This document shows, one piece after another, positions 1 through 46,040 of a DNA stretch of 46,040 bases. How positions within the stretch are numbered: the stretch's first letter is position 1; every line of letters begins with the position of its first letter. The notes beneath the pieces are model-generated. The model saw nothing but the letters and a program-made list of their open reading frames with translations, made no database searches and was not told the origin of the DNA. The position numbers were made by a program, and so were the translations under genes. The stretch is taken from positions 1 through 46,040 of the IMG/VR virus record IMGVR_UViG_3300035180_001716; one strand, 5' to 3'. Origin of the DNA: a virus.

Positions 1-2
1 AG

Positions 3-1472
3 GCGTCCGCTCGCCTCAAGAAACAGGCGGACCCGGCGGAGCAGTCAACGAAGGACCTGGGCGCGTCGATCACGTCGATCAAACTTCCTGCCGTGCAGGC
101 GATGGGCGTCGTCAACACGCTCGCGTCTAGCATCGGCATGCTCGGCGCGGCGGCGGCGTCGTTCGCTGGTGTTCGCCTCGCGGCCCAGTACGAGCGCATC
201 GAGATCGGGTTCAAGTCGATCCTCGGCTCCGCGCAAGCGGCCCACAAGATCATGAGAGAGTTGAGGCAGATGGGCGCAGAGACGCCGTACCGCACCGAGG
301 CGCTCATCGGCTATGCGCGGGGACTTGCGGCGGTCACTCACGACGGCGACAAGGCGGTGGCGACCCTGCGCACGCTGGCAGCGGTCGGTTCGGCGCAGGG
401 CTGGGGCGAGGCGGACGTCGGAGACGTGGCGCGTACGCTCGCCGCTCTCGGCTCATCGTTCCGTCCGGCGGGGCAGGATACGATTATGTCGCTCGCCGCG
501 AAGGGCATTGACATTGCCCGGGTCGCGAAGGCGGCAGGATTGGGCGACTTCGGCACCGACCAGCTCGCCAGCGCACGCGCGGCGCAGGCGATCGGCGCGT
601 ACCAGGGCCCGAGGGCGATGGAACTGCTCATCAAGGGCATGGAGAAAATCTACCCGGCGACGATGAGCTTTACTGGCGTACTCCAGAACCTCGCCGAGTC
701 TCTTTCGCAGATCATGCTCCCGACCGGGCAAATGCTGATACCCGTGCTCGGCGCAATCGCGCGGGCGGTAACGTGGGCCGCGCAGCGCCTCCGCGACCTC
801 AATGAGCGCCTCGGCGGCGCTGGAGGGTTTGCTCTCATCGTTGGCGGTCTCGTGCGCCTTGGGCCGTCGCTCATTGCCAGCATGTATGGGGCGTACATCG
901 GCCTGATGCGCCTGAATGCGGCATTGCAGTCATTGGCGGTGACGTCGAACGCCGCGGCAATGTCAGCTGGCACCGCGGCGGCTACGAATACAGGGGCTGC
1001 GATCGGATGGAAGGCGGCTGGCATAGGTGGCATTCTCGCTCCGGTTCTGAGGTTGTTCGGCGGAGGTCTCGGAAGCACGCTCGCTAAACTGCTCGGAATC
1101 GCCCTGCCAATCGCTGCTCTCGCCGGTGGCATGGCAATGACGAACGATCAACCAGGCGGATGGAACAGTACGAAGAACGCGCTGGGGCGCGGCCTGGAGG
1201 GAGCATTGCCTGGGATGCTCTTGAAGAACATCTACGTCGGTGCCATCGGTGCATTGCTCGGCATTCTGTACGGCATCTGGGAGAACTACCAGCCCAAGCC
1301 GGAGGACGACGCAGCGAAACAAACGGCAGAGAACACGAAGCGGACTGCAGATGCTATGGAACAACTGCGAATGCAGATCATCGGGGGCGGCATTCGAACG
1401 CGCCGCGGGGCATCGGACATCGAGGCGCAGATCAACCTAAGCAGGGCAATGGCTACCCTATCGGGAGTCTAG
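3..1472 (+). CDS. Tape measure protein, copy A (5' end cut by window edge)
   Basis: This is the C-terminal 489 residues of a tail tape measure protein, which sets tail length and lies inside the tail tube. The reading frame is open to the left edge. Against copy B (36570-38126) the missing part is 29 residues, so the full protein would be 518 aa, exactly the length of copy B. The N-terminal half is nearly identical between copies. The middle (about residues 300-430 of the full protein), with hydrophobic Ala/Gly-rich stretches typical of tape measures, is strongly diverged. The last 60 residues, with a charged KPEDDAAKQTAENTKR stretch, are conserved again. Identification rests on position after the frameshifted tail chaperone and on composition; 518 aa is short for the family and implies a short tail. 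Confidence 0.8.
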   Translation, partial: ASARLKKQADPAEQSTKDLGASITSIKLPAVQAMGVVNTLASSIGMLGAAAASFAGVRLAAQYERIEIGFKSILGSAQAAHKIMRELRQMGAETPYRTEALIGYARGLAAVTHDGDKAVATLRTLAAVGSAQGWGEADVGDVARTLAALGSSFRPAGQDTIMSLAAKGIDIARVAKAAGLGDFGTDQLASARAAQAIGAYQGPRAMELLIKGMEKIYPATMSFTGVLQNLAESLSQIMLPTGQMLIPVLGAIARAVTWAAQRLRDLNERLGGAGGFALIVGGLVRLGPSLIASMYGAYIGLMRLNAALQSLAVTSNAAAMSAGTAAATNTGAAIGWKAAGIGGILAPVLRLFGGGLGSTLAKLLGIALPIAALAGGMAMTNDQPGGWNSTKNALGRGLEGALPGMLLKNIYVGAIGALLGILYGIWENYQPKPEDDAAKQTAENTKRTADAMEQLRMQIIGGGIRTRRGASDIEAQINLSRAMATLSGV

Positions 1473-1482
1473 GAGGGATACA

Positions 1483-2001
1483 ATGGCTATTCAGAGCGTT
1501 ACCTACCGCGGCAAGTTGGACGTCGTCGAGGTGCCGAGCGGGGCTGGCATCGCGCCGAGCTCGGTCGTGAACCACACCCTGTTTTCGGGCGGCGTCACTG
1601 CCGGGCGCGACGACGTCTACGGTCCGACCACTACGCCGGCCTGTAACGCCGTGGCGGACTTTCAGCAGGCCCTTTCGTCTGGTGCAGCGACGATCGACCT
1701 GACTGCCCTGCCATCGTTCGGCGGCGCGACGCAGTCGTTCAACGGCAAAAAGGTTGTCGCGGCTAAGTTCCGCAATCCGTCAACGAACGCAAACAGCATC
1801 ACCATCGCACCAGGCGGGACCAACCCGTACGGCCTGCTGGGTACGACGTTCTCGATCACCCTGCAGCCCGGGCAGGAGATTCTGTTCGGCCCGCAGGCGG
1901 CAATCACGGCAAACACGCCGGTCGTGAGCTCGACGATCAAGACCATCGCGCTGACCGGGACGGGCAGCCAGGCGCTTGACGTGCTATTGGTCGCCGGCTA
2001 A
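1483..2001 (+). CDS. Beta-rich tail structural protein, copy A
   Basis: A 172-aa protein rich in Thr, Ser, Gly and Val with alternating hydrophobic residues, suggesting an all-beta virion protein. It has no signal peptide or membrane segment. The SD AGGAGGG overlaps the stop of the tape measure gene, so the two are translationally linked. Its place between tape measure and tail hub is where distal-tail proteins usually lie, but I see no diagnostic motif, so the exact role is open. Copy B (38137-38655) has the same length with only scattered substitutions. Its stop overlaps the stop of the opposing gene at 1998-2180 by four bases. Confidence 0.7.
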   Translation: MAIQSVTYRGKLDVVEVPSGAGIAPSSVVNHTLFSGGVTAGRDDVYGPTTTPACNAVADFQQALSSGAATIDLTALPSFGGATQSFNGKKVVAAKFRNPSTNANSITIAPGGTNPYGLLGTTFSITLQPGQEILFGPQAAITANTPVVSSTIKTIALTGTGSQALDVLLVAG

Positions 2002-2180
2002 TGCCTGGGTTGGGGCCTGGACGCGCGATCCTCGCGTCGGGCCCTCGACCCTACGGCTACAGCGACCAACACGGCGGCAGCGGTCGCCGGTTCGAGCCAG
2101 TTGATGGCGTAGAGCACTGCGCAGGCGAGCAGCACTGCGGCGAGATCATCGCCTGCGTCCTGCAGTGTGTAGCGTGGCAT
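1998..2180 (-). CDS. Small two-helix membrane protein on the antisense strand, copy A
   Basis: A 60-aa protein starting MPRYT with two hydrophobic segments (about residues 13-28 and 33-44) and a highly charged Arg-rich C-terminus, predicted to be an inner-membrane hairpin. It lies alone on the minus strand inside the rightward tail operon. Its start is 11 bases from the GTG start of the hub gene and its stop overlaps the stop of the upstream gene (CTAA). The SD is AGGAGG within a palindrome shared with the opposite gene. The copy B counterpart (38652-38840) keeps the MPRYT start, the D..DL motif, the two helices, VGS and the RR tail, but little else, while flanking genes are nearly unchanged. 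That pattern supports a real, fast-evolving gene. Function unknown; a holin-like, antiholin or superinfection-exclusion role is only a guess. I see no clear minus-strand promoter. Confidence 0.65.
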   Translation of the reverse strand: MPRYTLQDAGDDLAAVLLACAVLYAINWLEPATAAAVLVAVAVGSRARREDRASRPQPRH

Positions 2181-2191
2181 AGGAGCCTCCT
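2181..2191. promoter_or_regulatory. Palindromic ribosome-binding site serving both strands, copy A
   Basis: AGGAGCCTCCT is an 11-base palindrome. Read rightward it gives AGGAG six bases before the GTG at 2192; read leftward it gives AGGAGG five bases before the ATG at 2180. The two start codons are separated by exactly this palindrome. The same arrangement recurs at 38841-38851. Confidence 0.8.
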
Positions 2192-4492
2192 GTGTACTGG
2201 CGATTGACGCTAGATCAACCGTACGTCTGGCCCACTGAGGCGGGTTATCTCGCCTCATTTCATTGTACCGATTTCCTACGCCAGGGCGAAACTACACCAA
2301 CAGTTTACCAGGACCCGATCACCCATCTCGTCATGCTCCGGCCCAACTACGACACGACAGGCGCGTCGTCGGACACCCTGCCCATCTCGGGCTATAGCTA
2401 TCAGCAGGCCTACTGGCGCACGTCGTACGACTCGGACGGCAGGGAGTATCTATCGCCCATATTGCCTGCCGGAGGCGATGAGACACTCATCCAGCTACTG
2501 GTAGACATTGCTATCTATCTGATAATGGGTATGCCTGCCATTCACGACGATCTCGTATGGGCGGTGCACTCGACGCAGACGCTCCGGGCCGATGAGGGGT
2601 TCACGTTTTATTTCAAGCCCCTTTCGGACGAGTTTCAACGAAAGCAGGACTGGTTTTTCATTCAGTGGGACAACATCGGTGTCCATCTTGGGCAGGGGGG
2701 CCGGTGCCGGGTGGTCCTCTACGACCGCGGCGACATGACCAAAACCCCGACGCTCGTCGAGGAGTTCTCGTTCGGGCGGCCCGAGGACCTTGTTGAGCAT
2801 GGGATGATCTCCTTCATTCCGGTCCCCGGCGTCGGCCTCCTGTTTCATGCTAAACGCGTTGCTCCAGGGGCCTCCGCGCGAGCGGCGCGAGCGGAACTCT
2901 GGACCTACAAGGGTCACCTCGTCCGCCTCCCAACGACGTTCGACGCGGCAGGGGTGCCTCACATCACGCAGGAGAGCGCCGTCCACATCGCCGTCAACCC
3001 GTGGGCTCCGACCAGATTAGCACTTGGGCGAGTGAGCTACGGCACGAGCGGCGTCTACGTCGATCAGCCGCGCGACCTCGGCATACCTGTGCCCACGCAG
3101 CCCATCACGATCACGCCCTACTACATCAAGCCGCCGGGCACGAGCGTCTCGGCAGCGGCGAACAACGTCGACGGCACGCCATACGATCCCGGAAGTCACC
3201 GCTATCGGGCGCAACTGACCCTTACGACGACGAACAACTGGCTCACGCCGTTCGTTACCGGCTACACGGCGTACAAACCCTCCGTCCAGACGACGCGGAA
3301 CACGACGCCGATCGTTCTGGCAAACGTGAGCGACGACGGTACCGCGGACCGCCTCCTGCATCTCGAATGGTCACAGGACGAGCGAGACCGGTTCGAGGGG
3401 CGGGCCGTCACGCTCCTGCAGACCCCGGCGGCGCGACGCATTGCCGAGCGGGCCGACACGGTGTTCAAACTGGAGCAGAGCCCGGACAACGCGACCTGGA
3501 CCACACTGTTTGGCGGCATTGCACGCAAACCGACCCTCAAACCCTTCGGAGGCGCTGGGCCGTGGGCCTACATCGCCGAATGGACCCTCCAGGATATCTG
3601 GAGCCGGTTCGAGGAGGTGCGGGTCCTGTGGGCGCCGCGACAGGACAACATGCCGGTGGGCGATGCCATCAATCAGATACTGTCGACGGTGGGTTTCGCG
3701 CCCATTAGTCCTGTGCCAGACGCCGTGAACGCCGTTACGCTCCCGAAGATCATGACCCCGGACCTATCGTGGCAGTTCGCGCCGCGGGAGGGTGACAGTC
3801 TGGAGCAGATGCTGGAAACTCTCCTCCTGTTCCTGCGGGCGCAGTTTGTGGACTGGAAGATGCCGTACAACTGGGACACCGGGCAGTGGAGCATTGTCCA
3901 GCGGTCGCGCGACGTCTCCGCCTACTGGACGCTCGACCCCCGGCCTGGCCGGGCGGACGTGAACAACCGCATATGGCAGTATGGCGACGACACAACCCTG
4001 CGCCCGGAGCCGCCGGAGGGTACGACGCTCCTGCTCATCGGGCGCGCGACGGCTATGCCGATCACGAACACGCCTGGGGTGTCAACGGGTGGTTCGACGA
4101 CGATCGCCATCACCTCCAAACTGCAGAACCCGGCAGCGGGGAACCCGGCGAGCCTCGACTATGCGGGGCGGAACATTCCAGTCATGATCCCCATGTACCC
4201 GATCGACGATCAGCACCAGCTAGACGTCATGGCGCGGCGTCTGTTCGACATGATCATGCATAGAATGCTCGTGGGCACGGTCTCGATACCGATCTACCAG
4301 CCGCTCCTCACTCCAGGCACGCCCGTCAAACTGCTCGATACGACCGGTACGCCGCTCAGCGTCGACGCGCCGAACGGCAGGCCCGCCGAGGCGGATATCC
4401 TCTGGATCAAACGCCGGACAGTAACCATCGACCGAAACAACGCCGAGACGGAGGTGCTTGAGCTGAACTCGATCTGGGAGGCGTTGCAATGA
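2192..4492 (+). CDS. Tail hub / baseplate-like protein, copy A
   Basis: A 766-aa protein, probably the central tail hub at the tail tip. The GTG start is fixed by the SD in the upstream palindrome and by conservation in copy B. Residues about 400-620 (DAINQILSTVGF, then a Leu-rich LEQMLETLLLFLRAQ stretch) and the C-terminus with paired beta-strand domains resemble siphovirus hub proteins of the gp27/Tal type. This is by general pattern and gene order (after tape measure, before fibres), not by a catalytic motif. Copy B (38852-41152) has the same length; differences concentrate at residues 75-130 and about 260-275. It overlaps the next gene by ATGA. Confidence 0.6.
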   Translation: MYWRLTLDQPYVWPTEAGYLASFHCTDFLRQGETTPTVYQDPITHLVMLRPNYDTTGASSDTLPISGYSYQQAYWRTSYDSDGREYLSPILPAGGDETLIQLLVDIAIYLIMGMPAIHDDLVWAVHSTQTLRADEGFTFYFKPLSDEFQRKQDWFFIQWDNIGVHLGQGGRCRVVLYDRGDMTKTPTLVEEFSFGRPEDLVEHGMISFIPVPGVGLLFHAKRVAPGASARAARAELWTYKGHLVRLPTTFDAAGVPHITQESAVHIAVNPWAPTRLALGRVSYGTSGVYVDQPRDLGIPVPTQPITITPYYIKPPGTSVSAAANNVDGTPYDPGSHRYRAQLTLTTTNNWLTPFVTGYTAYKPSVQTTRNTTPIVLANVSDDGTADRLLHLEWSQDERDRFEGRAVTLLQTPAARRIAERADTVFKLEQSPDNATWTTLFGGIARKPTLKPFGGAGPWAYIAEWTLQDIWSRFEEVRVLWAPRQDNMPVGDAINQILSTVGFAPISPVPDAVNAVTLPKIMTPDLSWQFAPREGDSLEQMLETLLLFLRAQFVDWKMPYNWDTGQWSIVQRSRDVSAYWTLDPRPGRADVNNRIWQYGDDTTLRPEPPEGTTLLLIGRATAMPITNTPGVSTGGSTTIAITSKLQNPAAGNPASLDYAGRNIPVMIPMYPIDDQHQLDVMARRLFDMIMHRMLVGTVSIPIYQPLLTPGTPVKLLDTTGTPLSVDAPNGRPAEADILWIKRRTVTIDRNNAETEVLELNSIWEALQ

Positions 4493-4734
4493 TCGCTTCA
4501 GCGGCAGCACGCCGGGCAATGCGACGGGCGAACCAGCGGATCATGGAGCGCGCGGCGGGCCGCCTGCCGTCGGTCATTCACACCGCAGCCGATCAGGTGT
4601 TTGAACGCCAAGCGAGCGGCCTGTCGAGCCTCACTGTTACGCCAGACACGTCACGCCTGCAGGACCCGACTACCGGCGCGTTCTACTTCCTCGCGGGTTA
4701 CTCGGCGGTTGGCGGGCCGGACATCCTGACATGA
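4489..4734 (+). CDS. Small tail-module protein, copy A
   Basis: An 81-aa protein with a basic helical N-terminus (Arg/Ala-rich, residues 1-30) and a Gly/Tyr-containing C-terminus. It is linked by ATGA overlaps to both the hub gene and the fibre gene. The copy B version (41149-41394) has the same length and differs at only a few positions near the C-terminus. I do not recognise the family. Its place between hub and fibre suggests a tail-tip connector or fibre-assembly role. Confidence 0.6.
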   Translation: MIASAAARRAMRRANQRIMERAAGRLPSVIHTAADQVFERQASGLSSLTVTPDTSRLQDPTTGAFYFLAGYSAVGGPDILT

Positions 4735-7628
4735 TCCTGCGGACGACCCGGGTGCGGACGCTGACGTTGACGGGGAGCTTCGATGGCTCCCTGTACTACA
4801 CCCTGCCGCCTCCGCCTCCGGGCATAGGCACGTTGCGACGGCCCACGGTCTCTGCGTCGTTCCCTGCGGCCAATGCCTCTGTTTGGGCAGAAGGCGTTCC
4901 TGGGCCACGGTCGGGCATTATGGTCAAAGCAACGGTCGGCACAACCACGAACTCGACGGACGACATCGTGCAGGTCGTGGCACCTTACACGCGGTCGATC
5001 GCTGGAACGTACACGATCTCTGTGCCAGTCGAGGAGGTCGTTGAACTCACGTTATCCTCCTGGGACGCAGACACGGGTTACCCTATCTGGACTGCGGACT
5101 TGTATGAGCGTACAGCGGTCGGAGGTATGGTCATTGCGTCGATAACTGCTGGTGGCCTCAGCATCAGTGCAACCGGCGCGGTTACGCAGGCAACGCGGAT
5201 CGGTGCCTATGGACCCGAGCTATCGGCAACAATGGACACGAGCCAGTCCGGCTCAACCACGTCGATCTCTGGGAGCATTGCAAACCTGCCACTCTGGCAC
5301 CCTGGATACACATACTCCGAGAGTGGGTGCACGGGCACGATCGCCGCTGGGTCTGTGAGCGCGACGACAGCAGATACGGGCGTTGTCACCGCCGACGGGA
5401 CAATGGCCGGGCAATGCGGCTGGAGCGTCAACGGGATCACGAAGGCATACGACGTGGACTACGTCGGGAACCTCGACCTGCTCATTGATCGCGATTCCGA
5501 CCATCTGCAAACACCCGTCACGGTCGGCGCCTCCTGGACGGACGGAGGCAGTCAGCATGAATACGCCGCCGCCGCCGTAACGATCAATGACGTCACGCAC
5601 AACATGGACACTGCCCAAAGCACCTTCCATCCGGTCAAGGTCCGACTGCGCGCGTCAGGTAGCACCTATAGCCTCGACACGCTCGGGGAGGATACTGCGG
5701 ACGTCTACGTACCATTCCGCTGCTGGCCGACTTTCAGCGCAGTCAGCGCGAAGAACTACGTATTCAGCTTCGATAACTGTTCGACGCTCACTCCCGGAGA
5801 CAACTTGGCTGGCCAGTGGTACGGGCTCGGTGGCGCGGTCCTCTCCATTGAGAACCAACAGATACGCATCGACACGGCGGCGACTGGTATGCAAGGCATC
5901 CGCAGGACGTTCACAAACCGTTGGGCGAACCTGTCTCAGGGGGTCATGGAGCTCGTCATGACGGGCCCCGCCGGGCCGGGCATAACCGTCACGCTCTATT
6001 CGCCGACCGGCGCGACGAAAACGTGGGCACACGATTGGAAAGGGCGGCCGATCGACCTCAGCCTCGGCTACCCGATCCTCGACCTGTGCAACCCGGACAG
6101 CGCGACTGCAGCGGTCGACACCTGGGACACTCGGTGGCCGCTCCCGACGGTCGATTCGGACTATTCGGGCGTCACGAGCTGCAATCAACTGGAGATCACG
6201 GGACTGCAGAACTCGCAAACGTACCATCTCCTCAATATGGAGGTTACATGGGCGAGCAAAACGAACGTTACCTGCATGGCGTCTCGGGCTGGGTGGGCCC
6301 TTGAGCAATCGGCGCAGATCAGCGAGGGCGTCAGCAGTGACACCTACGTCGTGCGTGGCATTCTCGGCATGTCGGACGGCAGGCAGTCGTTCGAAACTGC
6401 GCGCGCCGTCAAGACGGTCGTGCACAGCTCGGGCGGCGACACGACGTCGATTAGCGAGGTGCCCATCGATACCCTGCTTAGTCAGGATAACAACCCGCAG
6501 TTGGAGCCGTGGCCTGCCTATCCGGGCTGGACCATGACGGGCACGATCGTCACAGACCCCGCGGACGGTGGACTGCTCAGCGACTGGCTCAACACGAACC
6601 GGAGTATCGGATGGCTTCGCGGTGGTGGGTGGTCCTACGTTCCCGGCACGGGCTGGGTGGCTGGAACCGACATCCCCGCGGGCGCACCGTCGCAGACGGC
6701 AGACCTCTATGCTCAGGTCTGCGTTGACAGCATTTCGTTCTACCCGGGCTGCGGCGACGCGTTCTCATTCAGTTCGACGAACACGGGCGCATATGGGCCC
6801 ACGCTCTATTGTGCCGCGGCGGCGGTCCTGCGCGGAGGCGGGCATGGGCTCGTCTACGTAGGAGACCCGCGCGTGCCCGTCAACGCACAGACCGTAACGA
6901 ACACGGACACGGTCACGAACGACAGCGCTGGGACAGGCACGACGAACTCCATCGGCTGGTGGGAGAGTGGCACCCCGCTCGGACGGGGCGAGCGGTCCAT
7001 CAAGACCGCCTCAGGGGCGCAGTTCGCCTACACAACCTGGCACAATCGCAAGCGACAGCGGGTTGTCCTCTCGGTGGCGACGCCTGCCGCCTACCGCTGC
7101 GTCGAGTATGACCATCCGCGGAACTGGCTGCATGCGTCGGACGCGAAGAAGATCAAGACGGCCCACGCCTGGGACTTCGCCGCGCTCATGCGGAGCACCG
7201 ACTACCCGTACACGTGGATGAGGCTGCGCGCGAACCCGCATTATGGCTCACTGCTCATGCTGGGGATCACCCCGGCCTCCGCGCCGCCGTACACCTACCA
7301 TGTCTGCTATGGCAAAGACGGCGGTCTGACCACTCAGGAGCTATTTAGCATGACTGCAAACTCGGCGTTGATCGAGCACGACCTTGCCCGGGGCCTATGG
7401 GTGCTCCTATACGAGACCGGCGGGGCGATACAGCGGCGGACCTGTAGCGACGCTTCGGATATGAGCTCGTGGACGGCTGCGACGGCTCTGTCGATCTCGG
7501 GCACGCTTCTCGACTGTGCCTATGACCGCCGGTACGCGCGAATGGCGCTCGTTACGACGTCGGGGAGCGTGACAAAGGTCCTCTCGTCGAGCGACAGCGG
7601 CGAAACCTGGACAGAAAGGCTGGTGTAA
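4731..7628 (+). CDS. Large tail fibre / receptor-binding protein, copy A
   Basis: A 965-aa protein rich in Thr, Ser, Gly, Trp and Cys, with the composition of an adhesin. The N-terminal third (to about residue 330) differs greatly from copy B (998 aa, 41391-44387). From FRCWPTFSAV onward the two are closely similar. The last residues contain an Asp-box motif (SSDSGETWT), typical of BNR/sialidase-like beta-propellers. Large size, position after the hub, and the variable-head, conserved-tail pattern support a host-recognition fibre. It is unusual that the N-terminal, presumably virion-proximal, part is the variable one. Start is by ATGA overlap with the 81-aa gene. Confidence 0.65.
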   Translation: MILRTTRVRTLTLTGSFDGSLYYTLPPPPPGIGTLRRPTVSASFPAANASVWAEGVPGPRSGIMVKATVGTTTNSTDDIVQVVAPYTRSIAGTYTISVPVEEVVELTLSSWDADTGYPIWTADLYERTAVGGMVIASITAGGLSISATGAVTQATRIGAYGPELSATMDTSQSGSTTSISGSIANLPLWHPGYTYSESGCTGTIAAGSVSATTADTGVVTADGTMAGQCGWSVNGITKAYDVDYVGNLDLLIDRDSDHLQTPVTVGASWTDGGSQHEYAAAAVTINDVTHNMDTAQSTFHPVKVRLRASGSTYSLDTLGEDTADVYVPFRCWPTFSAVSAKNYVFSFDNCSTLTPGDNLAGQWYGLGGAVLSIENQQIRIDTAATGMQGIRRTFTNRWANLSQGVMELVMTGPAGPGITVTLYSPTGATKTWAHDWKGRPIDLSLGYPILDLCNPDSATAAVDTWDTRWPLPTVDSDYSGVTSCNQLEITGLQNSQTYHLLNMEVTWASKTNVTCMASRAGWALEQSAQISEGVSSDTYVVRGILGMSDGRQSFETARAVKTVVHSSGGDTTSISEVPIDTLLSQDNNPQLEPWPAYPGWTMTGTIVTDPADGGLLSDWLNTNRSIGWLRGGGWSYVPGTGWVAGTDIPAGAPSQTADLYAQVCVDSISFYPGCGDAFSFSSTNTGAYGPTLYCAAAAVLRGGGHGLVYVGDPRVPVNAQTVTNTDTVTNDSAGTGTTNSIGWWESGTPLGRGERSIKTASGAQFAYTTWHNRKRQRVVLSVATPAAYRCVEYDHPRNWLHASDAKKIKTAHAWDFAALMRSTDYPYTWMRLRANPHYGSLLMLGITPASAPPYTYHVCYGKDGGLTTQELFSMTANSALIEHDLARGLWVLLYETGGAIQRRTCSDASDMSSWTAATALSISGTLLDCAYDRRYARMALVTTSGSVTKVLSSSDSGETWTERLV

Positions 7629-7631
7629 CTC

Positions 7632-8384
7632 ATGGCGATAACTACTCTTGGCGGAACATTGCCGACCTCGGTGACGGCGGCGGGCGTCCGCAACTACTCG
7701 ACAGGTGACTCGGTCTCAGCGGCGGCCCTGCAGGCCGATCTCGGCGATGCCTACGCTCCGGCCATGTACTGCCTTCCGGCGGGGGTGGTGCTTGGGTTCG
7801 CCTGCACGGCCTCTGGTCTCGGCGTAACGATCCCGGCGGGATCTGTCTGGTACGCGCGGCAGGTCTGGCTCGTGACGACAGATACCGTGGTAACGGTGCC
7901 AGACAACGCGACGACCTACCTGTGGGGCTGCTCGGACGGCGTGATCAGACAGACATCGACGACCACTCCGCCGACGGGGTACTCGGCATACACGGCGGCG
8001 ATTGTCGCGCAGGTCTCTGCTTCGGGCGGCGTGGCGACCGTTGCTGCCTACAAACAGTGGGCGATGGGGAGCTCAATCGTTGCCGTCCCGGGCGGTCTGA
8101 CGTCGATCACCGGGGCCCTCCCGGATGCCGACTATACGGTACTCCCGGCACAGTACGCCGGAGAGGTGATCCTCGCGGCGCATTCCGGATGGACAGCGAC
8201 GCACAACCTCGTCATGCCGCTCGCGGCAGGCATGCGCCGGTGGATAGTCAACACGTGCGGGCAGTCGGTCGTCGTCAAAGGGGCAACGGGCACCGGCCCG
8301 ACGATCGCGACGGCGCGCGCGGCCTGCGTCGTCTGTGACGGAACGAACTGGATGCGCCTTACCGCGGATTCGCTCTTGACATAG
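7632..8384 (+). CDS. Tail fibre/tip protein, copy A
   Basis: A 250-aa protein, Thr/Ala/Gly/Val-rich, no membrane segment, probably a trimeric fibre or tip subunit. It starts three bases after the stop of the large fibre gene, with an AAGG-type SD inside that gene. It is strongly conserved in copy B (44391-45143, same length). Its 3' end contains the -35 box of the next promoter (8376-8404), so the coding sequence and the promoter overlap. The C-terminal CDGTNWMRLT segment resembles the ends of many short phage fibre proteins. Role inferred from context and composition. Confidence 0.6.
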   Translation: MAITTLGGTLPTSVTAAGVRNYSTGDSVSAAALQADLGDAYAPAMYCLPAGVVLGFACTASGLGVTIPAGSVWYARQVWLVTTDTVVTVPDNATTYLWGCSDGVIRQTSTTTPPTGYSAYTAAIVAQVSASGGVATVAAYKQWAMGSSIVAVPGGLTSITGALPDADYTVLPAQYAGEVILAAHSGWTATHNLVMPLAAGMRRWIVNTCGQSVVVKGATGTGPTIATARAACVVCDGTNWMRLTADSLLT

Positions 8385-8404
8385 ACGCGCGTACGGCGTA
8401 CAAT
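8376..8404 (+). promoter_or_regulatory. Near-consensus sigma70 promoter for lysis/appendage operon, copy A
   Basis: TTGACA (8376-8381), a 17-base spacer, then TACAAT (8399-8404): one mismatch from consensus. It drives the genes from 8560 on. The -35 lies inside the end of the preceding tip gene. The equivalent at 45135-45163 keeps both hexamers and the spacing while the spacer changes. Confidence 0.85.
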
Positions 8405-8420
8405 GATTGCAACAGCATAT

Positions 8421-8479
8421 AGGCGGCTTTGCGAAGCCCGTTTCCGGCTCAGACGATCCGGGGCGGGCTTCTATCGCCT
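8421..8479 (+). ncRNA. Structured leader with 17-base hairpin element, copy A
   Basis: About 10 bases after the expected transcription start lies GGCGGCTTTGCGAAGCC (8422-8438), which folds as GGCTT-TGCG-AAGCC. The overlapping AAGCCCG (8434-8440) can instead pair perfectly with CGGGCTT (8464-8470), and AGGCG (8421-8425) with CGCCT (8475-8479), so two mutually exclusive folds exist. The 17-mer is identical at 26474-26490 and 45181-45197, each just downstream of a promoter. An antitermination or attenuation element is the likeliest role. Confidence 0.65.
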
Positions 8480-8535
8480 GTGATACCCGCCGTGAGTGCA
8501 CCGGCGTTTGGACCTGACAGCGCGAACGTCCATAA

Positions 8536-8552
8536 CTCCCGCGACGGGGGAG
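8536..8552 (+). promoter_or_regulatory. Hairpin that can mask the ribosome-binding site of the lysis operon
   Basis: CTCCC (8536-8540) is complementary to GGGAG (8548-8552), which is part of the SD for the ATG at 8560. The sequence is identical in copy B (before 45319), so the leader is conserved although non-coding. A role in timing translation is inferred. Confidence 0.4.
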
Positions 8553-8559
8553 GCGCAGG

Positions 8560-8931
8560 ATGACCATTGGAGGAATGTGTCCATTGGCAGGCGACATGCA
8601 GCTTTGTGACCAGGTGATCACACTCGGCAAGGCAGTGCCGGGTCTCATCGAGACGATCAATGCAAATGGCGTGATGCTGGCGCGGATCGAGGAGAAGGTC
8701 AGCGCGTTGCCCGAGATCGCGCGCGGACAGCACGAGGCGGCGCAGCGTCTGGCCGCGCTAGAGGAGCACCTGCGCGCGGCCGAGGCGCGCATCAGCTCGC
8801 TGGAGAAACAACAGGAGGATTCCCGCCGGTTCCTCATCTCGGCCATGTTTGCCGCCGTCATGGGGTTCGTGACGGGGATACTCGGTTTGGCCATGCGCGA
8901 GGGCCATTGGCTCGCGACAGGAGGCAAATGA
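8560..8931 (+). CDS. Coiled-coil, tail-anchored membrane protein (XhlA-like), copy A
   Basis: A 123-aa protein with a long amphipathic coiled coil (about residues 35-85, heptads rich in Glu, Ala and Leu) followed by one C-terminal transmembrane helix (about 92-112, FLISAMFAAVMGFVTGILGL). This layout matches small phage lysis-associated proteins of the XhlA type, and it sits before the amidase and holin genes. A second in-frame ATG at 8575 has its own GGAGGA and could be used. Copy B (45319-45669) is the same to the membrane helix, then ends differently and shorter (116 aa). A role in lysis is inferred from topology and neighbours. Confidence 0.55.
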   Translation: MTIGGMCPLAGDMQLCDQVITLGKAVPGLIETINANGVMLARIEEKVSALPEIARGQHEAAQRLAALEEHLRAAEARISSLEKQQEDSRRFLISAMFAAVMGFVTGILGLAMREGHWLATGGK

Positions 8932-9362
8932 TGGGCACCACTCAGCTCGACATCACTCAGCTCGCGGCAAAAGTCGACGAGATCGTCAAGAAGCTCGCGA
9001 CCATCGCACCGCGGCACTGGAAGGGTAACTGTCCGCCGGACCAGCACCATTTCGACGCCGGGAGCATTCAGGCCGACGCGTCGCTCGACGCAAGCGCGAA
9101 AACGGTAACGATCAGCTTCGAGTTTACCGACCGCGGATCGCCCCACGAGGTAGCGGCGATGATGCGATGGGATCAGATCGGCATTCGAGGTGGTGCGGAC
9201 GTCGTGGCCGTTGACGGCGTCCAGCTCTCTAACGCTGACTGCGTGATCGGGCACCGCGAGGGGCTGGAGGGTCTGCACTGGTACGCGCGCATCGTCTGCG
9301 AGTTCCGCGGCAATCTCCCCACTGGCGCGCCCGTGCACTACCGCTTCGACGGAGACCTCTAA
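8931..9362 (+). CDS. Hypothetical virion or lysis-operon protein, copy A
   Basis: A 143-aa protein with a helical N-terminus (residues 1-25) and a beta-rich remainder containing HWKGNCPPDQHHFDAG and two cysteines. Of two adjacent in-frame ATGs (8928 and 8931) I take the second, because copy B (from 45693) has only that one; the SD is GGAGG. The stop TAA shares a base with the amidase start. No recognised domain. Position suggests a structural or lysis-accessory protein. Confidence 0.55.
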   Translation: MGTTQLDITQLAAKVDEIVKKLATIAPRHWKGNCPPDQHHFDAGSIQADASLDASAKTVTISFEFTDRGSPHEVAAMMRWDQIGIRGGADVVAVDGVQLSNADCVIGHREGLEGLHWYARIVCEFRGNLPTGAPVHYRFDGDL

Positions 9363-9865
9363 TGCCGGACCTGGCGTACATCTGGCTGCCCGCGAGGGCG
9401 TTCAAGCCGGGCAGAACGGGGCCGATCAGTGCGATCATTCTGCATTCGTCCGATGGGCGGGAGCAGGGTGACCTCGAAACGCTCACCGGGCCGGAGGTGT
9501 CGGCGCATTACTACGTGACGCGCGCCGGTACGCTCTATCACCTCGTGCAGGACAGCGACACGGCCTATCACGTCGGCGCGGCGGATCGGCCCGAGCACGG
9601 CAACAGCAGAACGATCGGGATCGAGCAGGAACATATCGACGGGCAGGACGATTGGCCGGAGGCCCAGCTCACGACCGTCGCCCGACTTGTCGCCGCCCTG
9701 CGTCTCAAGCACGGCTATCTGCCAGTGATCTCACATGCCGCAGTGGCCACGCCGCCGGGCCGCAAGGTCGACCCGCAGGGTTACCCGTGGCTCCTGCTCA
9801 GTGCGGCGGTAGAGGCGGAGAAGGGCCGGTCGTGGCGGCTGGTGCCGGCAGGAGAATCGAAATGA
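9362..9865 (+). CDS. Endolysin: N-acetylmuramoyl-L-alanine amidase (amidase_2)
   Basis: A 167-aa single-domain enzyme that cuts the bond between N-acetylmuramic acid and L-alanine in peptidoglycan to release progeny. The family signature is visible: IILHSSDG near residue 22 (zinc-ligand His), SAHYYVTRAGTLYHLVQD near 50, NSRTIGIEQEH near 83, SHAAVATPPGRKVDP near 123 with the second metal His and the Lys of T7-lysozyme-like enzymes, then D-P-Q-G-Y-P-W. There is no cell-wall-binding domain and no signal peptide, so it needs a holin. The ATG overlaps the preceding stop (TAATG), and the gene overlaps the holin gene by ATGA. Confidence 0.9.
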   Translation: MPDLAYIWLPARAFKPGRTGPISAIILHSSDGREQGDLETLTGPEVSAHYYVTRAGTLYHLVQDSDTAYHVGAADRPEHGNSRTIGIEQEHIDGQDDWPEAQLTTVARLVAALRLKHGYLPVISHAAVATPPGRKVDPQGYPWLLLSAAVEAEKGRSWRLVPAGESK

Positions 9866-10044
9866 GCACAATCGCGAAAGTAGCAATACTCACAATCTGC
9901 TACGGCATTCTGGCCGCGGGTGCGACGTGGGCCGTGACGCCGAACTGGCGGACCGCGCTCTGGGGAGGCGTTCTCGGGGCCGCTACGTACCTCAAGGGCA
10001 AACTCGAAGAGCCGCCGGCATCACAGGCCGGCAGGGAGGGCTAA
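9862..10044 (+). CDS. Putative holin
   Basis: A 60-aa membrane protein with two hydrophobic helices (about residues 4-24 and 30-43) separated by a short polar turn containing TPNWRT, and a charged C-terminus. Size, topology and ATGA coupling to the amidase make it the likely pore former that releases the endolysin. No family motif is evident, as is usual for holins. Confidence 0.7.
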   Translation: MSTIAKVAILTICYGILAAGATWAVTPNWRTALWGGVLGAATYLKGKLEEPPASQAGREG

Positions 10045-10347
10045 ATGGCCGAATACGTCGACATTTACTACCTTATGCACAGCGACGGAGACCTCTGGAG
10101 GCGCGTAGAGGTGGCCGCATTCCGAACCGCCTGCGATATCATCAACGAGGATACGGCCACTCCCAACCACACCAATCGCGTTATCTGGGCGAAGCAGGCT
10201 CTCGCGAACCCAGCGGCGAAGGCGGCGGAAATGAAGTACGCGGTGCTTCAGAATGCGACGATCATGGCGGCGGGGAACGACGCGACCGACAACGACGTTC
10301 AGTTCGTCGTCAACTCGGTGATCGACTCATTCGCGACAGGGGCCTGA
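10045..10347 (+). CDS. Hypothetical small phage protein in lysis/appendage operon
   Basis: A 100-aa mostly helical protein starting directly after the holin stop. The pattern DLWRRVEVAAFRTACDII, then NRVIWAKQALANP and a C-terminal NDVQFVVNSVIDSFA, resembles small proteins found beside tail appendage genes in many phages; I do not know a function. No membrane segment or metal-binding motif. Probably virion-associated given the following genes. Confidence 0.6.
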   Translation: MAEYVDIYYLMHSDGDLWRRVEVAAFRTACDIINEDTATPNHTNRVIWAKQALANPAAKAAEMKYAVLQNATIMAAGNDATDNDVQFVVNSVIDSFATGA

Positions 10348-10348
10348 C

Positions 10349-10957
10349 ATGGCGATCTACATGCAGTCGGAACTCAGCCTCCTCACGCAGGCTCGGCTCT
10401 CATTCCCAGGCAATGTGACAGGAACGCCGGTTGACGTCAGCACGAGGCTCTCCGGAGTGGCGTATCTGTGGAAGGCGGTCACTCAGACGACCGCGGACCT
10501 GCAGAGCAGCTCGGACTACATGGCCGTCGAGGTATCAGGGGCCGCATCCGGCAATGACTGGTATGAGTATTTTCGCGCATTGCCAACTAGCACCGCCGCA
10601 GTGACGGTGAGCCTCTCCGCTGCGGCTAACGCTGGGGATACCGTGCTCTCAGTCACCAACACGTCCGGTTTCAACCCAGGTTCGCTGTGCTTCCTCACCT
10701 GCGCCGCGAATCCAGACACTCAGTCGGAATGGGTGCGCATCGTCTCAGTTGTCGCGAATACCAGCATCACGATCAAGGATGGCCTTGCATATGCCAAGGC
10801 GTCCGGCGACGCGCTCTACACGTCTGCCGAGCAGTGGGCGGTCCCGATTGATCTCGGCGGCGTGAAACGCGTGCGGGCCCTTGCGGTACACCGCGGCGCT
10901 ACCGGCTCTAACTGGGTCTGCAAGGCCACAATGACGACTGCGAATAGCATCGGATAG
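10349..10957 (+). CDS. Beta-rich tail appendage protein
   Basis: A 202-aa protein starting one base after the previous stop. It is rich in Ala, Ser, Thr and Val, with a central segment (about residues 90-130, AGDTVLSVTNTSGFNPGS) of the kind seen in phage fibre and appendage beta-sandwich proteins. Probably structural. No enzymatic motif. It precedes a lectin-like gene, suggesting a host-binding cluster. Confidence 0.55.
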   Translation: MAIYMQSELSLLTQARLSFPGNVTGTPVDVSTRLSGVAYLWKAVTQTTADLQSSSDYMAVEVSGAASGNDWYEYFRALPTSTAAVTVSLSAAANAGDTVLSVTNTSGFNPGSLCFLTCAANPDTQSEWVRIVSVVANTSITIKDGLAYAKASGDALYTSAEQWAVPIDLGGVKRVRALAVHRGATGSNWVCKATMTTANSIG

Positions 10958-10963
10958 CGGAGA

Positions 10964-11737
10964 ATGGGCGATCGGTTCATCAGCGTAGGCAACAAGCCCT
11001 GCTCGCCGCCGGGAATCTGGCGGAGGGATTGTCCGTGCCCCGCGCCAACCGTGTTCCTCGGCATGTTACCGAGCGAATATGGTGCGACAGTTATCAGAGA
11101 CGTAGCGAGAGGAACATTTGCTACCAACACCGGGACGTGGACGTCGACCGGGGTCTTTTTCGTTGACACCCAGGCAATAACATATCCCGGTGACAGCTCC
11201 AACGTTGTCATTACGCAGCCGTGCACGATCGCCGTCTCCTTCGTGTTTTACGCTGCATATCATGATTTCAATGTGCTTTATAATACGAACTCGTCAACTG
11301 ATCGAATCGGACTCAACATCCATAAGTCAGACATGAGCCTCGACATTGCACGTATGGGCGTGCAGGACAACTACTCGCCCCCGAATGTCGTTGTTTTCGG
11401 CAGTCCGTATACATTTACTGTCGTAGCGTTGAATAGCTCCAATATTATTGGGTATCTGAACGGGCGCTATCTATGGAGTCCCCCGGCCTGGCAAATCGTT
11501 GCCAATGGGACAATCGCTGTATTCGGTAACGATAGCAGTCTCTCATACTCGTCCGGTTGCACGATTTCCACGATCGCCATCTGGAGTAACAGGGCGCTTA
11601 CTGCCGCCGAGGTTCTGGCACACTATAACGATCCCTATATGTGGCTGCGCGCAGGCAGGTCAGTGTTCTACTCCATCCCGAGCGGGGCGATTCGCGTTCC
11701 GTGGCACCTGTTCACGCCCGTTGCAGGAGGCGCATAA
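10964..11737 (+). CDS. LamG/concanavalin-like lectin appendage protein
   Basis: A 257-aa protein. Residues about 60-225 look like a jelly-roll LamG/ConA-like lectin: a YNTNSSTDRIGLNI-type strand, a GYLNGRYLW strand, and the typical ending AIWSNRALTAAEVLAHYNDP. Such domains bind carbohydrates and are common in phage adhesins. The N-terminal CSPPGIWRRDCPCPAP is cysteine-rich. Bases 11221-11340 are about 44% GC by hand count, well below the surroundings, suggesting acquisition from elsewhere. Start supported by GGAG six bases upstream. Confidence 0.65.
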   Translation: MGDRFISVGNKPCSPPGIWRRDCPCPAPTVFLGMLPSEYGATVIRDVARGTFATNTGTWTSTGVFFVDTQAITYPGDSSNVVITQPCTIAVSFVFYAAYHDFNVLYNTNSSTDRIGLNIHKSDMSLDIARMGVQDNYSPPNVVVFGSPYTFTVVALNSSNIIGYLNGRYLWSPPAWQIVANGTIAVFGNDSSLSYSSGCTISTIAIWSNRALTAAEVLAHYNDPYMWLRAGRSVFYSIPSGAIRVPWHLFTPVAGGA

Positions 11738-12765
11738 TGGCAAGCCGAGGACAGAGCCTGACGCTCTCGTATGTGGCATGGGACACGGTGAACAACGTCG
11801 GGAAGACGGGCGATTCCGCCAACCATACCCTACGATGGGTCAAAGACGGCACGAGCGCGCCTCCCGACGGTTCCCCGACGATCACCGAGGTCGACGCGAC
11901 GAACGCGCCGGGGGTCTATAAACTGATGCTCGATGCCACCGATTGCTCCTGCAATGTGGGCACGCTTGTGGGCAAATCGGCGACCTCCGGGGTTGTCATC
12001 ATCCCGGTCACCGTCACGTTTGAACAGCTTCCTACGGCGGCTCCCGGGGCAAGTGGGGGATTGCCCACTACCGATGGTACCAAACTCAACCAAACCGCGG
12101 CCCTAACATCCGCCGAGCATTCGTTGATCTCCGGGACCGATGTCCCGGCTGGCCTGACCGCGCAGGGGTACACGACGGCGCGGGCCGGATACCTCGACAC
12201 GCTCAATGGCATTGTCGCGTCCATCTGGAACGCGTTGACGTCCGGCATGAGCGTCGTGGGGAGCGTCGGCAAGCGCATCGCGGACTACCTCGACGTGGCA
12301 GTATCCTCTCGCGGAACCGGTACGGCACTCGACGCGGCGGGCGTACGATCCGCAGTCGGTCTCGCCTCGGCGAACATCGACACGCAGTTGGCGGCCCTGC
12401 CGACGACCACCGTGCTCAACAGTCGCACGCTCCCGAGCGCGAGCTATGCCCTGCAATCGAGTCTCGATGCTCACCTACCGATGGCGGTCAAACGCAACCA
12501 GGCGCTCCCGTCGTTCACGTTCGTTATGCTCGACTCGGCTGATCACGTCACGCCCAAGGCCGGCCTGACGGTCACCGCGCGGCGCAAACTGGACACGGGG
12601 GCCTGGGCGTTGTGCACGAATGCCGTCACCGTCGATGCCACGGCTCCCGTTCCGACGTATATGATCGACCTGGCGGCGGCGGACCTCAACGGCGCAGTTG
12701 TGACGCTCTCGTTCACGGCAAGCGGGGCGGATCCGCTTCAGATCACGATCCTGACGCAGGCGTAG
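11737..12765 (+). CDS. Tail fibre/appendage protein
   Basis: A 342-aa protein. The start is the ATG overlapping the previous stop (TAATG), preceded by CAGGAGG; upstream in-frame Mets lie inside the lectin gene. The N-terminal 100 residues form a beta domain (SLTLSYVAWD, then a GVYKLMLDATD strand). The middle contains the low-complexity LDVAVSSRGTGT type segment common in phage fibre shafts, and the C-terminus is another beta domain. Probably a structural fibre of the tail tip or baseplate upper domain. No enzyme motif. Confidence 0.6.
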   Translation: MASRGQSLTLSYVAWDTVNNVGKTGDSANHTLRWVKDGTSAPPDGSPTITEVDATNAPGVYKLMLDATDCSCNVGTLVGKSATSGVVIIPVTVTFEQLPTAAPGASGGLPTTDGTKLNQTAALTSAEHSLISGTDVPAGLTAQGYTTARAGYLDTLNGIVASIWNALTSGMSVVGSVGKRIADYLDVAVSSRGTGTALDAAGVRSAVGLASANIDTQLAALPTTTVLNSRTLPSASYALQSSLDAHLPMAVKRNQALPSFTFVMLDSADHVTPKAGLTVTARRKLDTGAWALCTNAVTVDATAPVPTYMIDLAAADLNGAVVTLSFTASGADPLQITILTQA

Positions 12766-12769
12766 GGCC

Positions 12770-12958
12770 ATGATACTGACCTGGGGAAGGCGGGGGCAGG
12801 CGTACGTTGATACGGGCTTGGGGCGCGTCGTCTACGGAACTGAGGGGGCCATCATTGTGCCCAAGACGCCGATCCCGGTAGTCGCGCGCACGAGCCGAGA
12901 CGTCATCCGTTCCAGCACGTCTGGGAGCGTGAAGCCGGGCACCGTACGCATTGAGTAG
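12770..12958 (+). CDS. Hypothetical small protein
   Basis: A 62-aa protein, beta-prone, containing two short Gly/Val/Ile strands. It follows the fibre gene with a four-base gap and overlaps slightly with the leader of the next gene. No recognised domain; presumably part of the appendage cluster. Confidence 0.45.
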   Translation: MILTWGRRGQAYVDTGLGRVVYGTEGAIIVPKTPIPVVARTSRDVIRSSTSGSVKPGTVRIE

Positions 12959-12971
12959 GGGAGGGCAGGAC

Positions 12972-13301
12972 GTGGACCGCTACGAGTACGAGCAGGGGAC
13001 AGTCGCCATCATCGGTTTCACGGTCCAAACGACCGCTGGGAACACGCTCCAGATCATGCAGGCCCCACTATGGACATTGACCAGCCGAGACGGATTGCTG
13101 GCAGCCTCCGGCGCCTGCACGAGCTATGACGTCGCCGCGAAACAAACACCGACCGCCTACATGGCCATCGACACGACAGCGATACCGGCAGGGCAGTACG
13201 ACCTAACGGCGACCATCCATCTCATCGGCTCCGACAACCTGACGCGCACCGAAACTCCAACCTGCCGCGTGCAGATTTCAGACCGTCCGCCGTGGCCGTA
13301 G
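12972..13301 (+). CDS. Hypothetical beta-sandwich-like protein
   Basis: A 109-aa protein with Ig-like alternating strands (YDLTATIHLIGSDNLTRTE near the C-terminus). I chose the GTG at 12972 because GGGAGGGCAGG lies just upstream; a TTG at 12951 is an alternative. It is the last gene of the rightward appendage operon, followed by a strong hairpin before the convergent leftward genes. Confidence 0.5.
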   Translation: MDRYEYEQGTVAIIGFTVQTTAGNTLQIMQAPLWTLTSRDGLLAASGACTSYDVAAKQTPTAYMAIDTTAIPAGQYDLTATIHLIGSDNLTRTETPTCRVQISDRPPWP

Positions 13302-13333
13302 GGCTGGGCGTGGGGACGCCATTGAGCGGCGGA

Positions 13334-13370
13334 GGAGGCCCCGGCGGCGTGAGTGGCTACCGGGGCCTCC
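13334..13370. terminator. Hairpin between convergent operons
   Basis: GGAGGCCCCGG (13334-13344) and CCGGGGCCTCC (13360-13370) form a perfect 11-bp stem with a 15-base loop, between the rightward operon end (13301) and leftward operon end (13377). There is no U-run on either strand, so it may stop transcription only weakly or protect 3' ends. Confidence 0.6.
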
Positions 13371-13376
13371 GAATGC

Positions 13377-13787
13377 TCAGCGGTTGACGCATTTCCTGAT
13401 GAACTGTGACATCGTGAGGCATTCCTCCTCCGCGCGCCTGCGAATATGCGCCAGCTCCGCCTCCGACAGGCGGAACCGAATAACCCGATCCCTGGGTTCC
13501 TGAATGTCGACGAGTCCGAGGACCTCGGCGAACTCTTCAAGCGCGTTCGCGTGCCTGCCCTCCTCCAGCAATTTCCGCGCGCGCGCCGGAGTGACGGGTA
13601 TGATGCGCGCCCCAGCGAACTCCGTCTTTGGGCCTCCCTCGCCTGCAAGGAACCACCGCCCGCCGTTGGGGGCGTAGTATAGCGTCGCAAGCCAGCAAGA
13701 CTCCTGATCAAACGGGTTGTGGTAAACCGGCGCAACCGGTATCGCATGCTTGGTGTCGTAGGTGACGCCGTCAATGGCCTGCCGCAT
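13377..13787 (-). CDS. Small phage domain fused to ribbon-helix-helix-like C-terminus
   Basis: A 136-aa protein. Residues 1-95 are paralogous to the whole of the neighbouring 13805-14149 product: a DGVTYDT start, an ATLYYAPNGGRWFLAGEGG core and an IPVTPARARKLLEEG helix. Residues about 98-136 (RVIRFRLSEAELAHIRRRAE, ending SQFIRKCVNR) match the ribbon-helix-helix/MobC-like DNA-binding pattern. So this copy has gained or kept a DNA-binding tail that the paralogue lacks. It is the last gene of the leftward operon. Likely a small regulator, target unknown. Confidence 0.6.
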   Translation of the reverse strand: MRQAIDGVTYDTKHAIPVAPVYHNPFDQESCWLATLYYAPNGGRWFLAGEGGPKTEFAGARIIPVTPARARKLLEEGRHANALEEFAEVLGLVDIQEPRDRVIRFRLSEAELAHIRRRAEEECLTMSQFIRKCVNR

Positions 13788-13804
13788 CTCCGTTTGATCC
13801 TCCC

Positions 13805-14149
13805 TCAGACCGCGACCGGAAGACTGTCAGCGTCGACCACGCCCAGTTCCTCGGCGTAGGCGTCGAGCGCGCGCTGGCATTCGTCATCGCCATGTTCGAG
13901 GATTTCCCGGACGCGCGCTGGCGACAGGGGAACCAGACCTGAACCGCTCGTCGACACATTGCCCATGGTCTGCCCGAACATGCTCAGCGGTCCGCCATCG
14001 CCAACGACGAACCATCGCCGTGAGCGTGGCGTCACGTAGAGCTGCCCGCGGTAATGGGAGTGGGAGTCGGCGCCTCCGGACACCCGAGCCACCGCGATAG
14101 CGCGCATCGTATCGTACCGAACTCCGTCAAGCACCGCCTTCATTGCCAT
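13805..14149 (-). CDS. Small phage protein, paralogue of 13377-13787
   Basis: A 114-aa protein with the domain outline shared with its downstream neighbour: DGVRYDTMRAIAVA, then RGQLYVTPRSRRWFVVGDGG, then LVPLSPARVREILEHG. The YDT...LY.TP..RWF..G.GG pattern recurs in small proteins of many phages and plasmids, but I know of no established function. The SD GGAGGAG lies before the ATG. No DNA-binding tail here. Confidence 0.6.
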   Translation of the reverse strand: MAMKAVLDGVRYDTMRAIAVARVSGGADSHSHYRGQLYVTPRSRRWFVVGDGGPLSMFGQTMGNVSTSGSGLVPLSPARVREILEHGDDECQRALDAYAEELGVVDADSLPVAV

Positions 14150-14168
14150 TCTCCTCCTGTGTGTGAGT

Positions 14169-14192
14169 GGGGCGGGAAATCACTCCCGCCCC
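14169..14192. terminator. GC-rich intergenic hairpin in the leftward operon
   Basis: GGGGCGGGA (14169-14177) pairs perfectly with TCCCGCCCC (14184-14192) across a six-base loop, between two leftward genes. No U-run follows on the minus strand, so partial termination or an mRNA-processing/stability role is more likely than full termination. Confidence 0.45.
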
Positions 14193-14197
14193 GAGTG

Positions 14198-14875
14198 TTA
14201 GTTCTGCTCGACGATCCGAATGCTGGAGCCCGAGCAGCACCGAACGTAGACGCTATCCGCGATCCGGACGAGATCGTAGAGCATGTCCCCGGTCAACTCC
14301 GCGTCCGGCCAGACGGTGACCGTGGCGTACCGCAGGTCACCAGTCACGTCGACAGTGTCGCCCTTGTGGAGGTCCAGGAACCATTCCCGCACCAGGCCGG
14401 GGAATGGAGGGCGAGTGACCCCGAGCGCTTCCCATGCGCGGTTCCACGCCTCGATATGGCGGTTTCCCCAGGCGGTCTGTATCGCGCCGAACTCCAGTAC
14501 CTGCCCGCCCTCAATAACGGAGTATGCCTCCGTCCCGTTCGGGCGGCTGATCGTGACAGAATAGCGTATCCGCTCGTCGCCAGGTCCCAGGGACACGTCG
14601 ATCATCGTCCGCCCGGTAAGCGTCGTGTGCTGCACATGGAAACGGCCTCCCGTGAAGTCGATCGACGGCCCAGTTATCCCCTTGCCCATCGCGCCCTCAG
14701 GCGTCGCCTCTTCGATCTCCTCCAGCGTGGGGCGCTGATCATCAAAATCCCAGTATGCCTCACCCTGCGGCACCACGCTGGAACGCGCCCACCCATGCTC
14801 GTAGGCGCGGGCAATGCGAAGCGCCGCGTTGGCGAGGTCGATCGGCATCTCCTGCCATACCTGTTCACGTGTCAT
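14198..14875 (-). CDS. Hypothetical protein, paralogue of 25510-26193
   Basis: A 225-aa protein. The ATG at 14875 is chosen for its GGAGGAG and because its product aligns end to end with the rightward paralogue at 25510-26193: both begin M..E..W...P...AN.ALRIAR.Y, share E..TPE near residue 55, an S/I..GG..HV beta segment and VIEGG near 120, RAWE..G...PPFPG near 155, and a C-terminal L..RI/DRADSV segment. It looks like an alpha/beta accessory protein of unknown role; no catalytic motif is visible. Each paralogue sits in a different accessory cluster on opposite strands. Confidence 0.6.
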   Translation of the reverse strand: MTREQVWQEMPIDLANAALRIARAYEHGWARSSVVPQGEAYWDFDDQRPTLEEIEEATPEGAMGKGITGPSIDFTGGRFHVQHTTLTGRTMIDVSLGPGDERIRYSVTISRPNGTEAYSVIEGGQVLEFGAIQTAWGNRHIEAWNRAWEALGVTRPPFPGLVREWFLDLHKGDTVDVTGDLRYATVTVWPDAELTGDMLYDLVRIADSVYVRCCSGSSIRIVEQN

Positions 14876-14964
14876 TTCGTCCTGCTCCTCCGCTGCGTCC
14901 CGGGTCGGTGACGGCTTACGCGATGTAGGGGCCCGCCTATTGCCGGGCGGGCGCGGCTTGTACG

Positions 14965-15216
14965 TCAGTCGATATAGTTGGGGTCGCCATGCCAGACCTT
15001 GTATGCCACGATCCGCGGCCCGTCGTACACTGGCTCGAAGCCGCTCAACCACTCCACGTCATATCCGCTCGCCGGGGAAGTGTCGCAGAGGCAGGTCGGG
15101 CTAGGGCAGAGAGCGCGCTGGACCCGGCGCATGGTGCGCGCGCTGATCGTACCGTCTGGGCGCTCCACAAACGTCGCCTGCGTGTGGTGGAACGTGTTCT
15201 CAACTGTGTATCGCAT
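14965..15216 (-). CDS. Hypothetical small Cys-containing protein
   Basis: An 83-aa protein; the ATG at 15216 has GGAGGAGAAGG upstream on the minus strand. A central CPSPTCLCD segment with three cysteines could bind metal, and the N-terminus has HHTQ. No recognised family. Part of the leftward early operon driven from 15633. Confidence 0.5.
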   Translation of the reverse strand: MRYTVENTFHHTQATFVERPDGTISARTMRRVQRALCPSPTCLCDTSPASGYDVEWLSGFEPVYDGPRIVAYKVWHGDPNYID

Positions 15217-15303
15217 CGTCCTTCTCCTCCGCTGCGCTCCGGTCACGGTAGCGTCTTGTGCGGGGTTTGCCTCATCAGCATGGGGGGAACCGCCTCCCCG
15301 TGG

Positions 15304-15321
15304 ACCGGCCTGGAGGCCGGT
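15304..15321. terminator. Small GC-rich hairpin after first leftward gene
   Basis: ACCGGCC (15304-15310) and GGCCGGT (15315-15321) form a seven-bp stem with a four-base loop between two leftward genes. There is no U-run on the leftward transcript; possible weak attenuator. Confidence 0.35.
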
Positions 15322-15330
15322 TTCGGCAGA

Positions 15331-15540
15331 TTAGACGTTGAACTCCTGGACCGCGGCCTCCAGAGCGTCATAGAACCGCTGGCCATACCGACCGGTCGGA
15401 TGCGCCTTGCAGTAGTCGACACCGTGCCACATGACGGGCACCACGAATTGGTCGATGAGCTCGCCATCTCGGCGGATGGTGACGCGACACCCGCGGATCA
15501 TGTTCCGGCCGTTTCCGTTGGTCTGGGTGATGGTGATCAT
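15331..15540 (-). CDS. Hypothetical small protein, first gene of the leftward operon
   Basis: A 69-aa protein with a beta-strand-rich N-terminal half (RGCRVTIRRDGELIDQFVV) and a helical C-terminus. It is the first gene after the leftward promoter at 15605-15633, with GGAGAG before its ATG. Position opposite the HTH regulator is where phages often keep a second switch protein, but no HTH is visible. Function unknown. Confidence 0.5.
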   Translation of the reverse strand: MITITQTNGNGRNMIRGCRVTIRRDGELIDQFVVPVMWHGVDYCKAHPTGRYGQRFYDALEAAVQEFNV

Positions 15541-15604
15541 TGTTCTCTCCGGTTCCGTGCGCCCCTTGGTGGGTGGCGGCTTATCGGTTCCTCACTACGA
15601 CCAT

Positions 15605-15633
15605 ACTATACCACGTTGTATCTACGCTGTCAA
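15605..15633 (-). promoter_or_regulatory. Leftward early promoter
   Basis: On the minus strand, TTGACA (15633-15628), a 17-base spacer and TATAGT (15610-15605). The ten bases CCTATTGACA around the -35 are identical to those of the rightward promoter. An A/T tract upstream (15644-15667) could act as an UP element. It drives 15540 to 13377. Confidence 0.8.
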
Positions 15634-15751
15634 TAGGGAGCGGCAAAAATCTCAAGTTTTTTTCGGCCTCGGCGAGCGCGCTCGTGCGTAGTTTACGCTC
15701 AGGAAACCGGGCAGGCGTTGGCCACGTCCAGAAAAAAACTGTCGGAACCTA
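15634..15751. promoter_or_regulatory. Divergent control region between early promoters
   Basis: The segment between the two -35 boxes holds a perfect 12-base palindrome CGAGCGCGCTCG (15673-15684), a T7 tract near the left promoter and an A7 tract (15732-15738) near the right one. The palindrome is a plausible operator for the adjacent HTH protein; the A/T tracts lie where UP elements would. Operator function is inferred. Confidence 0.5.
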
Positions 15752-15780
15752 TTGACAACTACGCGTCGCCACAGTATCAT
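15752..15780 (+). promoter_or_regulatory. Rightward early promoter
   Basis: TTGACA (15752-15757), a 17-base spacer, TATCAT (15775-15780). The expected start is only about 14 bases before the ATG at 15801, with the SD GGAGGTG right at the 5' end, so the regulator mRNA has a minimal leader. Confidence 0.8.
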
Positions 15781-15800
15781 AGTCGTGGAGGTGATGAACC

Positions 15801-16043
15801 ATGACGGGACGGGAGCTGAGAGCGAGGCGGAGGGCCCTGGAGGTGACACAGGCCGAGCTCTGCCGACGCGCAGGCGTTCGATGGTCGCTCCTGTCGGCGA
15901 TTGAGAGGGAGGCGGTCGTACCAGAAAAGCCGTGCTGCGACGAACTCGCGCGGATATGCAAGGAGATCGCGCTGGACAAACTGGGCAGGACGCTTGCAGA
16001 GATCGACGAGCAGGAGCAAACTGCTGCCGCTGCTGCTCGATGA
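15801..16043 (+). CDS. HTH regulator (Cro/CI-like)
   Basis: An 80-aa helix-turn-helix protein. Residues 3-40 match the HTH_3 pattern: TGRELRARRRALEVTQAELC, then RAGVRWSLLSAIERE, with the recognition helix around SLLSAIE. It is a DNA-binding domain only, with no cleavable or oligomerisation domain, so it is Cro-like in size. It is the first gene of the rightward operon and probably controls the two divergent promoters just upstream. Whether the phage can be a stable lysogen is unclear: there is no integrase in the window. Confidence 0.8.
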   Translation: MTGRELRARRRALEVTQAELCRRAGVRWSLLSAIEREAVVPEKPCCDELARICKEIALDKLGRTLAEIDEQEQTAAAAAR

Positions 16044-16092
16044 GAGGAGGGCCCGCCCGGATCGAGCCGAGCGAGCCCTGGAGGAGATGAGG

Positions 16093-16527
16093 ATGGACAA
16101 ACACAGTGTACCACAACTCTACCGGTGTGTCAGCTGCGGGTTCGAAACGGCGTTGGAGCCGAACGGCATCTGCTATACCTGCATCCTAATCGCCGAGGCG
16201 GATGCAGCGGGGGCGACGCCGGAGCAGATCGCGAAGAACTCGCGGCTGCTGGGAGGGGCCCCGACCTGCGCCATCTGCAATGGCAAGGGCGTCGATGGCG
16301 CGTGGGGTGATCCGGTTCCTTGCCCCAACTGCAGGCCGGAGGAGTGGCGGACGTTCAACGCACTGACCACACGGCACCTGCGCAAGAAGGCCGATCCTCT
16401 GCTCGACTTACTCGACCCCGAGGCGCGCAGGCTGGCGCGGGAGCAGGCCGAGCGGCGCGGCGTGAGCGTCGCAGATGCCGTGCGTCTGGCCCTGCGCGAG
16501 GCCGCTGAGCGGGAGGGACTGGTATGA
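16093..16527 (+). CDS. Zinc-ribbon protein with ribbon-helix-helix-like C-terminus
   Basis: A 144-aa protein. Two CxxC pairs (CVSCG and CYTC, about residues 13-33) form one zinc ribbon, and CAIC with CPNC (about 60-85) a second, DnaJ-like one. The C-terminal 30 residues (RLAREQAERRGVSVADAVRL) look like a ribbon-helix-helix or short DNA-binding helix pair. I chose the ATG at 16093 because GGAG lies eight bases upstream; 16087 is an alternative. Probable early nucleic-acid-binding protein. Overlaps the next gene by ATGA. Confidence 0.6.
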   Translation: MDKHSVPQLYRCVSCGFETALEPNGICYTCILIAEADAAGATPEQIAKNSRLLGGAPTCAICNGKGVDGAWGDPVPCPNCRPEEWRTFNALTTRHLRKKADPLLDLLDPEARRLAREQAERRGVSVADAVRLALREAAEREGLV

Positions 16528-16757
16528 GCGCTCCAGACAACGCATGGCTGCCCGAGCCGCCGCGCGAGGTGCAGTGCCCGCTTTGGGCCGACACGCCGGG
16601 CAAACTGTGCCGCCACGTCGAGGCCTTCCCTCGCATTGGCCTCTACGAGTATCGCTGCGCGCACTGCAATCGCGGCGTGCACGTTCTCACCCCGGCAGAG
16701 GCCATGCGGCTGCACATGATCGCCGAGATGCACGCGCGAAAGCGAGGCGAGCTATGA
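16524..16757 (+). CDS. Small zinc-binding protein
   Basis: A 77-aa protein with spaced Cys/His residues (C near 18, CRH near 29, CAHC near 45) that could bind one zinc ion. Its position after the zinc-ribbon gene, with ATGA coupling on both sides, places it in the early operon. No family recognised. Confidence 0.5.
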   Translation: MSAPDNAWLPEPPREVQCPLWADTPGKLCRHVEAFPRIGLYEYRCAHCNRGVHVLTPAEAMRLHMIAEMHARKRGEL

Positions 16758-16987
16758 CCGACGAGAGGACGCGCCATGCAATCGCCCTGCTCATGGTCAG
16801 ACTCCACGAGATCGCGGTGGAGCTGAGGCCGTACGTCGACGAGGTGAACGATGCCTTCAGCCAGACGCTCTCCTCGGAACATCCCGGCCAGATGAGCGAT
16901 GAGCTGCATCGGCATTTCTGGGGCCTTCAGGAGGCGATGGACTCCATTCAGGACGCAATCCTGGAGCTGGGGGTGCTGATCAAATGA
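16754..16987 (+). CDS. Hypothetical small helical protein
   Basis: A 77-aa all-helical acidic protein with heptad-like Leu/Ile spacing. Coupled by overlapping stop/start to both neighbours. Its MTDERTRHAIALLMVRLHEIA start resembles the start of the next, longer protein (MTNEHRAELGKIRDEL...ELKPLA), so the two may be distant relatives. Function unknown. Confidence 0.5.
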   Translation: MTDERTRHAIALLMVRLHEIAVELRPYVDEVNDAFSQTLSSEHPGQMSDELHRHFWGLQEAMDSIQDAILELGVLIK

Positions 16988-17493
16988 TGACCAACGAACA
17001 TCGCGCCGAACTCGGGAAAATCAGAGACGAACTGTCTCGTCTCGCTAACGAGCTGAAGCCATTGGCGCACAAGGCGTTCATCGCAGGCTACGCGGCGTCC
17101 ACGCGAGCTAACTATAGCGCAAGCGAAACCGCGATTGCCCAACGCGATGATGCCTATCTGAACGGTGCTCTCAGGCGCATGGTGGGGGCGGTGTCGAGCA
17201 TTGCTGACGTAGCTCAAGGAGGGAATCCTTTGGCACACAACATGACAGACGATGAACGGTATAACGGTCAGTATCCATGGGCGTGCATCGATGATCTGGA
17301 GATCGTTGCTCGGCTCATACTCAGATTGAAACGGTTCGAGCGCGACCTGCAGGCATACATCGACGAGATTAGGACCGCTCAAACGCTCGCCGGTGACATT
17401 GAGGCGAAACGCATCGAACGGTGCACGTTCCTGTCGGACGCCGTTCTGCATATCGAAGAGGCGCTCAGACTCATCTCGATGGTGGAACTATGA
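16984..17493 (+). CDS. Hypothetical helical protein
   Basis: A 169-aa, mostly alpha-helical protein with charged helices at both ends and a central DDERYNGQYPW segment. It starts with ATGATG, overlapping the previous stop, and overlaps the exonuclease start by ATGA. It lies directly before the recombination genes, so a role as their partner is possible, but no motif supports one. Confidence 0.5.
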   Translation: MMTNEHRAELGKIRDELSRLANELKPLAHKAFIAGYAASTRANYSASETAIAQRDDAYLNGALRRMVGAVSSIADVAQGGNPLAHNMTDDERYNGQYPWACIDDLEIVARLILRLKRFERDLQAYIDEIRTAQTLAGDIEAKRIERCTFLSDAVLHIEEALRLISMVEL

Positions 17494-18431
17494 TGACCGA
17501 CGAACAGCACGCCGAATGGCTGCGCGAGCGCCGCACGTACTTGGGCGCGACGGACGTCGTGGCGATTATGGGCGCAAGCCCGTGGAAGACACCGTTAGCG
17601 GTTTATCTCGAAAAGACGGGCGAGATCGAGTCTGAACCGCCAAACGCGCAAATGCTGCGCGGTCTGCGGATGGAGCCATACGTGGCCCGCATCTACACGG
17701 ACGAGACCGGCGAGGTCCTGCGCAATGCCGCGTTCTGCCGCTGGCCGGAGCCGGCCCGGTTCATTGCCGCGTCGCCCGACTACGAGCGCGTCAGGGACAA
17801 GCGTCTGGTGGAGATCAAGACGCACTCGCCGCACATCGCGAACGAGTACGGTCCGTCCGGTAGTGACGTTATCCCGCTCCATGAGCGGCTGCAAATCGTT
17901 TGGCAGATGCACGTCACCGGGCGGGGGCCCCTGGCGTACTTGATCGCCCTCTTTGGGGTCGACGATGTTCGCATCTACGAGATCGAGTACGACATTCCCG
18001 TTGCCCGGCAGATGGAAGCGGCTGCCATCGAGTTCTGGGACTACAACGTTCGGCGCGGGGTGCCGCCCGATCCGACGGAGAACGATGGGCGATTGCTGGA
18101 TAGATTCTACCCGTGGAGCGTGGGGCCGGCGATCGACGCCGATGACGAGCTGGAGGAGGTCGTCGCCCGGCTAGAGGCTGCGCGGGCGGCGTGCGAAGGC
18201 GCGGAGCAGGCCGAGGAGCAGTGTACCGCCCGTCTCAAGGCGGCGATGGGATTCGCTAAGGCGCTGCGCACGTCTCGCGGGGTGTTCACCTGGAGGAATC
18301 GCAAGGGCGCGCCGGACTGGAAGGCGATTGCCATGGAGTTGAACCCAAGCGAGGAGCTCATCCGCAGGCATACGCCGGAGCATGGCCCGAGAGTGTTTCT
18401 GATGCCATTCAAAACGGAGAGGAGAGGATGA
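17490..18431 (+). CDS. YqaJ-family phage exonuclease
   Basis: A 313-aa nuclease of the YqaJ/lambda-exonuclease class, which resects double-stranded ends for the partner RecT. Motifs are clear: LGATDVVAIMGASPWKTPL near residue 18 (YqaJ motif I), LRGLRMEPYVARIY with its catalytic Glu near 50, and SPDYERVRDKRLVEIKTHSP near 90, giving the D...ExK active site. A Glu/Ala-rich coiled coil lies near 210-250. The start ATGATG overlaps the preceding gene; RecT follows with a four-base overlap, as in other phage recombination pairs. Confidence 0.9.
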   Translation: MMTDEQHAEWLRERRTYLGATDVVAIMGASPWKTPLAVYLEKTGEIESEPPNAQMLRGLRMEPYVARIYTDETGEVLRNAAFCRWPEPARFIAASPDYERVRDKRLVEIKTHSPHIANEYGPSGSDVIPLHERLQIVWQMHVTGRGPLAYLIALFGVDDVRIYEIEYDIPVARQMEAAAIEFWDYNVRRGVPPDPTENDGRLLDRFYPWSVGPAIDADDELEEVVARLEAARAACEGAEQAEEQCTARLKAAMGFAKALRTSRGVFTWRNRKGAPDWKAIAMELNPSEELIRRHTPEHGPRVFLMPFKTERRG

Positions 18432-19237
18432 TGACAGTGACGAACACGGCGGTGGCGACGGTGAATGTCAACAAGCCGGTCGGAAACGACCTGCGGACCC
18501 TCGCACAGTATCTGGAGGCGCGCAAGGCCGACATCGCGCAGGCGGCGGCCCGGCACGTCTCTGCTGACCGTCTCGCGCGGGTAGTGCTCAACTGCGTCGC
18601 GCGGACGCCGGCCCTGCGCAACTGCACGATGGTAAGCATCTATCGCTCGGCGATGATGGCCGCCGAGCTGGGGCTGGACCCCGGGAGCGCGCTGGGCGAA
18701 TGCTACCTGCTCCCCTACAAGGATCAGTGCCAGTTGATCGTGGGCTACCGGGGGCTGATCACTCTCGCCCGCCGGAGTGGCGAGGTCGAGACCGTGCAGG
18801 CATTCGTGGTATACGAGGGGGACGAATTCGATGTGCGCCTTGGGACGCATCCGGAGATCGTCCATAACCCGCGTTACGACGGTGACCGCGACCCATCGAA
18901 GGTCAGGTACGTCTATGCCGTGGCCAAATTGCGCGGGACGGACACGCCGATGTTTGACGTGATGACCCGGTCGGAGATCGAGGCAATCCGCAAGCGGAGC
19001 AAGTCGGGCGCGGCGGGGCCTTGGGAGACGGACTGGGCCGAGATGGCGCGCAAGACGGTCGTCCGCCGCCTGGCTAAATACCTGCCGATGAGCGTCGAGA
19101 TGGCCAAGGCCGTCTCGCTCGACGCCGGGGAGGGCGAGACCTACACGCCGGCGGTGCTGGAGGGTGACGTCGATCCCGCGACGGGCGAGGTGATCGAGGC
19201 CGCGCCGGAGGCTAACGGCAAGGAGGGCGGGCGATGA
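18428..19237 (+). CDS. recT: RecT single-strand annealing protein
   Basis: A 269-aa RecT-family annealase that pairs complementary single strands after end resection. Recognisable features are the SIYRSAMMAAELGLDP segment near 74, the GECYLLPYKDQCQLIVGYRG core near 95, and the WETDWAEMARKTVVRRLAKY helix near 200, all typical of phage RecT. The C-terminus is acidic and Gly/Ala-rich, which is usual. Coupled to the upstream exonuclease and downstream small membrane gene by overlaps. Confidence 0.92.
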   Translation: MMTVTNTAVATVNVNKPVGNDLRTLAQYLEARKADIAQAAARHVSADRLARVVLNCVARTPALRNCTMVSIYRSAMMAAELGLDPGSALGECYLLPYKDQCQLIVGYRGLITLARRSGEVETVQAFVVYEGDEFDVRLGTHPEIVHNPRYDGDRDPSKVRYVYAVAKLRGTDTPMFDVMTRSEIEAIRKRSKSGAAGPWETDWAEMARKTVVRRLAKYLPMSVEMAKAVSLDAGEGETYTPAVLEGDVDPATGEVIEAAPEANGKEGGR

Positions 19238-19437
19238 CTGACCGGTACCGAGTCGCGGGTCTTTACATGAAGGCGTTGTGCGCCTGCGTCGGGATGATCT
19301 GCCTCGCCTGGGTGCTCACTGCGTTCGCGCGCAAGCCAGATCCCGGCCCGCAGGTCGTGACAGTGACCGTGACGCGCCCACAGGACATTGCCCCGACGCT
19401 GAAACAGCTTTTGCCGCCGCTGGAAGTGGCGAGATGA
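19234..19437 (+). CDS. Small single-pass membrane protein
   Basis: A 67-aa protein with one N-terminal transmembrane helix (about residues 10-30, Cys-containing) and a Pro-rich soluble tail. It overlaps recT by ATGA. Not recognised; it could anchor something at the membrane during early infection. Confidence 0.5.
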   Translation: MTDRYRVAGLYMKALCACVGMICLAWVLTAFARKPDPGPQVVTVTVTRPQDIAPTLKQLLPPLEVAR

Positions 19438-19629
19438 CGCGCCGCGAATGGAGTCGCGGGGAGAGGAGGGACAAAGACCGACCATCCTAGAGCAGTAGGC
19501 AGCCAGCGCGGCGTCGTTCCGGGGGGAAGCGGCAAAACCCGCGCTGGTGACGAGGACAAACCGCCCATGTGTCGACGTACCAACCGACCTCGACGGGGCA
19601 CTGTGAGGCGCGAGTAGGAGGAGGAGACG
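19438..19629 (+). other. 192-base non-coding gap with hairpin
   Basis: The gap holds CCAGCGCGG (19503-19511) and CCGCGCTGG (19539-19547), a perfect nine-bp stem around a 27-base loop with an inner TTCC/GGAA pair. Two mini-frames exist (18 codons from 19434, overlapping the previous stop, and 16 codons from 19567), neither convincing. It ends with a strong GGAGGAGGAG for the next gene. Confidence 0.45.
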
Positions 19630-19857
19630 ATGGCGAACATGGTCGAATGGAGGGAGACGGCGGACATGCTACCGCCAGAGGGCAGACGCGTCCTGGCAAC
19701 GGCAGAGGATGCGGACGGACTGCGTTGCAACGTCGTCGCGTTTCTCCTGGATGGCGAGTGGTATCTAGACGCTGGGCGCCGCGTAGGTGCGCAGGTAGCG
19801 GCATGGGCCGACCAACCGACGCCGTGGACCGGCGCGAGGCGAGGAGCGCGATCATGA
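19630..19857 (+). CDS. DUF551-like small protein (1 of 3)
   Basis: A 75-aa protein with the DUF551 outline: W near residue 6, a LPPEG turn, an RVLAT strand, a GEWYLDAG strand and a final VAAWADQPTPW. Two further members are encoded at 21248 and 21462. The family is common in phages and has no known function. SD AGGAGGAGG. Overlaps the next gene by ATGA. Confidence 0.65.
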   Translation: MANMVEWRETADMLPPEGRRVLATAEDADGLRCNVVAFLLDGEWYLDAGRRVGAQVAAWADQPTPWTGARRGARS

Positions 19858-20273
19858 AACCCGGCGATCTGGTGGTCCACACGCGCCTCGGCCTGCGCGG
19901 CAGGGTCGTGGCAGTCCGCACGGAGCCGCGCGTCACGAACACGATCACAATGCAGGCCGAGGACGCGACGATGGTGACCGTTGGGATGCCCTGGCGCGGT
20001 GAATGGGACGTCTGGGCCGATGATCTGGAGCCTGCCGATCCTGCGACGTGGAACGTCGAGAACACGCCGACGACGGCGCGCATTGGGAGCACCGTGAAAC
20101 ATGTCGCGACAGGCCTGCTGGGGCGCGTTACCGGTGCGATGCGGAAGACGCGCAGGATCGGCGAGAAGGACCTGCCGTTCGAGGTGCTCGCGGTGCAACC
20201 CCTGCCAAACCAGACGACGCTCTGGTGGACGGACGAGGTTGAGGTGCAGGACAAACCGGGAGGCGCCTTATGA
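19854..20273 (+). CDS. Tandem SH3/KOW-like small protein
   Basis: A 139-aa protein with two related segments, GDLVVHTRLGLRGRVVAVR (about residues 4-22) and GSTVKHVATGLLGRVTGAM (about 75-93), each resembling the first strands of a small SH3/KOW-like barrel. The next two genes carry single copies of the same motif. The ATG at 19854 overlaps the previous stop. Likely an RNA- or protein-binding module; function unknown. Confidence 0.5.
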   Translation: MKPGDLVVHTRLGLRGRVVAVRTEPRVTNTITMQAEDATMVTVGMPWRGEWDVWADDLEPADPATWNVENTPTTARIGSTVKHVATGLLGRVTGAMRKTRRIGEKDLPFEVLAVQPLPNQTTLWWTDEVEVQDKPGGAL

Positions 20274-20488
20274 AACCGGACATACGGATCGGTGACGTCG
20301 TGCGACATCGCGGCACGTGGCTACGGGGCCGCGTAAAGCAGGTCGTTCAGACTGAGCGGGATACGTCTAATGGCGTCGAACCGTGCGTAGTCGTCTATGT
20401 CTGTCTCGAACCGGATCAATGGATGCACTGGCACTACAACGAGATCGACCGCATTGGACGGGAGATAGACGACGATGCGGGTCGGTGA
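20270..20488 (+). CDS. Single SH3/KOW-like small protein
   Basis: A 72-aa protein containing one IRIGDVVRHRGTWLRGRVKQ motif, related to both halves of the preceding protein. A WMHWHYNEIDRI segment follows. Overlaps neighbours at both ends. Function unknown. Confidence 0.5.
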   Translation: MKPDIRIGDVVRHRGTWLRGRVKQVVQTERDTSNGVEPCVVVYVCLEPDQWMHWHYNEIDRIGREIDDDAGR

Positions 20489-20657
20489 CAGGATTCGGCG
20501 GCGAGCAGATGGAGCGACGGGCACGATAGTCTGCATCGTCGAGGCGGAGGATTACACCGTGGCGGTAGCGAGGCTAGACAGAGGTGGGTTCATCTCGTTC
20601 CTGGGCGAGGAGAACTGCGACGCCGAGGAGGAGGACGGAGGCAATGATGGCGTCTGA
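20475..20657 (+). CDS. Single SH3/KOW-like small protein with acidic tail
   Basis: A 60-aa protein with VGDRIRRRADGATGTIVCI (the same motif as its two upstream neighbours) and an acidic C-terminus. Its last part, GGFISFLGEENCDA, recurs at the C-terminus of the next gene product, encoded by an identical 35-base DNA segment. It starts within the previous gene and ends within the next. Confidence 0.5.
   Translation: MRVGDRIRRRADGATGTIVCIVEAEDYTVAVARLDRGGFISFLGEENCDAEEEDGGNDGV
20586..20620 (+). repeat. 35-base direct repeat, first copy
   Basis: These 35 bases are identical to 21187-21221 and encode the end of GGFISFLGEENCD in the same frame of each gene. Beyond them the similarity fades. Confidence 0.85.
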
Positions 20658-21255
20658 GTTGGATGATCTCTCAATAGCGCGTTCACGGGAGGACGCGCAA
20701 ATGGCGAGGGCCCATAATGCATTGCTGGACCAGTGGTACGAAAACCGAGGAGAGTCATATGCGTCCATTGCTCTTGACGTCGATCGATTCTGCTCGGCAA
20801 TGGGGTATCCGCGGGCTGACAATGGCGCCTTCGGGCGTAGCAGTCTGCAGGAGGCCGCGCGAATATTGAGGGCCCTGATCTCCTGTGAGATACGCATAAC
20901 CCTCGTTATGAGGGGACAGGAACGCGCCGGGCAGGACGGCGTGCGACGTCTGCGTGGCCCAGTGTGGGACTACCTGCTGAAAGAGGAAAACGATGCATAT
21001 GAGGGTGCGGGCGATGACGCTTCGGCATGGTCCCTCGTGGCCCTCACCTATGCGCCCGGCGCGTGGTATTTCTACCCAATATGGCGGCAACACAACGATG
21101 CAGGAGGCGATACCAGAATCACCATGATGCGCTTCGATCCCATTCGAGACGGCTGGTTTGAAGCGACGGTGAGAATGGACGGCGGCGGGTTCATCTCGTT
21201 CCTGGGCGAGGAGAACTGCGATGCCGCGGAGAACGGAGGAGAGGACGATGTCTAA
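20644..21255 (+). CDS. Hypothetical protein sharing its C-terminus with the upstream gene
   Basis: A 203-aa protein beginning with a helical N-terminus (about residues 1-80, ARSREDAQMARAHNALLDQW). The middle contains WSLVALTYAPGAWYFYPIW, and the C-terminus GGFISFLGEENCDA is shared with the product of 20475-20657. Start is the first of two adjacent ATGs overlapping the previous stop. No family recognised. The shared end suggests duplication of the 3' segment rather than full-gene paralogy. Confidence 0.5.
   Translation: MMASELDDLSIARSREDAQMARAHNALLDQWYENRGESYASIALDVDRFCSAMGYPRADNGAFGRSSLQEAARILRALISCEIRITLVMRGQERAGQDGVRRLRGPVWDYLLKEENDAYEGAGDDASAWSLVALTYAPGAWYFYPIWRQHNDAGGDTRITMMRFDPIRDGWFEATVRMDGGGFISFLGEENCDAAENGGEDDV
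21187..21221 (+). repeat. 35-base direct repeat, second copy
   Basis: Identical to 20586-20620. It lies 601 bases downstream, in the same reading phase relative to its gene. Confidence 0.85.
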
Positions 21256-21469
21256 ACGGATTTGGCACCCCTGCAGCGAATGCCTGCCGGAGACCCACGG
21301 ACGCGTGCTGGTGACAATTGAGCGCCGCGGGCAGCGGTTCGTCGCGATGGCGGCGTACATCAGTGGCCAGTGGTATCTCGACGGGTTTGAGCGACTGACC
21401 GCGCGCGTGCTGGCGTGGGCGGAGCAGCCGGAGCCGTGGGACGGAGAGGCGGGGGAGTGTGATGCCTGA
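21248..21469 (+). CDS. DUF551-like small protein (2 of 3)
   Basis: A 73-aa protein with W near residue 5, CLPETHGRVLVTIE, a SGQWYLDGFE strand and VLAWAEQPEPWDGEA. It is closely similar to the next gene product in the second half. The ATG overlaps the previous stop by eight bases. Function of the family is unknown. Confidence 0.65.
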   Translation: MSKRIWHPCSECLPETHGRVLVTIERRGQRFVAMAAYISGQWYLDGFERLTARVLAWAEQPEPWDGEAGECDA

Positions 21470-21671
21470 ACTGACATGGAACAGGAGCGCAGATCGGCTA
21501 CCGGATAACCCGGGAATGAAACTCGTGACTGTTCATGGCGACCAGTCGGGCCGGTTCGTGATTCACGCGGCCTATATCGACGGGTTCTGGTACAGCGACT
21601 CCTTCGAGCCATTCGAGCTCCCGATCATTGCATGGGCGGATTGGCCCGAGCCATGGGACGGAGAGGCGTAG
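21462..21671 (+). CDS. DUF551-like small protein (3 of 3)
   Basis: A 69-aa protein with the same outline: TWNRSADRLPDNPG, a DGFWYSDSFEPF strand and IIAWADWPEPWDGEA. GTG at 21459 is an alternative start; ATG at 21462 has GGGGGAG upstream. It ends the first part of the early operon, and a new promoter follows within ten bases. Confidence 0.65.
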   Translation: MPELTWNRSADRLPDNPGMKLVTVHGDQSGRFVIHAAYIDGFWYSDSFEPFELPIIAWADWPEPWDGEA

Positions 21672-21678
21672 ATCGGCG

Positions 21679-21707
21679 TTGACATTCGGCCCGCCATGCG
21701 TTACAAT
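21679..21707 (+). promoter_or_regulatory. Near-consensus sigma70 promoter for primase operon
   Basis: TTGACA (21679-21684), a 17-base spacer, TACAAT (21702-21707). Same hexamers and spacing as the promoter at 8376. It drives a leader of about 150 bases before the primase-helicase. Confidence 0.85.
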
Positions 21708-21726
21708 GTGATCGACAACCAGAGGC

Positions 21727-21843
21727 GTTGGCAGCGCTAGGACACACAGGATAGCTGGCCCTAGAGAGGGCCTGGATTCGCCGACCTCGACCTGTGCGGG
21801 GACTGCCAACCAGGCGTACCAGGTTCTCTCCAGGGCCAGTTTT
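21727..21843 (+). ncRNA. Structured leader / attenuator-like RNA before primase
   Basis: Three pairings can be read by eye. GTTGGCAG (21727-21734) pairs with CTGCCAAC (21803-21810). GGCCCT-AGAG-AGGGCC (21757-21772) is a perfect local hairpin. The 14 bases at 21755-21768 pair with 21826-21839 with one mismatch, directly followed by TTTT (21840-21843), like an intrinsic terminator. The last two are mutually exclusive. The layout is that of an attenuator or antiterminator upstream of the SD AGGGAGG. Confidence 0.6.
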
Positions 21844-21862
21844 GCGTTTCAGGGAGGTATAG

Positions 21863-24061
21863 ATGCCTTCGCTAGTCCAGATCGACCGTATTCGCGATGC
21901 TCTCAGGTGTGACAGGCCCGGTTGTAGTTGCCGATCCCCCCGCGGGTCCGTTCACTGTCCGGCGCACGACGACGGATCGCCCAGCTTGAGCGTCACTGAG
22001 CGCGATGGAAAAATCCTCGTCCATTGCCATGCAGGATGCTCGCAGGAGGCGGTGGTGGCCGCGCTCCAGGCCCGCGGGCTCTGGCCGGAGAAACCGGCGG
22101 AGCGGCCCAGCACGAATGGGCACAAACCGCCCCAGCACGACTACGGCCATGACGTTCCCCCGCAGGTCGTCTACGACTACACCGACGCACACGGCCAACT
22201 CCTCTATCAGGTCCTCCGATACCCGCCTCTCCCCAACGGCAAGAAAGTGTTCAAGCAGAGGCGACCCGCAGCGAACGGCGGATGGACATGGAACCTGACC
22301 GGCGTGGAGCGCGTCCCCTACCGCCTGCCGGAGGTCGTGGCGCGGGCGCGCGAGGGCAAGACGGTGCTCGTCGTCGAGGGCGAGAAGGACGTCGACAACC
22401 TTCGGCGATTGGGCTGCGTGGCTACGTGCAACTCTGGCGGTGCTGGCAAGTGGTTGGACGAGTATGCGCAGTACCTGCGCGGGGCCTCCGTGATCATCCT
22501 GCCCGACAACGACGAGCCAGGCGAGGAACATGCGCAGGAGGTCGCGCGATCCTTGTACGGTGTGGCGCGGATAGTACGCGTCGTGCACCTGCCGAACCTT
22601 CTCCCGAAGGGGGACGTTTCGGATTGGATCGAGTCCGGCGGCACGCTTGCCGAGCTCGTTCGACTGGCTAAGGAGGCGCCGGCTTGGGTGCCGGTTCAGA
22701 CGGAGGAGACCGAGGTACGCCGGGCGACGGACACGGGCAATGCCGAACGCCTCGCGGCATGGCACGGCCACGAGCTGCGGTACTCCTACGACCGGCAGGC
22801 ATGGTACGTCTGGACCGGCACGCATTGGGAGCAAGATGACGCGCGGGTCCAGCAGATCGCGAAGGCAACCGTGATGGCCATTCACGATGAGGTCTCGGCC
22901 TGCAGGACCAAGTCGGAGCGCGAGGAGTTGTCCAAACACGCCATTTCCTCGGAATCGAACGCGAAACGTAGCGCGATGCTGGCGCTTGCGCAGTCCGAGC
23001 CGGGCATACCGGTGCGGATGCAGGATTTCGACACCGACCCGTGGCTCCTCAACTGCGCCAATGGCGTGGTGGACCTGCGCACGGGTGAGCTGCTGACGCA
23101 CAAGTCTGAGCGGCTCCTGACGCGTCTCTGCGGGGTCGAGTACGACCCCTGCGAGGAGTGCCCGTACTGGGAGCAGTTCCTCGCGACGATCATTCCCGAC
23201 GCCGAGACCCGCGCCTACGTTCAACGCGCCGTCGGCTACTCGCTGACAGGTCTGACGGACGAGCGCGTGATGTTCATCCTGCACGGCGTAGGCAGGAACG
23301 GCAAGACGACGTTCATCGAAACTGTCGCCAACCTAGTCGGAACCTACGCAGTCCGTACGCCGACGTCGACGCTGATGGTCAAACAGCAAGGAACGATTCC
23401 CAACGACATTGCCCGGCTCGCCGGGGCCCGGTACGTCTACGCCTCGGAGGCTGAGGACGGTCAACGTCTCGCCGAGAGCATGGTAAAGAGCCTGACAGGG
23501 GGCGACACGATAAGCGCCCGGTTCCTGCATGGCGAGTGGTTCGATTTCAAGCCGGTTTTCAAAATCTGGCTCGCGACGAACCACAAACCCAGGGTACGCG
23601 GCACCGACCAGGCGATATGGGACCGCCTGCCGTTGATTCCGTTCACCGTGCGCATCCCGGACGACGCGTTGATTCCCCGGCGCGAGATCGACCGGCGATT
23701 CGAGGTCGAGGCGCGCGGCATTCTGTCATGGGCGGTCGAGGGATGCCTGCGCTGGCAGCGGGAGGGCCTCGGCGCACCGCCGCAGGTCCGCGAGGCGACG
23801 TCCGCTTACCGTGAGGACATGGACCCGTTGAAGGAGTTCCTCGACGACCGATGTGTGATCTCGGGCGAGTACACCTGCGGATCGACGGAGCTCTACACGG
23901 CGTACGCCGAATGGGCCCGCATCTGCGGCGAACGCGCGGTGAACCACAAGGACTTCAGCCGCCGGCTCGCTGAGCGCGGTTTCTCCTCCGTGAGGGGCAA
24001 ACATGGAATGCGGTGGCAAGGGATCGGATTGCTCGACAGGGATAATCCTGGGTTGGTGTAG
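21863..24061 (+). CDS. Primase-helicase (TOPRIM primase plus D5/P4-type SF3 helicase)
   Basis: A 732-aa replication protein. The N-terminus has a zinc-binding CPAHDD...CHAGC segment (about residues 34-58). A TOPRIM core follows (VLVVEGEKDVDNL near 172, ILPDNDEPGEE near 213). A D5_N domain lies near 400-440. The SF3 helicase has Walker A HGVGRNGKTTFIET near 475, Walker B-like RYVYASEAEDGQ near 520 and the sensor KIWLATNHKP near 570. It primes and unwinds DNA, with a host polymerase needed since none is encoded here. Last codons overlap the inverted-repeat region downstream. Confidence 0.92.
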   Translation: MPSLVQIDRIRDALRCDRPGCSCRSPRGSVHCPAHDDGSPSLSVTERDGKILVHCHAGCSQEAVVAALQARGLWPEKPAERPSTNGHKPPQHDYGHDVPPQVVYDYTDAHGQLLYQVLRYPPLPNGKKVFKQRRPAANGGWTWNLTGVERVPYRLPEVVARAREGKTVLVVEGEKDVDNLRRLGCVATCNSGGAGKWLDEYAQYLRGASVIILPDNDEPGEEHAQEVARSLYGVARIVRVVHLPNLLPKGDVSDWIESGGTLAELVRLAKEAPAWVPVQTEETEVRRATDTGNAERLAAWHGHELRYSYDRQAWYVWTGTHWEQDDARVQQIAKATVMAIHDEVSACRTKSEREELSKHAISSESNAKRSAMLALAQSEPGIPVRMQDFDTDPWLLNCANGVVDLRTGELLTHKSERLLTRLCGVEYDPCEECPYWEQFLATIIPDAETRAYVQRAVGYSLTGLTDERVMFILHGVGRNGKTTFIETVANLVGTYAVRTPTSTLMVKQQGTIPNDIARLAGARYVYASEAEDGQRLAESMVKSLTGGDTISARFLHGEWFDFKPVFKIWLATNHKPRVRGTDQAIWDRLPLIPFTVRIPDDALIPRREIDRRFEVEARGILSWAVEGCLRWQREGLGAPPQVREATSAYREDMDPLKEFLDDRCVISGEYTCGSTELYTAYAEWARICGERAVNHKDFSRRLAERGFSSVRGKHGMRWQGIGLLDRDNPGLV

Positions 24062-24160
24062 GGTGTAGGAAGGGTGTACCTGTTTTTAGGTTTTTTACTA
24101 TATGAGTCACAAGCTCAAAATAAGGCAAAAATAGGTACTCCCTTCATACACCCTACACCC
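24061..24160. repeat. AT-rich inverted repeat; candidate replication origin
   Basis: GGGTGTA occurs at 24061-24067 and 24072-24078, and in inverted form (TACACCC) at 24147-24153 and 24154-24160. GGGTGTAGG at 24061-24069 is perfectly mirrored at 24152-24160. Inner arms AAGGGtGTACCTgTTTTT (from 24070) and its mirror (24128-24145) match with two differences. The roughly 40-base core is very AT-rich. Position right after the primase-helicase suggests an origin with protein-binding sites; a bidirectional terminator is the alternative. Confidence 0.55.
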
Positions 24161-24290
24161 TGCATTTGAGATCAGCTAGCGATGATAATCGCCTTCGAGA
24201 GACGTTCGCTGATTCGAGGTATGCCCGAACCTTAAGAAACTCTAAGGTTGCTGAGTAGCGCGCGTTGCAAATCATTCGAGGTAGATAACG
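24161..24290 (+). other. Non-coding stretch with short direct repeats
   Basis: CGATGATAATC occurs at 24180-24190 and again at 24289-24299, the second spanning the start of the next gene; ATTCGAGGTA is repeated at about 24213 and 24278. A 17-codon frame from 24182 begins with the same MII residues as the next gene and may be a remnant. A small hairpin CCTTA/TAAGG lies between. Confidence 0.4.
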
Positions 24291-24530
24291 ATGATAATCA
24301 CCTTCAATGCCGATTGCCGCATTTTGGGAGACGTCGACCCATTCAAGATCGCGATACGGATCATGGAGCACATTCCGCCTGTGATCTACTCGGGCGAGGC
24401 CGATAACTGGGAGGCATGGGTGCAGAACGTCGAGACCGTAAGCATTGAGAACGACGCAGAGACACAGGCCGCGGGCGTGACTTCAAGCGCGAATGCCCCA
24501 TGCTCGCGCTACGTGACACGGAGAGAATAG
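24291..24530 (+). CDS. Hypothetical small acidic protein
   Basis: A 79-aa protein with a MIITFNADC start, a RIMEHIPPVIYSGEADNWEAW centre and a polar tail. The SD GAGGT is moderate. No family recognised. Its GC content is lower than that of neighbouring genes, as is the gap before it. Confidence 0.45.
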   Translation: MIITFNADCRILGDVDPFKIAIRIMEHIPPVIYSGEADNWEAWVQNVETVSIENDAETQAAGVTSSANAPCSRYVTRRE

Positions 24531-24623
24531 ATATGGTCGAAGGGTAGTAAGGAACGCAGAACAGGCGGTTTGCGGCGTTCTTCGGGCATTGTGGATCGAT
24601 TCTGCAGGAGGAGGAGAGGAACG

Positions 24624-25025
24624 ATGAAGTCATTCCGGAAGTGCCAGACGAACAATGAGATCAGGGAGCTGATGGGCAACCCTCGCAGCGTGCGCATTCT
24701 GCAGCGGACGGACTCGGGGTTCGCGGCGCAGAAACGGATACTGATGGGCATGACGCCGGAGGTGCTGGGGATCATCGTCTCATTGGGCAGTAACTGGGAC
24801 CACGTCAGCGTGAGCCTCCGAGACCGCCCTCCGACCTGGCTGGAGATGGATGCCGTGCGGAACGCGATCTGGGAGCCGGACGAAACGGTTTTGCAGTATC
24901 ACCCGTCCCACAATCAGGCGCGAATCAACCCGTACTGCCTGCACCTCTGGCGACCGCAGGACGGCCCGCTGCCACTGCCGAACTACGAGGCGTACGGGCT
25001 CGCCCAAACGGAGGAGGTGAAATGA
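24624..25025 (+). CDS. DUF7694-like phage protein
   Basis: A 133-aa protein. The second half has the characteristic WDHVSVSLRDRPPTWLEMD, then WEPDETVLQYHPSHN and NPYCLHLWRPQDGPLPLP, a pattern I associate with the phage family DUF7694 (function unknown). The ATG at 24624 has GGAGGAGGAGAGG just upstream; earlier in-frame ATG at 24570 lacks it. Overlaps the nuclease gene by ATGA. Confidence 0.7.
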   Translation: MKSFRKCQTNNEIRELMGNPRSVRILQRTDSGFAAQKRILMGMTPEVLGIIVSLGSNWDHVSVSLRDRPPTWLEMDAVRNAIWEPDETVLQYHPSHNQARINPYCLHLWRPQDGPLPLPNYEAYGLAQTEEVK

Positions 25026-25513
25026 TCACCGGCGCGCCGACATGCTGCGGGGCCGAGATGCGCCCGCTACGGTTGCCAACTGCGGCCCGGACTCGCGTCG
25101 GCTGGATCTGTCTCGCCTGCGGTCGAAAGGTTTGGGATGAACCTGCGCTGATGCGCGGCGGAAGGGCCCGGCGCACGAACCCGGAGGCCGCCGTCGTTGC
25201 GGCGACGAAGCAGGCGTTGGGCTACGCCGGGTTCGAATCCCTGCGCGTCGGTCAACACCGGGCTGATCTGTCGGGCTCAGACCCCGGCATGGTCGACCTG
25301 CCCGTTCACATAGCCGGTCCGCTCTGGTGTTTCGTCGAGATAAAGGCGCCCGGCAAGGCGAAACCGGGTGGCTGCACGCCGGAGCAGAGGCGGATGTTAT
25401 CGTTGGGGCACATCGTAGTGTCCGACGACCCGGAGCGCGTTGTGAGGATCGCCCGGCGGTTACGCGAGCTGCTGGAGCCGATCAAGGCGGAGATCGAGGA
25501 GGCTGCGGGATGA
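25022..25513 (+). CDS. VRR-NUC nuclease with N-terminal zinc ribbon
   Basis: A 163-aa protein. CC and CLACG cysteines (residues 8-9 and about 31-35) suggest a zinc ribbon. The VRR-NUC core follows: a GMVDLPV strand near 88 (in place of the usual GxPD), FVEIKAPGKAKPGG near 105 with the catalytic E-x-K, then TPEQRRMLSLGHIVV near 120. Enzymes of this family cut branched or single-stranded DNA. A role in replication or recombination intermediates is inferred. Coupled to genes on both sides. Confidence 0.8.
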   Translation: MITGAPTCCGAEMRPLRLPTAARTRVGWICLACGRKVWDEPALMRGGRARRTNPEAAVVAATKQALGYAGFESLRVGQHRADLSGSDPGMVDLPVHIAGPLWCFVEIKAPGKAKPGGCTPEQRRMLSLGHIVVSDDPERVVRIARRLRELLEPIKAEIEEAAG

Positions 25514-26193
25514 ACCAGGAGGAGGCGTGGGCGAAATGCCCTGTCGAGATGGCGAACATGGCGCTGCGAATCGCCCGCGAATACGGGTATGCGTGGCAGT
25601 GGTCCCCGGCAGTGCCGCAGGACGAGGCGGAATGGGCCGAAGGCGACCCGAGGCCGAGCCTGGCCGAGATCGAGGCGACGACCCCGGAGGCGATCATAGA
25701 GACGCGCCTGGACGACATTGAGTTCGAGTTCGCCGATGGCCGTTACTGTTTGCACTACCTGGTCCCGACTGGGCATACTGAGCTCTGGATGCGCGCTACT
25801 CCGGATGGAGAACACATTCAGCGCGAGGTCATCATCCGGCGCGATAACGGAGACATGGTGCGCGGCGTCATCGAAGGCGGCGACACGCATGTTGAGGCCG
25901 ATCTATCCGGATGGAACTTCAGACACGAGGACCAGTGGGCGCGCGCGTGGGAAACCTTCGGCATTGAGCCGCCGCCATTCCCTGGCGAGCTCACCGGATC
26001 GAGGCTCGTCTACGGCAAGTGCGAGTGGCCAGATGATCTATCGACCCTGAACTACGCTACGATCTACGTCCCGGAGTGGGCCATAATACCGGCTGAGCAC
26101 CTTCGGGTGATGCTTGACCGCGCTGACAGCGTTATACTGTGCGACAAGGAGCTCAATCAGTACCCGATAGCGTTCGTCGAGCATAGGTGGTGA
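25510..26193 (+). CDS. Hypothetical protein, paralogue of 14198-14875
   Basis: A 227-aa protein that aligns along its whole length with the leftward gene product at 14198-14875: the shared N-terminal W..CP/MP...AN.ALRIAREY, E..TPE, VIEGG, RAWE..GIEPPPFPGE and a C-terminal LDRADSV motif. Start fixed by overlap with the VRR-NUC stop. No known domain. The paralogue pair in two operons suggests an accessory function duplicated and moved. Confidence 0.6.
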   Translation: MNQEEAWAKCPVEMANMALRIAREYGYAWQWSPAVPQDEAEWAEGDPRPSLAEIEATTPEAIIETRLDDIEFEFADGRYCLHYLVPTGHTELWMRATPDGEHIQREVIIRRDNGDMVRGVIEGGDTHVEADLSGWNFRHEDQWARAWETFGIEPPPFPGELTGSRLVYGKCEWPDDLSTLNYATIYVPEWAIIPAEHLRVMLDRADSVILCDKELNQYPIAFVEHRW

Positions 26194-26456
26194 TGCACCG
26201 GCTCCCGCTCCTAGTTTGCCCGGCCTGCGGTCGCCCGCTGATCGAGCGGGAGGGTAACGGCATGCTGGCGGTGCACGTCCATGATGAGCGGGAGGACCCG
26301 TACACCGGCGTCAGAACGGGCCGATGCCCGGACGGACACTGCAACCAGTACGTCCGCTGGGACCATCGGGTGCTCGTCTGCGCCGTCATTTCGCAAATGC
26401 GTCTGATGGATTTGCAAATTCTGCTTGACAAACGCGGCAGGGTTCGCGTAGAATAG
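26193..26456 (+). CDS. Small zinc-ribbon protein
   Basis: An 87-aa protein with CPACG near residue 9 and CPDGHC near 46, a four-cysteine zinc ribbon, and a helical C-terminus. Start is the ATG sharing its A with the previous stop; GTG codons at 26187 and 26190 are alternatives. Its 3' end contains the -35 and -10 of the promoter for the packaging and head genes. Confidence 0.55.
   Translation: MHRLPLLVCPACGRPLIEREGNGMLAVHVHDEREDPYTGVRTGRCPDGHCNQYVRWDHRVLVCAVISQMRLMDLQILLDKRGRVRVE
26425..26454 (+). promoter_or_regulatory. Late promoter for terminase/head operon
   Basis: TTGACA (26425-26430), an 18-base spacer, TAGAAT (26449-26454). It sits inside the end of the preceding gene, like the promoter at 8376, and is followed 19 bases later by the same 17-base leader hairpin. 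Confidence 0.8.
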
Positions 26457-26473
26457 CACGACAACTGAAAATT

Positions 26474-26527
26474 GGCGGCTTTGCGAAGCCTCGCCGAGGG
26501 CCGACGCCCCCGGAGGGGCTTTTGTCG
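26474..26527 (+). ncRNA. Structured leader with 17-base hairpin and terminator
   Basis: GGCGGCTTTGCGAAGCC (26474-26490) is identical to 8422-8438 and 45181-45197. It is followed by an intrinsic terminator: GCCCC-CGGA-GGGGC then TTTT (26506-26523), with outer CGAC/GTCG. The 3' arm AAGCC of the first hairpin can also pair with GGCTT (26517-26521) in the terminator. Readthrough must occur for any terminase or head gene to be transcribed from this promoter. Confidence 0.7.
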
Positions 26528-26561
26528 TTTCTGGGTAGGCTGGAGGTCGGAGAAGTTTATA

Positions 26562-26966
26562 ATGACAAACTATACCACAGAAAGGCCCTGGTGGGGGCGT
26601 TTCTTTCAGGCGCTTGCGGATACCGGGATTGTGACGGACGCGGCGGCGGCGGCCGGGATAACCCGCATGACCGTCTACCTATACCGCCACAACAACCCGG
26701 AGTTCGCGCGCCGATGGGCGGAGGCTGAACAGCGTGGCATAGACATGCTGGAGGACGTGGCCTACAGGAGGGCCCGCGAATCAAGCGACACCCTGCTGAT
26801 CTTCCTGCTCAAGCACAAGAGGCCGAACGTCTACAACCCGCCCGTTCGATCACAGGTGGAGATGGATGTCGCTGCCCTATCCGACGACGAGCTTCGACAG
26901 CGTATCGCGGAGCTTGAGGGAACAGTACTATCTGCGGCTGCTGGCAAAGAGACTGTCGGCGAGTGA
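26562..26966 (+). CDS. Terminase small subunit
   Basis: A 134-aa protein. The N-terminal half has a helix-turn-helix (TDAAAAAGITRMTVYLYRHN, about residues 20-42), and the rest is helical with ARRWAEAEQRGIDMLEDVA and LIFLLKHKRP, as in small terminases. It recognises phage DNA and recruits the large subunit. ATG at 26562 has GGAG nine bases upstream. The large subunit gene begins within its last 101 bases in another frame. Confidence 0.8.
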   Translation: MTNYTTERPWWGRFFQALADTGIVTDAAAAAGITRMTVYLYRHNNPEFARRWAEAEQRGIDMLEDVAYRRARESSDTLLIFLLKHKRPNVYNPPVRSQVEMDVAALSDDELRQRIAELEGTVLSAAAGKETVGE

Positions 26967-28290
26967 CGCGAGTTACGCCGACTGGCTGCTGCAGACGTAC
27001 CCACACGGCTGGTATCTGCCGCGGCACATTCGGCGAGTGGCGCGCGACGTAGACGACGTTCTGCAGGGCCGGTGCGACCGCTACGCCGTGAGGATGCCGC
27101 CGAGACACGGGAAAACCGAGAACGTGACGGTTCGACTGGCCGTGCGGATGCTGGAGCTGGACCCTGCCGCGAATGTGCTGATCAGTGGCTACAACGAGCG
27201 GTTCGCGCGGAGGCTGGGGCGCAAGGCCAGGAACTTGGCACAGGGCCGGATTGCGATTGCGCAGGATAGCACGGCGGCGGACGAATGGCACACGACGGCG
27301 GGCGGCGTGATGATGACCCGAGGCATGGGCAGTCCGCCGACCGGTACGGGGTTCCGGCTGATCGTGATCGACGACCCGATTCGGAGCCGGGAGGACGCCG
27401 AGAGTGACGTCAAACGCGAGGCGGCGTGGGACCACTACACGGACGACCTGCTCACGCGGTTGGACCCTGGCGGCGCGATCGTGATCGTGATGACGCCGTG
27501 GCACGAGGACGGGCTGGATGCGCGGGCGATTGCGAGCGAGCCGGACAGATGGCGGGTGCTGAGCCTGCCGGCATTGGCGAAGGAGGACGACCCCCTGAGC
27601 CGCGCGCCGGGCGAGGCGTTGTGGCCTGAGCGTTACGATCGTGATGCGTTGCTACGTATCAAGGCGATCATGGACCAGAACGATGGCGAACGATCATTCG
27701 AGGCTCTCTACCAGCAGAACCCTCAACCCAGGGAAGGCTCCATTTTCAAGCCGGACCGAGTTCGAATCGTGGACGATCCGCCGGCGGCTCCTGTCGCTAT
27801 GTGCAGGGCGTGGGACTTCGCGGCGACTGCAGGCGGAGGCGACTATACGGTGGGCGTGCTGATGTGTCGGGCGGCGGATGGGTCGTTTGGCGTGCTCGAC
27901 GTCGTTCGCGGGAGGTGGGCCCCGGACGAGCGAGATGCGCAGATGCGGCGGGCGGCGGAGGTCGACGGGCGCGCGGCGTTGATCCGCATTCCGCAGGACC
28001 CCGGGCAGGCGGGCAAGGACCAGGTTCTGCACATGGCGCGAATGCTGGCGGGGTGCAACATGCGGTCGGCTCCCGTGACTGGCGCGAAGGAGGTCCGCGC
28101 CTCCGGGTTCGCCTCGCAGGTCAATGCTGGCAACGTCTGGGCGATCCGCGGCGCGTGGAACCATGCATACCTGTCGGAGTTGCGCTCTTTTAGGGAGGGC
28201 TGCTTGCACGACGACCAGGTAGACGCGAGCGCGGACGCATTCGCGGAGTTGGCCGGAGCGCGCCGGATGCGCGTACTGGGGGATGACTGA
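26866..28290 (+). CDS. Terminase large subunit (packaging ATPase and nuclease)
   Basis: A 474-aa terminase. Walker A is RMPPRHGKTENVT near residue 77; Walker B is LIVIDDPIRSRED near 165; the coupling region is IVIVMTPWHEDG near 202. The RNase-H-like nuclease begins with RAWDFAATAGGGDYT near 312 and ends with a DDQVDASADAF motif near 450. It pumps DNA into the prohead and cuts it. The start at 26866 gives an unusually long 101-base overlap with the small subunit; the only in-frame later candidate (TTG at 26914) lacks an SD. Confidence 0.92.
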   Translation: MSLPYPTTSFDSVSRSLREQYYLRLLAKRLSASDASYADWLLQTYPHGWYLPRHIRRVARDVDDVLQGRCDRYAVRMPPRHGKTENVTVRLAVRMLELDPAANVLISGYNERFARRLGRKARNLAQGRIAIAQDSTAADEWHTTAGGVMMTRGMGSPPTGTGFRLIVIDDPIRSREDAESDVKREAAWDHYTDDLLTRLDPGGAIVIVMTPWHEDGLDARAIASEPDRWRVLSLPALAKEDDPLSRAPGEALWPERYDRDALLRIKAIMDQNDGERSFEALYQQNPQPREGSIFKPDRVRIVDDPPAAPVAMCRAWDFAATAGGGDYTVGVLMCRAADGSFGVLDVVRGRWAPDERDAQMRRAAEVDGRAALIRIPQDPGQAGKDQVLHMARMLAGCNMRSAPVTGAKEVRASGFASQVNAGNVWAIRGAWNHAYLSELRSFREGCLHDDQVDASADAFAELAGARRMRVLGDD

Positions 28291-28410
28291 ATGCAGGCCC
28301 CGATCCTCTGGGCGATGGTGCAGTTTGCAGGCGGTCTCGTCGTGATCGGCGCGGCCTGTCTGCTCGTGCTCGTTGCCGCGATCTGGCTGCGCGGATGGAT
28401 AGGCCGATGA
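28291..28410 (+). CDS. Very small single-pass membrane protein
   Basis: A 39-aa product starting one base after the terminase stop: a short MQAPILW start, one transmembrane helix (about residues 11-33, GGLVVIGAACLLVLVAAIWL) and a positive WLRGWIGR end. It overlaps the portal start by ATGA, so it fills the gap exactly, which supports translation. A membrane protein between terminase and portal is unusual. Function unknown. Confidence 0.55.
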   Translation: MQAPILWAMVQFAGGLVVIGAACLLVLVAAIWLRGWIGR

Positions 28411-29828
28411 GCGTGCGCGACACATTGCGAGCCGGATTGAAGGCGTTCCGCTGGTCGGGTATCGGCGGACAGGACCAGGCGTCGTACAACGTCAGACGAC
28501 GCCAAAACTTGATGTATTGGAACCTGCCCGGCACTCAGCTTGACTACGTTCAGAAGGCGGGCGATCTCTGGAAGAATAGCGTCGTCGGGATCTGTCTCAA
28601 CTGGTGGATGCTCTCGTTTCCCGAGGCGCGATGCATGCCGCAGCGGCTGAACCCGGACGGCGAGACGGTCGAATGGCTCCCGACGCACCCACTGGCGCAG
28701 CTTCTGCAGCGGCCCGCGCCTCGGTGGGGAGGGCGCCGCCTCTGGAAGGCGACCGTGCTCTCCTATCTCTGTGACGGGAACGCTTACTGGCTCAAGATCA
28801 GGGCGAACAATGGCCGCCCGGTCGAGTTGCGATGGGTGCCCCATTTCCAGATGGAACCGCGGTGGCCGTCCGACGGTTCCGCGGAGGTGACCCACTATGA
28901 GCAGTACGTCGACGGGTCGTGGATCAAGCACCCGGTAGAGGACGTCGTTCATTTCAGGTTTGGCGTCGATCCGGACTGCGTGCGCAAGGGCCTGAGCCCG
29001 CTGAAGCAACAGCTACGGCAGGTCTTTAGCGACAATGAGTATTCGACGGTCATAAGCGCGCTCATTGAAAACTTCATGATGACACCGTTCGTGATTGGGC
29101 CAAGGGAAAGCGGCATCTCGGGCCTCGATGACGACGAGGCGGCGCGGTTCACGCGGGCCCTCCGCGCGCGGACGACAGGCGATCGGCGCGGCGAGCCGAT
29201 CTTCATGGCCGAGCCGTTCGAGATCGAGAAGTTGGGCTTCTCGCCGGACCAGATGGCGGTGCAGGTCCTCAACAATCAGTGGACGAGCCGGGTCTGCGCG
29301 GCACTCATGCTGGACCCGATGGTGGTCGGTCTGCCGAGTGACACGAACACGCACTATGACAACCGGGAGCAGGCGGAATCCGGCGCGTGGTACAACGGAA
29401 TCCTGCCCGCGATGGCGGAGCTCTCCGAGGAGCTGGACCTGCAGTTACTGCCCGACTTCGATCGCGACCCGAGCGTGCAGATGTGGTTCGACACGCGGAA
29501 CGTGCGCGCCCTGCAGCCGGATGAGGACGCGCGGGCAAAACGGCTGGTCCTTGCCGCCGGCGGCCCGATCATAACGCCGAATGAGGCGCGGTTGCACCTC
29601 GACCTCGACCCGTTGCCGGATGGTGACGAACTGCGCTCGAAGGCGCCAGACCTTTCGCAGTTTGCCGGAGGCGTCCCAGACGCGGCGGAGGCGGCGGGCC
29701 GGAGCAAGGCGGCAAAGGCGCTTGATGGGGAAGGTGATGGGTCAGATGATCAGTCCCGCGATGAGCCGGTTGACTGGGCTGACCGGGTGATCCGCGAGAT
29801 CGAGGCGCTCGATGCGGTCGGAGCGTAG
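28407..29828 (+). CDS. Portal protein (HK97/phage_portal family)
   Basis: A 473-aa portal, the dodecameric ring through which DNA enters and leaves. Recognisable features are the N-terminal clip/stem region (VVGICLNWWMLSFPE near 50), HPLAQLLQRPAP near 88, LSYLCDGNAYWLKI near 110, and the C-terminal AGGPIITPNEARLHLDLDPL near 390. The tail is acidic and Gly/Ala-rich. The ATG at 28407 overlaps the small membrane gene; 28395 is an alternative. Overlaps the head morphogenesis gene by 17 bases. Confidence 0.9.
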   Translation: MSVRDTLRAGLKAFRWSGIGGQDQASYNVRRRQNLMYWNLPGTQLDYVQKAGDLWKNSVVGICLNWWMLSFPEARCMPQRLNPDGETVEWLPTHPLAQLLQRPAPRWGGRRLWKATVLSYLCDGNAYWLKIRANNGRPVELRWVPHFQMEPRWPSDGSAEVTHYEQYVDGSWIKHPVEDVVHFRFGVDPDCVRKGLSPLKQQLRQVFSDNEYSTVISALIENFMMTPFVIGPRESGISGLDDDEAARFTRALRARTTGDRRGEPIFMAEPFEIEKLGFSPDQMAVQVLNNQWTSRVCAALMLDPMVVGLPSDTNTHYDNREQAESGAWYNGILPAMAELSEELDLQLLPDFDRDPSVQMWFDTRNVRALQPDEDARAKRLVLAAGGPIITPNEARLHLDLDPLPDGDELRSKAPDLSQFAGGVPDAAEAAGRSKAAKALDGEGDGSDDQSRDEPVDWADRVIREIEALDAVGA

Positions 29829-30858
29829 GGCCGCGCGCGACTGGACGCCGGAGGAGTACCGCGCGTTGCTCGTGGCGGCCCGGCGCAGGCAACTCGTCCT
29901 AACGCGCGATAACCTGCGCCGGCTCATGGGTACGTACGACGCCGCGGCCCGCGAAATCGCTCTTCAGATAGAGGTGCTGGGCGAGGGATTGTTCACAGAC
30001 GAGCAGATGATCAACAACGCGCGGCTACAGGAGCTACTCGCCGGGATTGATAAGCAGTTGCAGATACTGTCGAGCGATTATGCCGACCTGCTTGATGCTG
30101 GGATGCTGGAGCTGGCGCAGGCGGCGGCAGACAGGGCGCAGCAGGTAGCGGAGATGGTCTGGAGGCGAGACGTCGACCCGGAACTGATTGCCGAGATGGA
30201 CCGGACGTGGAAGCTGAGCGACGGAGCGCACGTGACGGTACGGTTTGGGAGACTCGCGCAACAGACGGTCGAGGGCCTCGCTGCCCGGTACTACTCGGAC
30301 GGGATCACATTGAGTACGAGACTGCACAATCTGACTGACCTGGGCTACAGGGCCGTCGAAGACTCAATCCTGCAAAGCGTGGCGGAGCAGTTGAGCGCAG
30401 CCCAGACAGCGGACCGGGTGCACGACGCGTTGACGGGAGCGGGTGAGGACTCGCCGTGGTGGGTGGCGATGCGGATCGCGCGAACGGAGCTCATTCAGGC
30501 GCACCGGGCGACGACGAACGTGGCCGCGGTGGACAGACAGACGGGCGGGCTGCAACCCTACCTGCTGGGGATCGGCTGGGCGTTGTCCTCGGGTCACCCG
30601 AAGCCTGACATATGTGACGTCTACGCAGCGCACGACAGCGGGCTTGGGCCGGGGATCTACCAACCTGATGACGTTCCGATCAGTCACCCGAATTGTATCT
30701 GCTCGACGTACCAGGTGCTGAAGGCGGCCCCGAATCTGTACCCGCCTAGGATGGATCCACAGGTCGGCGAGGTGCCGACGACGCAGCTAGACTACTACGC
30801 GCGGCAGGGCGACGGCCCGGCGAGCGCCGCGTTGGATGCACGACCGGCAGATGAGTAG
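29812..30858 (+). CDS. Head morphogenesis protein (Mu gpF / SPP1 gp7-like)
   Basis: A 348-aa minor capsid protein. The C-terminal third has the family signature: RIARTELIQAHRATTN near 223, then GIGWALSSGHPKPDICDVYA and an SHPNCICSTYQV ending with paired cysteines. The N-terminal half is helical. Such proteins bind the portal and are packaged in small numbers. It follows the portal as usual and overlaps it. Confidence 0.88.
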   Translation: MRSERRAARDWTPEEYRALLVAARRRQLVLTRDNLRRLMGTYDAAAREIALQIEVLGEGLFTDEQMINNARLQELLAGIDKQLQILSSDYADLLDAGMLELAQAAADRAQQVAEMVWRRDVDPELIAEMDRTWKLSDGAHVTVRFGRLAQQTVEGLAARYYSDGITLSTRLHNLTDLGYRAVEDSILQSVAEQLSAAQTADRVHDALTGAGEDSPWWVAMRIARTELIQAHRATTNVAAVDRQTGGLQPYLLGIGWALSSGHPKPDICDVYAAHDSGLGPGIYQPDDVPISHPNCICSTYQVLKAAPNLYPPRMDPQVGEVPTTQLDYYARQGDGPASAALDARPADE

Positions 30859-30892
30859 TGCGCCGGGTGCTGGCAGATATGAGAGGTGCGGG

Positions 30893-31693
30893 ATGCAACC
30901 ACTGCCACTGAGTAAGTTCTACGTTCTGAAGGACGTCGAAATCAGCGACAACCAGATCGCCGGCGCAGCAGCGGTCATGGGCAACATGGACCGCCAAGGC
31001 GACGTGCTCTATCCGGGGTGCTGGAAGGGCGCGTTGAAGGACTTCAGGTCCTCCGGGTTCGTGGCGGTCGGACACGACTGGAGCAGTCTGCCGGTGGCCA
31101 TGCCCGTCGAGGCGGCGGAACGCGGCGGCGAGCTCCTCTGCAAGGCCGAGTTTCACGGAACGCCGGATGGGCAGGCGGCCCGGCAGGTTTGCGCGGAGCG
31201 GATGCAGCGGGGCCTCTCCGTGGGCCTCTCCGTGGGGTTCATGCCAGATTACGACAGCGGCGTGCATTATTTCGAGAATGGCAAGGCATTGCTGGACCAT
31301 GCCGAGCAGTCCGGCGCGCCGATGGACCTGTTCGACGCCCCGGGGATCGCCCGGTGCAAGGGCCAGTGCAGGGGGATATCCAAGATCGCCGAGTTCTACG
31401 AGTTTAGCATCGTTCCCGTCCCGGCCAACCCGAAAGCGGTGGCCTCGGCGGTCAAGAGCATTGAAACGGTCCGCGAGTTCGAGGAGTTCCTACGGGACGC
31501 AGGATTCTCCCGGAAACAGGCGGTCGCCATAGCACTACACGGGTACCCGCAGCGAGATGCTGGCGAGGAGGACGACCCGGACGACACTGACGCAGCCGCT
31601 CTCGCCCTCAAGCGTGAGCAACGACTTCGCGACCTCGTTCGGCGCGGCAGGATCGCGCTGGCGGTCGCGCGAGGAGCCTACCTAGATGAGTAA
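30893..31693 (+). CDS. Prohead maturation protease
   Basis: A 266-aa serine protease of the HK97 prohead type that cleaves the capsid delta domain during assembly. Motifs: MGNMDRQGDVLYPGCW near 31, the catalytic His in VGHDWSSLPVAMP near 60, the catalytic Ser in GLSVGLSVGFMP near 108, and EFSIVPVPANPKAV near 170. The C-terminal part is charged. ATG at 30893 has GAGAGG upstream; ATG at 30851, overlapping the previous stop, is an alternative. Overlaps the capsid gene by eight bases. Confidence 0.9.
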   Translation: MQPLPLSKFYVLKDVEISDNQIAGAAAVMGNMDRQGDVLYPGCWKGALKDFRSSGFVAVGHDWSSLPVAMPVEAAERGGELLCKAEFHGTPDGQAARQVCAERMQRGLSVGLSVGFMPDYDSGVHYFENGKALLDHAEQSGAPMDLFDAPGIARCKGQCRGISKIAEFYEFSIVPVPANPKAVASAVKSIETVREFEEFLRDAGFSRKQAVAIALHGYPQRDAGEEDDPDDTDAAALALKREQRLRDLVRRGRIALAVARGAYLDE

Positions 31694-32996
31694 CAAAGCA
31701 ACTATTGATGCATTGACGGAGCGCTACAATCGCGCCCTCGCGGGTGTGCAGGAGCTCCAGGCCAAGCACGCCGGCAAGCCAGAGACATTCACGCCGGATG
31801 AGGAGGCCGAGTTCGACAGCCGGATGGCCGACTGCGACAGTCTCATCAAGCAGATCGAGCGCCTCCGCAAGGCGGATGAGCTGGAGGCGTGGGGCCAGAA
31901 GGTGCCCGAGACCTCCCAGCCTGTGATTGGGAGCACGCGGCCCGAGGAGAAGGCCCAGCAGTCGCCTGTCGCGAAGGAGCTGAAACTCGCATTGTTCCGC
32001 CAGCAGGCGCTTGGCACCGGCTACGATGGCTCGGCGGCCCAGCAGGCGGACGCGAAACTGCTGAACAGCCCGGAGGCAAAGGCCTACCAGGCTGACGTCC
32101 CGACGGGCGGCGGGTTCGCGATTCTGCCGCAGGAGATGATCCAGGATTTCCTGCTGCTCATGAAAAACCTCATGTTCGTTCGGCAGTTGTCCACCGTCTA
32201 CGAGGTGCCGACAGCCGATAGCCTCGGCGTTCCCGCCCTCGATACCGACCCGTCGGCTACTGACTGGACGGTGGAACTCGGCACCGGCAACGAGGAAACG
32301 ACCGCGAGCGTCGGCAAGCGCGAGTGGCGGCCGCATCCGATGGCCAAACTGCTCAAGCTGAGCCGGACGCTCATCCGCAAAGTCCCGAACTTCGAGACGG
32401 TATTGGTCGATCGTCTGGCGTACATGGTCGCGCTGACCGAGGAGAACGCGTTCCTGAACGGAAGCGGTGCGAACCAGCCGCTCGGCGTGATGACGCCGTC
32501 CGCGCAGGGCATTCCGACGACCCGTGACGTCACCGCCGCGAGCCCGACTGCGATTGCTGGCGACGACGTCATGAACACGTTCTACAACCTGAAGGCCCAG
32601 TATAGGCAAAGGTCGAGCTGGATCATCAGCCGACCGGTTGTCGCGGCAGTGCGCAAGCTCAAGGATGCCAACTCCCAGTACATCTGGCAACCGGGGCTCA
32701 TCGGGACCCCGTTCGTGGCGCAGGGCACCGCGCTGATCGGCGGGACCCCCGACACGCTCATGGGCCGCCCGATCTACGAATCGGAGCTCATGCCGAGCAC
32801 GATCTCGGCGAGCCAGTACGTCGCGATCCTTGGCGATTTCAGCAAATACTGGATCGCCGACGCGCTCACCATGACCCTGCAGGTGCTCTACGAGCTCTAC
32901 GCGGCCACGAACCAGATTGGCTACGTTTTCCGCAAGGAAACGGATGGCCTTCCGGTTCTCGGTGAGGCGTTCTCCCGGCTCATCATGCATTCGTAG
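31686..32996 (+). CDS. Major capsid protein (HK97 fold)
   Basis: A 436-aa HK97-type capsid protein. Residues 1-110 form a charged coiled coil, the scaffolding delta domain removed by the protease. The mature part shows DVPTGGGFAILPQEM near 137, LSRTLIRKVPNFE near 235, GSGANQPLGVM near 263 (the E-loop/P-domain region), and a C-terminal GRPIYESELMP and FSKYWIADALTM. The gene is followed by two hairpins and a switch to connector genes. Confidence 0.92.
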   Translation: MSNKATIDALTERYNRALAGVQELQAKHAGKPETFTPDEEAEFDSRMADCDSLIKQIERLRKADELEAWGQKVPETSQPVIGSTRPEEKAQQSPVAKELKLALFRQQALGTGYDGSAAQQADAKLLNSPEAKAYQADVPTGGGFAILPQEMIQDFLLLMKNLMFVRQLSTVYEVPTADSLGVPALDTDPSATDWTVELGTGNEETTASVGKREWRPHPMAKLLKLSRTLIRKVPNFETVLVDRLAYMVALTEENAFLNGSGANQPLGVMTPSAQGIPTTRDVTAASPTAIAGDDVMNTFYNLKAQYRQRSSWIISRPVVAAVRKLKDANSQYIWQPGLIGTPFVAQGTALIGGTPDTLMGRPIYESELMPSTISASQYVAILGDFSKYWIADALTMTLQVLYELYAATNQIGYVFRKETDGLPVLGEAFSRLIMHS

Positions 32997-33003
32997 GATG
33001 ACT

Positions 33004-33040
33004 GAGGCGGGGCCGTAGGCACGACGCGCGGCCCCGCCTC
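33004..33040 (+). terminator. Strong hairpin after the capsid gene
   Basis: GAGGCGGGGCCG (33004-33015) and CGGCCCCGCCTC (33029-33040) make a perfect 12-bp stem without a following U-run; a small CCCGCC/GGCGGG hairpin follows at 33062-33078. Probably stabilises capsid mRNA or reduces downstream transcription. Confidence 0.6.
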
Positions 33041-33092
33041 CCAACCAGTTCAGACGACAGACCCGCCGCAGAGGCGGGGGAGGGATAGACCA

Positions 33093-33476
33093 ATGAGTCT
33101 GCGAGCAATCAGCCAGGAACTGCCGACGGTGCCCCTGATCGGCCCGAAGGCCATCACCACCACGACGAACGGCACGGCACTCGACCTGTCTGCCACGGAT
33201 GCGGACATGATCGTGTTCAATCCGGGTGTGTGGACGGACGGTACGCACACACTGAGCCTGCAGGATTCCCCGGATAACGCGACATGGACGAACGTCACAA
33301 CCGCGAACCAGGTGGGCACGTTGACGCCGATCACCAGCTCGGCCACTGCGGTCGTGCAGCAGGTGAGCTACATCGGCCCGGCCCGCTACCTGCGCCCGGT
33401 GGTGACCGTCTCCGGTGCGACGACCGGGGTTGTTCTGGACGTGTTCGCCATTGTGAAGCACAAGAAGCAGCCGTAA
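33093..33476 (+). CDS. Probable capsid decoration/stabilisation protein
   Basis: A 127-aa beta-rich protein (Thr/Val/Ser), with NGTALDLSATDADMIVFNPG, then HTLSLQDSPDNATWTNV, then GPARYLRPVVTVSGATTG. Small beta proteins of this type right after the capsid gene are often virion decoration proteins. It is flanked on both sides by GC hairpins, suggesting separate dosage control. SD GGAGGG. Function inferred from place and composition. Confidence 0.55.
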   Translation: MSLRAISQELPTVPLIGPKAITTTTNGTALDLSATDADMIVFNPGVWTDGTHTLSLQDSPDNATWTNVTTANQVGTLTPITSSATAVVQQVSYIGPARYLRPVVTVSGATTGVVLDVFAIVKHKKQP

Positions 33477-33486
33477 CGGCGACGAA

Positions 33487-33526
33487 CGCCGGGGCCTCTT
33501 CGCGTTGAAGTCCAGGGGCCCCGGCG
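33487..33526 (+). terminator. Hairpin after decoration gene
   Basis: CGCCGGGGCC (33487-33496) and GGCCCCGGCG (33517-33526) form a perfect ten-bp stem with a 20-base loop; no U-run. With the hairpin at 33004 it brackets the decoration gene. Confidence 0.55.
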
Positions 33527-33547
33527 CAACCCGGCAGGGAGCGTAGG

Positions 33548-33760
33548 ATGGCGCGCGTTGGCGACATTGTGAGCGTAACCGGCAAAGTGATCGAGATCAA
33601 ATGGGGCGGCGAGGACGATGAGGACTACGAGGCGACCCTGCAGCTCGACGACGCTCGGACGGTGACGGTGCCGGAGCGGTTCGCGCGGGTGCAGGTGGCG
33701 GCGAAGGCGATCTGGCCGGGCGAGAATAAGGCGCTACGCAGCCCGGCAGAGGACAAGTGA
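33548..33760 (+). CDS. Hypothetical small SH3-like protein
   Basis: A 70-aa protein with VGDIVSVTGKVIEIKW, similar in style to the small SH3/KOW-like proteins at 19854-20657, and an acidic loop. It lies between head and connector genes; SD AGGGAG. Function unknown; possibly structural. Confidence 0.5.
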   Translation: MARVGDIVSVTGKVIEIKWGGEDDEDYEATLQLDDARTVTVPERFARVQVAAKAIWPGENKALRSPAEDK

Positions 33761-33761
33761 C

Positions 33762-34457
33762 ATGCAGACGGCGATGCCGACGGGAGTCGATCTGAGCAGG
33801 TTCATCGAGGGGGCGGGCCTCACGATCCCGAACGGCTACCTGGACCTCGACGGCGCGGTCTACTCGGCCATCGAGGAGTGGGAGGAGCGGACCGGGTATG
33901 TGCCGTTCTTCACGCCTGCGACCGATCCGACGACGGCGCGCTACTATTCGCCCGCCGATATCACGACTGCACCCAATGGCCAGCCGGTATTGGAGCTCGG
34001 AGCGGGCCTCCTAACCGTTCAAACGTTCATGGTCGGGGTGACGCCGACCGATCCAGGCAGGGCGTTGACATCTGGAACCGACTACATCCTGTGTCCGGCG
34101 AACGCGCCCGCCAAACAGAAATCGTTCACCTACATCACGTTCATCAGCCCGTTCGCCGTGTTCGGGAACGTAGGCCCCATGTACCCGAACAGCATTCAGA
34201 TCACGGGTCGATGGGGGTTCTGGACATTCGTCCCGGAGGCGGCCTGGCGGGCGATCCTCTGCGGCGCGGCGGCCCGGCTGGCTCCCCAACTGAGCCTCGC
34301 GATCCGGGACGGCGTAGCGCGGTGGACGGAGGGTGACGTCTCGAACGACTACGGCAGCGGAGGGTATCTGCAGTCACAGGTCACCAACTGGCGCGAGGAG
34401 TTTGACAGGCAGTCTGGGTTTGGCAGCAGGTTCCATAGACTGAGGGCAGTAGCGTGA
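33762..34457 (+). CDS. Head-tail connector (adaptor) protein
   Basis: A 231-aa protein at the usual adaptor position. N-terminal helical DLDGAVYSAIEEWEERTGY near 27, a central beta insertion, and the typical ITGRWGFWTFVPEAAWRAIL near 145 leading into a C-terminal helical segment. Such adaptors bind under the portal. It overlaps the next gene by GTGA. Confidence 0.7.
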   Translation: MQTAMPTGVDLSRFIEGAGLTIPNGYLDLDGAVYSAIEEWEERTGYVPFFTPATDPTTARYYSPADITTAPNGQPVLELGAGLLTVQTFMVGVTPTDPGRALTSGTDYILCPANAPAKQKSFTYITFISPFAVFGNVGPMYPNSIQITGRWGFWTFVPEAAWRAILCGAAARLAPQLSLAIRDGVARWTEGDVSNDYGSGGYLQSQVTNWREEFDRQSGFGSRFHRLRAVA

Positions 34458-34795
34458 GCGATCCCGGGCGAACGACGTTCGATCTCATGTTCAACACGGT
34501 CACGCAGGATGTGACGGGCGGCCCGATGGACAACTGGGCGACCGTGCAGAGCGGGCTGGTCGGCTACCTGCGCAATCCAAACCCGAGACCGCTCCGGTTC
34601 TACGACAGCGGGCTTCACATTCACGCTCGGATACCGAAGGTGGCGGTCTTCTACAAGCGCGAGACAATGCCGCCAAGTATCGACGCCGACTACGAGCGTT
34701 ACCGGCTGGTCGACGAGACGGGCGACCTCTACCGGGTGATCGACTGCAACGAATACGCGGCGACCGTGCAACTGAGCGTGGAGCGGGTGCTATGA
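34454..34795 (+). CDS. Head closure/stopper-like protein
   Basis: A 113-aa beta-rich protein with a GTG start overlapping the adaptor stop. Order (adaptor, stopper, gp10-like, terminator) and size match head-closure proteins; a DRYRLVDETGDLYRVIDC-type ending is common in that group. No unique motif. Confidence 0.6.
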   Translation: MSDPGRTTFDLMFNTVTQDVTGGPMDNWATVQSGLVGYLRNPNPRPLRFYDSGLHIHARIPKVAVFYKRETMPPSIDADYERYRLVDETGDLYRVIDCNEYAATVQLSVERVL

Positions 34796-35163
34796 GCGTA
34801 CGGGGGCTGGAGGAACTGCTCGCGAACATCGACGCCAAGAAGCGCCGCCTCTTGCAGGCGAAACTGGACGCCGCGCAGGAGATCGCCGCCTACCTGGAGA
34901 CCTACGCGAAGGCGAACCATAGGTGGGGCAACCCGTACAGCGAGGGCTACACGCCGACCGGAATGCTGGAGGCGTCCATCCATGGTGACGTCGTCGACGT
35001 ATCGGAGGAGCTCGTCACGATCTGCCTTCATGCCGACATGCCGTACGCCGCGCCGCTTGAGCTGGCCTCGAAGTTTCACGGGAAGTACGCGTGGATGAGG
35101 AAGGCGGTCGAGAACAACCAGCAGACGATCATTGACATTCTGCGGAGGCACCTGGAGCAATGA
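34792..35163 (+). CDS. HK97 gp10-like tail component
   Basis: A 123-aa protein with the HK97-gp10 outline: an N-terminal helix (LEELLANIDAKKRRLLQAKL), a YTPTGMLEASIHGDV centre, a PYAAPLELASKFHG motif near 83 and a C-terminal helix. These proteins act at the head-tail joint. ATGA overlaps on both sides. Confidence 0.75.
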   Translation: MSVRGLEELLANIDAKKRRLLQAKLDAAQEIAAYLETYAKANHRWGNPYSEGYTPTGMLEASIHGDVVDVSEELVTICLHADMPYAAPLELASKFHGKYAWMRKAVENNQQTIIDILRRHLEQ

Positions 35164-35579
35164 GCCCGACTGCCGAGGTGGACGCCTGGCTCTATGCGAC
35201 GCTCACGGGCGACGTCACGCTCATGGCGATGGTGCAGGGCGTCTGGAGCATGAAGGCGGTCCCCGAGGCTCCGGCTCCGCTCATCGTCTACGCGCCGGAG
35301 GGACTGCCGAAGGCGGTGCGCGCTATCGACGACGGGCTTGCAATGGTCGAGATGCGCTACAGGGTGACGGTGATCGGCGAGGGAGGGGGCACGGCGGCAC
35401 TGCAGCCCATCATGGACCGCGTGCATGCATTGCTCAACAAGCAGGTGGTCGTAGGAACCGACTACAGGCTGAACGTAGCTACAGACAGTGTGTTCGAGCA
35501 GGCGGACGTCATGCTGGGCACAACGCGACATTCGGAGTTAGGCGCGATCTACCGGGTCAGGTACCGCCCGGTCGGGTGA
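35160..35579 (+). CDS. Tail terminator/completion protein (DUF3168-like)
   Basis: A 139-aa protein with EVDAWLYATLTGDVTLMAMV, then PLIVYAPEG near 40, EMRYRVTVIGEGGG near 62 and a C-terminal beta-strand YRVRYRP. This pattern matches tail-completion proteins that cap the tail tube. Overlaps the gp10-like gene by ATGA. Confidence 0.7.
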   Translation: MSPTAEVDAWLYATLTGDVTLMAMVQGVWSMKAVPEAPAPLIVYAPEGLPKAVRAIDDGLAMVEMRYRVTVIGEGGGTAALQPIMDRVHALLNKQVVVGTDYRLNVATDSVFEQADVMLGTTRHSELGAIYRVRYRPVG

Positions 35580-35589
35580 GGAGGTCATC

Positions 35590-36021
35590 ATGGCGTACAG
35601 ATTGATCGGGCAGGACTGCCTGGTACAGACGAGCCTCGGTGGGGTCGTCAATGGGCAGACCATTAGTTTCAACGCGGCGCAATCGCAGAAATGGCTCGCG
35701 AAGTCGATCGAGCTCGATGAATCGGCGATCGACGGGGACGTCACGAGCCTGGGAGACGGCCTGGAGAAGTCGAGATACAAGCGGAGCGCGGCGACCGTGA
35801 GGCTCAAACTGCAGGTCAGTGATAGCGGGCCGCAGTTTGCGTCGTGCGCCGGGCTGGCCATTCGGGTGGACGTGAAGGAGGTCTCCTCGATGGTGCAGAA
35901 CCGCTCGTACGTGGGAATGATCCTGCGCGCAAATGAAACCATCGAGGACGGCGAGACGATCGAGACGGTCGAGGTCAAGATGGGCATTGAGGGCTGGGTG
36001 TACACGGGGGTCTACTGGTGA
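35590..36021 (+). CDS. Major tail (tube) protein
   Basis: A 143-aa beta-rich protein in the position of the tail tube, between tail terminator and tail chaperone. A strand pattern QDCLVQTS, then WLAKSIELDESAIDG (typical of tail tube proteins), and EVKMGIEGWVYTGVYW at the end. SD TGAGGAGG. It is short for the family; no extra Ig-like domain. Confidence 0.65.
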   Translation: MAYRLIGQDCLVQTSLGGVVNGQTISFNAAQSQKWLAKSIELDESAIDGDVTSLGDGLEKSRYKRSAATVRLKLQVSDSGPQFASCAGLAIRVDVKEVSSMVQNRSYVGMILRANETIEDGETIETVEVKMGIEGWVYTGVYW

Positions 36022-36428
36022 TGAGTGACGCATCGATGATTACGACTACCGGTCTGGGCGCGCTTCTGCAGTCTACGCAGCCGGATACGTTGGCGACATG
36101 TTCCGTCGATCTGAGCGAGTTCTTCGACGGGCAGCCGGCAGTGTTCACGTTTCAGGAGCCCGACGTACCGCGGCTCGCGGCAGTGCAGGAGGACGCCAAA
36201 CGTCTGAGGCGCGCCTACCCGCAAATGCCCAAGGGCGGATGCATGGAGGTCGCCCTGCTGGCGCTGACGTTCACCGGGGATCCGTCTCCGTTGACGGCGG
36301 GCGATCTGTTCATGAGGCTCGCATTGGCTAAGCCCCGCGCCTACCTGCGGCTCCGGCAGGCGTGGTCTGAGGCGTTTCCATTCCTGGCGGGTGACGAGAC
36401 CGTGCTGGACGAACGGGTAAACAGCTGA
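36021..36428 (+). CDS. Tail assembly chaperone, short form (G-like)
   Basis: A 135-aa protein, upstream half of the tail chaperone. It lies between the tail tube and tape measure genes, as lambda G does. ATG at 36021 (GTG at 36018 an alternative) overlaps the tail tube stop. The last codons (GTA AAC AGC TGA) include the candidate slippery site. The long form is annotated separately. Confidence 0.7.
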   Translation: MSDASMITTTGLGALLQSTQPDTLATCSVDLSEFFDGQPAVFTFQEPDVPRLAAVQEDAKRLRRAYPQMPKGGCMEVALLALTFTGDPSPLTAGDLFMRLALAKPRAYLRLRQAWSEAFPFLAGDETVLDERVNS

Positions 36429-36565
36429 GGCACAGTACCGACGGGGCTTGGACGATACTGTGCCTACGTTACCTGCACCGCCTGCCGTGCGAGTTGCGGG
36501 GCATTCCGGCCCGGGAACTGATCACGCTCGCCGCCGTGGCGCGGATCGAGCAACCGGACGAGTGA
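36021..36565 (+). CDS. Tail assembly chaperone, long form by -1 frameshift (G-T-like)
   Basis: A -1 slip near 36416-36422 would join the short chaperone to a 46-codon frame reading QLRHSTDGAWTILCLRYLHR and so on to the TGA at 36563-36565, giving about 180 aa. The extension has no start or SD of its own and ends just before the tape measure ATG, exactly where T-type extensions lie. The C-terminal GIPARELITLAAVARIE helix is of the usual kind. Inferred from layout, frame and the adjacent hairpin. Confidence 0.65.
36416..36465 (+). promoter_or_regulatory. Programmed -1 frameshift signal
   Basis: GGTAAAC (36416-36422), read as G GTA AAC, is followed after five bases by a perfect ten-bp hairpin: AGGCACAGTA (36428-36437) with TACTGTGCCT (36456-36465). 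The spacer fits -1 frameshifting. The heptamer is not canonical: the A site can re-pair well (AAC to AAA), the P site poorly (GTA to GGT). Confidence 0.6.
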
Positions 36566-36569
36566 GAAC

Positions 36570-38126
36570 ATGAACGACGAGCAACTAGGGCGACTGCTCA
36601 TCAACGTAGCGATACAGGATGAGGGCACGACCAAGGCCCTTGATGACGTCGGGCAGGCGTCCGCTCGCCTCAAGAAACAGGCGGACCCGGCGGAGCAGTC
36701 AACGAAGGACCTGGGCGCGTCGATCACGTCGATCAAACTTCCTGCCGTGCAGGCGATGGGCGTCGTCAACACGCTCGCGTCCAGCATTGGCATGCTCGGC
36801 GCGGCGGCGGCGTCGTTCGCCGGTGTCCGCCTCGCGGCCCAGTACGAGCGGATCGAGATCGGCTTCAAGTCCATCCTCGGCTCCGCGCAGGCGGCCCACA
36901 AGATCATGCGTGAACTGAGGCAGATGGGCACAGAGACGCCGTACCGGACCGAGGCGCTCATCGGCTACGCGCGGGGCCTCGCCGCGGTAACTCACGATGG
37001 CGACAAGGCGGTGGCGACCCTACGAACGCTCGCGGCAGTCGGCTCGGCGCAGGGCTGGGGCGAGGCGGACGTCGGAGACGTGGCGCGTACGCTCGCCTCG
37101 CTCGGCTCGTCGTTCCGTCCGGCAGGGCAGGACACGATCATGTCGCTCGCCGCGAAGGGGATCGACATCGCTCGGGTGGCGAAGGCCGCCGGGCTAGGCG
37201 ACTTCGGGACCGGCCCTTATGCTACTGCGCGGGCGTCTATGGCGTTTGGGGCGCTGCAGGGCCCGAGAGCGATGGAGCTACTGATCAAGGGCATGGAGAA
37301 AATCTACCCGGCGACGATGAGCTTCCTAGGGGTGATCCAGAACCTGGGCGAGTCATTGGCGCAGATCATGCTCCCAACGGGCCAGATGCTCATACCTGTG
37401 CTCGGCGCAATCGCGCGGGCGGTGACCTGGGCGGCGCAGCGTCTGCATGACCTCAACGAGTATCTCGGCGGTACGGCGGGTTTCGTGTTCATTCTGGCTG
37501 GGATCATAAGGATAGGGCCATCGTTGATCGCCAGTCTGCAAGGGGCGTACGCCGGCCTGGTGCGCCTGAACATGCAACTGCGAATGCTGGCCGGCACATC
37601 GACCGCAGCAGCAATAGCAGGCGGCGGGGCCGCCGCGTCGAGTGCAGGGGCCGCGCTCGGCTGGGGCGCTTTGGGCAAGGGCGGGTTCAATGCGATGAAG
37701 GGCCTGCTCGCAGGGGGCGGTCTAAGGGTCGCTCTCATGGGCATAGCGCGCGCGTTCCTTCCACTCGCCATAGGTATGGGCGGAGAGCTCCTAGCGTCTG
37801 ATAAGCAGGGCAAAGGGTATTCCGCGATGAACATCGCCGGGCGCGCTCTTGAGGCTGGGGCGATGGGGTTCATGGTCGGTGGCCCATGGGGGGCAGCGAT
37901 CGGCGCGGCGCTCGGGGCAGGCTACGGCATCTGGGAGAACTACCAGCCAAAACCGGAGGACGACGCGGCCAAACAGACCGCGGAGAATACGAAGCGCACC
38001 GCAGACGCCATGGACCAGCTACGCATGCAGGTCATCGGGGGCGGCGTTCGAACGCGCCGCGGGGCATCGGACATCGAGGCTCAAATCAACCTGAGCAGGG
38101 CAATGGCGACCCTATCCGGGGTCTAG
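36570..38126 (+). CDS. Tape measure protein, copy B (complete)
   Basis: A 518-aa tape measure protein, complete in this copy. Residues 1-60 are polar with a short coiled coil; a conserved AAQYERIEIGFKSILGSAQA near 90 is typical of phage tail tape measures; residues 300-460 are hydrophobic and Ala/Gly-rich; the end is charged. Length equals copy A although the middle differs strongly. It follows the frameshifted chaperone with GAGTGAGA upstream of the ATG. Confidence 0.8.
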   Translation: MNDEQLGRLLINVAIQDEGTTKALDDVGQASARLKKQADPAEQSTKDLGASITSIKLPAVQAMGVVNTLASSIGMLGAAAASFAGVRLAAQYERIEIGFKSILGSAQAAHKIMRELRQMGTETPYRTEALIGYARGLAAVTHDGDKAVATLRTLAAVGSAQGWGEADVGDVARTLASLGSSFRPAGQDTIMSLAAKGIDIARVAKAAGLGDFGTGPYATARASMAFGALQGPRAMELLIKGMEKIYPATMSFLGVIQNLGESLAQIMLPTGQMLIPVLGAIARAVTWAAQRLHDLNEYLGGTAGFVFILAGIIRIGPSLIASLQGAYAGLVRLNMQLRMLAGTSTAAAIAGGGAAASSAGAALGWGALGKGGFNAMKGLLAGGGLRVALMGIARAFLPLAIGMGGELLASDKQGKGYSAMNIAGRALEAGAMGFMVGGPWGAAIGAALGAGYGIWENYQPKPEDDAAKQTAENTKRTADAMDQLRMQVIGGGVRTRRGASDIEAQINLSRAMATLSGV

Positions 38127-38136
38127 GAGGGATACA

Positions 38137-38655
38137 ATGGCTATTCAAAGCGTTACCTACCGTGGCAAACTGGACGTGGTCGAGGTACCGAGCGGGGCGG
38201 CCATCGCGCCGACCTCGGTCGTGAACCACACGTTGTTCTCGGGCGGCGTTACCGTCGGGCGCGACGACGTCTATGGGCCGACCACTACGCCGGCCTGCAA
38301 TGCCGTTGCCGACTTTCAGCAGGCCCTTTCGTCTGGGGCAGCGACGATCGACCTGACTGCCCTGCCATCGTTCGGCGGCGCAACGCAGTCGTTCAACGGG
38401 AAGAAGGTTGTCGCGGCTAAGTTCCGCAACCCAAGCACGAACGCGAACAGTATCACCATTGCTCAGGGCGGGACGAACCCCTATGGCCTGCTGGGTACGA
38501 CGTTCTCCATCACGCTGCAGCCAGGGCAGGAGATTCTGTTCGGCCCGCAGGCGGCCGTCACTGCGTCGACACCCGCAGTGAGCTCGACGGTGAAGACCAT
38601 CGCGCTCACGGGCACGGGCAGCCAGGCGCTCGACGTTCTGCTGGTCGCCGGCTAG
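38137..38655 (+). CDS. Beta-rich tail structural protein, copy B
   Basis: A 172-aa counterpart of 1483-2001, nearly identical, with the same SD embedded after the tape measure stop (TAGGAGGG). Its stop TAG overlaps the stop of the antisense membrane gene (CTAG, palindromic). Role as for copy A: virion protein of unknown exact function. Confidence 0.7.
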   Translation: MAIQSVTYRGKLDVVEVPSGAAIAPTSVVNHTLFSGGVTVGRDDVYGPTTTPACNAVADFQQALSSGAATIDLTALPSFGGATQSFNGKKVVAAKFRNPSTNANSITIAQGGTNPYGLLGTTFSITLQPGQEILFGPQAAVTASTPAVSSTVKTIALTGTGSQALDVLLVAG

Positions 38656-38840
38656 GGTTTTGGATCGTCCGTGGGGTCGACGTCGCGTCGCAGTCGTCTG
38701 AGATACGATCCCACGGTGATCGCAAAGCCGGTGAGGAACATCATGCGCGGAGTAAGCGCACCGAAAACGAAGAGACACACCCAGAACACCGCGAGAATGT
38801 TCAGGTCGACGAGTAGGTCGGCAGCAGTGTAGCGTGGCAT
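38652..38840 (-). CDS. Small two-helix membrane protein on the antisense strand, copy B
   Basis: A 62-aa protein starting MPRYT, with hydrophobic helices (about residues 11-29, with VFWVCLFVFGAL, and 33-46) and a charged RRLRRDVD tail. Same orientation, start signal and stop overlap as at 1998-2180, but the protein is diverged except for the start, DL, a central Pro, VGS and the Arg pair. Because the flanking genes barely differ, the gene is either replaced as a cassette or evolves very fast. Confidence 0.65.
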   Translation of the reverse strand: MPRYTAADLLVDLNILAVFWVCLFVFGALTPRMMFLTGFAITVGSYLRRLRRDVDPTDDPKP

Positions 38841-38851
38841 AGGAGCCTCCT
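38841..38851. promoter_or_regulatory. Palindromic ribosome-binding site serving both strands, copy B
   Basis: The same AGGAGCCTCCT palindrome as 2181-2191, between the ATG at 38840 (minus) and GTG at 38852 (plus). Conserved while the antisense gene itself is diverged. Confidence 0.8.
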
Positions 38852-41152
38852 GTGTACTGGCGATTGACGCTGGACCAACCGTACGTCTGGCCTACGGAGG
38901 CGGGTTACCTCGCCTCATTTCACTGTACGGATTTCCTGCGCCAGGGCGAAACTACACCAACAGTTTACCAGGACCCGATCACCCATCTGGTCATGCTCCG
39001 GCCCAACTACGACACGACGGGCGCGTCGTCGGACACCCTGCCCATCTCGGGCTACAGCTATCAGCAAGGCTACTGGCGGGTATCGTTCGACTCGGACGGC
39101 AGGCCGTCTCTCTCGCCCATATTGCCTGCTGGGGGCAGTGTGTCGTTCATCGAGCTATTGGTAGACATCGCGATCTTCATGATTGTCGGGCAGGAAGCGC
39201 TTCAAGATAAGCTCATCTGGGCACTGCACACAACCCAGACGCTCCGGGCAGACGAAGGGTTTACGTTCTATTTCAAGCCCCTCTCGGACGAGTTTCAACG
39301 AAAGCAAGACTGGTTCTTCATCCAGTGGGACAACATCGGCGTCCATCTCGGGCAGGGAGGCCGATGCCGGGTCGTCCTCTACGACCGCAGCGATATGACC
39401 AAGGCTCCGACGCTCGTGGAGGAGTTCTCGTTCGGGCGGCCCGAGGACCTCGTTGAGCATGGGATGATCTCCTTCATCCCGGTACCGGGCGTGGGCTTGC
39501 TTTTTCACGCTAAGCGTGTCGCTCCGGGAGCCCCAGCACGAGCGGCCCGGGCGGAACTGTGGACCTACAAGGGCCATCTAGTCCGGCTCCCGACGACGTT
39601 TGACGCATCAGGGGTCCCTCACATCACGCAGGAGAGCTCCGTCCACATCGGTTTGAACCCGTGGGCGATAGCGAGGGTAGCCGTGGGGCGGGTGAGCTAC
39701 GGAACGAGCGGCATCTACGTCGATCAGCCGCGCGACCTCGGCATACCTGTGCCCACGCAGCCCATCACGATCACGCCCTATTACATCAAGCCCCCGGGCA
39801 CGCATGTCTCAGCCGCGGCCAACAACGTCGATGGCACGCCATACGATCCCGGCAGTCATCGCTATCGGGCGCAACTGACCCTCACGACGACGAACAACTG
39901 GCTCACGCCGTTCGTCACCGGCTACACGGCCTACAAACCGTCCGTGCAGACCACGCGGAACACGACGCCGATCGTTCTGGCGAATGTGAGCGACGACGGC
40001 ACCGCGGATCGCCTCCTGCACCTCGAATGGTCACAGGATGAGCGGGATCGGTTCGAGGGTCGGGCCGTCACGCTTCTGCAGACCCCAGCGGCGCGACGCA
40101 TTGCCGAGCGGGCCGACACGGTGTTCAAACTGGAGCAGAGCACGGACAACGCGACGTGGAGCACGTTATTTGGTGGCATTGCGCGCAAACCGACCTTGAA
40201 ACCTTTCGGCGGCGCGGGGCCGTGGGCGTACATCGCCGAGTGGACCCTGCAGGATATCTGGAGCCGGTTCGAGGAGGTCCGGGTCCTGTGGGCGCCGCGA
40301 CAGGACAACATGCCGGTGGGCGACGCCATCAACCAGATACTGTCGACGGTGGGTTTTGCGCCCATCTCGCCTGTGCCGGATGCCGTGAACGCCGTCACGC
40401 TCCCGAAGATCATGACGCCAGACCTATCGTGGCAGTTCGCACCGAGGGAGGGCGACAGTCTGGAGCAGATGCTGGAGACCCTGCTTCTGTTCCTGCGGGC
40501 GCAGTTCGTGGACTGGAAGATGCCGTACAACTGGGACACCGGGCAATGGTCCATTGTTCAGCGTTCGCGCGACGTCTCCGCCTACTGGACGCTCGACCCC
40601 CGACCTGGTACAGCGAACGCCAACAACCGCGTCTGGCAATACGGCGACGACACGACCCTGCGCCCGGAGCCACCGGAGGGCACGACGCTCCTGCTCATCG
40701 GGCGCGCGACGGCCATGCCAATCACCAACACGCCGGGGGTGTCAACGGGCGGCTCGACGACAATCGCCATCACGTCCAAGCTTCAGAACCCGGCGGCGGG
40801 CAACCCGGCAAGCCTCGACTATGCGGGGCGGAACATCCCGGTCATGATCCCCATGTACCCGATTGACGACCAGAAACAGTTGGACGTCATGGCGCGGCGT
40901 CTGTTTGACATGATCATGCATAGAATGCTTGTGGGCACAATCTCGATACCGATCTACCAGCCACTCCTCACGCCGGGTACGCCCGTCAAACTGCTCGACA
41001 CGACGGGTACGCCGCTTGCCGTCGACGCTCCGAACGGCAGACCTGCCGAGGCGGATATCCTCTGGATCAAACGCAGGACAGTGACCGTGGACCGCAACAA
41101 TGTGGAAACGGAGGTGCTAGAGCTCAACTCGGTCTGGGAGGCGTTGCAATGA
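38852..41152 (+). CDS. Tail hub / baseplate-like protein, copy B
   Basis: A 766-aa counterpart of 2192-4492, same length. Differences cluster near residues 75-130 and 260-275; the rest, including the DAINQILSTVGF and LEQMLETLLLFLRAQ hub-like part, is nearly identical. GTG start with the palindromic SD. Overlaps the next gene by ATGA. Confidence 0.6.
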   Translation: MYWRLTLDQPYVWPTEAGYLASFHCTDFLRQGETTPTVYQDPITHLVMLRPNYDTTGASSDTLPISGYSYQQGYWRVSFDSDGRPSLSPILPAGGSVSFIELLVDIAIFMIVGQEALQDKLIWALHTTQTLRADEGFTFYFKPLSDEFQRKQDWFFIQWDNIGVHLGQGGRCRVVLYDRSDMTKAPTLVEEFSFGRPEDLVEHGMISFIPVPGVGLLFHAKRVAPGAPARAARAELWTYKGHLVRLPTTFDASGVPHITQESSVHIGLNPWAIARVAVGRVSYGTSGIYVDQPRDLGIPVPTQPITITPYYIKPPGTHVSAAANNVDGTPYDPGSHRYRAQLTLTTTNNWLTPFVTGYTAYKPSVQTTRNTTPIVLANVSDDGTADRLLHLEWSQDERDRFEGRAVTLLQTPAARRIAERADTVFKLEQSTDNATWSTLFGGIARKPTLKPFGGAGPWAYIAEWTLQDIWSRFEEVRVLWAPRQDNMPVGDAINQILSTVGFAPISPVPDAVNAVTLPKIMTPDLSWQFAPREGDSLEQMLETLLLFLRAQFVDWKMPYNWDTGQWSIVQRSRDVSAYWTLDPRPGTANANNRVWQYGDDTTLRPEPPEGTTLLLIGRATAMPITNTPGVSTGGSTTIAITSKLQNPAAGNPASLDYAGRNIPVMIPMYPIDDQKQLDVMARRLFDMIMHRMLVGTISIPIYQPLLTPGTPVKLLDTTGTPLAVDAPNGRPAEADILWIKRRTVTVDRNNVETEVLELNSVWEALQ

Positions 41153-41394
41153 TCGCTTCAGCAGCCGCGAGACGGGCAATGCGACGGGCCAACCAGCGGA
41201 TCATGGAGCGCGCGGCGGGCCGCCTGCCGTCGGTCATTCACACCGCCGCCGATCAGGTGTTTGAACGCCAAGCGAGTGGCCTGTCGAGCCTCACCGTTAC
41301 GCCGGATACCTCGCGACTGCAGGACCCGGTTAGCGGTGGGTTCTACTTCCTCGCGGGCTACTCGGCGGTTGGCGGCCCGGACATCTTGAAATGA
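41149..41394 (+). CDS. Small tail-module protein, copy B
   Basis: An 81-aa counterpart of 4489-4734, with substitutions only near the C-terminus (for example VSGG for TTGA). Same overlaps. Function unknown. Confidence 0.6.
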   Translation: MIASAAARRAMRRANQRIMERAAGRLPSVIHTAADQVFERQASGLSSLTVTPDTSRLQDPVSGGFYFLAGYSAVGGPDILK

Positions 41395-44387
41395 TCCTAC
41401 GAACGGGCCGGACGCGGACGCTAACCCTGCGCGGGGCGATCACGAGCGGCGTAGAATGGCACACGGTGCTCATGAATGGTACCTACATCCCTACGTGGAG
41501 CTATCCGGTGATCTACGCTCAGGCTCCATGGGGCGCGTGGGTTCGCCTGACCGGCTATGTCGTGAACCAGTTCCCGCCTGGGCAAGCGAACCTAACACTG
41601 CAGGCCGGGTACGGCACGGGGAGCAGCACGCAGACCATTTCGACCGCGTCCGGCATGGATGAGGTCATTCCGATCAGGGACCCAATCCTGTTCACGGTAC
41701 CGGTCGAGGAGTGCGTCGAGATCACACGCGAGATATGGGACGACATCAGCAACCGGCCCGTCCCGGTTTCCGAATGCGCCGACCCAACGCTATTGACGCG
41801 CGATAAGTACGTCGGGCACCCGATTTACAAGCTCCGGCTCTTCGAGCGCTTGGTCGTAGGCGGCCAGATGACAACGAGCGTCACCGCGAATGGTACGACG
41901 GTTGCCTACTCGGCCCCGGTGACAACCGCGGACGAGGTCGATTACAGCGTCTATGTGACGCAGGACCTCACGGCAGTCGCCCGGACGGCCTCGACGTCGA
42001 TTACCTGGACGATAGAGGGCGGCGGCAGTACGGTGCCCATGTACCTTCCCAACTACTCCTACTCAGATAGCTACTGCACGGTATCCGCCTCCGCCGGCGC
42101 GACAACCGTGAACCTGCTCCAGTCGACCAACGTTCATCTGCAGGTAGACGTCGGCTACTACCGCTCCTATTCGATCACCGGGGCGCTCAAGGCCTACGAC
42201 GTCTCTTATCCTGGCTCTGTAGCTATACTAATCGACGAGGACAATCAGCACCTCGGCAAACGGTCGCTCATCTCGGACGGTTGGAGCAACTCCGGCACTC
42301 AGATTTTCCATGGAACAATCGTCGGAAACCGGGACGGCGTCCAAATGCCGACCGTAGGCATTGAGGACACCCGTTGCCCCCTGTTCGCCGCATTGTCGCA
42401 GGGTCCAGTGGATGGTGACGCCTACACTCTCTCGGCGTTGGGCGAGGACCTCGACGACATCTACGTGAGGTTCCGCTGTTGGCCGACATTCAGCGCAGTC
42501 ACCGCGAAAAACTTCATATTTACCTTCGATAACTGCTCGACACTCGCTCCGACAGGCAACCTGGCGGGCCAGTGGTACGGGCTGGCCGGCGCGGCCCTGT
42601 CCATCGAGAACGCGCAGATCAGGATCGACACGGCGGCGAGTGGCATGCAGGGCGTTCGCAGAACGTTCACGAACCGTTGGGCGAACCTCTCGCAGGGCGT
42701 CATGGAGCTCGTCATGACGGGCCCCGCCGGGCCGGGCATAACCGTCACACTCTACTCCCCGACTGGTGCGACGAAAACGTGGGCACACGATTGGAAGGGC
42801 AGGCCGATCGACCTCAGTCTCGGCTACCCGATCCTCGACCTGTGCAACCCGGACAGCGCGACGGCGGCGGTCGACACCTGGGACACTCGCTGGCCGCTCC
42901 CGACGGTTGACTCGGACTACTCCGGCGTCACGAGCTGCGACCAACTGGAGATTACCGGCCTGCAAAACTCGCAAACGTACCATATCATCAATATGGAGGT
43001 CACGTGGGCGAGCAAAACGAACGTTACCTGCATGGCGTCTCGGGCGAACTGGGTGCTCGAACAGTCGGCGCAGATCAGCGAGGGCGTCACGAGCGAGACC
43101 TACATCGTGCGCGGCATCCTGGGAATGTCAGACGGGCGGCAGTCGTTCGAGGACGGACACGCGCGCCTAATCGCCGTTACGTCGTCGGCAGGCACAGACT
43201 ACGAAATGTACGAGGTGCCCATCAGCACACTCCTATCGACGACCGGTAACGCACAACTGGAGCCGTGGCCGCCCTATCCTGGCTGGACGATCACCGGCTC
43301 CATCGTGAGCGACCCTCCGGACGGGACAGGCCTACTCAGCGACTGGCTGAACACGAACCGATACCTTGGCTGGCTTCGCGGCGGCGGGTGGGCCTATATT
43401 CCCGGCACCGGTTGGGTGGCTGGCACAGATATCCCGGCGGGCGCGCCATCCCAGACGGCGGACCTATATGCTCAGGTATGTGTGGACCGCATCGACTGGT
43501 ACCCCGGCTGCGGAGACGCGTTCTCATTCAGCTCGACCAACACGGGCGCATACGGCGACACGATCTACCTCGCTGCGGCGGCAGTTCTGCGCGGCGGCGG
43601 GCATGGCCTCGTCTACGGCGGCGACCCGCGCGTACCGGTCAACGCCCAGATGGTAACGAACACGGACACGGTCACGAACGACAGCGCAGGGACCGGTACG
43701 ACGAATTCTATCGGCTGGTGGCAGATCGGCACGCCATTCGGACGGGGCGAGCGGTCCATCAGAACCGCGGCAGGGGCACAATTCGCCTATGCGACCTGGC
43801 ACAATCGCAAGCGACAGCGGGTTGTTCTCTCGGTAGCGACGCCCGCCGCCTATCGCTGCGTCGAGTATGATCACCCTAGGAACTGGCTCCATGCGTCGGA
43901 CGCGAAGAAGGTCAAGACCTCCCATGCGTGGGACTTCGCCGCGCTCATGAAGAGCACCGACTACCCGTACACGTGGACGCGACTGCGCGCGAACCCGCAC
44001 AACGGCTCACTGCTCATGCTGGGGATCACCCCGGCGACTGCGCCGCCCTATACGTACCATGTCTGCTACGGCAAAGATGGCGGTCTCACCACCCAGGAGC
44101 TATTTAGCATGACTGCAAACTCGGCAGTGATCGAGCACGACCTGGCTCGTGGCCTATGGGTGCTCCTCTACGAATCCGGCGGAGCAATCCAGCGACGGAC
44201 CTGTAGTGACGCGTCGGATATGAGCTCGTGGACGGCTGCGACTTCTCTGTCGATCTCGGGCACGCTCCTGGACTGTGCCTACGACCGACGGTATGCGCGA
44301 ATGGCGCTCGTTACGACATCGGGGAGCGTGACGAAGGTCCTCTCGTCGAGCGACAGCGGCGAAACCTGGACAGAAAGGCTGGTGTAA
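41391..44387 (+). CDS. Large tail fibre / receptor-binding protein, copy B
   Basis: A 998-aa counterpart of 4731-7628, 33 residues longer. Only the first dozen residues and then the part from FRCWPTFSAV (about residue 360) on are close to copy A; the region between is largely different, with a separate set of cysteines and ECADPTLLTRDKYVGHP not present in A. The C-terminal Asp-box SSDSGETWT is kept. A segment near residue 590-610 also differs. Likely determines host range. Confidence 0.65.
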   Translation: MILRTGRTRTLTLRGAITSGVEWHTVLMNGTYIPTWSYPVIYAQAPWGAWVRLTGYVVNQFPPGQANLTLQAGYGTGSSTQTISTASGMDEVIPIRDPILFTVPVEECVEITREIWDDISNRPVPVSECADPTLLTRDKYVGHPIYKLRLFERLVVGGQMTTSVTANGTTVAYSAPVTTADEVDYSVYVTQDLTAVARTASTSITWTIEGGGSTVPMYLPNYSYSDSYCTVSASAGATTVNLLQSTNVHLQVDVGYYRSYSITGALKAYDVSYPGSVAILIDEDNQHLGKRSLISDGWSNSGTQIFHGTIVGNRDGVQMPTVGIEDTRCPLFAALSQGPVDGDAYTLSALGEDLDDIYVRFRCWPTFSAVTAKNFIFTFDNCSTLAPTGNLAGQWYGLAGAALSIENAQIRIDTAASGMQGVRRTFTNRWANLSQGVMELVMTGPAGPGITVTLYSPTGATKTWAHDWKGRPIDLSLGYPILDLCNPDSATAAVDTWDTRWPLPTVDSDYSGVTSCDQLEITGLQNSQTYHIINMEVTWASKTNVTCMASRANWVLEQSAQISEGVTSETYIVRGILGMSDGRQSFEDGHARLIAVTSSAGTDYEMYEVPISTLLSTTGNAQLEPWPPYPGWTITGSIVSDPPDGTGLLSDWLNTNRYLGWLRGGGWAYIPGTGWVAGTDIPAGAPSQTADLYAQVCVDRIDWYPGCGDAFSFSSTNTGAYGDTIYLAAAAVLRGGGHGLVYGGDPRVPVNAQMVTNTDTVTNDSAGTGTTNSIGWWQIGTPFGRGERSIRTAAGAQFAYATWHNRKRQRVVLSVATPAAYRCVEYDHPRNWLHASDAKKVKTSHAWDFAALMKSTDYPYTWTRLRANPHNGSLLMLGITPATAPPYTYHVCYGKDGGLTTQELFSMTANSAVIEHDLARGLWVLLYESGGAIQRRTCSDASDMSSWTAATSLSISGTLLDCAYDRRYARMALVTTSGSVTKVLSSSDSGETWTERLV

Positions 44388-44390
44388 CTC

Positions 44391-45143
44391 ATGGCGATAA
44401 CCACTCTTGGCGGAACATTGCCGACCTCCGTAACCGCGGCGGGCGTGAGGAACTACACGACAGGGGACGCGGTCTCGGCAGCGGGACTGCAGGCGGACCT
44501 CGGCGACGCGTATGCTCCGGCCATGTACTGCCTCCCGGCGGGAGTGGTGCTCGGCTTCGCATGCACCGCCTCTGGTCTCGGCGTAACGATCCCGGCGGGA
44601 TCTGTCTGGTATGCGCGGCAGGTCTGGCTCGTGACGACGGATACCGTGGTAACGGTGCCGGACAATGCGACGACATACCTCTGGGGTTGCTCGGACGGCG
44701 TGATCAGACAGACGTCAACGACCACTCCGCCGACGGGCTACTCGGCCTACACGGCGGCGATTGTCGCGCAGGTATCAGCCTCGGGAGGAAACGCGACCGT
44801 TGCGGCCTACAAACAGTGGGCGATGGGGAGCTCAGTCGTTGCCGTCCCAGGCGGCCTCACGTCGATCACCGGGGGCCTCCCGGACGCTGATTACACGGTC
44901 CTGCCGGCACAGTACGCGGGCGAGGTCATTCTGGTGGCGCACTCCGGGTGGACGACGACGCACAATCTGCTCATGCCGCTCGCGGCGGGTATGCGCAGGT
45001 GGATCGTCAATACCTGCGGGCAGTCGGTCGTCGTCAAGGGCGCGACAGGGACGGGTCCGACGATCGTGACGGCGCGCGCGGCCTCCGTCGTCTGTGATGG
45101 CACGAACTGGCTCAGGCTCACCGCGGATTCGGTCTTGACATAG
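44391..45143 (+). CDS. Tail fibre/tip protein, copy B
   Basis: A 250-aa counterpart of 7632-8384 with few substitutions. Starts three bases after the fibre stop, and its 3' end again carries the -35 of the downstream promoter. Confidence 0.6.
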   Translation: MAITTLGGTLPTSVTAAGVRNYTTGDAVSAAGLQADLGDAYAPAMYCLPAGVVLGFACTASGLGVTIPAGSVWYARQVWLVTTDTVVTVPDNATTYLWGCSDGVIRQTSTTTPPTGYSAYTAAIVAQVSASGGNATVAAYKQWAMGSSVVAVPGGLTSITGGLPDADYTVLPAQYAGEVILVAHSGWTTTHNLLMPLAAGMRRWIVNTCGQSVVVKGATGTGPTIVTARAASVVCDGTNWLRLTADSVLT

Positions 45144-45163
45144 ACGCGCATAGGGCGTACAAT
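45135..45163 (+). promoter_or_regulatory. Near-consensus sigma70 promoter for lysis operon, copy B
   Basis: TTGACA (45135-45140), 17-base spacer, TACAAT (45158-45163). Hexamers and spacing match 8376-8404 while bases in the spacer differ, which supports function. Confidence 0.85.
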
Positions 45164-45179
45164 GACTGCAACAGCATAC

Positions 45180-45239
45180 AGGCGGCTTTGCGAAGCCCGT
45201 TTCCGGACTCAGATGGCCCGGGGCGGGCTTCTGTCGCCT
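45180..45239 (+). ncRNA. Structured leader with 17-base hairpin element, copy B
   Basis: GGCGGCTTTGCGAAGCC (45181-45197) with AAGCCCG (45193-45199) able to pair with CGGGCTT (45224-45230). The loop between the arms differs from copy A (one base longer, several changes) while both arms are unchanged, as expected for a functional RNA fold. Confidence 0.65.
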
Positions 45240-45318
45240 GTGATACCCGCCGTGAGTGCACCGGCGTTGGACCTGACAGCGCGAACGTCCAGAACTCCCG
45301 CGACGGGGGAGGCGCAGG

Positions 45319-45669
45319 ATGACCATTGGAGGAATGTGTCCATTGGCCGACAATAAAGAACTTTGCGACCAAGTAATCACGCTCGGCAAGGCAATGCCGG
45401 GCCTCATCGAGACGGTCAACGCAAACGGCGTAACGCTGGCGCGCATCGAGGAGAAGGTCTCGACGTTGCCGGAGATCGCTCGCGGGCAGCACGAGGCGGC
45501 GCAGCGTTTAGCCGCGTTGGAGGAGCACCTGCGCGGGGCCGAGGTGCGCATCAGCTCGCTGGAGAAACAACAGGATGACTCGCGACGGTTCCTCATCTCG
45601 GCCATGTTCGCCGCCGTTCTCGGGTTCGTGACGGGCATACTCGGTTTGGCACTGCACGGGAACCGTTAG
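45319..45669 (+). CDS. Coiled-coil, tail-anchored membrane protein (XhlA-like), copy B
   Basis: A 116-aa counterpart of 8560-8931. The coiled coil and the transmembrane helix are kept; the residues after the helix differ (ALHGNR) and are shorter. Two possible starts again (45319 and 45334, the latter after GGAGGA). Lysis-associated role inferred. Confidence 0.55.
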   Translation: MTIGGMCPLADNKELCDQVITLGKAMPGLIETVNANGVTLARIEEKVSTLPEIARGQHEAAQRLAALEEHLRGAEVRISSLEKQQDDSRRFLISAMFAAVLGFVTGILGLALHGNR

Positions 45670-45692
45670 ATCGCGGCAGGAGGAGGCAAACG

Positions 45693-46040
45693 ATGGGCAC
45701 TACTCAGCTGGACGTCACTCAGCTAGCGGCGAAGGTCGACCAGTTGATCAAGCAGATCGCGACCATTGCACCGCGGCACTGGAAGGGCAACTGTCCGCCA
45801 GACCCGCACCATTTCGACGCCGGCAGCATCCGGGCGGACGCCTCGGCGGACATCGAGAGGAAGACCATCACGCTCCGCTTCCGATTCGCCGACGACGGGG
45901 TTCCTCACGAGGTCGCAGCGACCATGCAGTGGGACCAGATCGGCATTCGAGGCGGCGCGGACGTCGTGGCCGTTGACGGCGTGCAGCTCTCTGGCGCGGA
46001 CTGTGTGATCGGGCATCGCGAGGGGTTGGAGGGTCTGCAC
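45693..46040 (+). CDS. Hypothetical lysis-operon protein, copy B (3' end cut by window edge)
   Basis: Counterpart of 8931-9362, with 116 codons visible and open to the right edge. The single ATG at 45693 after AGGAGGAGG fixes the start of the family. Residues 50-75 differ noticeably from copy A (ADIERKTITLRFRFADDG), while the IGIRGGADVVAVDGVQLS segment is identical. Function unknown. Confidence 0.55.
   Translation, partial: MGTTQLDVTQLAAKVDQLIKQIATIAPRHWKGNCPPDPHHFDAGSIRADASADIERKTITLRFRFADDGVPHEVAATMQWDQIGIRGGADVVAVDGVQLSGADCVIGHREGLEGLH

What the first reader, a model, noticed from the sequence alone, without database searches (positions are those of the whole stretch)
1..9278. Window runs 1.25 turns of a roughly 36.65-kb genome through two diverged variants
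Copy A and copy B are colinear homologues separated by 36654 bases. The window starts with exactly 127 bases identical to 36655-36781, and the first mismatch is at base 128. A value of 127 matches a common assembler word length, which hints that the contig passes a shared node and then leaves into a second strain. If instead it is real, this would be an unusual tandem duplication of a whole tail-lysis module.
Basis: partly seen in the sequence, partly recalled or inferred. Interest (0 to 1): 0.7.

Follow-up and report, generated by a model that had tools for sequence, protein, structure and literature searches.

The report
Phage contig overrunning its circle
The apparently duplicated tail-gene block is almost certainly not a real duplication: the assembler walked once round a roughly 37-kb phage genome and then on into a second strain's version of the same tail genes, so the finding is an ordinary assembly effect.

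Summary
Window 1-9278 (copy A) and 36655-46040 (copy B) are colinear homologues offset by 36654 bases, and the window's first 127 bases equal 36655-36781 exactly, with the first mismatch at base 128.

127 is the largest k-mer of a documented JGI metaSPAdes recipe. At k=127, and at none of the other k tested, window base 1 is itself a branch vertex. Contig ends in three other assemblies of this phage group stop at exact matches of 126-127 bases.

Two related contigs close on themselves (38.36 and 37.84 kb) with one copy of the block each. An independent 24-kb contig runs from the window's core into B. Another runs from a different core, through a 225-base identical block, into A. So A and B are alleles of one slot in different molecules. 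Their synonymous divergence resembles that between separate strains.

True duplication is very unlikely. What remains real is modest: tail-module alleles, including a swapped N-terminal domain in a ~1000-aa protein, in a phage that encodes YqaJ and RecT. Not shown: which haplotype joins A to this core.

The parts
1..9278 (+). Copy A: tail module allele (3' part of the tape-measure-like gene, 172-aa, 766-aa, 81-aa, 965-aa, 250-aa, 123-aa genes, start of 151-aa gene)
   Evidence: Self-BLAST, ORFs; 1-718 identical to G018, where it follows a different core
36655..46040 (+). Copy B: the homologous allele (172-aa, 766-aa, 81-aa, 998-aa, 250-aa, 116-aa genes), broken off at the contig end
   Evidence: Self-BLAST; core-to-B junction seen at 100% up to 38639 in G008 from another sample
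1..127 (+). Branch vertex of length k=127 at the contig start
   Evidence: Identical to 36655-36781, mismatch at 128; in 1 / out 2 in a k=127 graph only
36655..36781 (+). The same 127-base vertex, passed a second time inside the contig
36557..36781 (+). 225-base block identical between the window's core/B path and G018's core/A path: merge at 36557, split after 36781
8752..8901 (+). Second shared block: 127 bases (8752-8878) are the exact end of G002 and exact start of G018; identity with G018 runs 150 bases; possible strain-crossing point
9279..36654 (+). Single-copy core: amidase, accessory genes, YqaJ, RecT, primase/helicase, terminase, portal, capsid, head-tail genes
   Evidence: 14580-36654 identical to G008
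4731..7628 (+). 965-aa tail protein of allele A; N-terminal third only 33% identical to B's 998-aa protein (41391-44387)

Best explanation
The window is one metagenomic contig that walks a little more than once round the circular map of a ~37-kb tailed-phage genome. In a k=127 assembly graph, a 127-base node inside the tape-measure-like gene has one way in (the head-tail genes) and two ways out: allele A and allele B of the tail module, carried by different strains. The contig starts at the node on A, runs through the core, comes back through the node and leaves on B, where it breaks off. A and B are therefore alternative occupants of one slot, not two copies in one virion. Shown: the sequence facts, the k=127 coincidence, single-copy relatives that close on themselves, and core-to-B and core-to-A junctions in independent contigs. 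Inferred: the assembler's path choice, and that the A and B strains co-occur in the window's own sample. Unresolved: whether A plus this core (9.3-36.6 kb) is one real haplotype.
For: Exact 127-base match starting at base 1; base 1 is a branch vertex at k=127 and at none of k 55, 77, 99, 141. JGI metaSPAdes k series ends at 127 (PMC10604447); k-length repeats at contig ends and assembler-made duplicated regions are documented (PMC8116208). Contig ends in three other assemblies of this group stop at 126-127-base exact matches. G001 closes at 38360 bp by a 127-base overlap and G003 at 37842 bp by 107, each with one copy. G008: 24060 bases 100% identical, core into B. G018: other core, 225-base shared block, then A 1-718 identical. 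A-B dS (0.46 in the 766-aa gene; 0.32-0.83 over all genes) is like that between separate strains (0.28-0.64).
Against: No reads or assembly graph were available, and the window's own sample is unknown. G018 and G008 were assembled with similar methods, so their junctions across blocks longer than 127 bases could themselves be misjoined. B's end does not rejoin the core in the window, so the simplest two-strain bubble is not fully displayed.
Confidence: 0.93

Rival explanations
1. True tandem duplication: one phage genome carries two diverged, functional copies of the tail / pre-lysis module.
For: Both copies have intact reading frames and low dN relative to dS.
Against: Intact alleles in two strains look the same. 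Two self-closing relatives have one copy. G018 shows head-tail genes, not B's end, before A. Copies differ about as much as strains do. The start falls exactly on a k=127 vertex.
Confidence: 0.02
2. Chimeric variant of the best explanation: A belongs to a G018-like strain and was joined to this core by the assembler across a shared block (for example 8752-8901), so that 1-9278 and the core are not even from one strain.
For: A matches G018 exactly at both comparable ends (1-718 and 8752-8901), while G018's core is only about 89% identical to the window's. 8752-8878 is a node of exactly 127 bases in sample 3300037010.
Against: Beyond 8901 the window is like neither G018 nor B, so a simple crossing between these two strains does not fit; a 150-base block can be bridged by read pairs. 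Real recombinants exist in the group (G010). This is a sub-case within the 0.93 given to the best explanation, not an addition to it.
Confidence: 0.35
3. Terminally redundant headful molecule formed by recombination of two co-infecting strains, carrying A at one end and B at the other (a terminal-redundancy heterozygote).
For: The phage encodes YqaJ and RecT, and related contigs close on themselves.
Against: A redundancy of 25% of the genome is far above what headful phages normally show (own knowledge). Such ends would be scattered in a population, not fixed exactly at a 127-base node.
Confidence: 0.01

Closest known systems
Assembler-concatenated viral contigs and k-mer-length terminal repeats (CheckV, PMC8116208)
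   Same: Circular template overrun by an assembler; repeat of exactly one k-mer length; duplicated region of at least 20% of the contig (here 9386 of 46040, 20.4%).
   Different: The overrun went into a diverged allele (about 86-89% identity in the alignable blocks), so only 127 bases repeat exactly, and terminal-repeat or k-mer-frequency checks would miss it.
Strain-variant branching in de Bruijn graphs of viral populations (discussed in PMC11443906)
   Same: Identical stretches longer than k between strains; paths cannot be phased; possible chimeric joins.
   Different: Nothing in kind; here the branch happens to lie on a circular map, so both alleles end up in one contig.

Membership tests
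k-mer-node assembly overrun of a circular map | Repeat length equals an assembler k and the contig terminus lies on the branch vertex | tested here: met
   127 bases exactly; base 1 is a vertex only at k=127
k-mer-node assembly overrun of a circular map | Relatives close as circles of about the repeat distance with one copy | tested here: met
   G001 38360 bp, G003 37842 bp; repeat distance 36654
k-mer-node assembly overrun of a circular map | Each allele found alone in the slot in independent contigs | tested here: met
   G008 for B (first 1985 bases), G018 for A (first 718 bases)
k-mer-node assembly overrun of a circular map | Coverage of A plus B equals coverage of the core; graph edge boundary at the node | not testable with these tools
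   No reads or assembly graph held
True tandem duplication | Both copies in one molecule, the end of B joined to the start of A | tested here: not met
   In G018 copy A is preceded by head-tail genes and the tape-measure start; no contig with two copies was found among those fetched. Not tested on single molecules.
True tandem duplication | Copies closer to each other than to other strains, or both types found together in relatives | tested here: not met
   A-B divergence about equals between-strain divergence; no relative has both

The most novel reading that the evidence does not exclude
A phage that is truly partially diploid for its tail module, carrying two alleles (with different N-terminal domains of the ~1000-aa tail protein) in one genome and so able to make two kinds of tail tip.
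Probability: 0.02. Interest if true: 0.6.

Novelty: not a real feature. Interest (0 to 1): 0.12.

Why it matters
It keeps a false 46-kb genome with a false duplicated tail module out of catalogues. It also gives a simple signature for such records: colinear homologous ends, with an exact k-length match starting at base 1, which terminal-repeat and k-mer-frequency checks would not see. The real content is a small population-genetic point: tail-module alleles segregate in a phage group that carries its own recombinase genes.

Tried and rejected
Search for more contigs bearing A's unusual N-terminal domain: none. Search for a contig linking the window's 9.3-14.6 kb to another left neighbour: none identical. 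Structure predictions of the 766-aa and 965-aa tail proteins with five-sequence alignments were useless (mean pLDDT 29 and 28), so no fold search was run. A host hint via the capsid protein gave only a 41% relative in a contig binned as Candidatus Omnitrophota; I draw no host from it. No held paper names sample 3300035180. Relatives cannot be drawn for a virus record. A first alignment of the 24.1-kb hairpin included one wrongly placed sequence and was redone. Considered and dropped: chance repeat (BLAST E = 0), tandem array, transposition.

Full report
OBSERVATION. The window is one whole IMG/VR record of 46040 bp, classed 'linear'. Its first 127 bases are identical to 36655-36781 and the first mismatch is at 128. 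Self-BLAST gives four colinear blocks (86.1, 88.3, 89.0 and 85.9% identity) covering 1-9278 against 36655-46040, with low-similarity gaps at 917-1268, 2001-2166 and 4763-5699. The 127-base run is the longest exact run between the copies; the next are 68 and 67. One correction: copy B ends at the equivalent of 9278, about 80 bases before the amidase gene at 9362, so the window contains no B-to-amidase junction.

WHAT THE PHAGE IS. Gene content read in the order of the circular map: small and large terminase, portal, head morphogenesis, protease, major capsid (26.4-33.0 kb), head-tail genes, a tape-measure-like gene (36570; below Pfam's cut-off, but supported by weak PHROG hits), several tail genes without family matches, a weak holin hit, an amidase endolysin (9362), then YqaJ exonuclease (17421), RecT (18428) and primase/helicase (21863). 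It is a tailed phage. The closest terminase among isolate phage records is 41% identical, and the 766-aa tail protein has no match there.

THE TEST BY RELATIVES. Scans of IMG/VR found 22 further contigs of the same phage group. Two matter as whole genomes. G001 (IMGVR 3300035180_001524, 38487 bp) begins and ends with the same 127 bases, so it closes as 38360 bp. G003 (3300035180_001355, 37949 bp) closes by 107 bases as 37842 bp. Each has exactly one copy of the module. Two others show the junctions. G008 (3300035181_001174) is 100% identical to window 14580-38639 over 24060 bases, so the core-to-B junction exists in another sample. G018 (3300037010_001793) has a core only about 89% identical to the window's, then a 225-base block identical to window 36557-36781, whose last 127 bases are the first of copy A; its identity with A runs letter for letter over A 1-718. 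What precedes copy A elsewhere is therefore the head-tail region and the start of the tape-measure gene, as expected of an allele in the same slot, and not the end of copy B as a tandem duplication would require.

WHY 127. JGI data are assembled with metaSPAdes at k = 33, 55, 77, 99, 127, as stated for one project in PMC10604447. The CheckV authors note that terminal repeats of assembler k-mer lengths arise when a circular template is broken, and that assemblers sometimes concatenate copies of a genome (PMC8116208). In an explicit k=127 graph of the window alone, base 1 is exactly a vertex with one way in and two ways out; at 55, 77 or 99 the vertex falls elsewhere, and at 141 there is none. 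Adding G018 and G008 puts the merge at 36557 and the split vertex at 36655. In G018 the identity block is 225 bases, so the contig appears to keep only its last k; the caveat is that G018 comes from another sample. Other assemblies of this group show the same mark: G002's end and G018's start share exactly 127 bases (which are window 8752-8878), G016's end and G012 share 127, G001 closes on itself with 127, and G003, G013 and G015 stop at 126-base matches to G001.

ALLELES, NOT PARALOGUES. Synonymous divergence A-B in the shared tail genes is 0.32-0.83 (0.46 in the 766-aa gene, 0.49 in the 172-aa gene, 0.50 in the 250-aa gene), with low dN. A or B against G001-G003 gives 0.28-0.64 in those three genes, and the single-copy capsid, portal, terminase and primase genes give 0.31-0.57 between strains. 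A and B thus differ as strains of this group differ. The strongest local difference is the N-terminal third of the 965/998-aa tail protein (33% identity). G001, G002 and G003 all carry the B type, and no other contig has the A type.

MECHANISM. The contig began at the node on edge A, went through the core, re-entered the node and left on edge B. The core-to-B link is confirmed independently; A-to-core is seen only in this window. Both ends of A that can be compared match G018 exactly (1-718 and 8752-8901), while G018's core differs. So A may belong to a G018-like strain and have been joined to this core across a shared block, or A plus this core may be a real recombinant. Recombinants probably exist in the group: G010 (3300035182) joins 4035 bases identical to the window to 4.7 kb identical to G002, with only 77 shared bases at the join, less than one k-mer. 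The window beyond 8901 resembles neither G018 nor B closely, and B's end does not rejoin the core in the window, so more than two haplotypes are involved. The reads would decide; they are not held here.

VERDICT. The duplication is not a real feature of a phage genome. Confidence is 0.93 that this is a graph path through allelic variants, and 0.02 that it is a true duplication.

Noticed in passing
window 15261-15328 (-); also G001 (two), G003, G016, G018 (two): Type II hammerhead ribozyme, Rfam RF02276, 42 bits in the window and 44-54 bits in relatives, one or two copies per genome in the leftward accessory region.
   Followed up: partly
window 24055-24159: Long hairpin just after the primase/helicase gene (DNA fold z -8.6). 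Relatives keep the roughly 33-pair stem although the arms change, with 9 pairs changed on both sides; the loop keeps CTATATGAGTCA. It may be a replication origin or a strong terminator; function not tested.
   Followed up: partly
window 4731-5699 versus 41391-42455: N-terminal third of the 965/998-aa tail protein is swapped (33% identity), while the C-terminal two thirds are 88% identical; a candidate receptor-related domain exchange. A's type was found in no other contig.
   Followed up: partly
G010 (IMGVR_UViG_3300035182_000260): Mosaic contig: 4035 bases identical to the window's core next to 4.7 kb identical to G002, sharing only 77 bases at the join, less than k=127; probably a real recombinant.
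   Followed up: no
window 17421-19237: YqaJ-type exonuclease and RecT annealing protein side by side, a phage recombination pair that could drive the mosaicism.
   Followed up: no
window 20577-20640 and 21178-21241: A 64-base repeat (88%) gives two neighbouring small ORFs the same tail (GGFISFLGEENCDA); nearby small ORFs at 19630, 21221 and 21459 share a WA(D/E)xPxPW ending.
   Followed up: no
G001 (IMGVR_UViG_3300035180_001524): Classed 'linear' (no end repeats) although its first and last 127 bases are identical; it looks like a complete 38360-bp circular map that the database class misses.
   Followed up: no

What the first reader, a model, noticed from the sequence alone, without database searches (positions are those of the whole stretch)
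2178..2194. One palindrome serves as ribosome-binding site for two genes facing away from each other
The start codons of the antisense membrane gene (ATG ending at 2180) and the tail hub gene (GTG at 2192) are separated only by AGGAGCCTCCT, which reads as a good SD on both strands. It recurs unchanged at 38841-38851. I know of no standard gene arrangement with start codons this close head-to-head, and it leaves no room for promoters between them. Each gene's leader must be antisense to the other's 5' coding region, so expression of one could interfere with the other.
Basis: partly seen in the sequence, partly recalled or inferred. Interest (0 to 1): 0.85.

Follow-up and report, generated by a model that had tools for sequence, protein, structure and literature searches.

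The report
Antisense phage gene sharing ribosome-binding site
A tiny membrane-protein gene of a phage is slotted backwards between two tail genes so tightly that one 11-letter palindrome serves as ribosome-binding site for it and for the tail gene on the other strand; the small protein's variants travel with variants of the phage's DNA-injection (tape-measure) protein.

Summary
AGGAGCCTCCT is all that lies between two divergent start codons at 2178-2194 and again at 38838-38854. The second site is not a second locus in one genome. The contig appears to be one ~36.7 kb circular genome read past its origin into another strain, so the two sites are two alleles of one locus. Three more contigs carry the same unit, giving five alleles. 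All five keep the palindrome, a 60-62 aa antisense frame (MPRYT..., two predicted transmembrane helices), and a stop overlapping the upstream tail gene's stop. Substitutions show purifying selection in the antisense frame, so it is a gene. The architecture is a 'noncontiguous operon' at the shortest head-to-head distance that leaves both genes a Shine-Dalgarno sequence. Unrelated phages and Thermodesulfobacterium chromosomes show the same shared palindromic site, so it is rare but recurrent; I found no description of it. New here: the antisense gene's divergent allelic types match types of the hydrophobic part of the tape-measure protein although the region between does not follow. My preferred reading is a tape-measure-matched membrane exclusion or defence protein, comparable in placement to Tab and Tai. 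Transcription, translation and function are untested; only five alleles exist.

The parts
2181..2191 (.). Palindrome AGGAGCCTCCT: Shine-Dalgarno AGGAG for the plus gene, AGGAGG (2191-2186) for the minus gene (allele w1)
   Evidence: identical in 5/5 alleles
38841..38851 (.). Same palindrome, allele w2 (second strain's copy of the same locus)
1998..2180 (-). Antisense gene, 60 aa, two predicted TM helices, type A; stop TAG overlaps the stop of the upstream plus gene
   Evidence: dN/dS 0.03/0.19 against its nearest allele, p=0.004
38652..38840 (-). Antisense gene, 62 aa, type C (nearer type B), codon-usage score above the 99th percentile of wrong frames
2192..4492 (+).
   Evidence: 90-94% identical across five alleles; no family match
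38852..41152 (+). 766-aa tail protein, allele w2
1483..2001 (+). 172-aa tail protein upstream; its stop codon overlaps the antisense gene's stop codon
38137..38655 (+). 172-aa tail protein upstream, allele w2 (stop overlap is the palindrome CTAG)
2177..2195 (+). Predicted mRNA hairpin GCAUAGGA-GCC-UCCUGUGU (-8.4 kcal/mol) covering SD and GTG of the plus gene; the minus strand counterpart is only -3.2
2192..2371 (+). First 60 codons of the 766-aa gene: low four-fold-site diversity (0.187 vs 0.299), possible seat of the antisense promoter/leader
   Evidence: no sigma-70-like promoter found
800..1280 (+). Variable, hydrophobic segment of the tape-measure gene whose allelic types match those of the antisense gene (allele w1)
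37454..37934 (+). Same tape-measure segment, allele w2 (residues about 295-455 of 518)

Best explanation
The locus is a noncontiguous phage tail operon. A 60-62 aa two-helix membrane protein is encoded antisense between two co-directional tail genes and fitted without a spare base: its stop overlaps the upstream gene's stop, and its start lies 11 bp from the start of the next tail gene. At that distance both genes can have an SD only if the spacer is a palindrome, so AGGAGCCTCCT serves as SD on whichever RNA is made. Late transcription runs through the antisense gene and would shut it off; in the other state a minus-strand transcript starting inside the 766-aa gene would express the membrane protein and cover that gene's start. 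The product most likely acts on phage DNA entry or tail function through the membrane-inserting part of the tape-measure protein, as an exclusion or defence protein whose allele must match the phage's own tape measure. Shown: both genes, geometry, conservation, allele matching. Inferred: transcription, mutual silencing, function (about 0.35 for the tape-measure link being causal).
For: Five alleles keep palindrome, antisense ORF, stop overlap and length 60-62. Excess synonymous change in the antisense frame: w1/L144 8 of 49 synonymous vs 4 of 131 nonsynonymous sites, p=0.004; w2/L142 p=0.0006. Invariant MPRYT, D8, D12, VGS, RR, with hydrophobic stretches kept in diverged types; AF2 helices 6-27 and 31-54, pLDDT 70. 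Allele matching: tape-measure segment and antisense gene both split {w1,L144} (63 and 51 informative sites); the 172-aa gene between gives 4 for that split and 7 for {w1,w2}; another variable block, the tail-tip N-terminus, does not follow. The tape-measure segment is hydrophobic. Precedents: Tab, minus-strand, targets the tape-measure protein through its C-terminus; Tai, opposite to the late operon, reduced when the late activator Q is expressed. Unrelated shared palindromic SDs.
Against: No RNA, ribosome or protein data. No recognisable promoter on either strand nearby. Only five alleles; if antisense types were dealt at random over the five genomes the exact match would have a chance of about 1 in 15 (my count), and holding w1 and L144 together is not rejected in the region between (p-AU 0.079), so plain linkage is possible. 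No PHROG, Pfam or PADLOC match for the antisense protein and no homologue in annotated phages. No integrase or classical repressor found among the genes scanned, so a lysogenic state in which the antisense gene would be on is not shown. Allele w1's codon usage is uninformative.
Confidence: 0.6

Rival explanations
1. The antisense gene is an ordinary small accessory gene ('moron', for instance a holin-like or other membrane protein) that happened to land here; the palindrome is only the tightest way to fit two SDs, with no regulatory meaning, and the match to tape-measure types is linkage.
For: The geometry alone explains the palindrome. Linkage is not excluded with five alleles (p-AU 0.079). 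Unrelated gene pairs with the same palindrome carry unrelated proteins (HTH protein, putative BON lipoprotein, small TM proteins), so the palindrome does not go with one function.
Against: Separate divergent types of the gene are kept at a fixed place, and another variable block does not follow them. A weak holin-like match (phrog_689) and an amidase lie elsewhere, at 8560-9865, so this need not be the holin.
Confidence: 0.25
2. The minus ORF is not translated; the palindrome is a hairpin or protein-binding site that controls translation of the 766-aa gene, and the open antisense frame is a by-product of high G+C.
For: The plus RNA can form a -8.4 kcal/mol hairpin over SD and GTG; allele w1's antisense codon usage is not gene-like.
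Against: Frame-specific purifying selection in two independent comparisons, fixed start, stop and length in strongly diverged types, conserved two-helix protein pattern. On the minus strand the SD is the stronger one.
Confidence: 0.06
3. The palindrome is itself the regulator: the two mRNAs pair through the shared SD so that each blocks the other's ribosome-binding site.
For: Any two transcripts covering the site are fully complementary across both SDs and starts; the 11 bp and the neighbouring first codons are invariant in five alleles.
Against: Full antisense overlap would silence by polymerase collision or RNase III without any special role for the palindrome; no transcript is known; RNA folds are not more stable than shuffles.
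Confidence: 0.1

Closest known systems
Noncontiguous operon (S. aureus menE-menC-MW1733-ytkD; reviewed in PMC7154746)
   Same: A gene transcribed opposite to, and lying inside, a co-directional operon; its mRNA would double as antisense RNA
   Different: Here the antisense gene has no spacer on either side, shares its SD palindrome with the next operon gene and must have its promoter inside or beyond that gene; co-transcription not tested
Tab / anti-Tab of Pseudomonas phage JBD26 (PMC10884400)
   Same: Minus-strand gene among plus-strand late genes; activity linked to the C-terminal part of the tape-measure protein
   Different: Tab lies between terminase genes with its own promoter and a plus-strand anti-Tab partner; sequence relation not tested; no anti-partner identified here
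Tai / Ati of phage phi80 (PMC11364771) and Tha / Ith of S. aureus phage 80alpha (PMC11087260)
   Same: Phage opposed gene pairs in noncontiguous operons linking defence to the lysogenic or lytic state; Tai blocks tail assembly, Tha senses tail proteins
   Different: No shared SD reported in the passages read; different proteins; here no counter-defence gene is identified
HK97 gp15 superinfection exclusion protein (Cumby et al. 2012, 2015; cited in PMC13190303, papers not held)
   Same: From memory: small inner-membrane phage protein that blocks DNA entry, with specificity tied to the tape-measure protein
   Different: No sequence relation tested; gp15's gene orientation not checked here
Divergent overlapping genes (PMC2174442)
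   Same: Two genes head to head with crowded initiation signals; the rarest overlap class (331 divergent vs 12,737 co-directional)
   Different: Here the coding parts do not overlap: the start codons are 11 bp apart with a common SD palindrome

Membership tests
Noncontiguous operon | Lone gene on the opposite strand inside a co-directional gene cluster | tested here: met
   Plus-strand genes on both sides by codon usage and ORFs; conserved in five alleles
Noncontiguous operon | Flanking genes transcribed on one RNA across the antisense gene | not testable with these tools
   No transcript data
Noncontiguous operon | Antisense gene has its own promoter and the two RNAs regulate each other | tested here: inconclusive
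   No consensus promoter; four-fold-site diversity low in the first 60 codons of the plus gene
Tab-like tape-measure-directed defence | Minus-strand gene within the late gene cluster | tested here: met
   Tab placement from PMC10884400
Tab-like tape-measure-directed defence | Sequence homology to a known anti-phage defence protein | tested here: not met
   No PADLOC match up to E=1; PADLOC-DB is from 2023, before Tab was published, so Tab itself was not compared
Tab-like tape-measure-directed defence | Target specificity set by the tape-measure protein | tested here: inconclusive
   Allele types match in 5/5 but linkage is not rejected
HK97 gp15-type superinfection exclusion | Small inner-membrane protein | tested here: inconclusive
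   Two hydrophobic helices predicted in all types; location in the inner membrane is prediction only
HK97 gp15-type superinfection exclusion | Blocks DNA entry of phages with a given tape measure | not testable with these tools
   Needs infection assays; host unknown
Divergent overlapping genes | Coding regions overlap at their 5' ends | tested here: not met
   Start codons are separated by 11 bp

The most novel reading that the evidence does not exclude
A previously undescribed gene arrangement, the shared palindromic Shine-Dalgarno site, has arisen repeatedly where a lone antisense gene is packed flush into an operon. In this phage it makes expression of a tail gene and of a tape-measure-matched membrane exclusion protein mutually exclusive at the level of ribosome access as well as transcription.
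Probability: 0.2. Interest if true: 0.8.

Novelty: new variant of a known kind. Interest (0 to 1): 0.57.

Why it matters
It shows how little DNA two opposed genes need: 11 bp can hold both initiation signals, with any promoter pushed into the neighbour's coding region. Such small antisense genes are easily missed by gene finders, and noncontiguous phage operons have recently yielded defence systems (Tai, Tha; Tab is placed likewise). The matching of antisense-gene types to tape-measure types points to a testable partner for an otherwise anonymous small membrane protein, and 'AGGAGNCTCCT between divergent starts' is a simple search key for more.

Tried and rejected
Relatives of the 766-aa gene outside this phage group: none in IMG/VR beyond three contigs, none in annotated phages, none in 84,980 genomes. 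Distant major-capsid relatives (38-50%) share almost no tail genes with the window, so they say nothing about the site. Annotated phage homologues of the antisense protein: none. Consensus promoters: none. Special RNA stability of the leaders: none beyond shuffles. AF2 model of the 766-aa protein: pLDDT 29, unusable, so its 'hub' identity stays open. A control palindrome in the same geometry (AGGTGNCACCT) gave 3 hits in IMG/VR, and a wider-spaced SD palindrome 11, none of either with two convincing genes: the double use is rare. Plus-strand ORF 2001-2207 (68 aa) considered as an alternative gene and rejected: its start is absent in the other alleles.

Full report
WHAT IS IN THE SEQUENCE. Between the minus-strand start codon at 2180..2178 and the plus-strand GTG at 2192 lie only the 11 bases AGGAGCCTCCT; the same holds at 38840..38838 and 38852. 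The motif AGGAGNCTCCT occurs nowhere else in the window; shuffled sequence gives 0.01. Of 23 head-to-head CAT/NTG pairs 9-13 nt apart with two frames of at least 60 codons, only these two have SDs on both strands.

THE TWO SITES ARE ALLELES. Window 1-9278 and 36655-46040 align at 84-89%. The record is a 46,040-base virus contig. A relative's contig of 37,949 bases closes on itself with a 107-bp direct repeat and has one module; a contig 100% identical to window 21686-38639 stops just before the antisense gene. The simplest reading (inference) is one circular genome of about 36.7 kb assembled past its origin into a second strain. So the recurrence is two alleles (w1, w2), not two loci.

THE ANTISENSE FRAME IS A GENE. 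Three further contigs carry the unit: IMGVR 3300035180_001524 (L003/L142), 3300037010_000842 (L004/L144), 3300035180_001355 (L129/L138/L005). All five alleles have AGGAGCCTCCT, an antisense ORF of 60-62 codons beginning MPRYT, and a TAG stop overlapping the stop of the 172-aa gene. Sixteen residues are invariant although types share as little as 32% identity. Substitutions are frame-specific: w1/L144 dN 0.031, dS 0.185 (p=0.004); w2/L142 dN 0.315, dS 0.915 (p=0.0006); the close pair L142/L138 alone is not significant (p=0.11). Codon usage supports w2 (above the 99th percentile of wrong frames) but not w1. AF2 gives two helices, 6-27 and 31-54, at mean pLDDT 70.

THE TWO INITIATION SITES. The minus leader offers AGGAGG and ATG; the plus leader AGGAG and GTG. 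Predicted anti-SD pairing is -10.3 against -6.5 kcal/mol. The plus RNA can fold GCAUAGGA-GCC-UCCUGUGU (-8.4 kcal/mol) over its SD and GUG; G-U pairs become A-C mismatches on the minus strand, leaving -3.2. So the antisense gene has the better site. An in-frame stop at 2180-2182 excludes an upstream start for the plus gene. Four-fold sites in the first 60 codons of the plus gene vary less than in 99.7% of other 60-codon windows (0.187 vs 0.299); windows overlap, so this is only a hint of a second signal there, such as the antisense promoter. No sigma-70-like promoter was found.

ALLELE TYPES MATCH THE TAPE MEASURE. Sliding identity shows two blocks where the five sequences fall into types: the tape-measure gene at 800-1280 and the antisense gene. 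Both join w1 with L144 (63 and 51 informative sites) and L142 with L138 (27 and 14), with w2 apart. The 172-aa gene between them does not: 4 sites for {w1,L144}, 7 for {w1,w2}; holding w1 and L144 together costs 4.6 log units, p-AU 0.079. The short end of the tape-measure gene after the block (1290-1472) weakly keeps w1 with L144 (support 89/86). A separate variable block, the N-terminal 300 residues of the tail-tip protein, sets w1 apart from all four others. The tape-measure block is its hydrophobic part. This suggests, with five sequences and without statistical proof, that the antisense membrane protein and the membrane-inserting part of the tape measure are partners.

ELSEWHERE. A truncated scan for CATNNGGAGNCTCCTNTG in IMG/VR gave about 120 loci, mostly chance. 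Among them are pairs in which both genes look real and one is a lone antisense gene abutting its neighbour's 3' end: L059/L006, a 57-aa TM protein against a tail-fibre gene; L067, a 188-aa HTH_17 protein between two minus-strand genes; L088, a 77-aa membrane protein beside an Rz-like spanin; L120, two short ORFs, less certain. In 84,980 genomes CATNAGGAGNCTCCTNATG has 53 hits; three Thermodesulfobacterium species keep the same pair of ~130-aa genes, one a putative BON-type lipoprotein (my reading of the sequence), around it, and L255 looks real too. The arrangement is rare and recurrent, and not tied to one protein family.

COMPARISON. Lone antisense genes inside operons are noncontiguous operons (PMC7154746), known in phages: Tha/Ith (PMC11087260), Tai/Ati, where expressing the late activator Q lowers Tai (PMC11364771), and, in placement, Tab, a minus-strand gene whose activity depends on the tape-measure C-terminus (PMC10884400). 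SNIPE shows that tape measures are met at the inner membrane during injection (PMC13190303). Divergent overlaps are the rarest class (PMC2174442). A search for palindromic, shared or overlapping SD phrases found nothing relevant; the library lacks most subscription papers.

VERDICT. Observation confirmed; gene pair real; arrangement a compact variant of the noncontiguous operon. Mutual silencing is likely but untested; the tape-measure-matched exclusion role is the best lead and the least certain step.

Noticed in passing
1-9278 and 36655-46040: The contig carries two diverged copies of the tail module 36.66 kb apart; it looks like a circular genome assembled past its origin into a second strain, so gene counts from this record are inflated.
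   Followed up: yes
4731-5680 versus 41391-42400: The N-terminal ~300 residues of the 965/998-aa tail-tip protein are replaced in w1 (24-31% identity) while the rest is mostly 80-97%: a candidate receptor-binding swap.
   Followed up: partly
L142, at positions matching window 398-500: A further variable stretch in the N-terminal half of the tape-measure gene sets L142 apart (64% against ~93%).
   Followed up: no
13377-15540: Five minus-strand genes in a row, one with a NikA-like ribbon-helix-helix match, facing plus genes with a second RHH-like protein (15994-16527): a possible control region. No integrase was recognised.
   Followed up: partly
L209, L210, L211, L215, L220, L229, L231, L232, L237, L247, L252, L258: Halieaceae genomes conserve CATNAGGAGNCTCCTNATG before a secreted-protein gene (MNAKFKPLGLVAAVAAATAGY...); the opposite ORF is short and variable (11-54 aa), so the palindrome is kept there without an obvious second gene.
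   Followed up: partly
L225, L227, L239: Three Thermodesulfobacterium species keep a divergent pair (putative BON-type lipoprotein and a ~129-aa protein) around AAGGAGCCTCCTNATG: a chromosomal case of a shared palindromic SD.
   Followed up: partly
2236-2257: A 9-bp hairpin (TGAGGCGGGTTATCTCGCCTCA) followed by TTTCATT lies inside the 766-aa gene, in what would be the 5' leader of the antisense gene; terminator-like on the plus strand.
   Followed up: no

Follow-up and report, generated by a model that had tools for sequence, protein, structure and literature searches.

The leader ahead of the primase-helicase gene of this phage very probably serves as an RNA switch that turns the start of DNA replication on or off, and on balance its sequence leads us to favour a transcription attenuator of the replication-initiator gene. 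The window, meaning the whole 46,040-nt stretch that was analysed, is a tailed-phage contig in which terminase, portal, major head protein and endolysin were recognised and which also encodes RecT and a YqaJ exonuclease. The features on which the argument turns are as follows.

21679 to 21707, plus strand: near-consensus sigma-70-type promoter, TTGACA-17 nt-TACAAT, directly upstream of the leader.
21727 to 21810, plus strand: closed domain of 84 nt in the fold of 21714-21812, made of P1 (21727-21734 with 21803-21810), P2 (21745-21750 with 21791-21796) and the P3 hairpin (21757-21772).
21755 to 21775, plus strand: switching strand CTGGCCCTAGAGAGGGCCTGG, P3 plus its flanks; predicted to serve as the terminator's 5' arm or as an antisense segment.
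21819 to 21839, plus strand: target strand CCAGGTTCTCTCCAGGGCCAG, predicted 3' arm of the terminator, with an alternative hairpin of its own at 21822-21837.
21840 to 21843, plus strand: T run after the terminator arm, TTTT here; three relatives have a T-rich stretch, for example TTTTTGTTTGTCTGTTTGTTTT.
21851 to 21857, plus strand: Shine-Dalgarno sequence AGGGAGG, invariant in relatives.
21863 to 24061, plus strand: primase-helicase gene (D5_N + DUF5906), 732 aa, the putative controlled gene.
24055 to 24159, plus strand: iteron inverted repeat around an AT-rich core, directly 3' of the primase gene, with 42-nt arms and GGGTGTA iterons.

Three promoters of the TTGACA-17-TACAAT type occur in the window, against none expected by chance. 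The hexamers of the one ahead of the leader are kept in seven relatives, and the spacer between the hexamers varies; L005 has TATAAT. Judged from the position of the -10 element, transcription would start at about 21714, giving a leader of roughly 150 nt. The other two consensus promoters (segments 8376-8559 and 45135-45319) each stand ahead of a possibly structured leader, in which GAAGCCCG is able to pair locally or with a downstream CGGGCTTC; the first of these leaders precedes a holin-like gene, and its folding is no better than that of shuffles (z = -0.64).

The earlier note on this DNA had described a perfect local hairpin, an eight-base-pair helix around it and a 14-bp long-range pairing, and all three are exact. 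The hairpin at 21757-21772 reads GGCCCT-AGAG-AGGGCC; it is enclosed by the perfect match of GTTGGCAG (21727-21734) with CTGCCAAC (21803-21810); and 21755-21768 pairs with 21826-21839 with a single mismatch (21763 A vs 21831 C), followed by TTTT at 21840-21843. The long pairing had, however, been under-called: it actually spans 21755-21775 and 21819-21839, where 20 of the 21 positions pair (18 Watson-Crick and two G-U, with one A.C mismatch), and its arms reach 23 nt (21753-21775 with 21819-21841) when the end pairs are counted. A third helix that the note had lacked, P2 (CACAGG/CCTGTG), lies inside P1.

RNA up to 21812 folds as P1-P2-P3, and the complete leader folds as the long duplex, at -63.3 kcal/mol; with P1, P2, P3 and the target hairpin all retained, the best energy is -48.7 kcal/mol. 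Since the terminator stem uses the bases of P3 and crosses both P1 and P2, the two folds are mutually exclusive. When prefixes were folded at every fifth base, the minimum-energy structure changed over between 21827 and 21832, ahead of the U run. The best inverted repeat of the leader is one of the two strongest in the window and scores 18.4, beyond the maximum of 15.3 among 2000 dinucleotide shuffles; with the exclusive folds, this bears out the original observation of competing folds that end in a terminator-like hairpin. The leader thus combines two features expected of an attenuator: a stable hairpin that leads into a U run (a short one in the window, a longer one in three relatives) and a mutually exclusive alternative fold. 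The folding of the whole leader is unusual to a lesser degree (z = -2.24, with 5 of 200 shuffles equally good), and the 99-nt upstream domain (21714-21812) taken alone is no more stable than shuffles (z = -0.69), so that support for this domain comes from conservation and not from energy.

If the leader is a transcription attenuator, RNA begun near 21714 would first fold into the P1-P2-P3 domain. Once made, 21819-21839 would pair with P3 and its flanks, producing a 21-position duplex followed by U's and breaking P1-P3; the incoming strand would presumably pair first with the free UGG at 21773-21775, displacing P3 as the polymerase reaches the U run. The default would then be termination near 21843, with little primase-helicase produced, and read-through would follow when some factor preserves P1-P3 or masks one of the two strands. 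With a T run this short (TTTTGCGTTT) and a terminator loop of 43 nt, intrinsic termination may be inefficient. Processive antiterminator RNAs of the HK022 put kind need no 21-position complement ending in a U run, and this leader has one; although it is likewise a promoter-proximal structured RNA of a phage operon, we therefore think it highly improbable that it works by binding RNA polymerase as put does and not as a terminator switch. The put RNA is reported to act from the nascent leader (PMC9378689).

The leader also stands out by its conservation. It is present, whole or in part, in eight closely related contigs; the leader of L001 is identical, and L002 begins inside the leader. A ranking by conservation of the 113-nt windows to which four or more distinct contigs contribute, 18,771 in number, puts 21723-21835 first, at 97.9% vs a mean of 89.0% (sd 4.5%); with 80-nt windows the leader ranks second. 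Over 118 nt of leader the strains differ at 0-7 positions, and strains with distinct primases differ at 20-32% of primase fourfold-degenerate sites; L003, L006 and L007 are identical over these 118 nt, with 20-31% of their fourfold sites differing. The promoter spacer and both flanks of the leader are variable and the leader itself nearly constant, a pattern that argues strongly for purifying selection on it. Protein coding was considered and rejected as the cause: an N-terminal extension is open in five relatives, in-frame stops occur in the window, and seven of the eight substitutions fall at codon positions 1-2. On these sequence grounds the leader is non-coding.

All 20 base pairs of the closed domain are invariant in the relatives. 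The variable bases are four in the 5' joining strand (all in L004), 21753, 21776 and two in the terminator arm. The target strand occurs in two haplotypes, both able to pair; in the second, carried by three relatives, the A.C mismatch becomes A-U and a G-C pair becomes G.U, so both terminator-arm changes give standard pairs, and the same three relatives carry the longer T-rich tail. No compensatory changes were found in any switch helix across these relatives, where almost nothing varies, and with so little variation covariation speaks neither for nor against the pairings. Substitutions are fewer in helices (2/70) than outside them (6/43), a difference that is suggestive only (p = 0.052).

The same pattern bears on two other explanations. 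One is that the P1-P3 domain serves as an antiterminator when a bound protein or metabolite keeps it folded, as happens in classical attenuators and riboswitches. The invariant helices, the invariant 3' joining strands (21797-21802 and 21811-21818) and the presence of a complete alternative fold would suit it; however, on the 5' side of the P1/P2 internal loop 4 of 10 positions are changed in L004, with the helices unchanged, and the conservation fits antisense pairing as well as a binding pocket. An Infernal search against Rfam, which the earlier note had suggested, gave no match at gathering scores or with E values up to 10, apart from chance hits to miRNA hairpins at the leader. We consider this explanation rather doubtful. 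It follows that of the phrase 'attenuators and riboswitches' the first half stands, given the competing folds and the strong selection on the leader, and the second is not supported, given the Rfam result and the loop that varies in L004.

The other explanation is that the conserved stretch is a DNA element, made of repressor operators or roadblock sites, and that its palindromes give rise to the RNA pairings only incidentally. Both P3 and the target do form 16-bp imperfect palindromes, alike at 13 of 16 positions in inverted orientation. Yet neither has a third copy at two or fewer mismatches in the window, the sites would lie some 45-125 bp inside the transcript, P1 and P2 would be left unexplained, and the change at 21836 breaks the DNA symmetry while keeping an RNA G.U pair. 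We regard a DNA element as unlikely.

Attenuation, our preferred reading, need not act only in cis. Trans action is conceivable because the domain is a closed unit of about 84 nt whose sole good complement lies just downstream, and we may conjecture that, like P4 CI RNA, terminated or processed leader also targets other molecules of the same transcript, so that replication would be under negative feedback. A fuller version of this idea is that the leader is chiefly a trans-acting antisense RNA in the style of P4 CI and P1/P7 C4: the P1-closed domain would be excised, for example by RNase P, and pair with 21819-21839 of new transcripts, stopping expression of the replication genes and so providing copy control or superinfection immunity. 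There is published precedent in P4, where the CI RNA, derived from the leader, pairs with seqA and seqC and brings about premature termination of the replication genes (PMC4825925); C4 RNA is closed by P1, processed by RNase P and carries its antisense segments in inner hairpins (PMC5320573). The window leader has this plan and size, with an antisense hairpin arm and a target shortly downstream, before the replication genes. ACCA (21809-21812) continues from the 3' strand of P1, an arrangement that resembles RNase P substrates by analogy and is a lead, not proof of processing.

As a control, the P4 region was put through the same procedures. Rfam calls CI as C4 (RF01695, 74.9 bits, E 1e-14) and reports isrK as well, with the c4-a1b1 upstream target listed just below its gathering score, and a repeat scan picks out P1 as well as a hairpin arm, GGCAGCCTCC, whose complement GGAGGCTGCC lies no more than about 120 nt further downstream. 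In the window, 21600-21900 has no match to RF01695 in cmscan at E up to 10. P1 closes 84 nt (about 80 in C4) and is invariant, and the downstream complement on the same transcript, 21819-21839, begins 8 nt past the end of the closed domain. No second, upstream target like seqA or the c4-a1b1 sites was found, the switching strand having no other complement with six or fewer mismatches anywhere in the window, and only about 13 nt of transcript precede P1. The domain has one strong inner hairpin (P3) and one weak, short one (UGG-loop-CCG), both inside the extra helix P2. Against trans action it also counts that a cis copy would outcompete a trans copy unless the RNA were processed, and that no integrase or repressor was found among the proteins searched, which leaves lysogeny unproven. 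An antisense RNA of this kind is a possibility that we take seriously without preferring it, and we advance only tentatively the more specific proposal that the leader is a second, independently evolved C4/CI-type RNA, terminating primase-helicase transcription in a clade unrelated to P4 as a means of copy control or immunity.

The inverted repeat at 24055-24159, which belongs to the context and not to the leader, is probably the replication origin; SaPI origins, too, lie just downstream of the helicase gene, where they are bound by the helicase C-terminal domain (PMC7581432). Inverted iteron arms with an AT-rich core also follow the D5 primase gene in L002-L008, L121, L141, L209 and others, and of 88 non-redundant D5-primase loci, 50 have a strong inverted repeat immediately downstream but only 1 has one upstream; the iteron sequences vary from locus to locus. 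Members of the clade have either GGGTGTA or GCATGTA as the iteron, and the primase C-terminus changes accordingly, from NHKDFSR..RGKHGMRWQ to THREFSR..RGMRGMRWH (N/T, K/R, D/E, KH/MR and Q/H within residues ~690-732), the two groups being L005, L007 and L008 vs L002, L003, L004 and L006. It is possible, from this joint switching, that the C-terminal domain reads the iteron, as if by a specificity code.

Two further observations concern the window as a whole. Its ends (1-9278 vs 36655-46040) are 86-89% identical over most of their length. The window may contain a genuine duplication of the tail module, or else it may be a chimera of two strains that was over-circularised; in a related contig, 3300035180_001524, each end carries RecT pieces, which suggests a circular map of about 37-38 kb. 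On the minus strand, 15261-15328 is a type II hammerhead ribozyme above the Rfam gathering score (42 bits, E 2.5e-5), surrounded by genes of unknown function.

Homologues were sought by three primase scans of viral contigs, terminase and RecT scans, a genome scan, three DNA-pattern scans and HMM scans of the fetched loci. These found the leader only in one phage clade, whose primases are at least 93% identical, and BLASTN of the leader against phage records gave no match. Distant primases (at most ~51% identity in the best segment) mostly lie in tight operons or have no promoter match, and upstream of them no comparable structure was found, chance-level exceptions aside. Occurrence in a single clade limits both the comparative evidence and any claim of generality.

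P4 is the textbook case of RNA-level control of phage replication genes, and to our knowledge few others are known to be controlled in this way. That a leader unrelated to it in sequence shares its plan, next to what is probably an iteron origin, would point to RNA attenuation having evolved more than once in D5-type initiators, and the leader is a small element suited to reporter testing.

Compared with classical attenuators and transcriptional riboswitches, the leader shares the two exclusive folds, of which the second to form is a hairpin with U's after it, but it has no known aptamer in Rfam, and the part expected to be transcribed shows no leader peptide (the GTG at 21708 precedes the inferred start). 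With the attenuation of rep mRNA by antisense RNA in pT181-type plasmids it would share the placement of attenuation ahead of a replication initiator gene; antisense-promoter control like that of pT181 was itself rejected, a simple consensus scan having found no minus-strand promoter-like site in 19000-26000. Like the C4 RNA of P1 and P7, the domain is closed by P1 and holds its putative antisense segment in an inner hairpin (PMC5320573); C4, however, blocks translation of ant mRNA, whereas the target here precedes a U run and leaves the Shine-Dalgarno sequence uncovered. With P4 CI the likenesses are a leader of a replication operon with a primase-helicase, a closed domain of about 85 nt (84 nt here vs 87 positions in the model), a hairpin arm whose complement lies some 100 nt further on, ahead of the replication genes, and termination, documented in P4 (PMC4825925) and proposed here, as the output. 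The differences are that the window leader matches P4 neither in sequence nor by model, its P1 has 8 bp instead of 17, it adds P2 and lacks the upstream target, and its target is followed by a U run upstream of the Shine-Dalgarno sequence, while the P4 target precedes the cI ORF, with several genes between it and alpha. For want of a C4 model match and of a second upstream target, and given the extra helix, we describe the leader as C4/CI-like in layout and do not file it as a member. The earlier note named no class; the closest known logic is that of the P4 CI and P1 C4 antisense RNAs.
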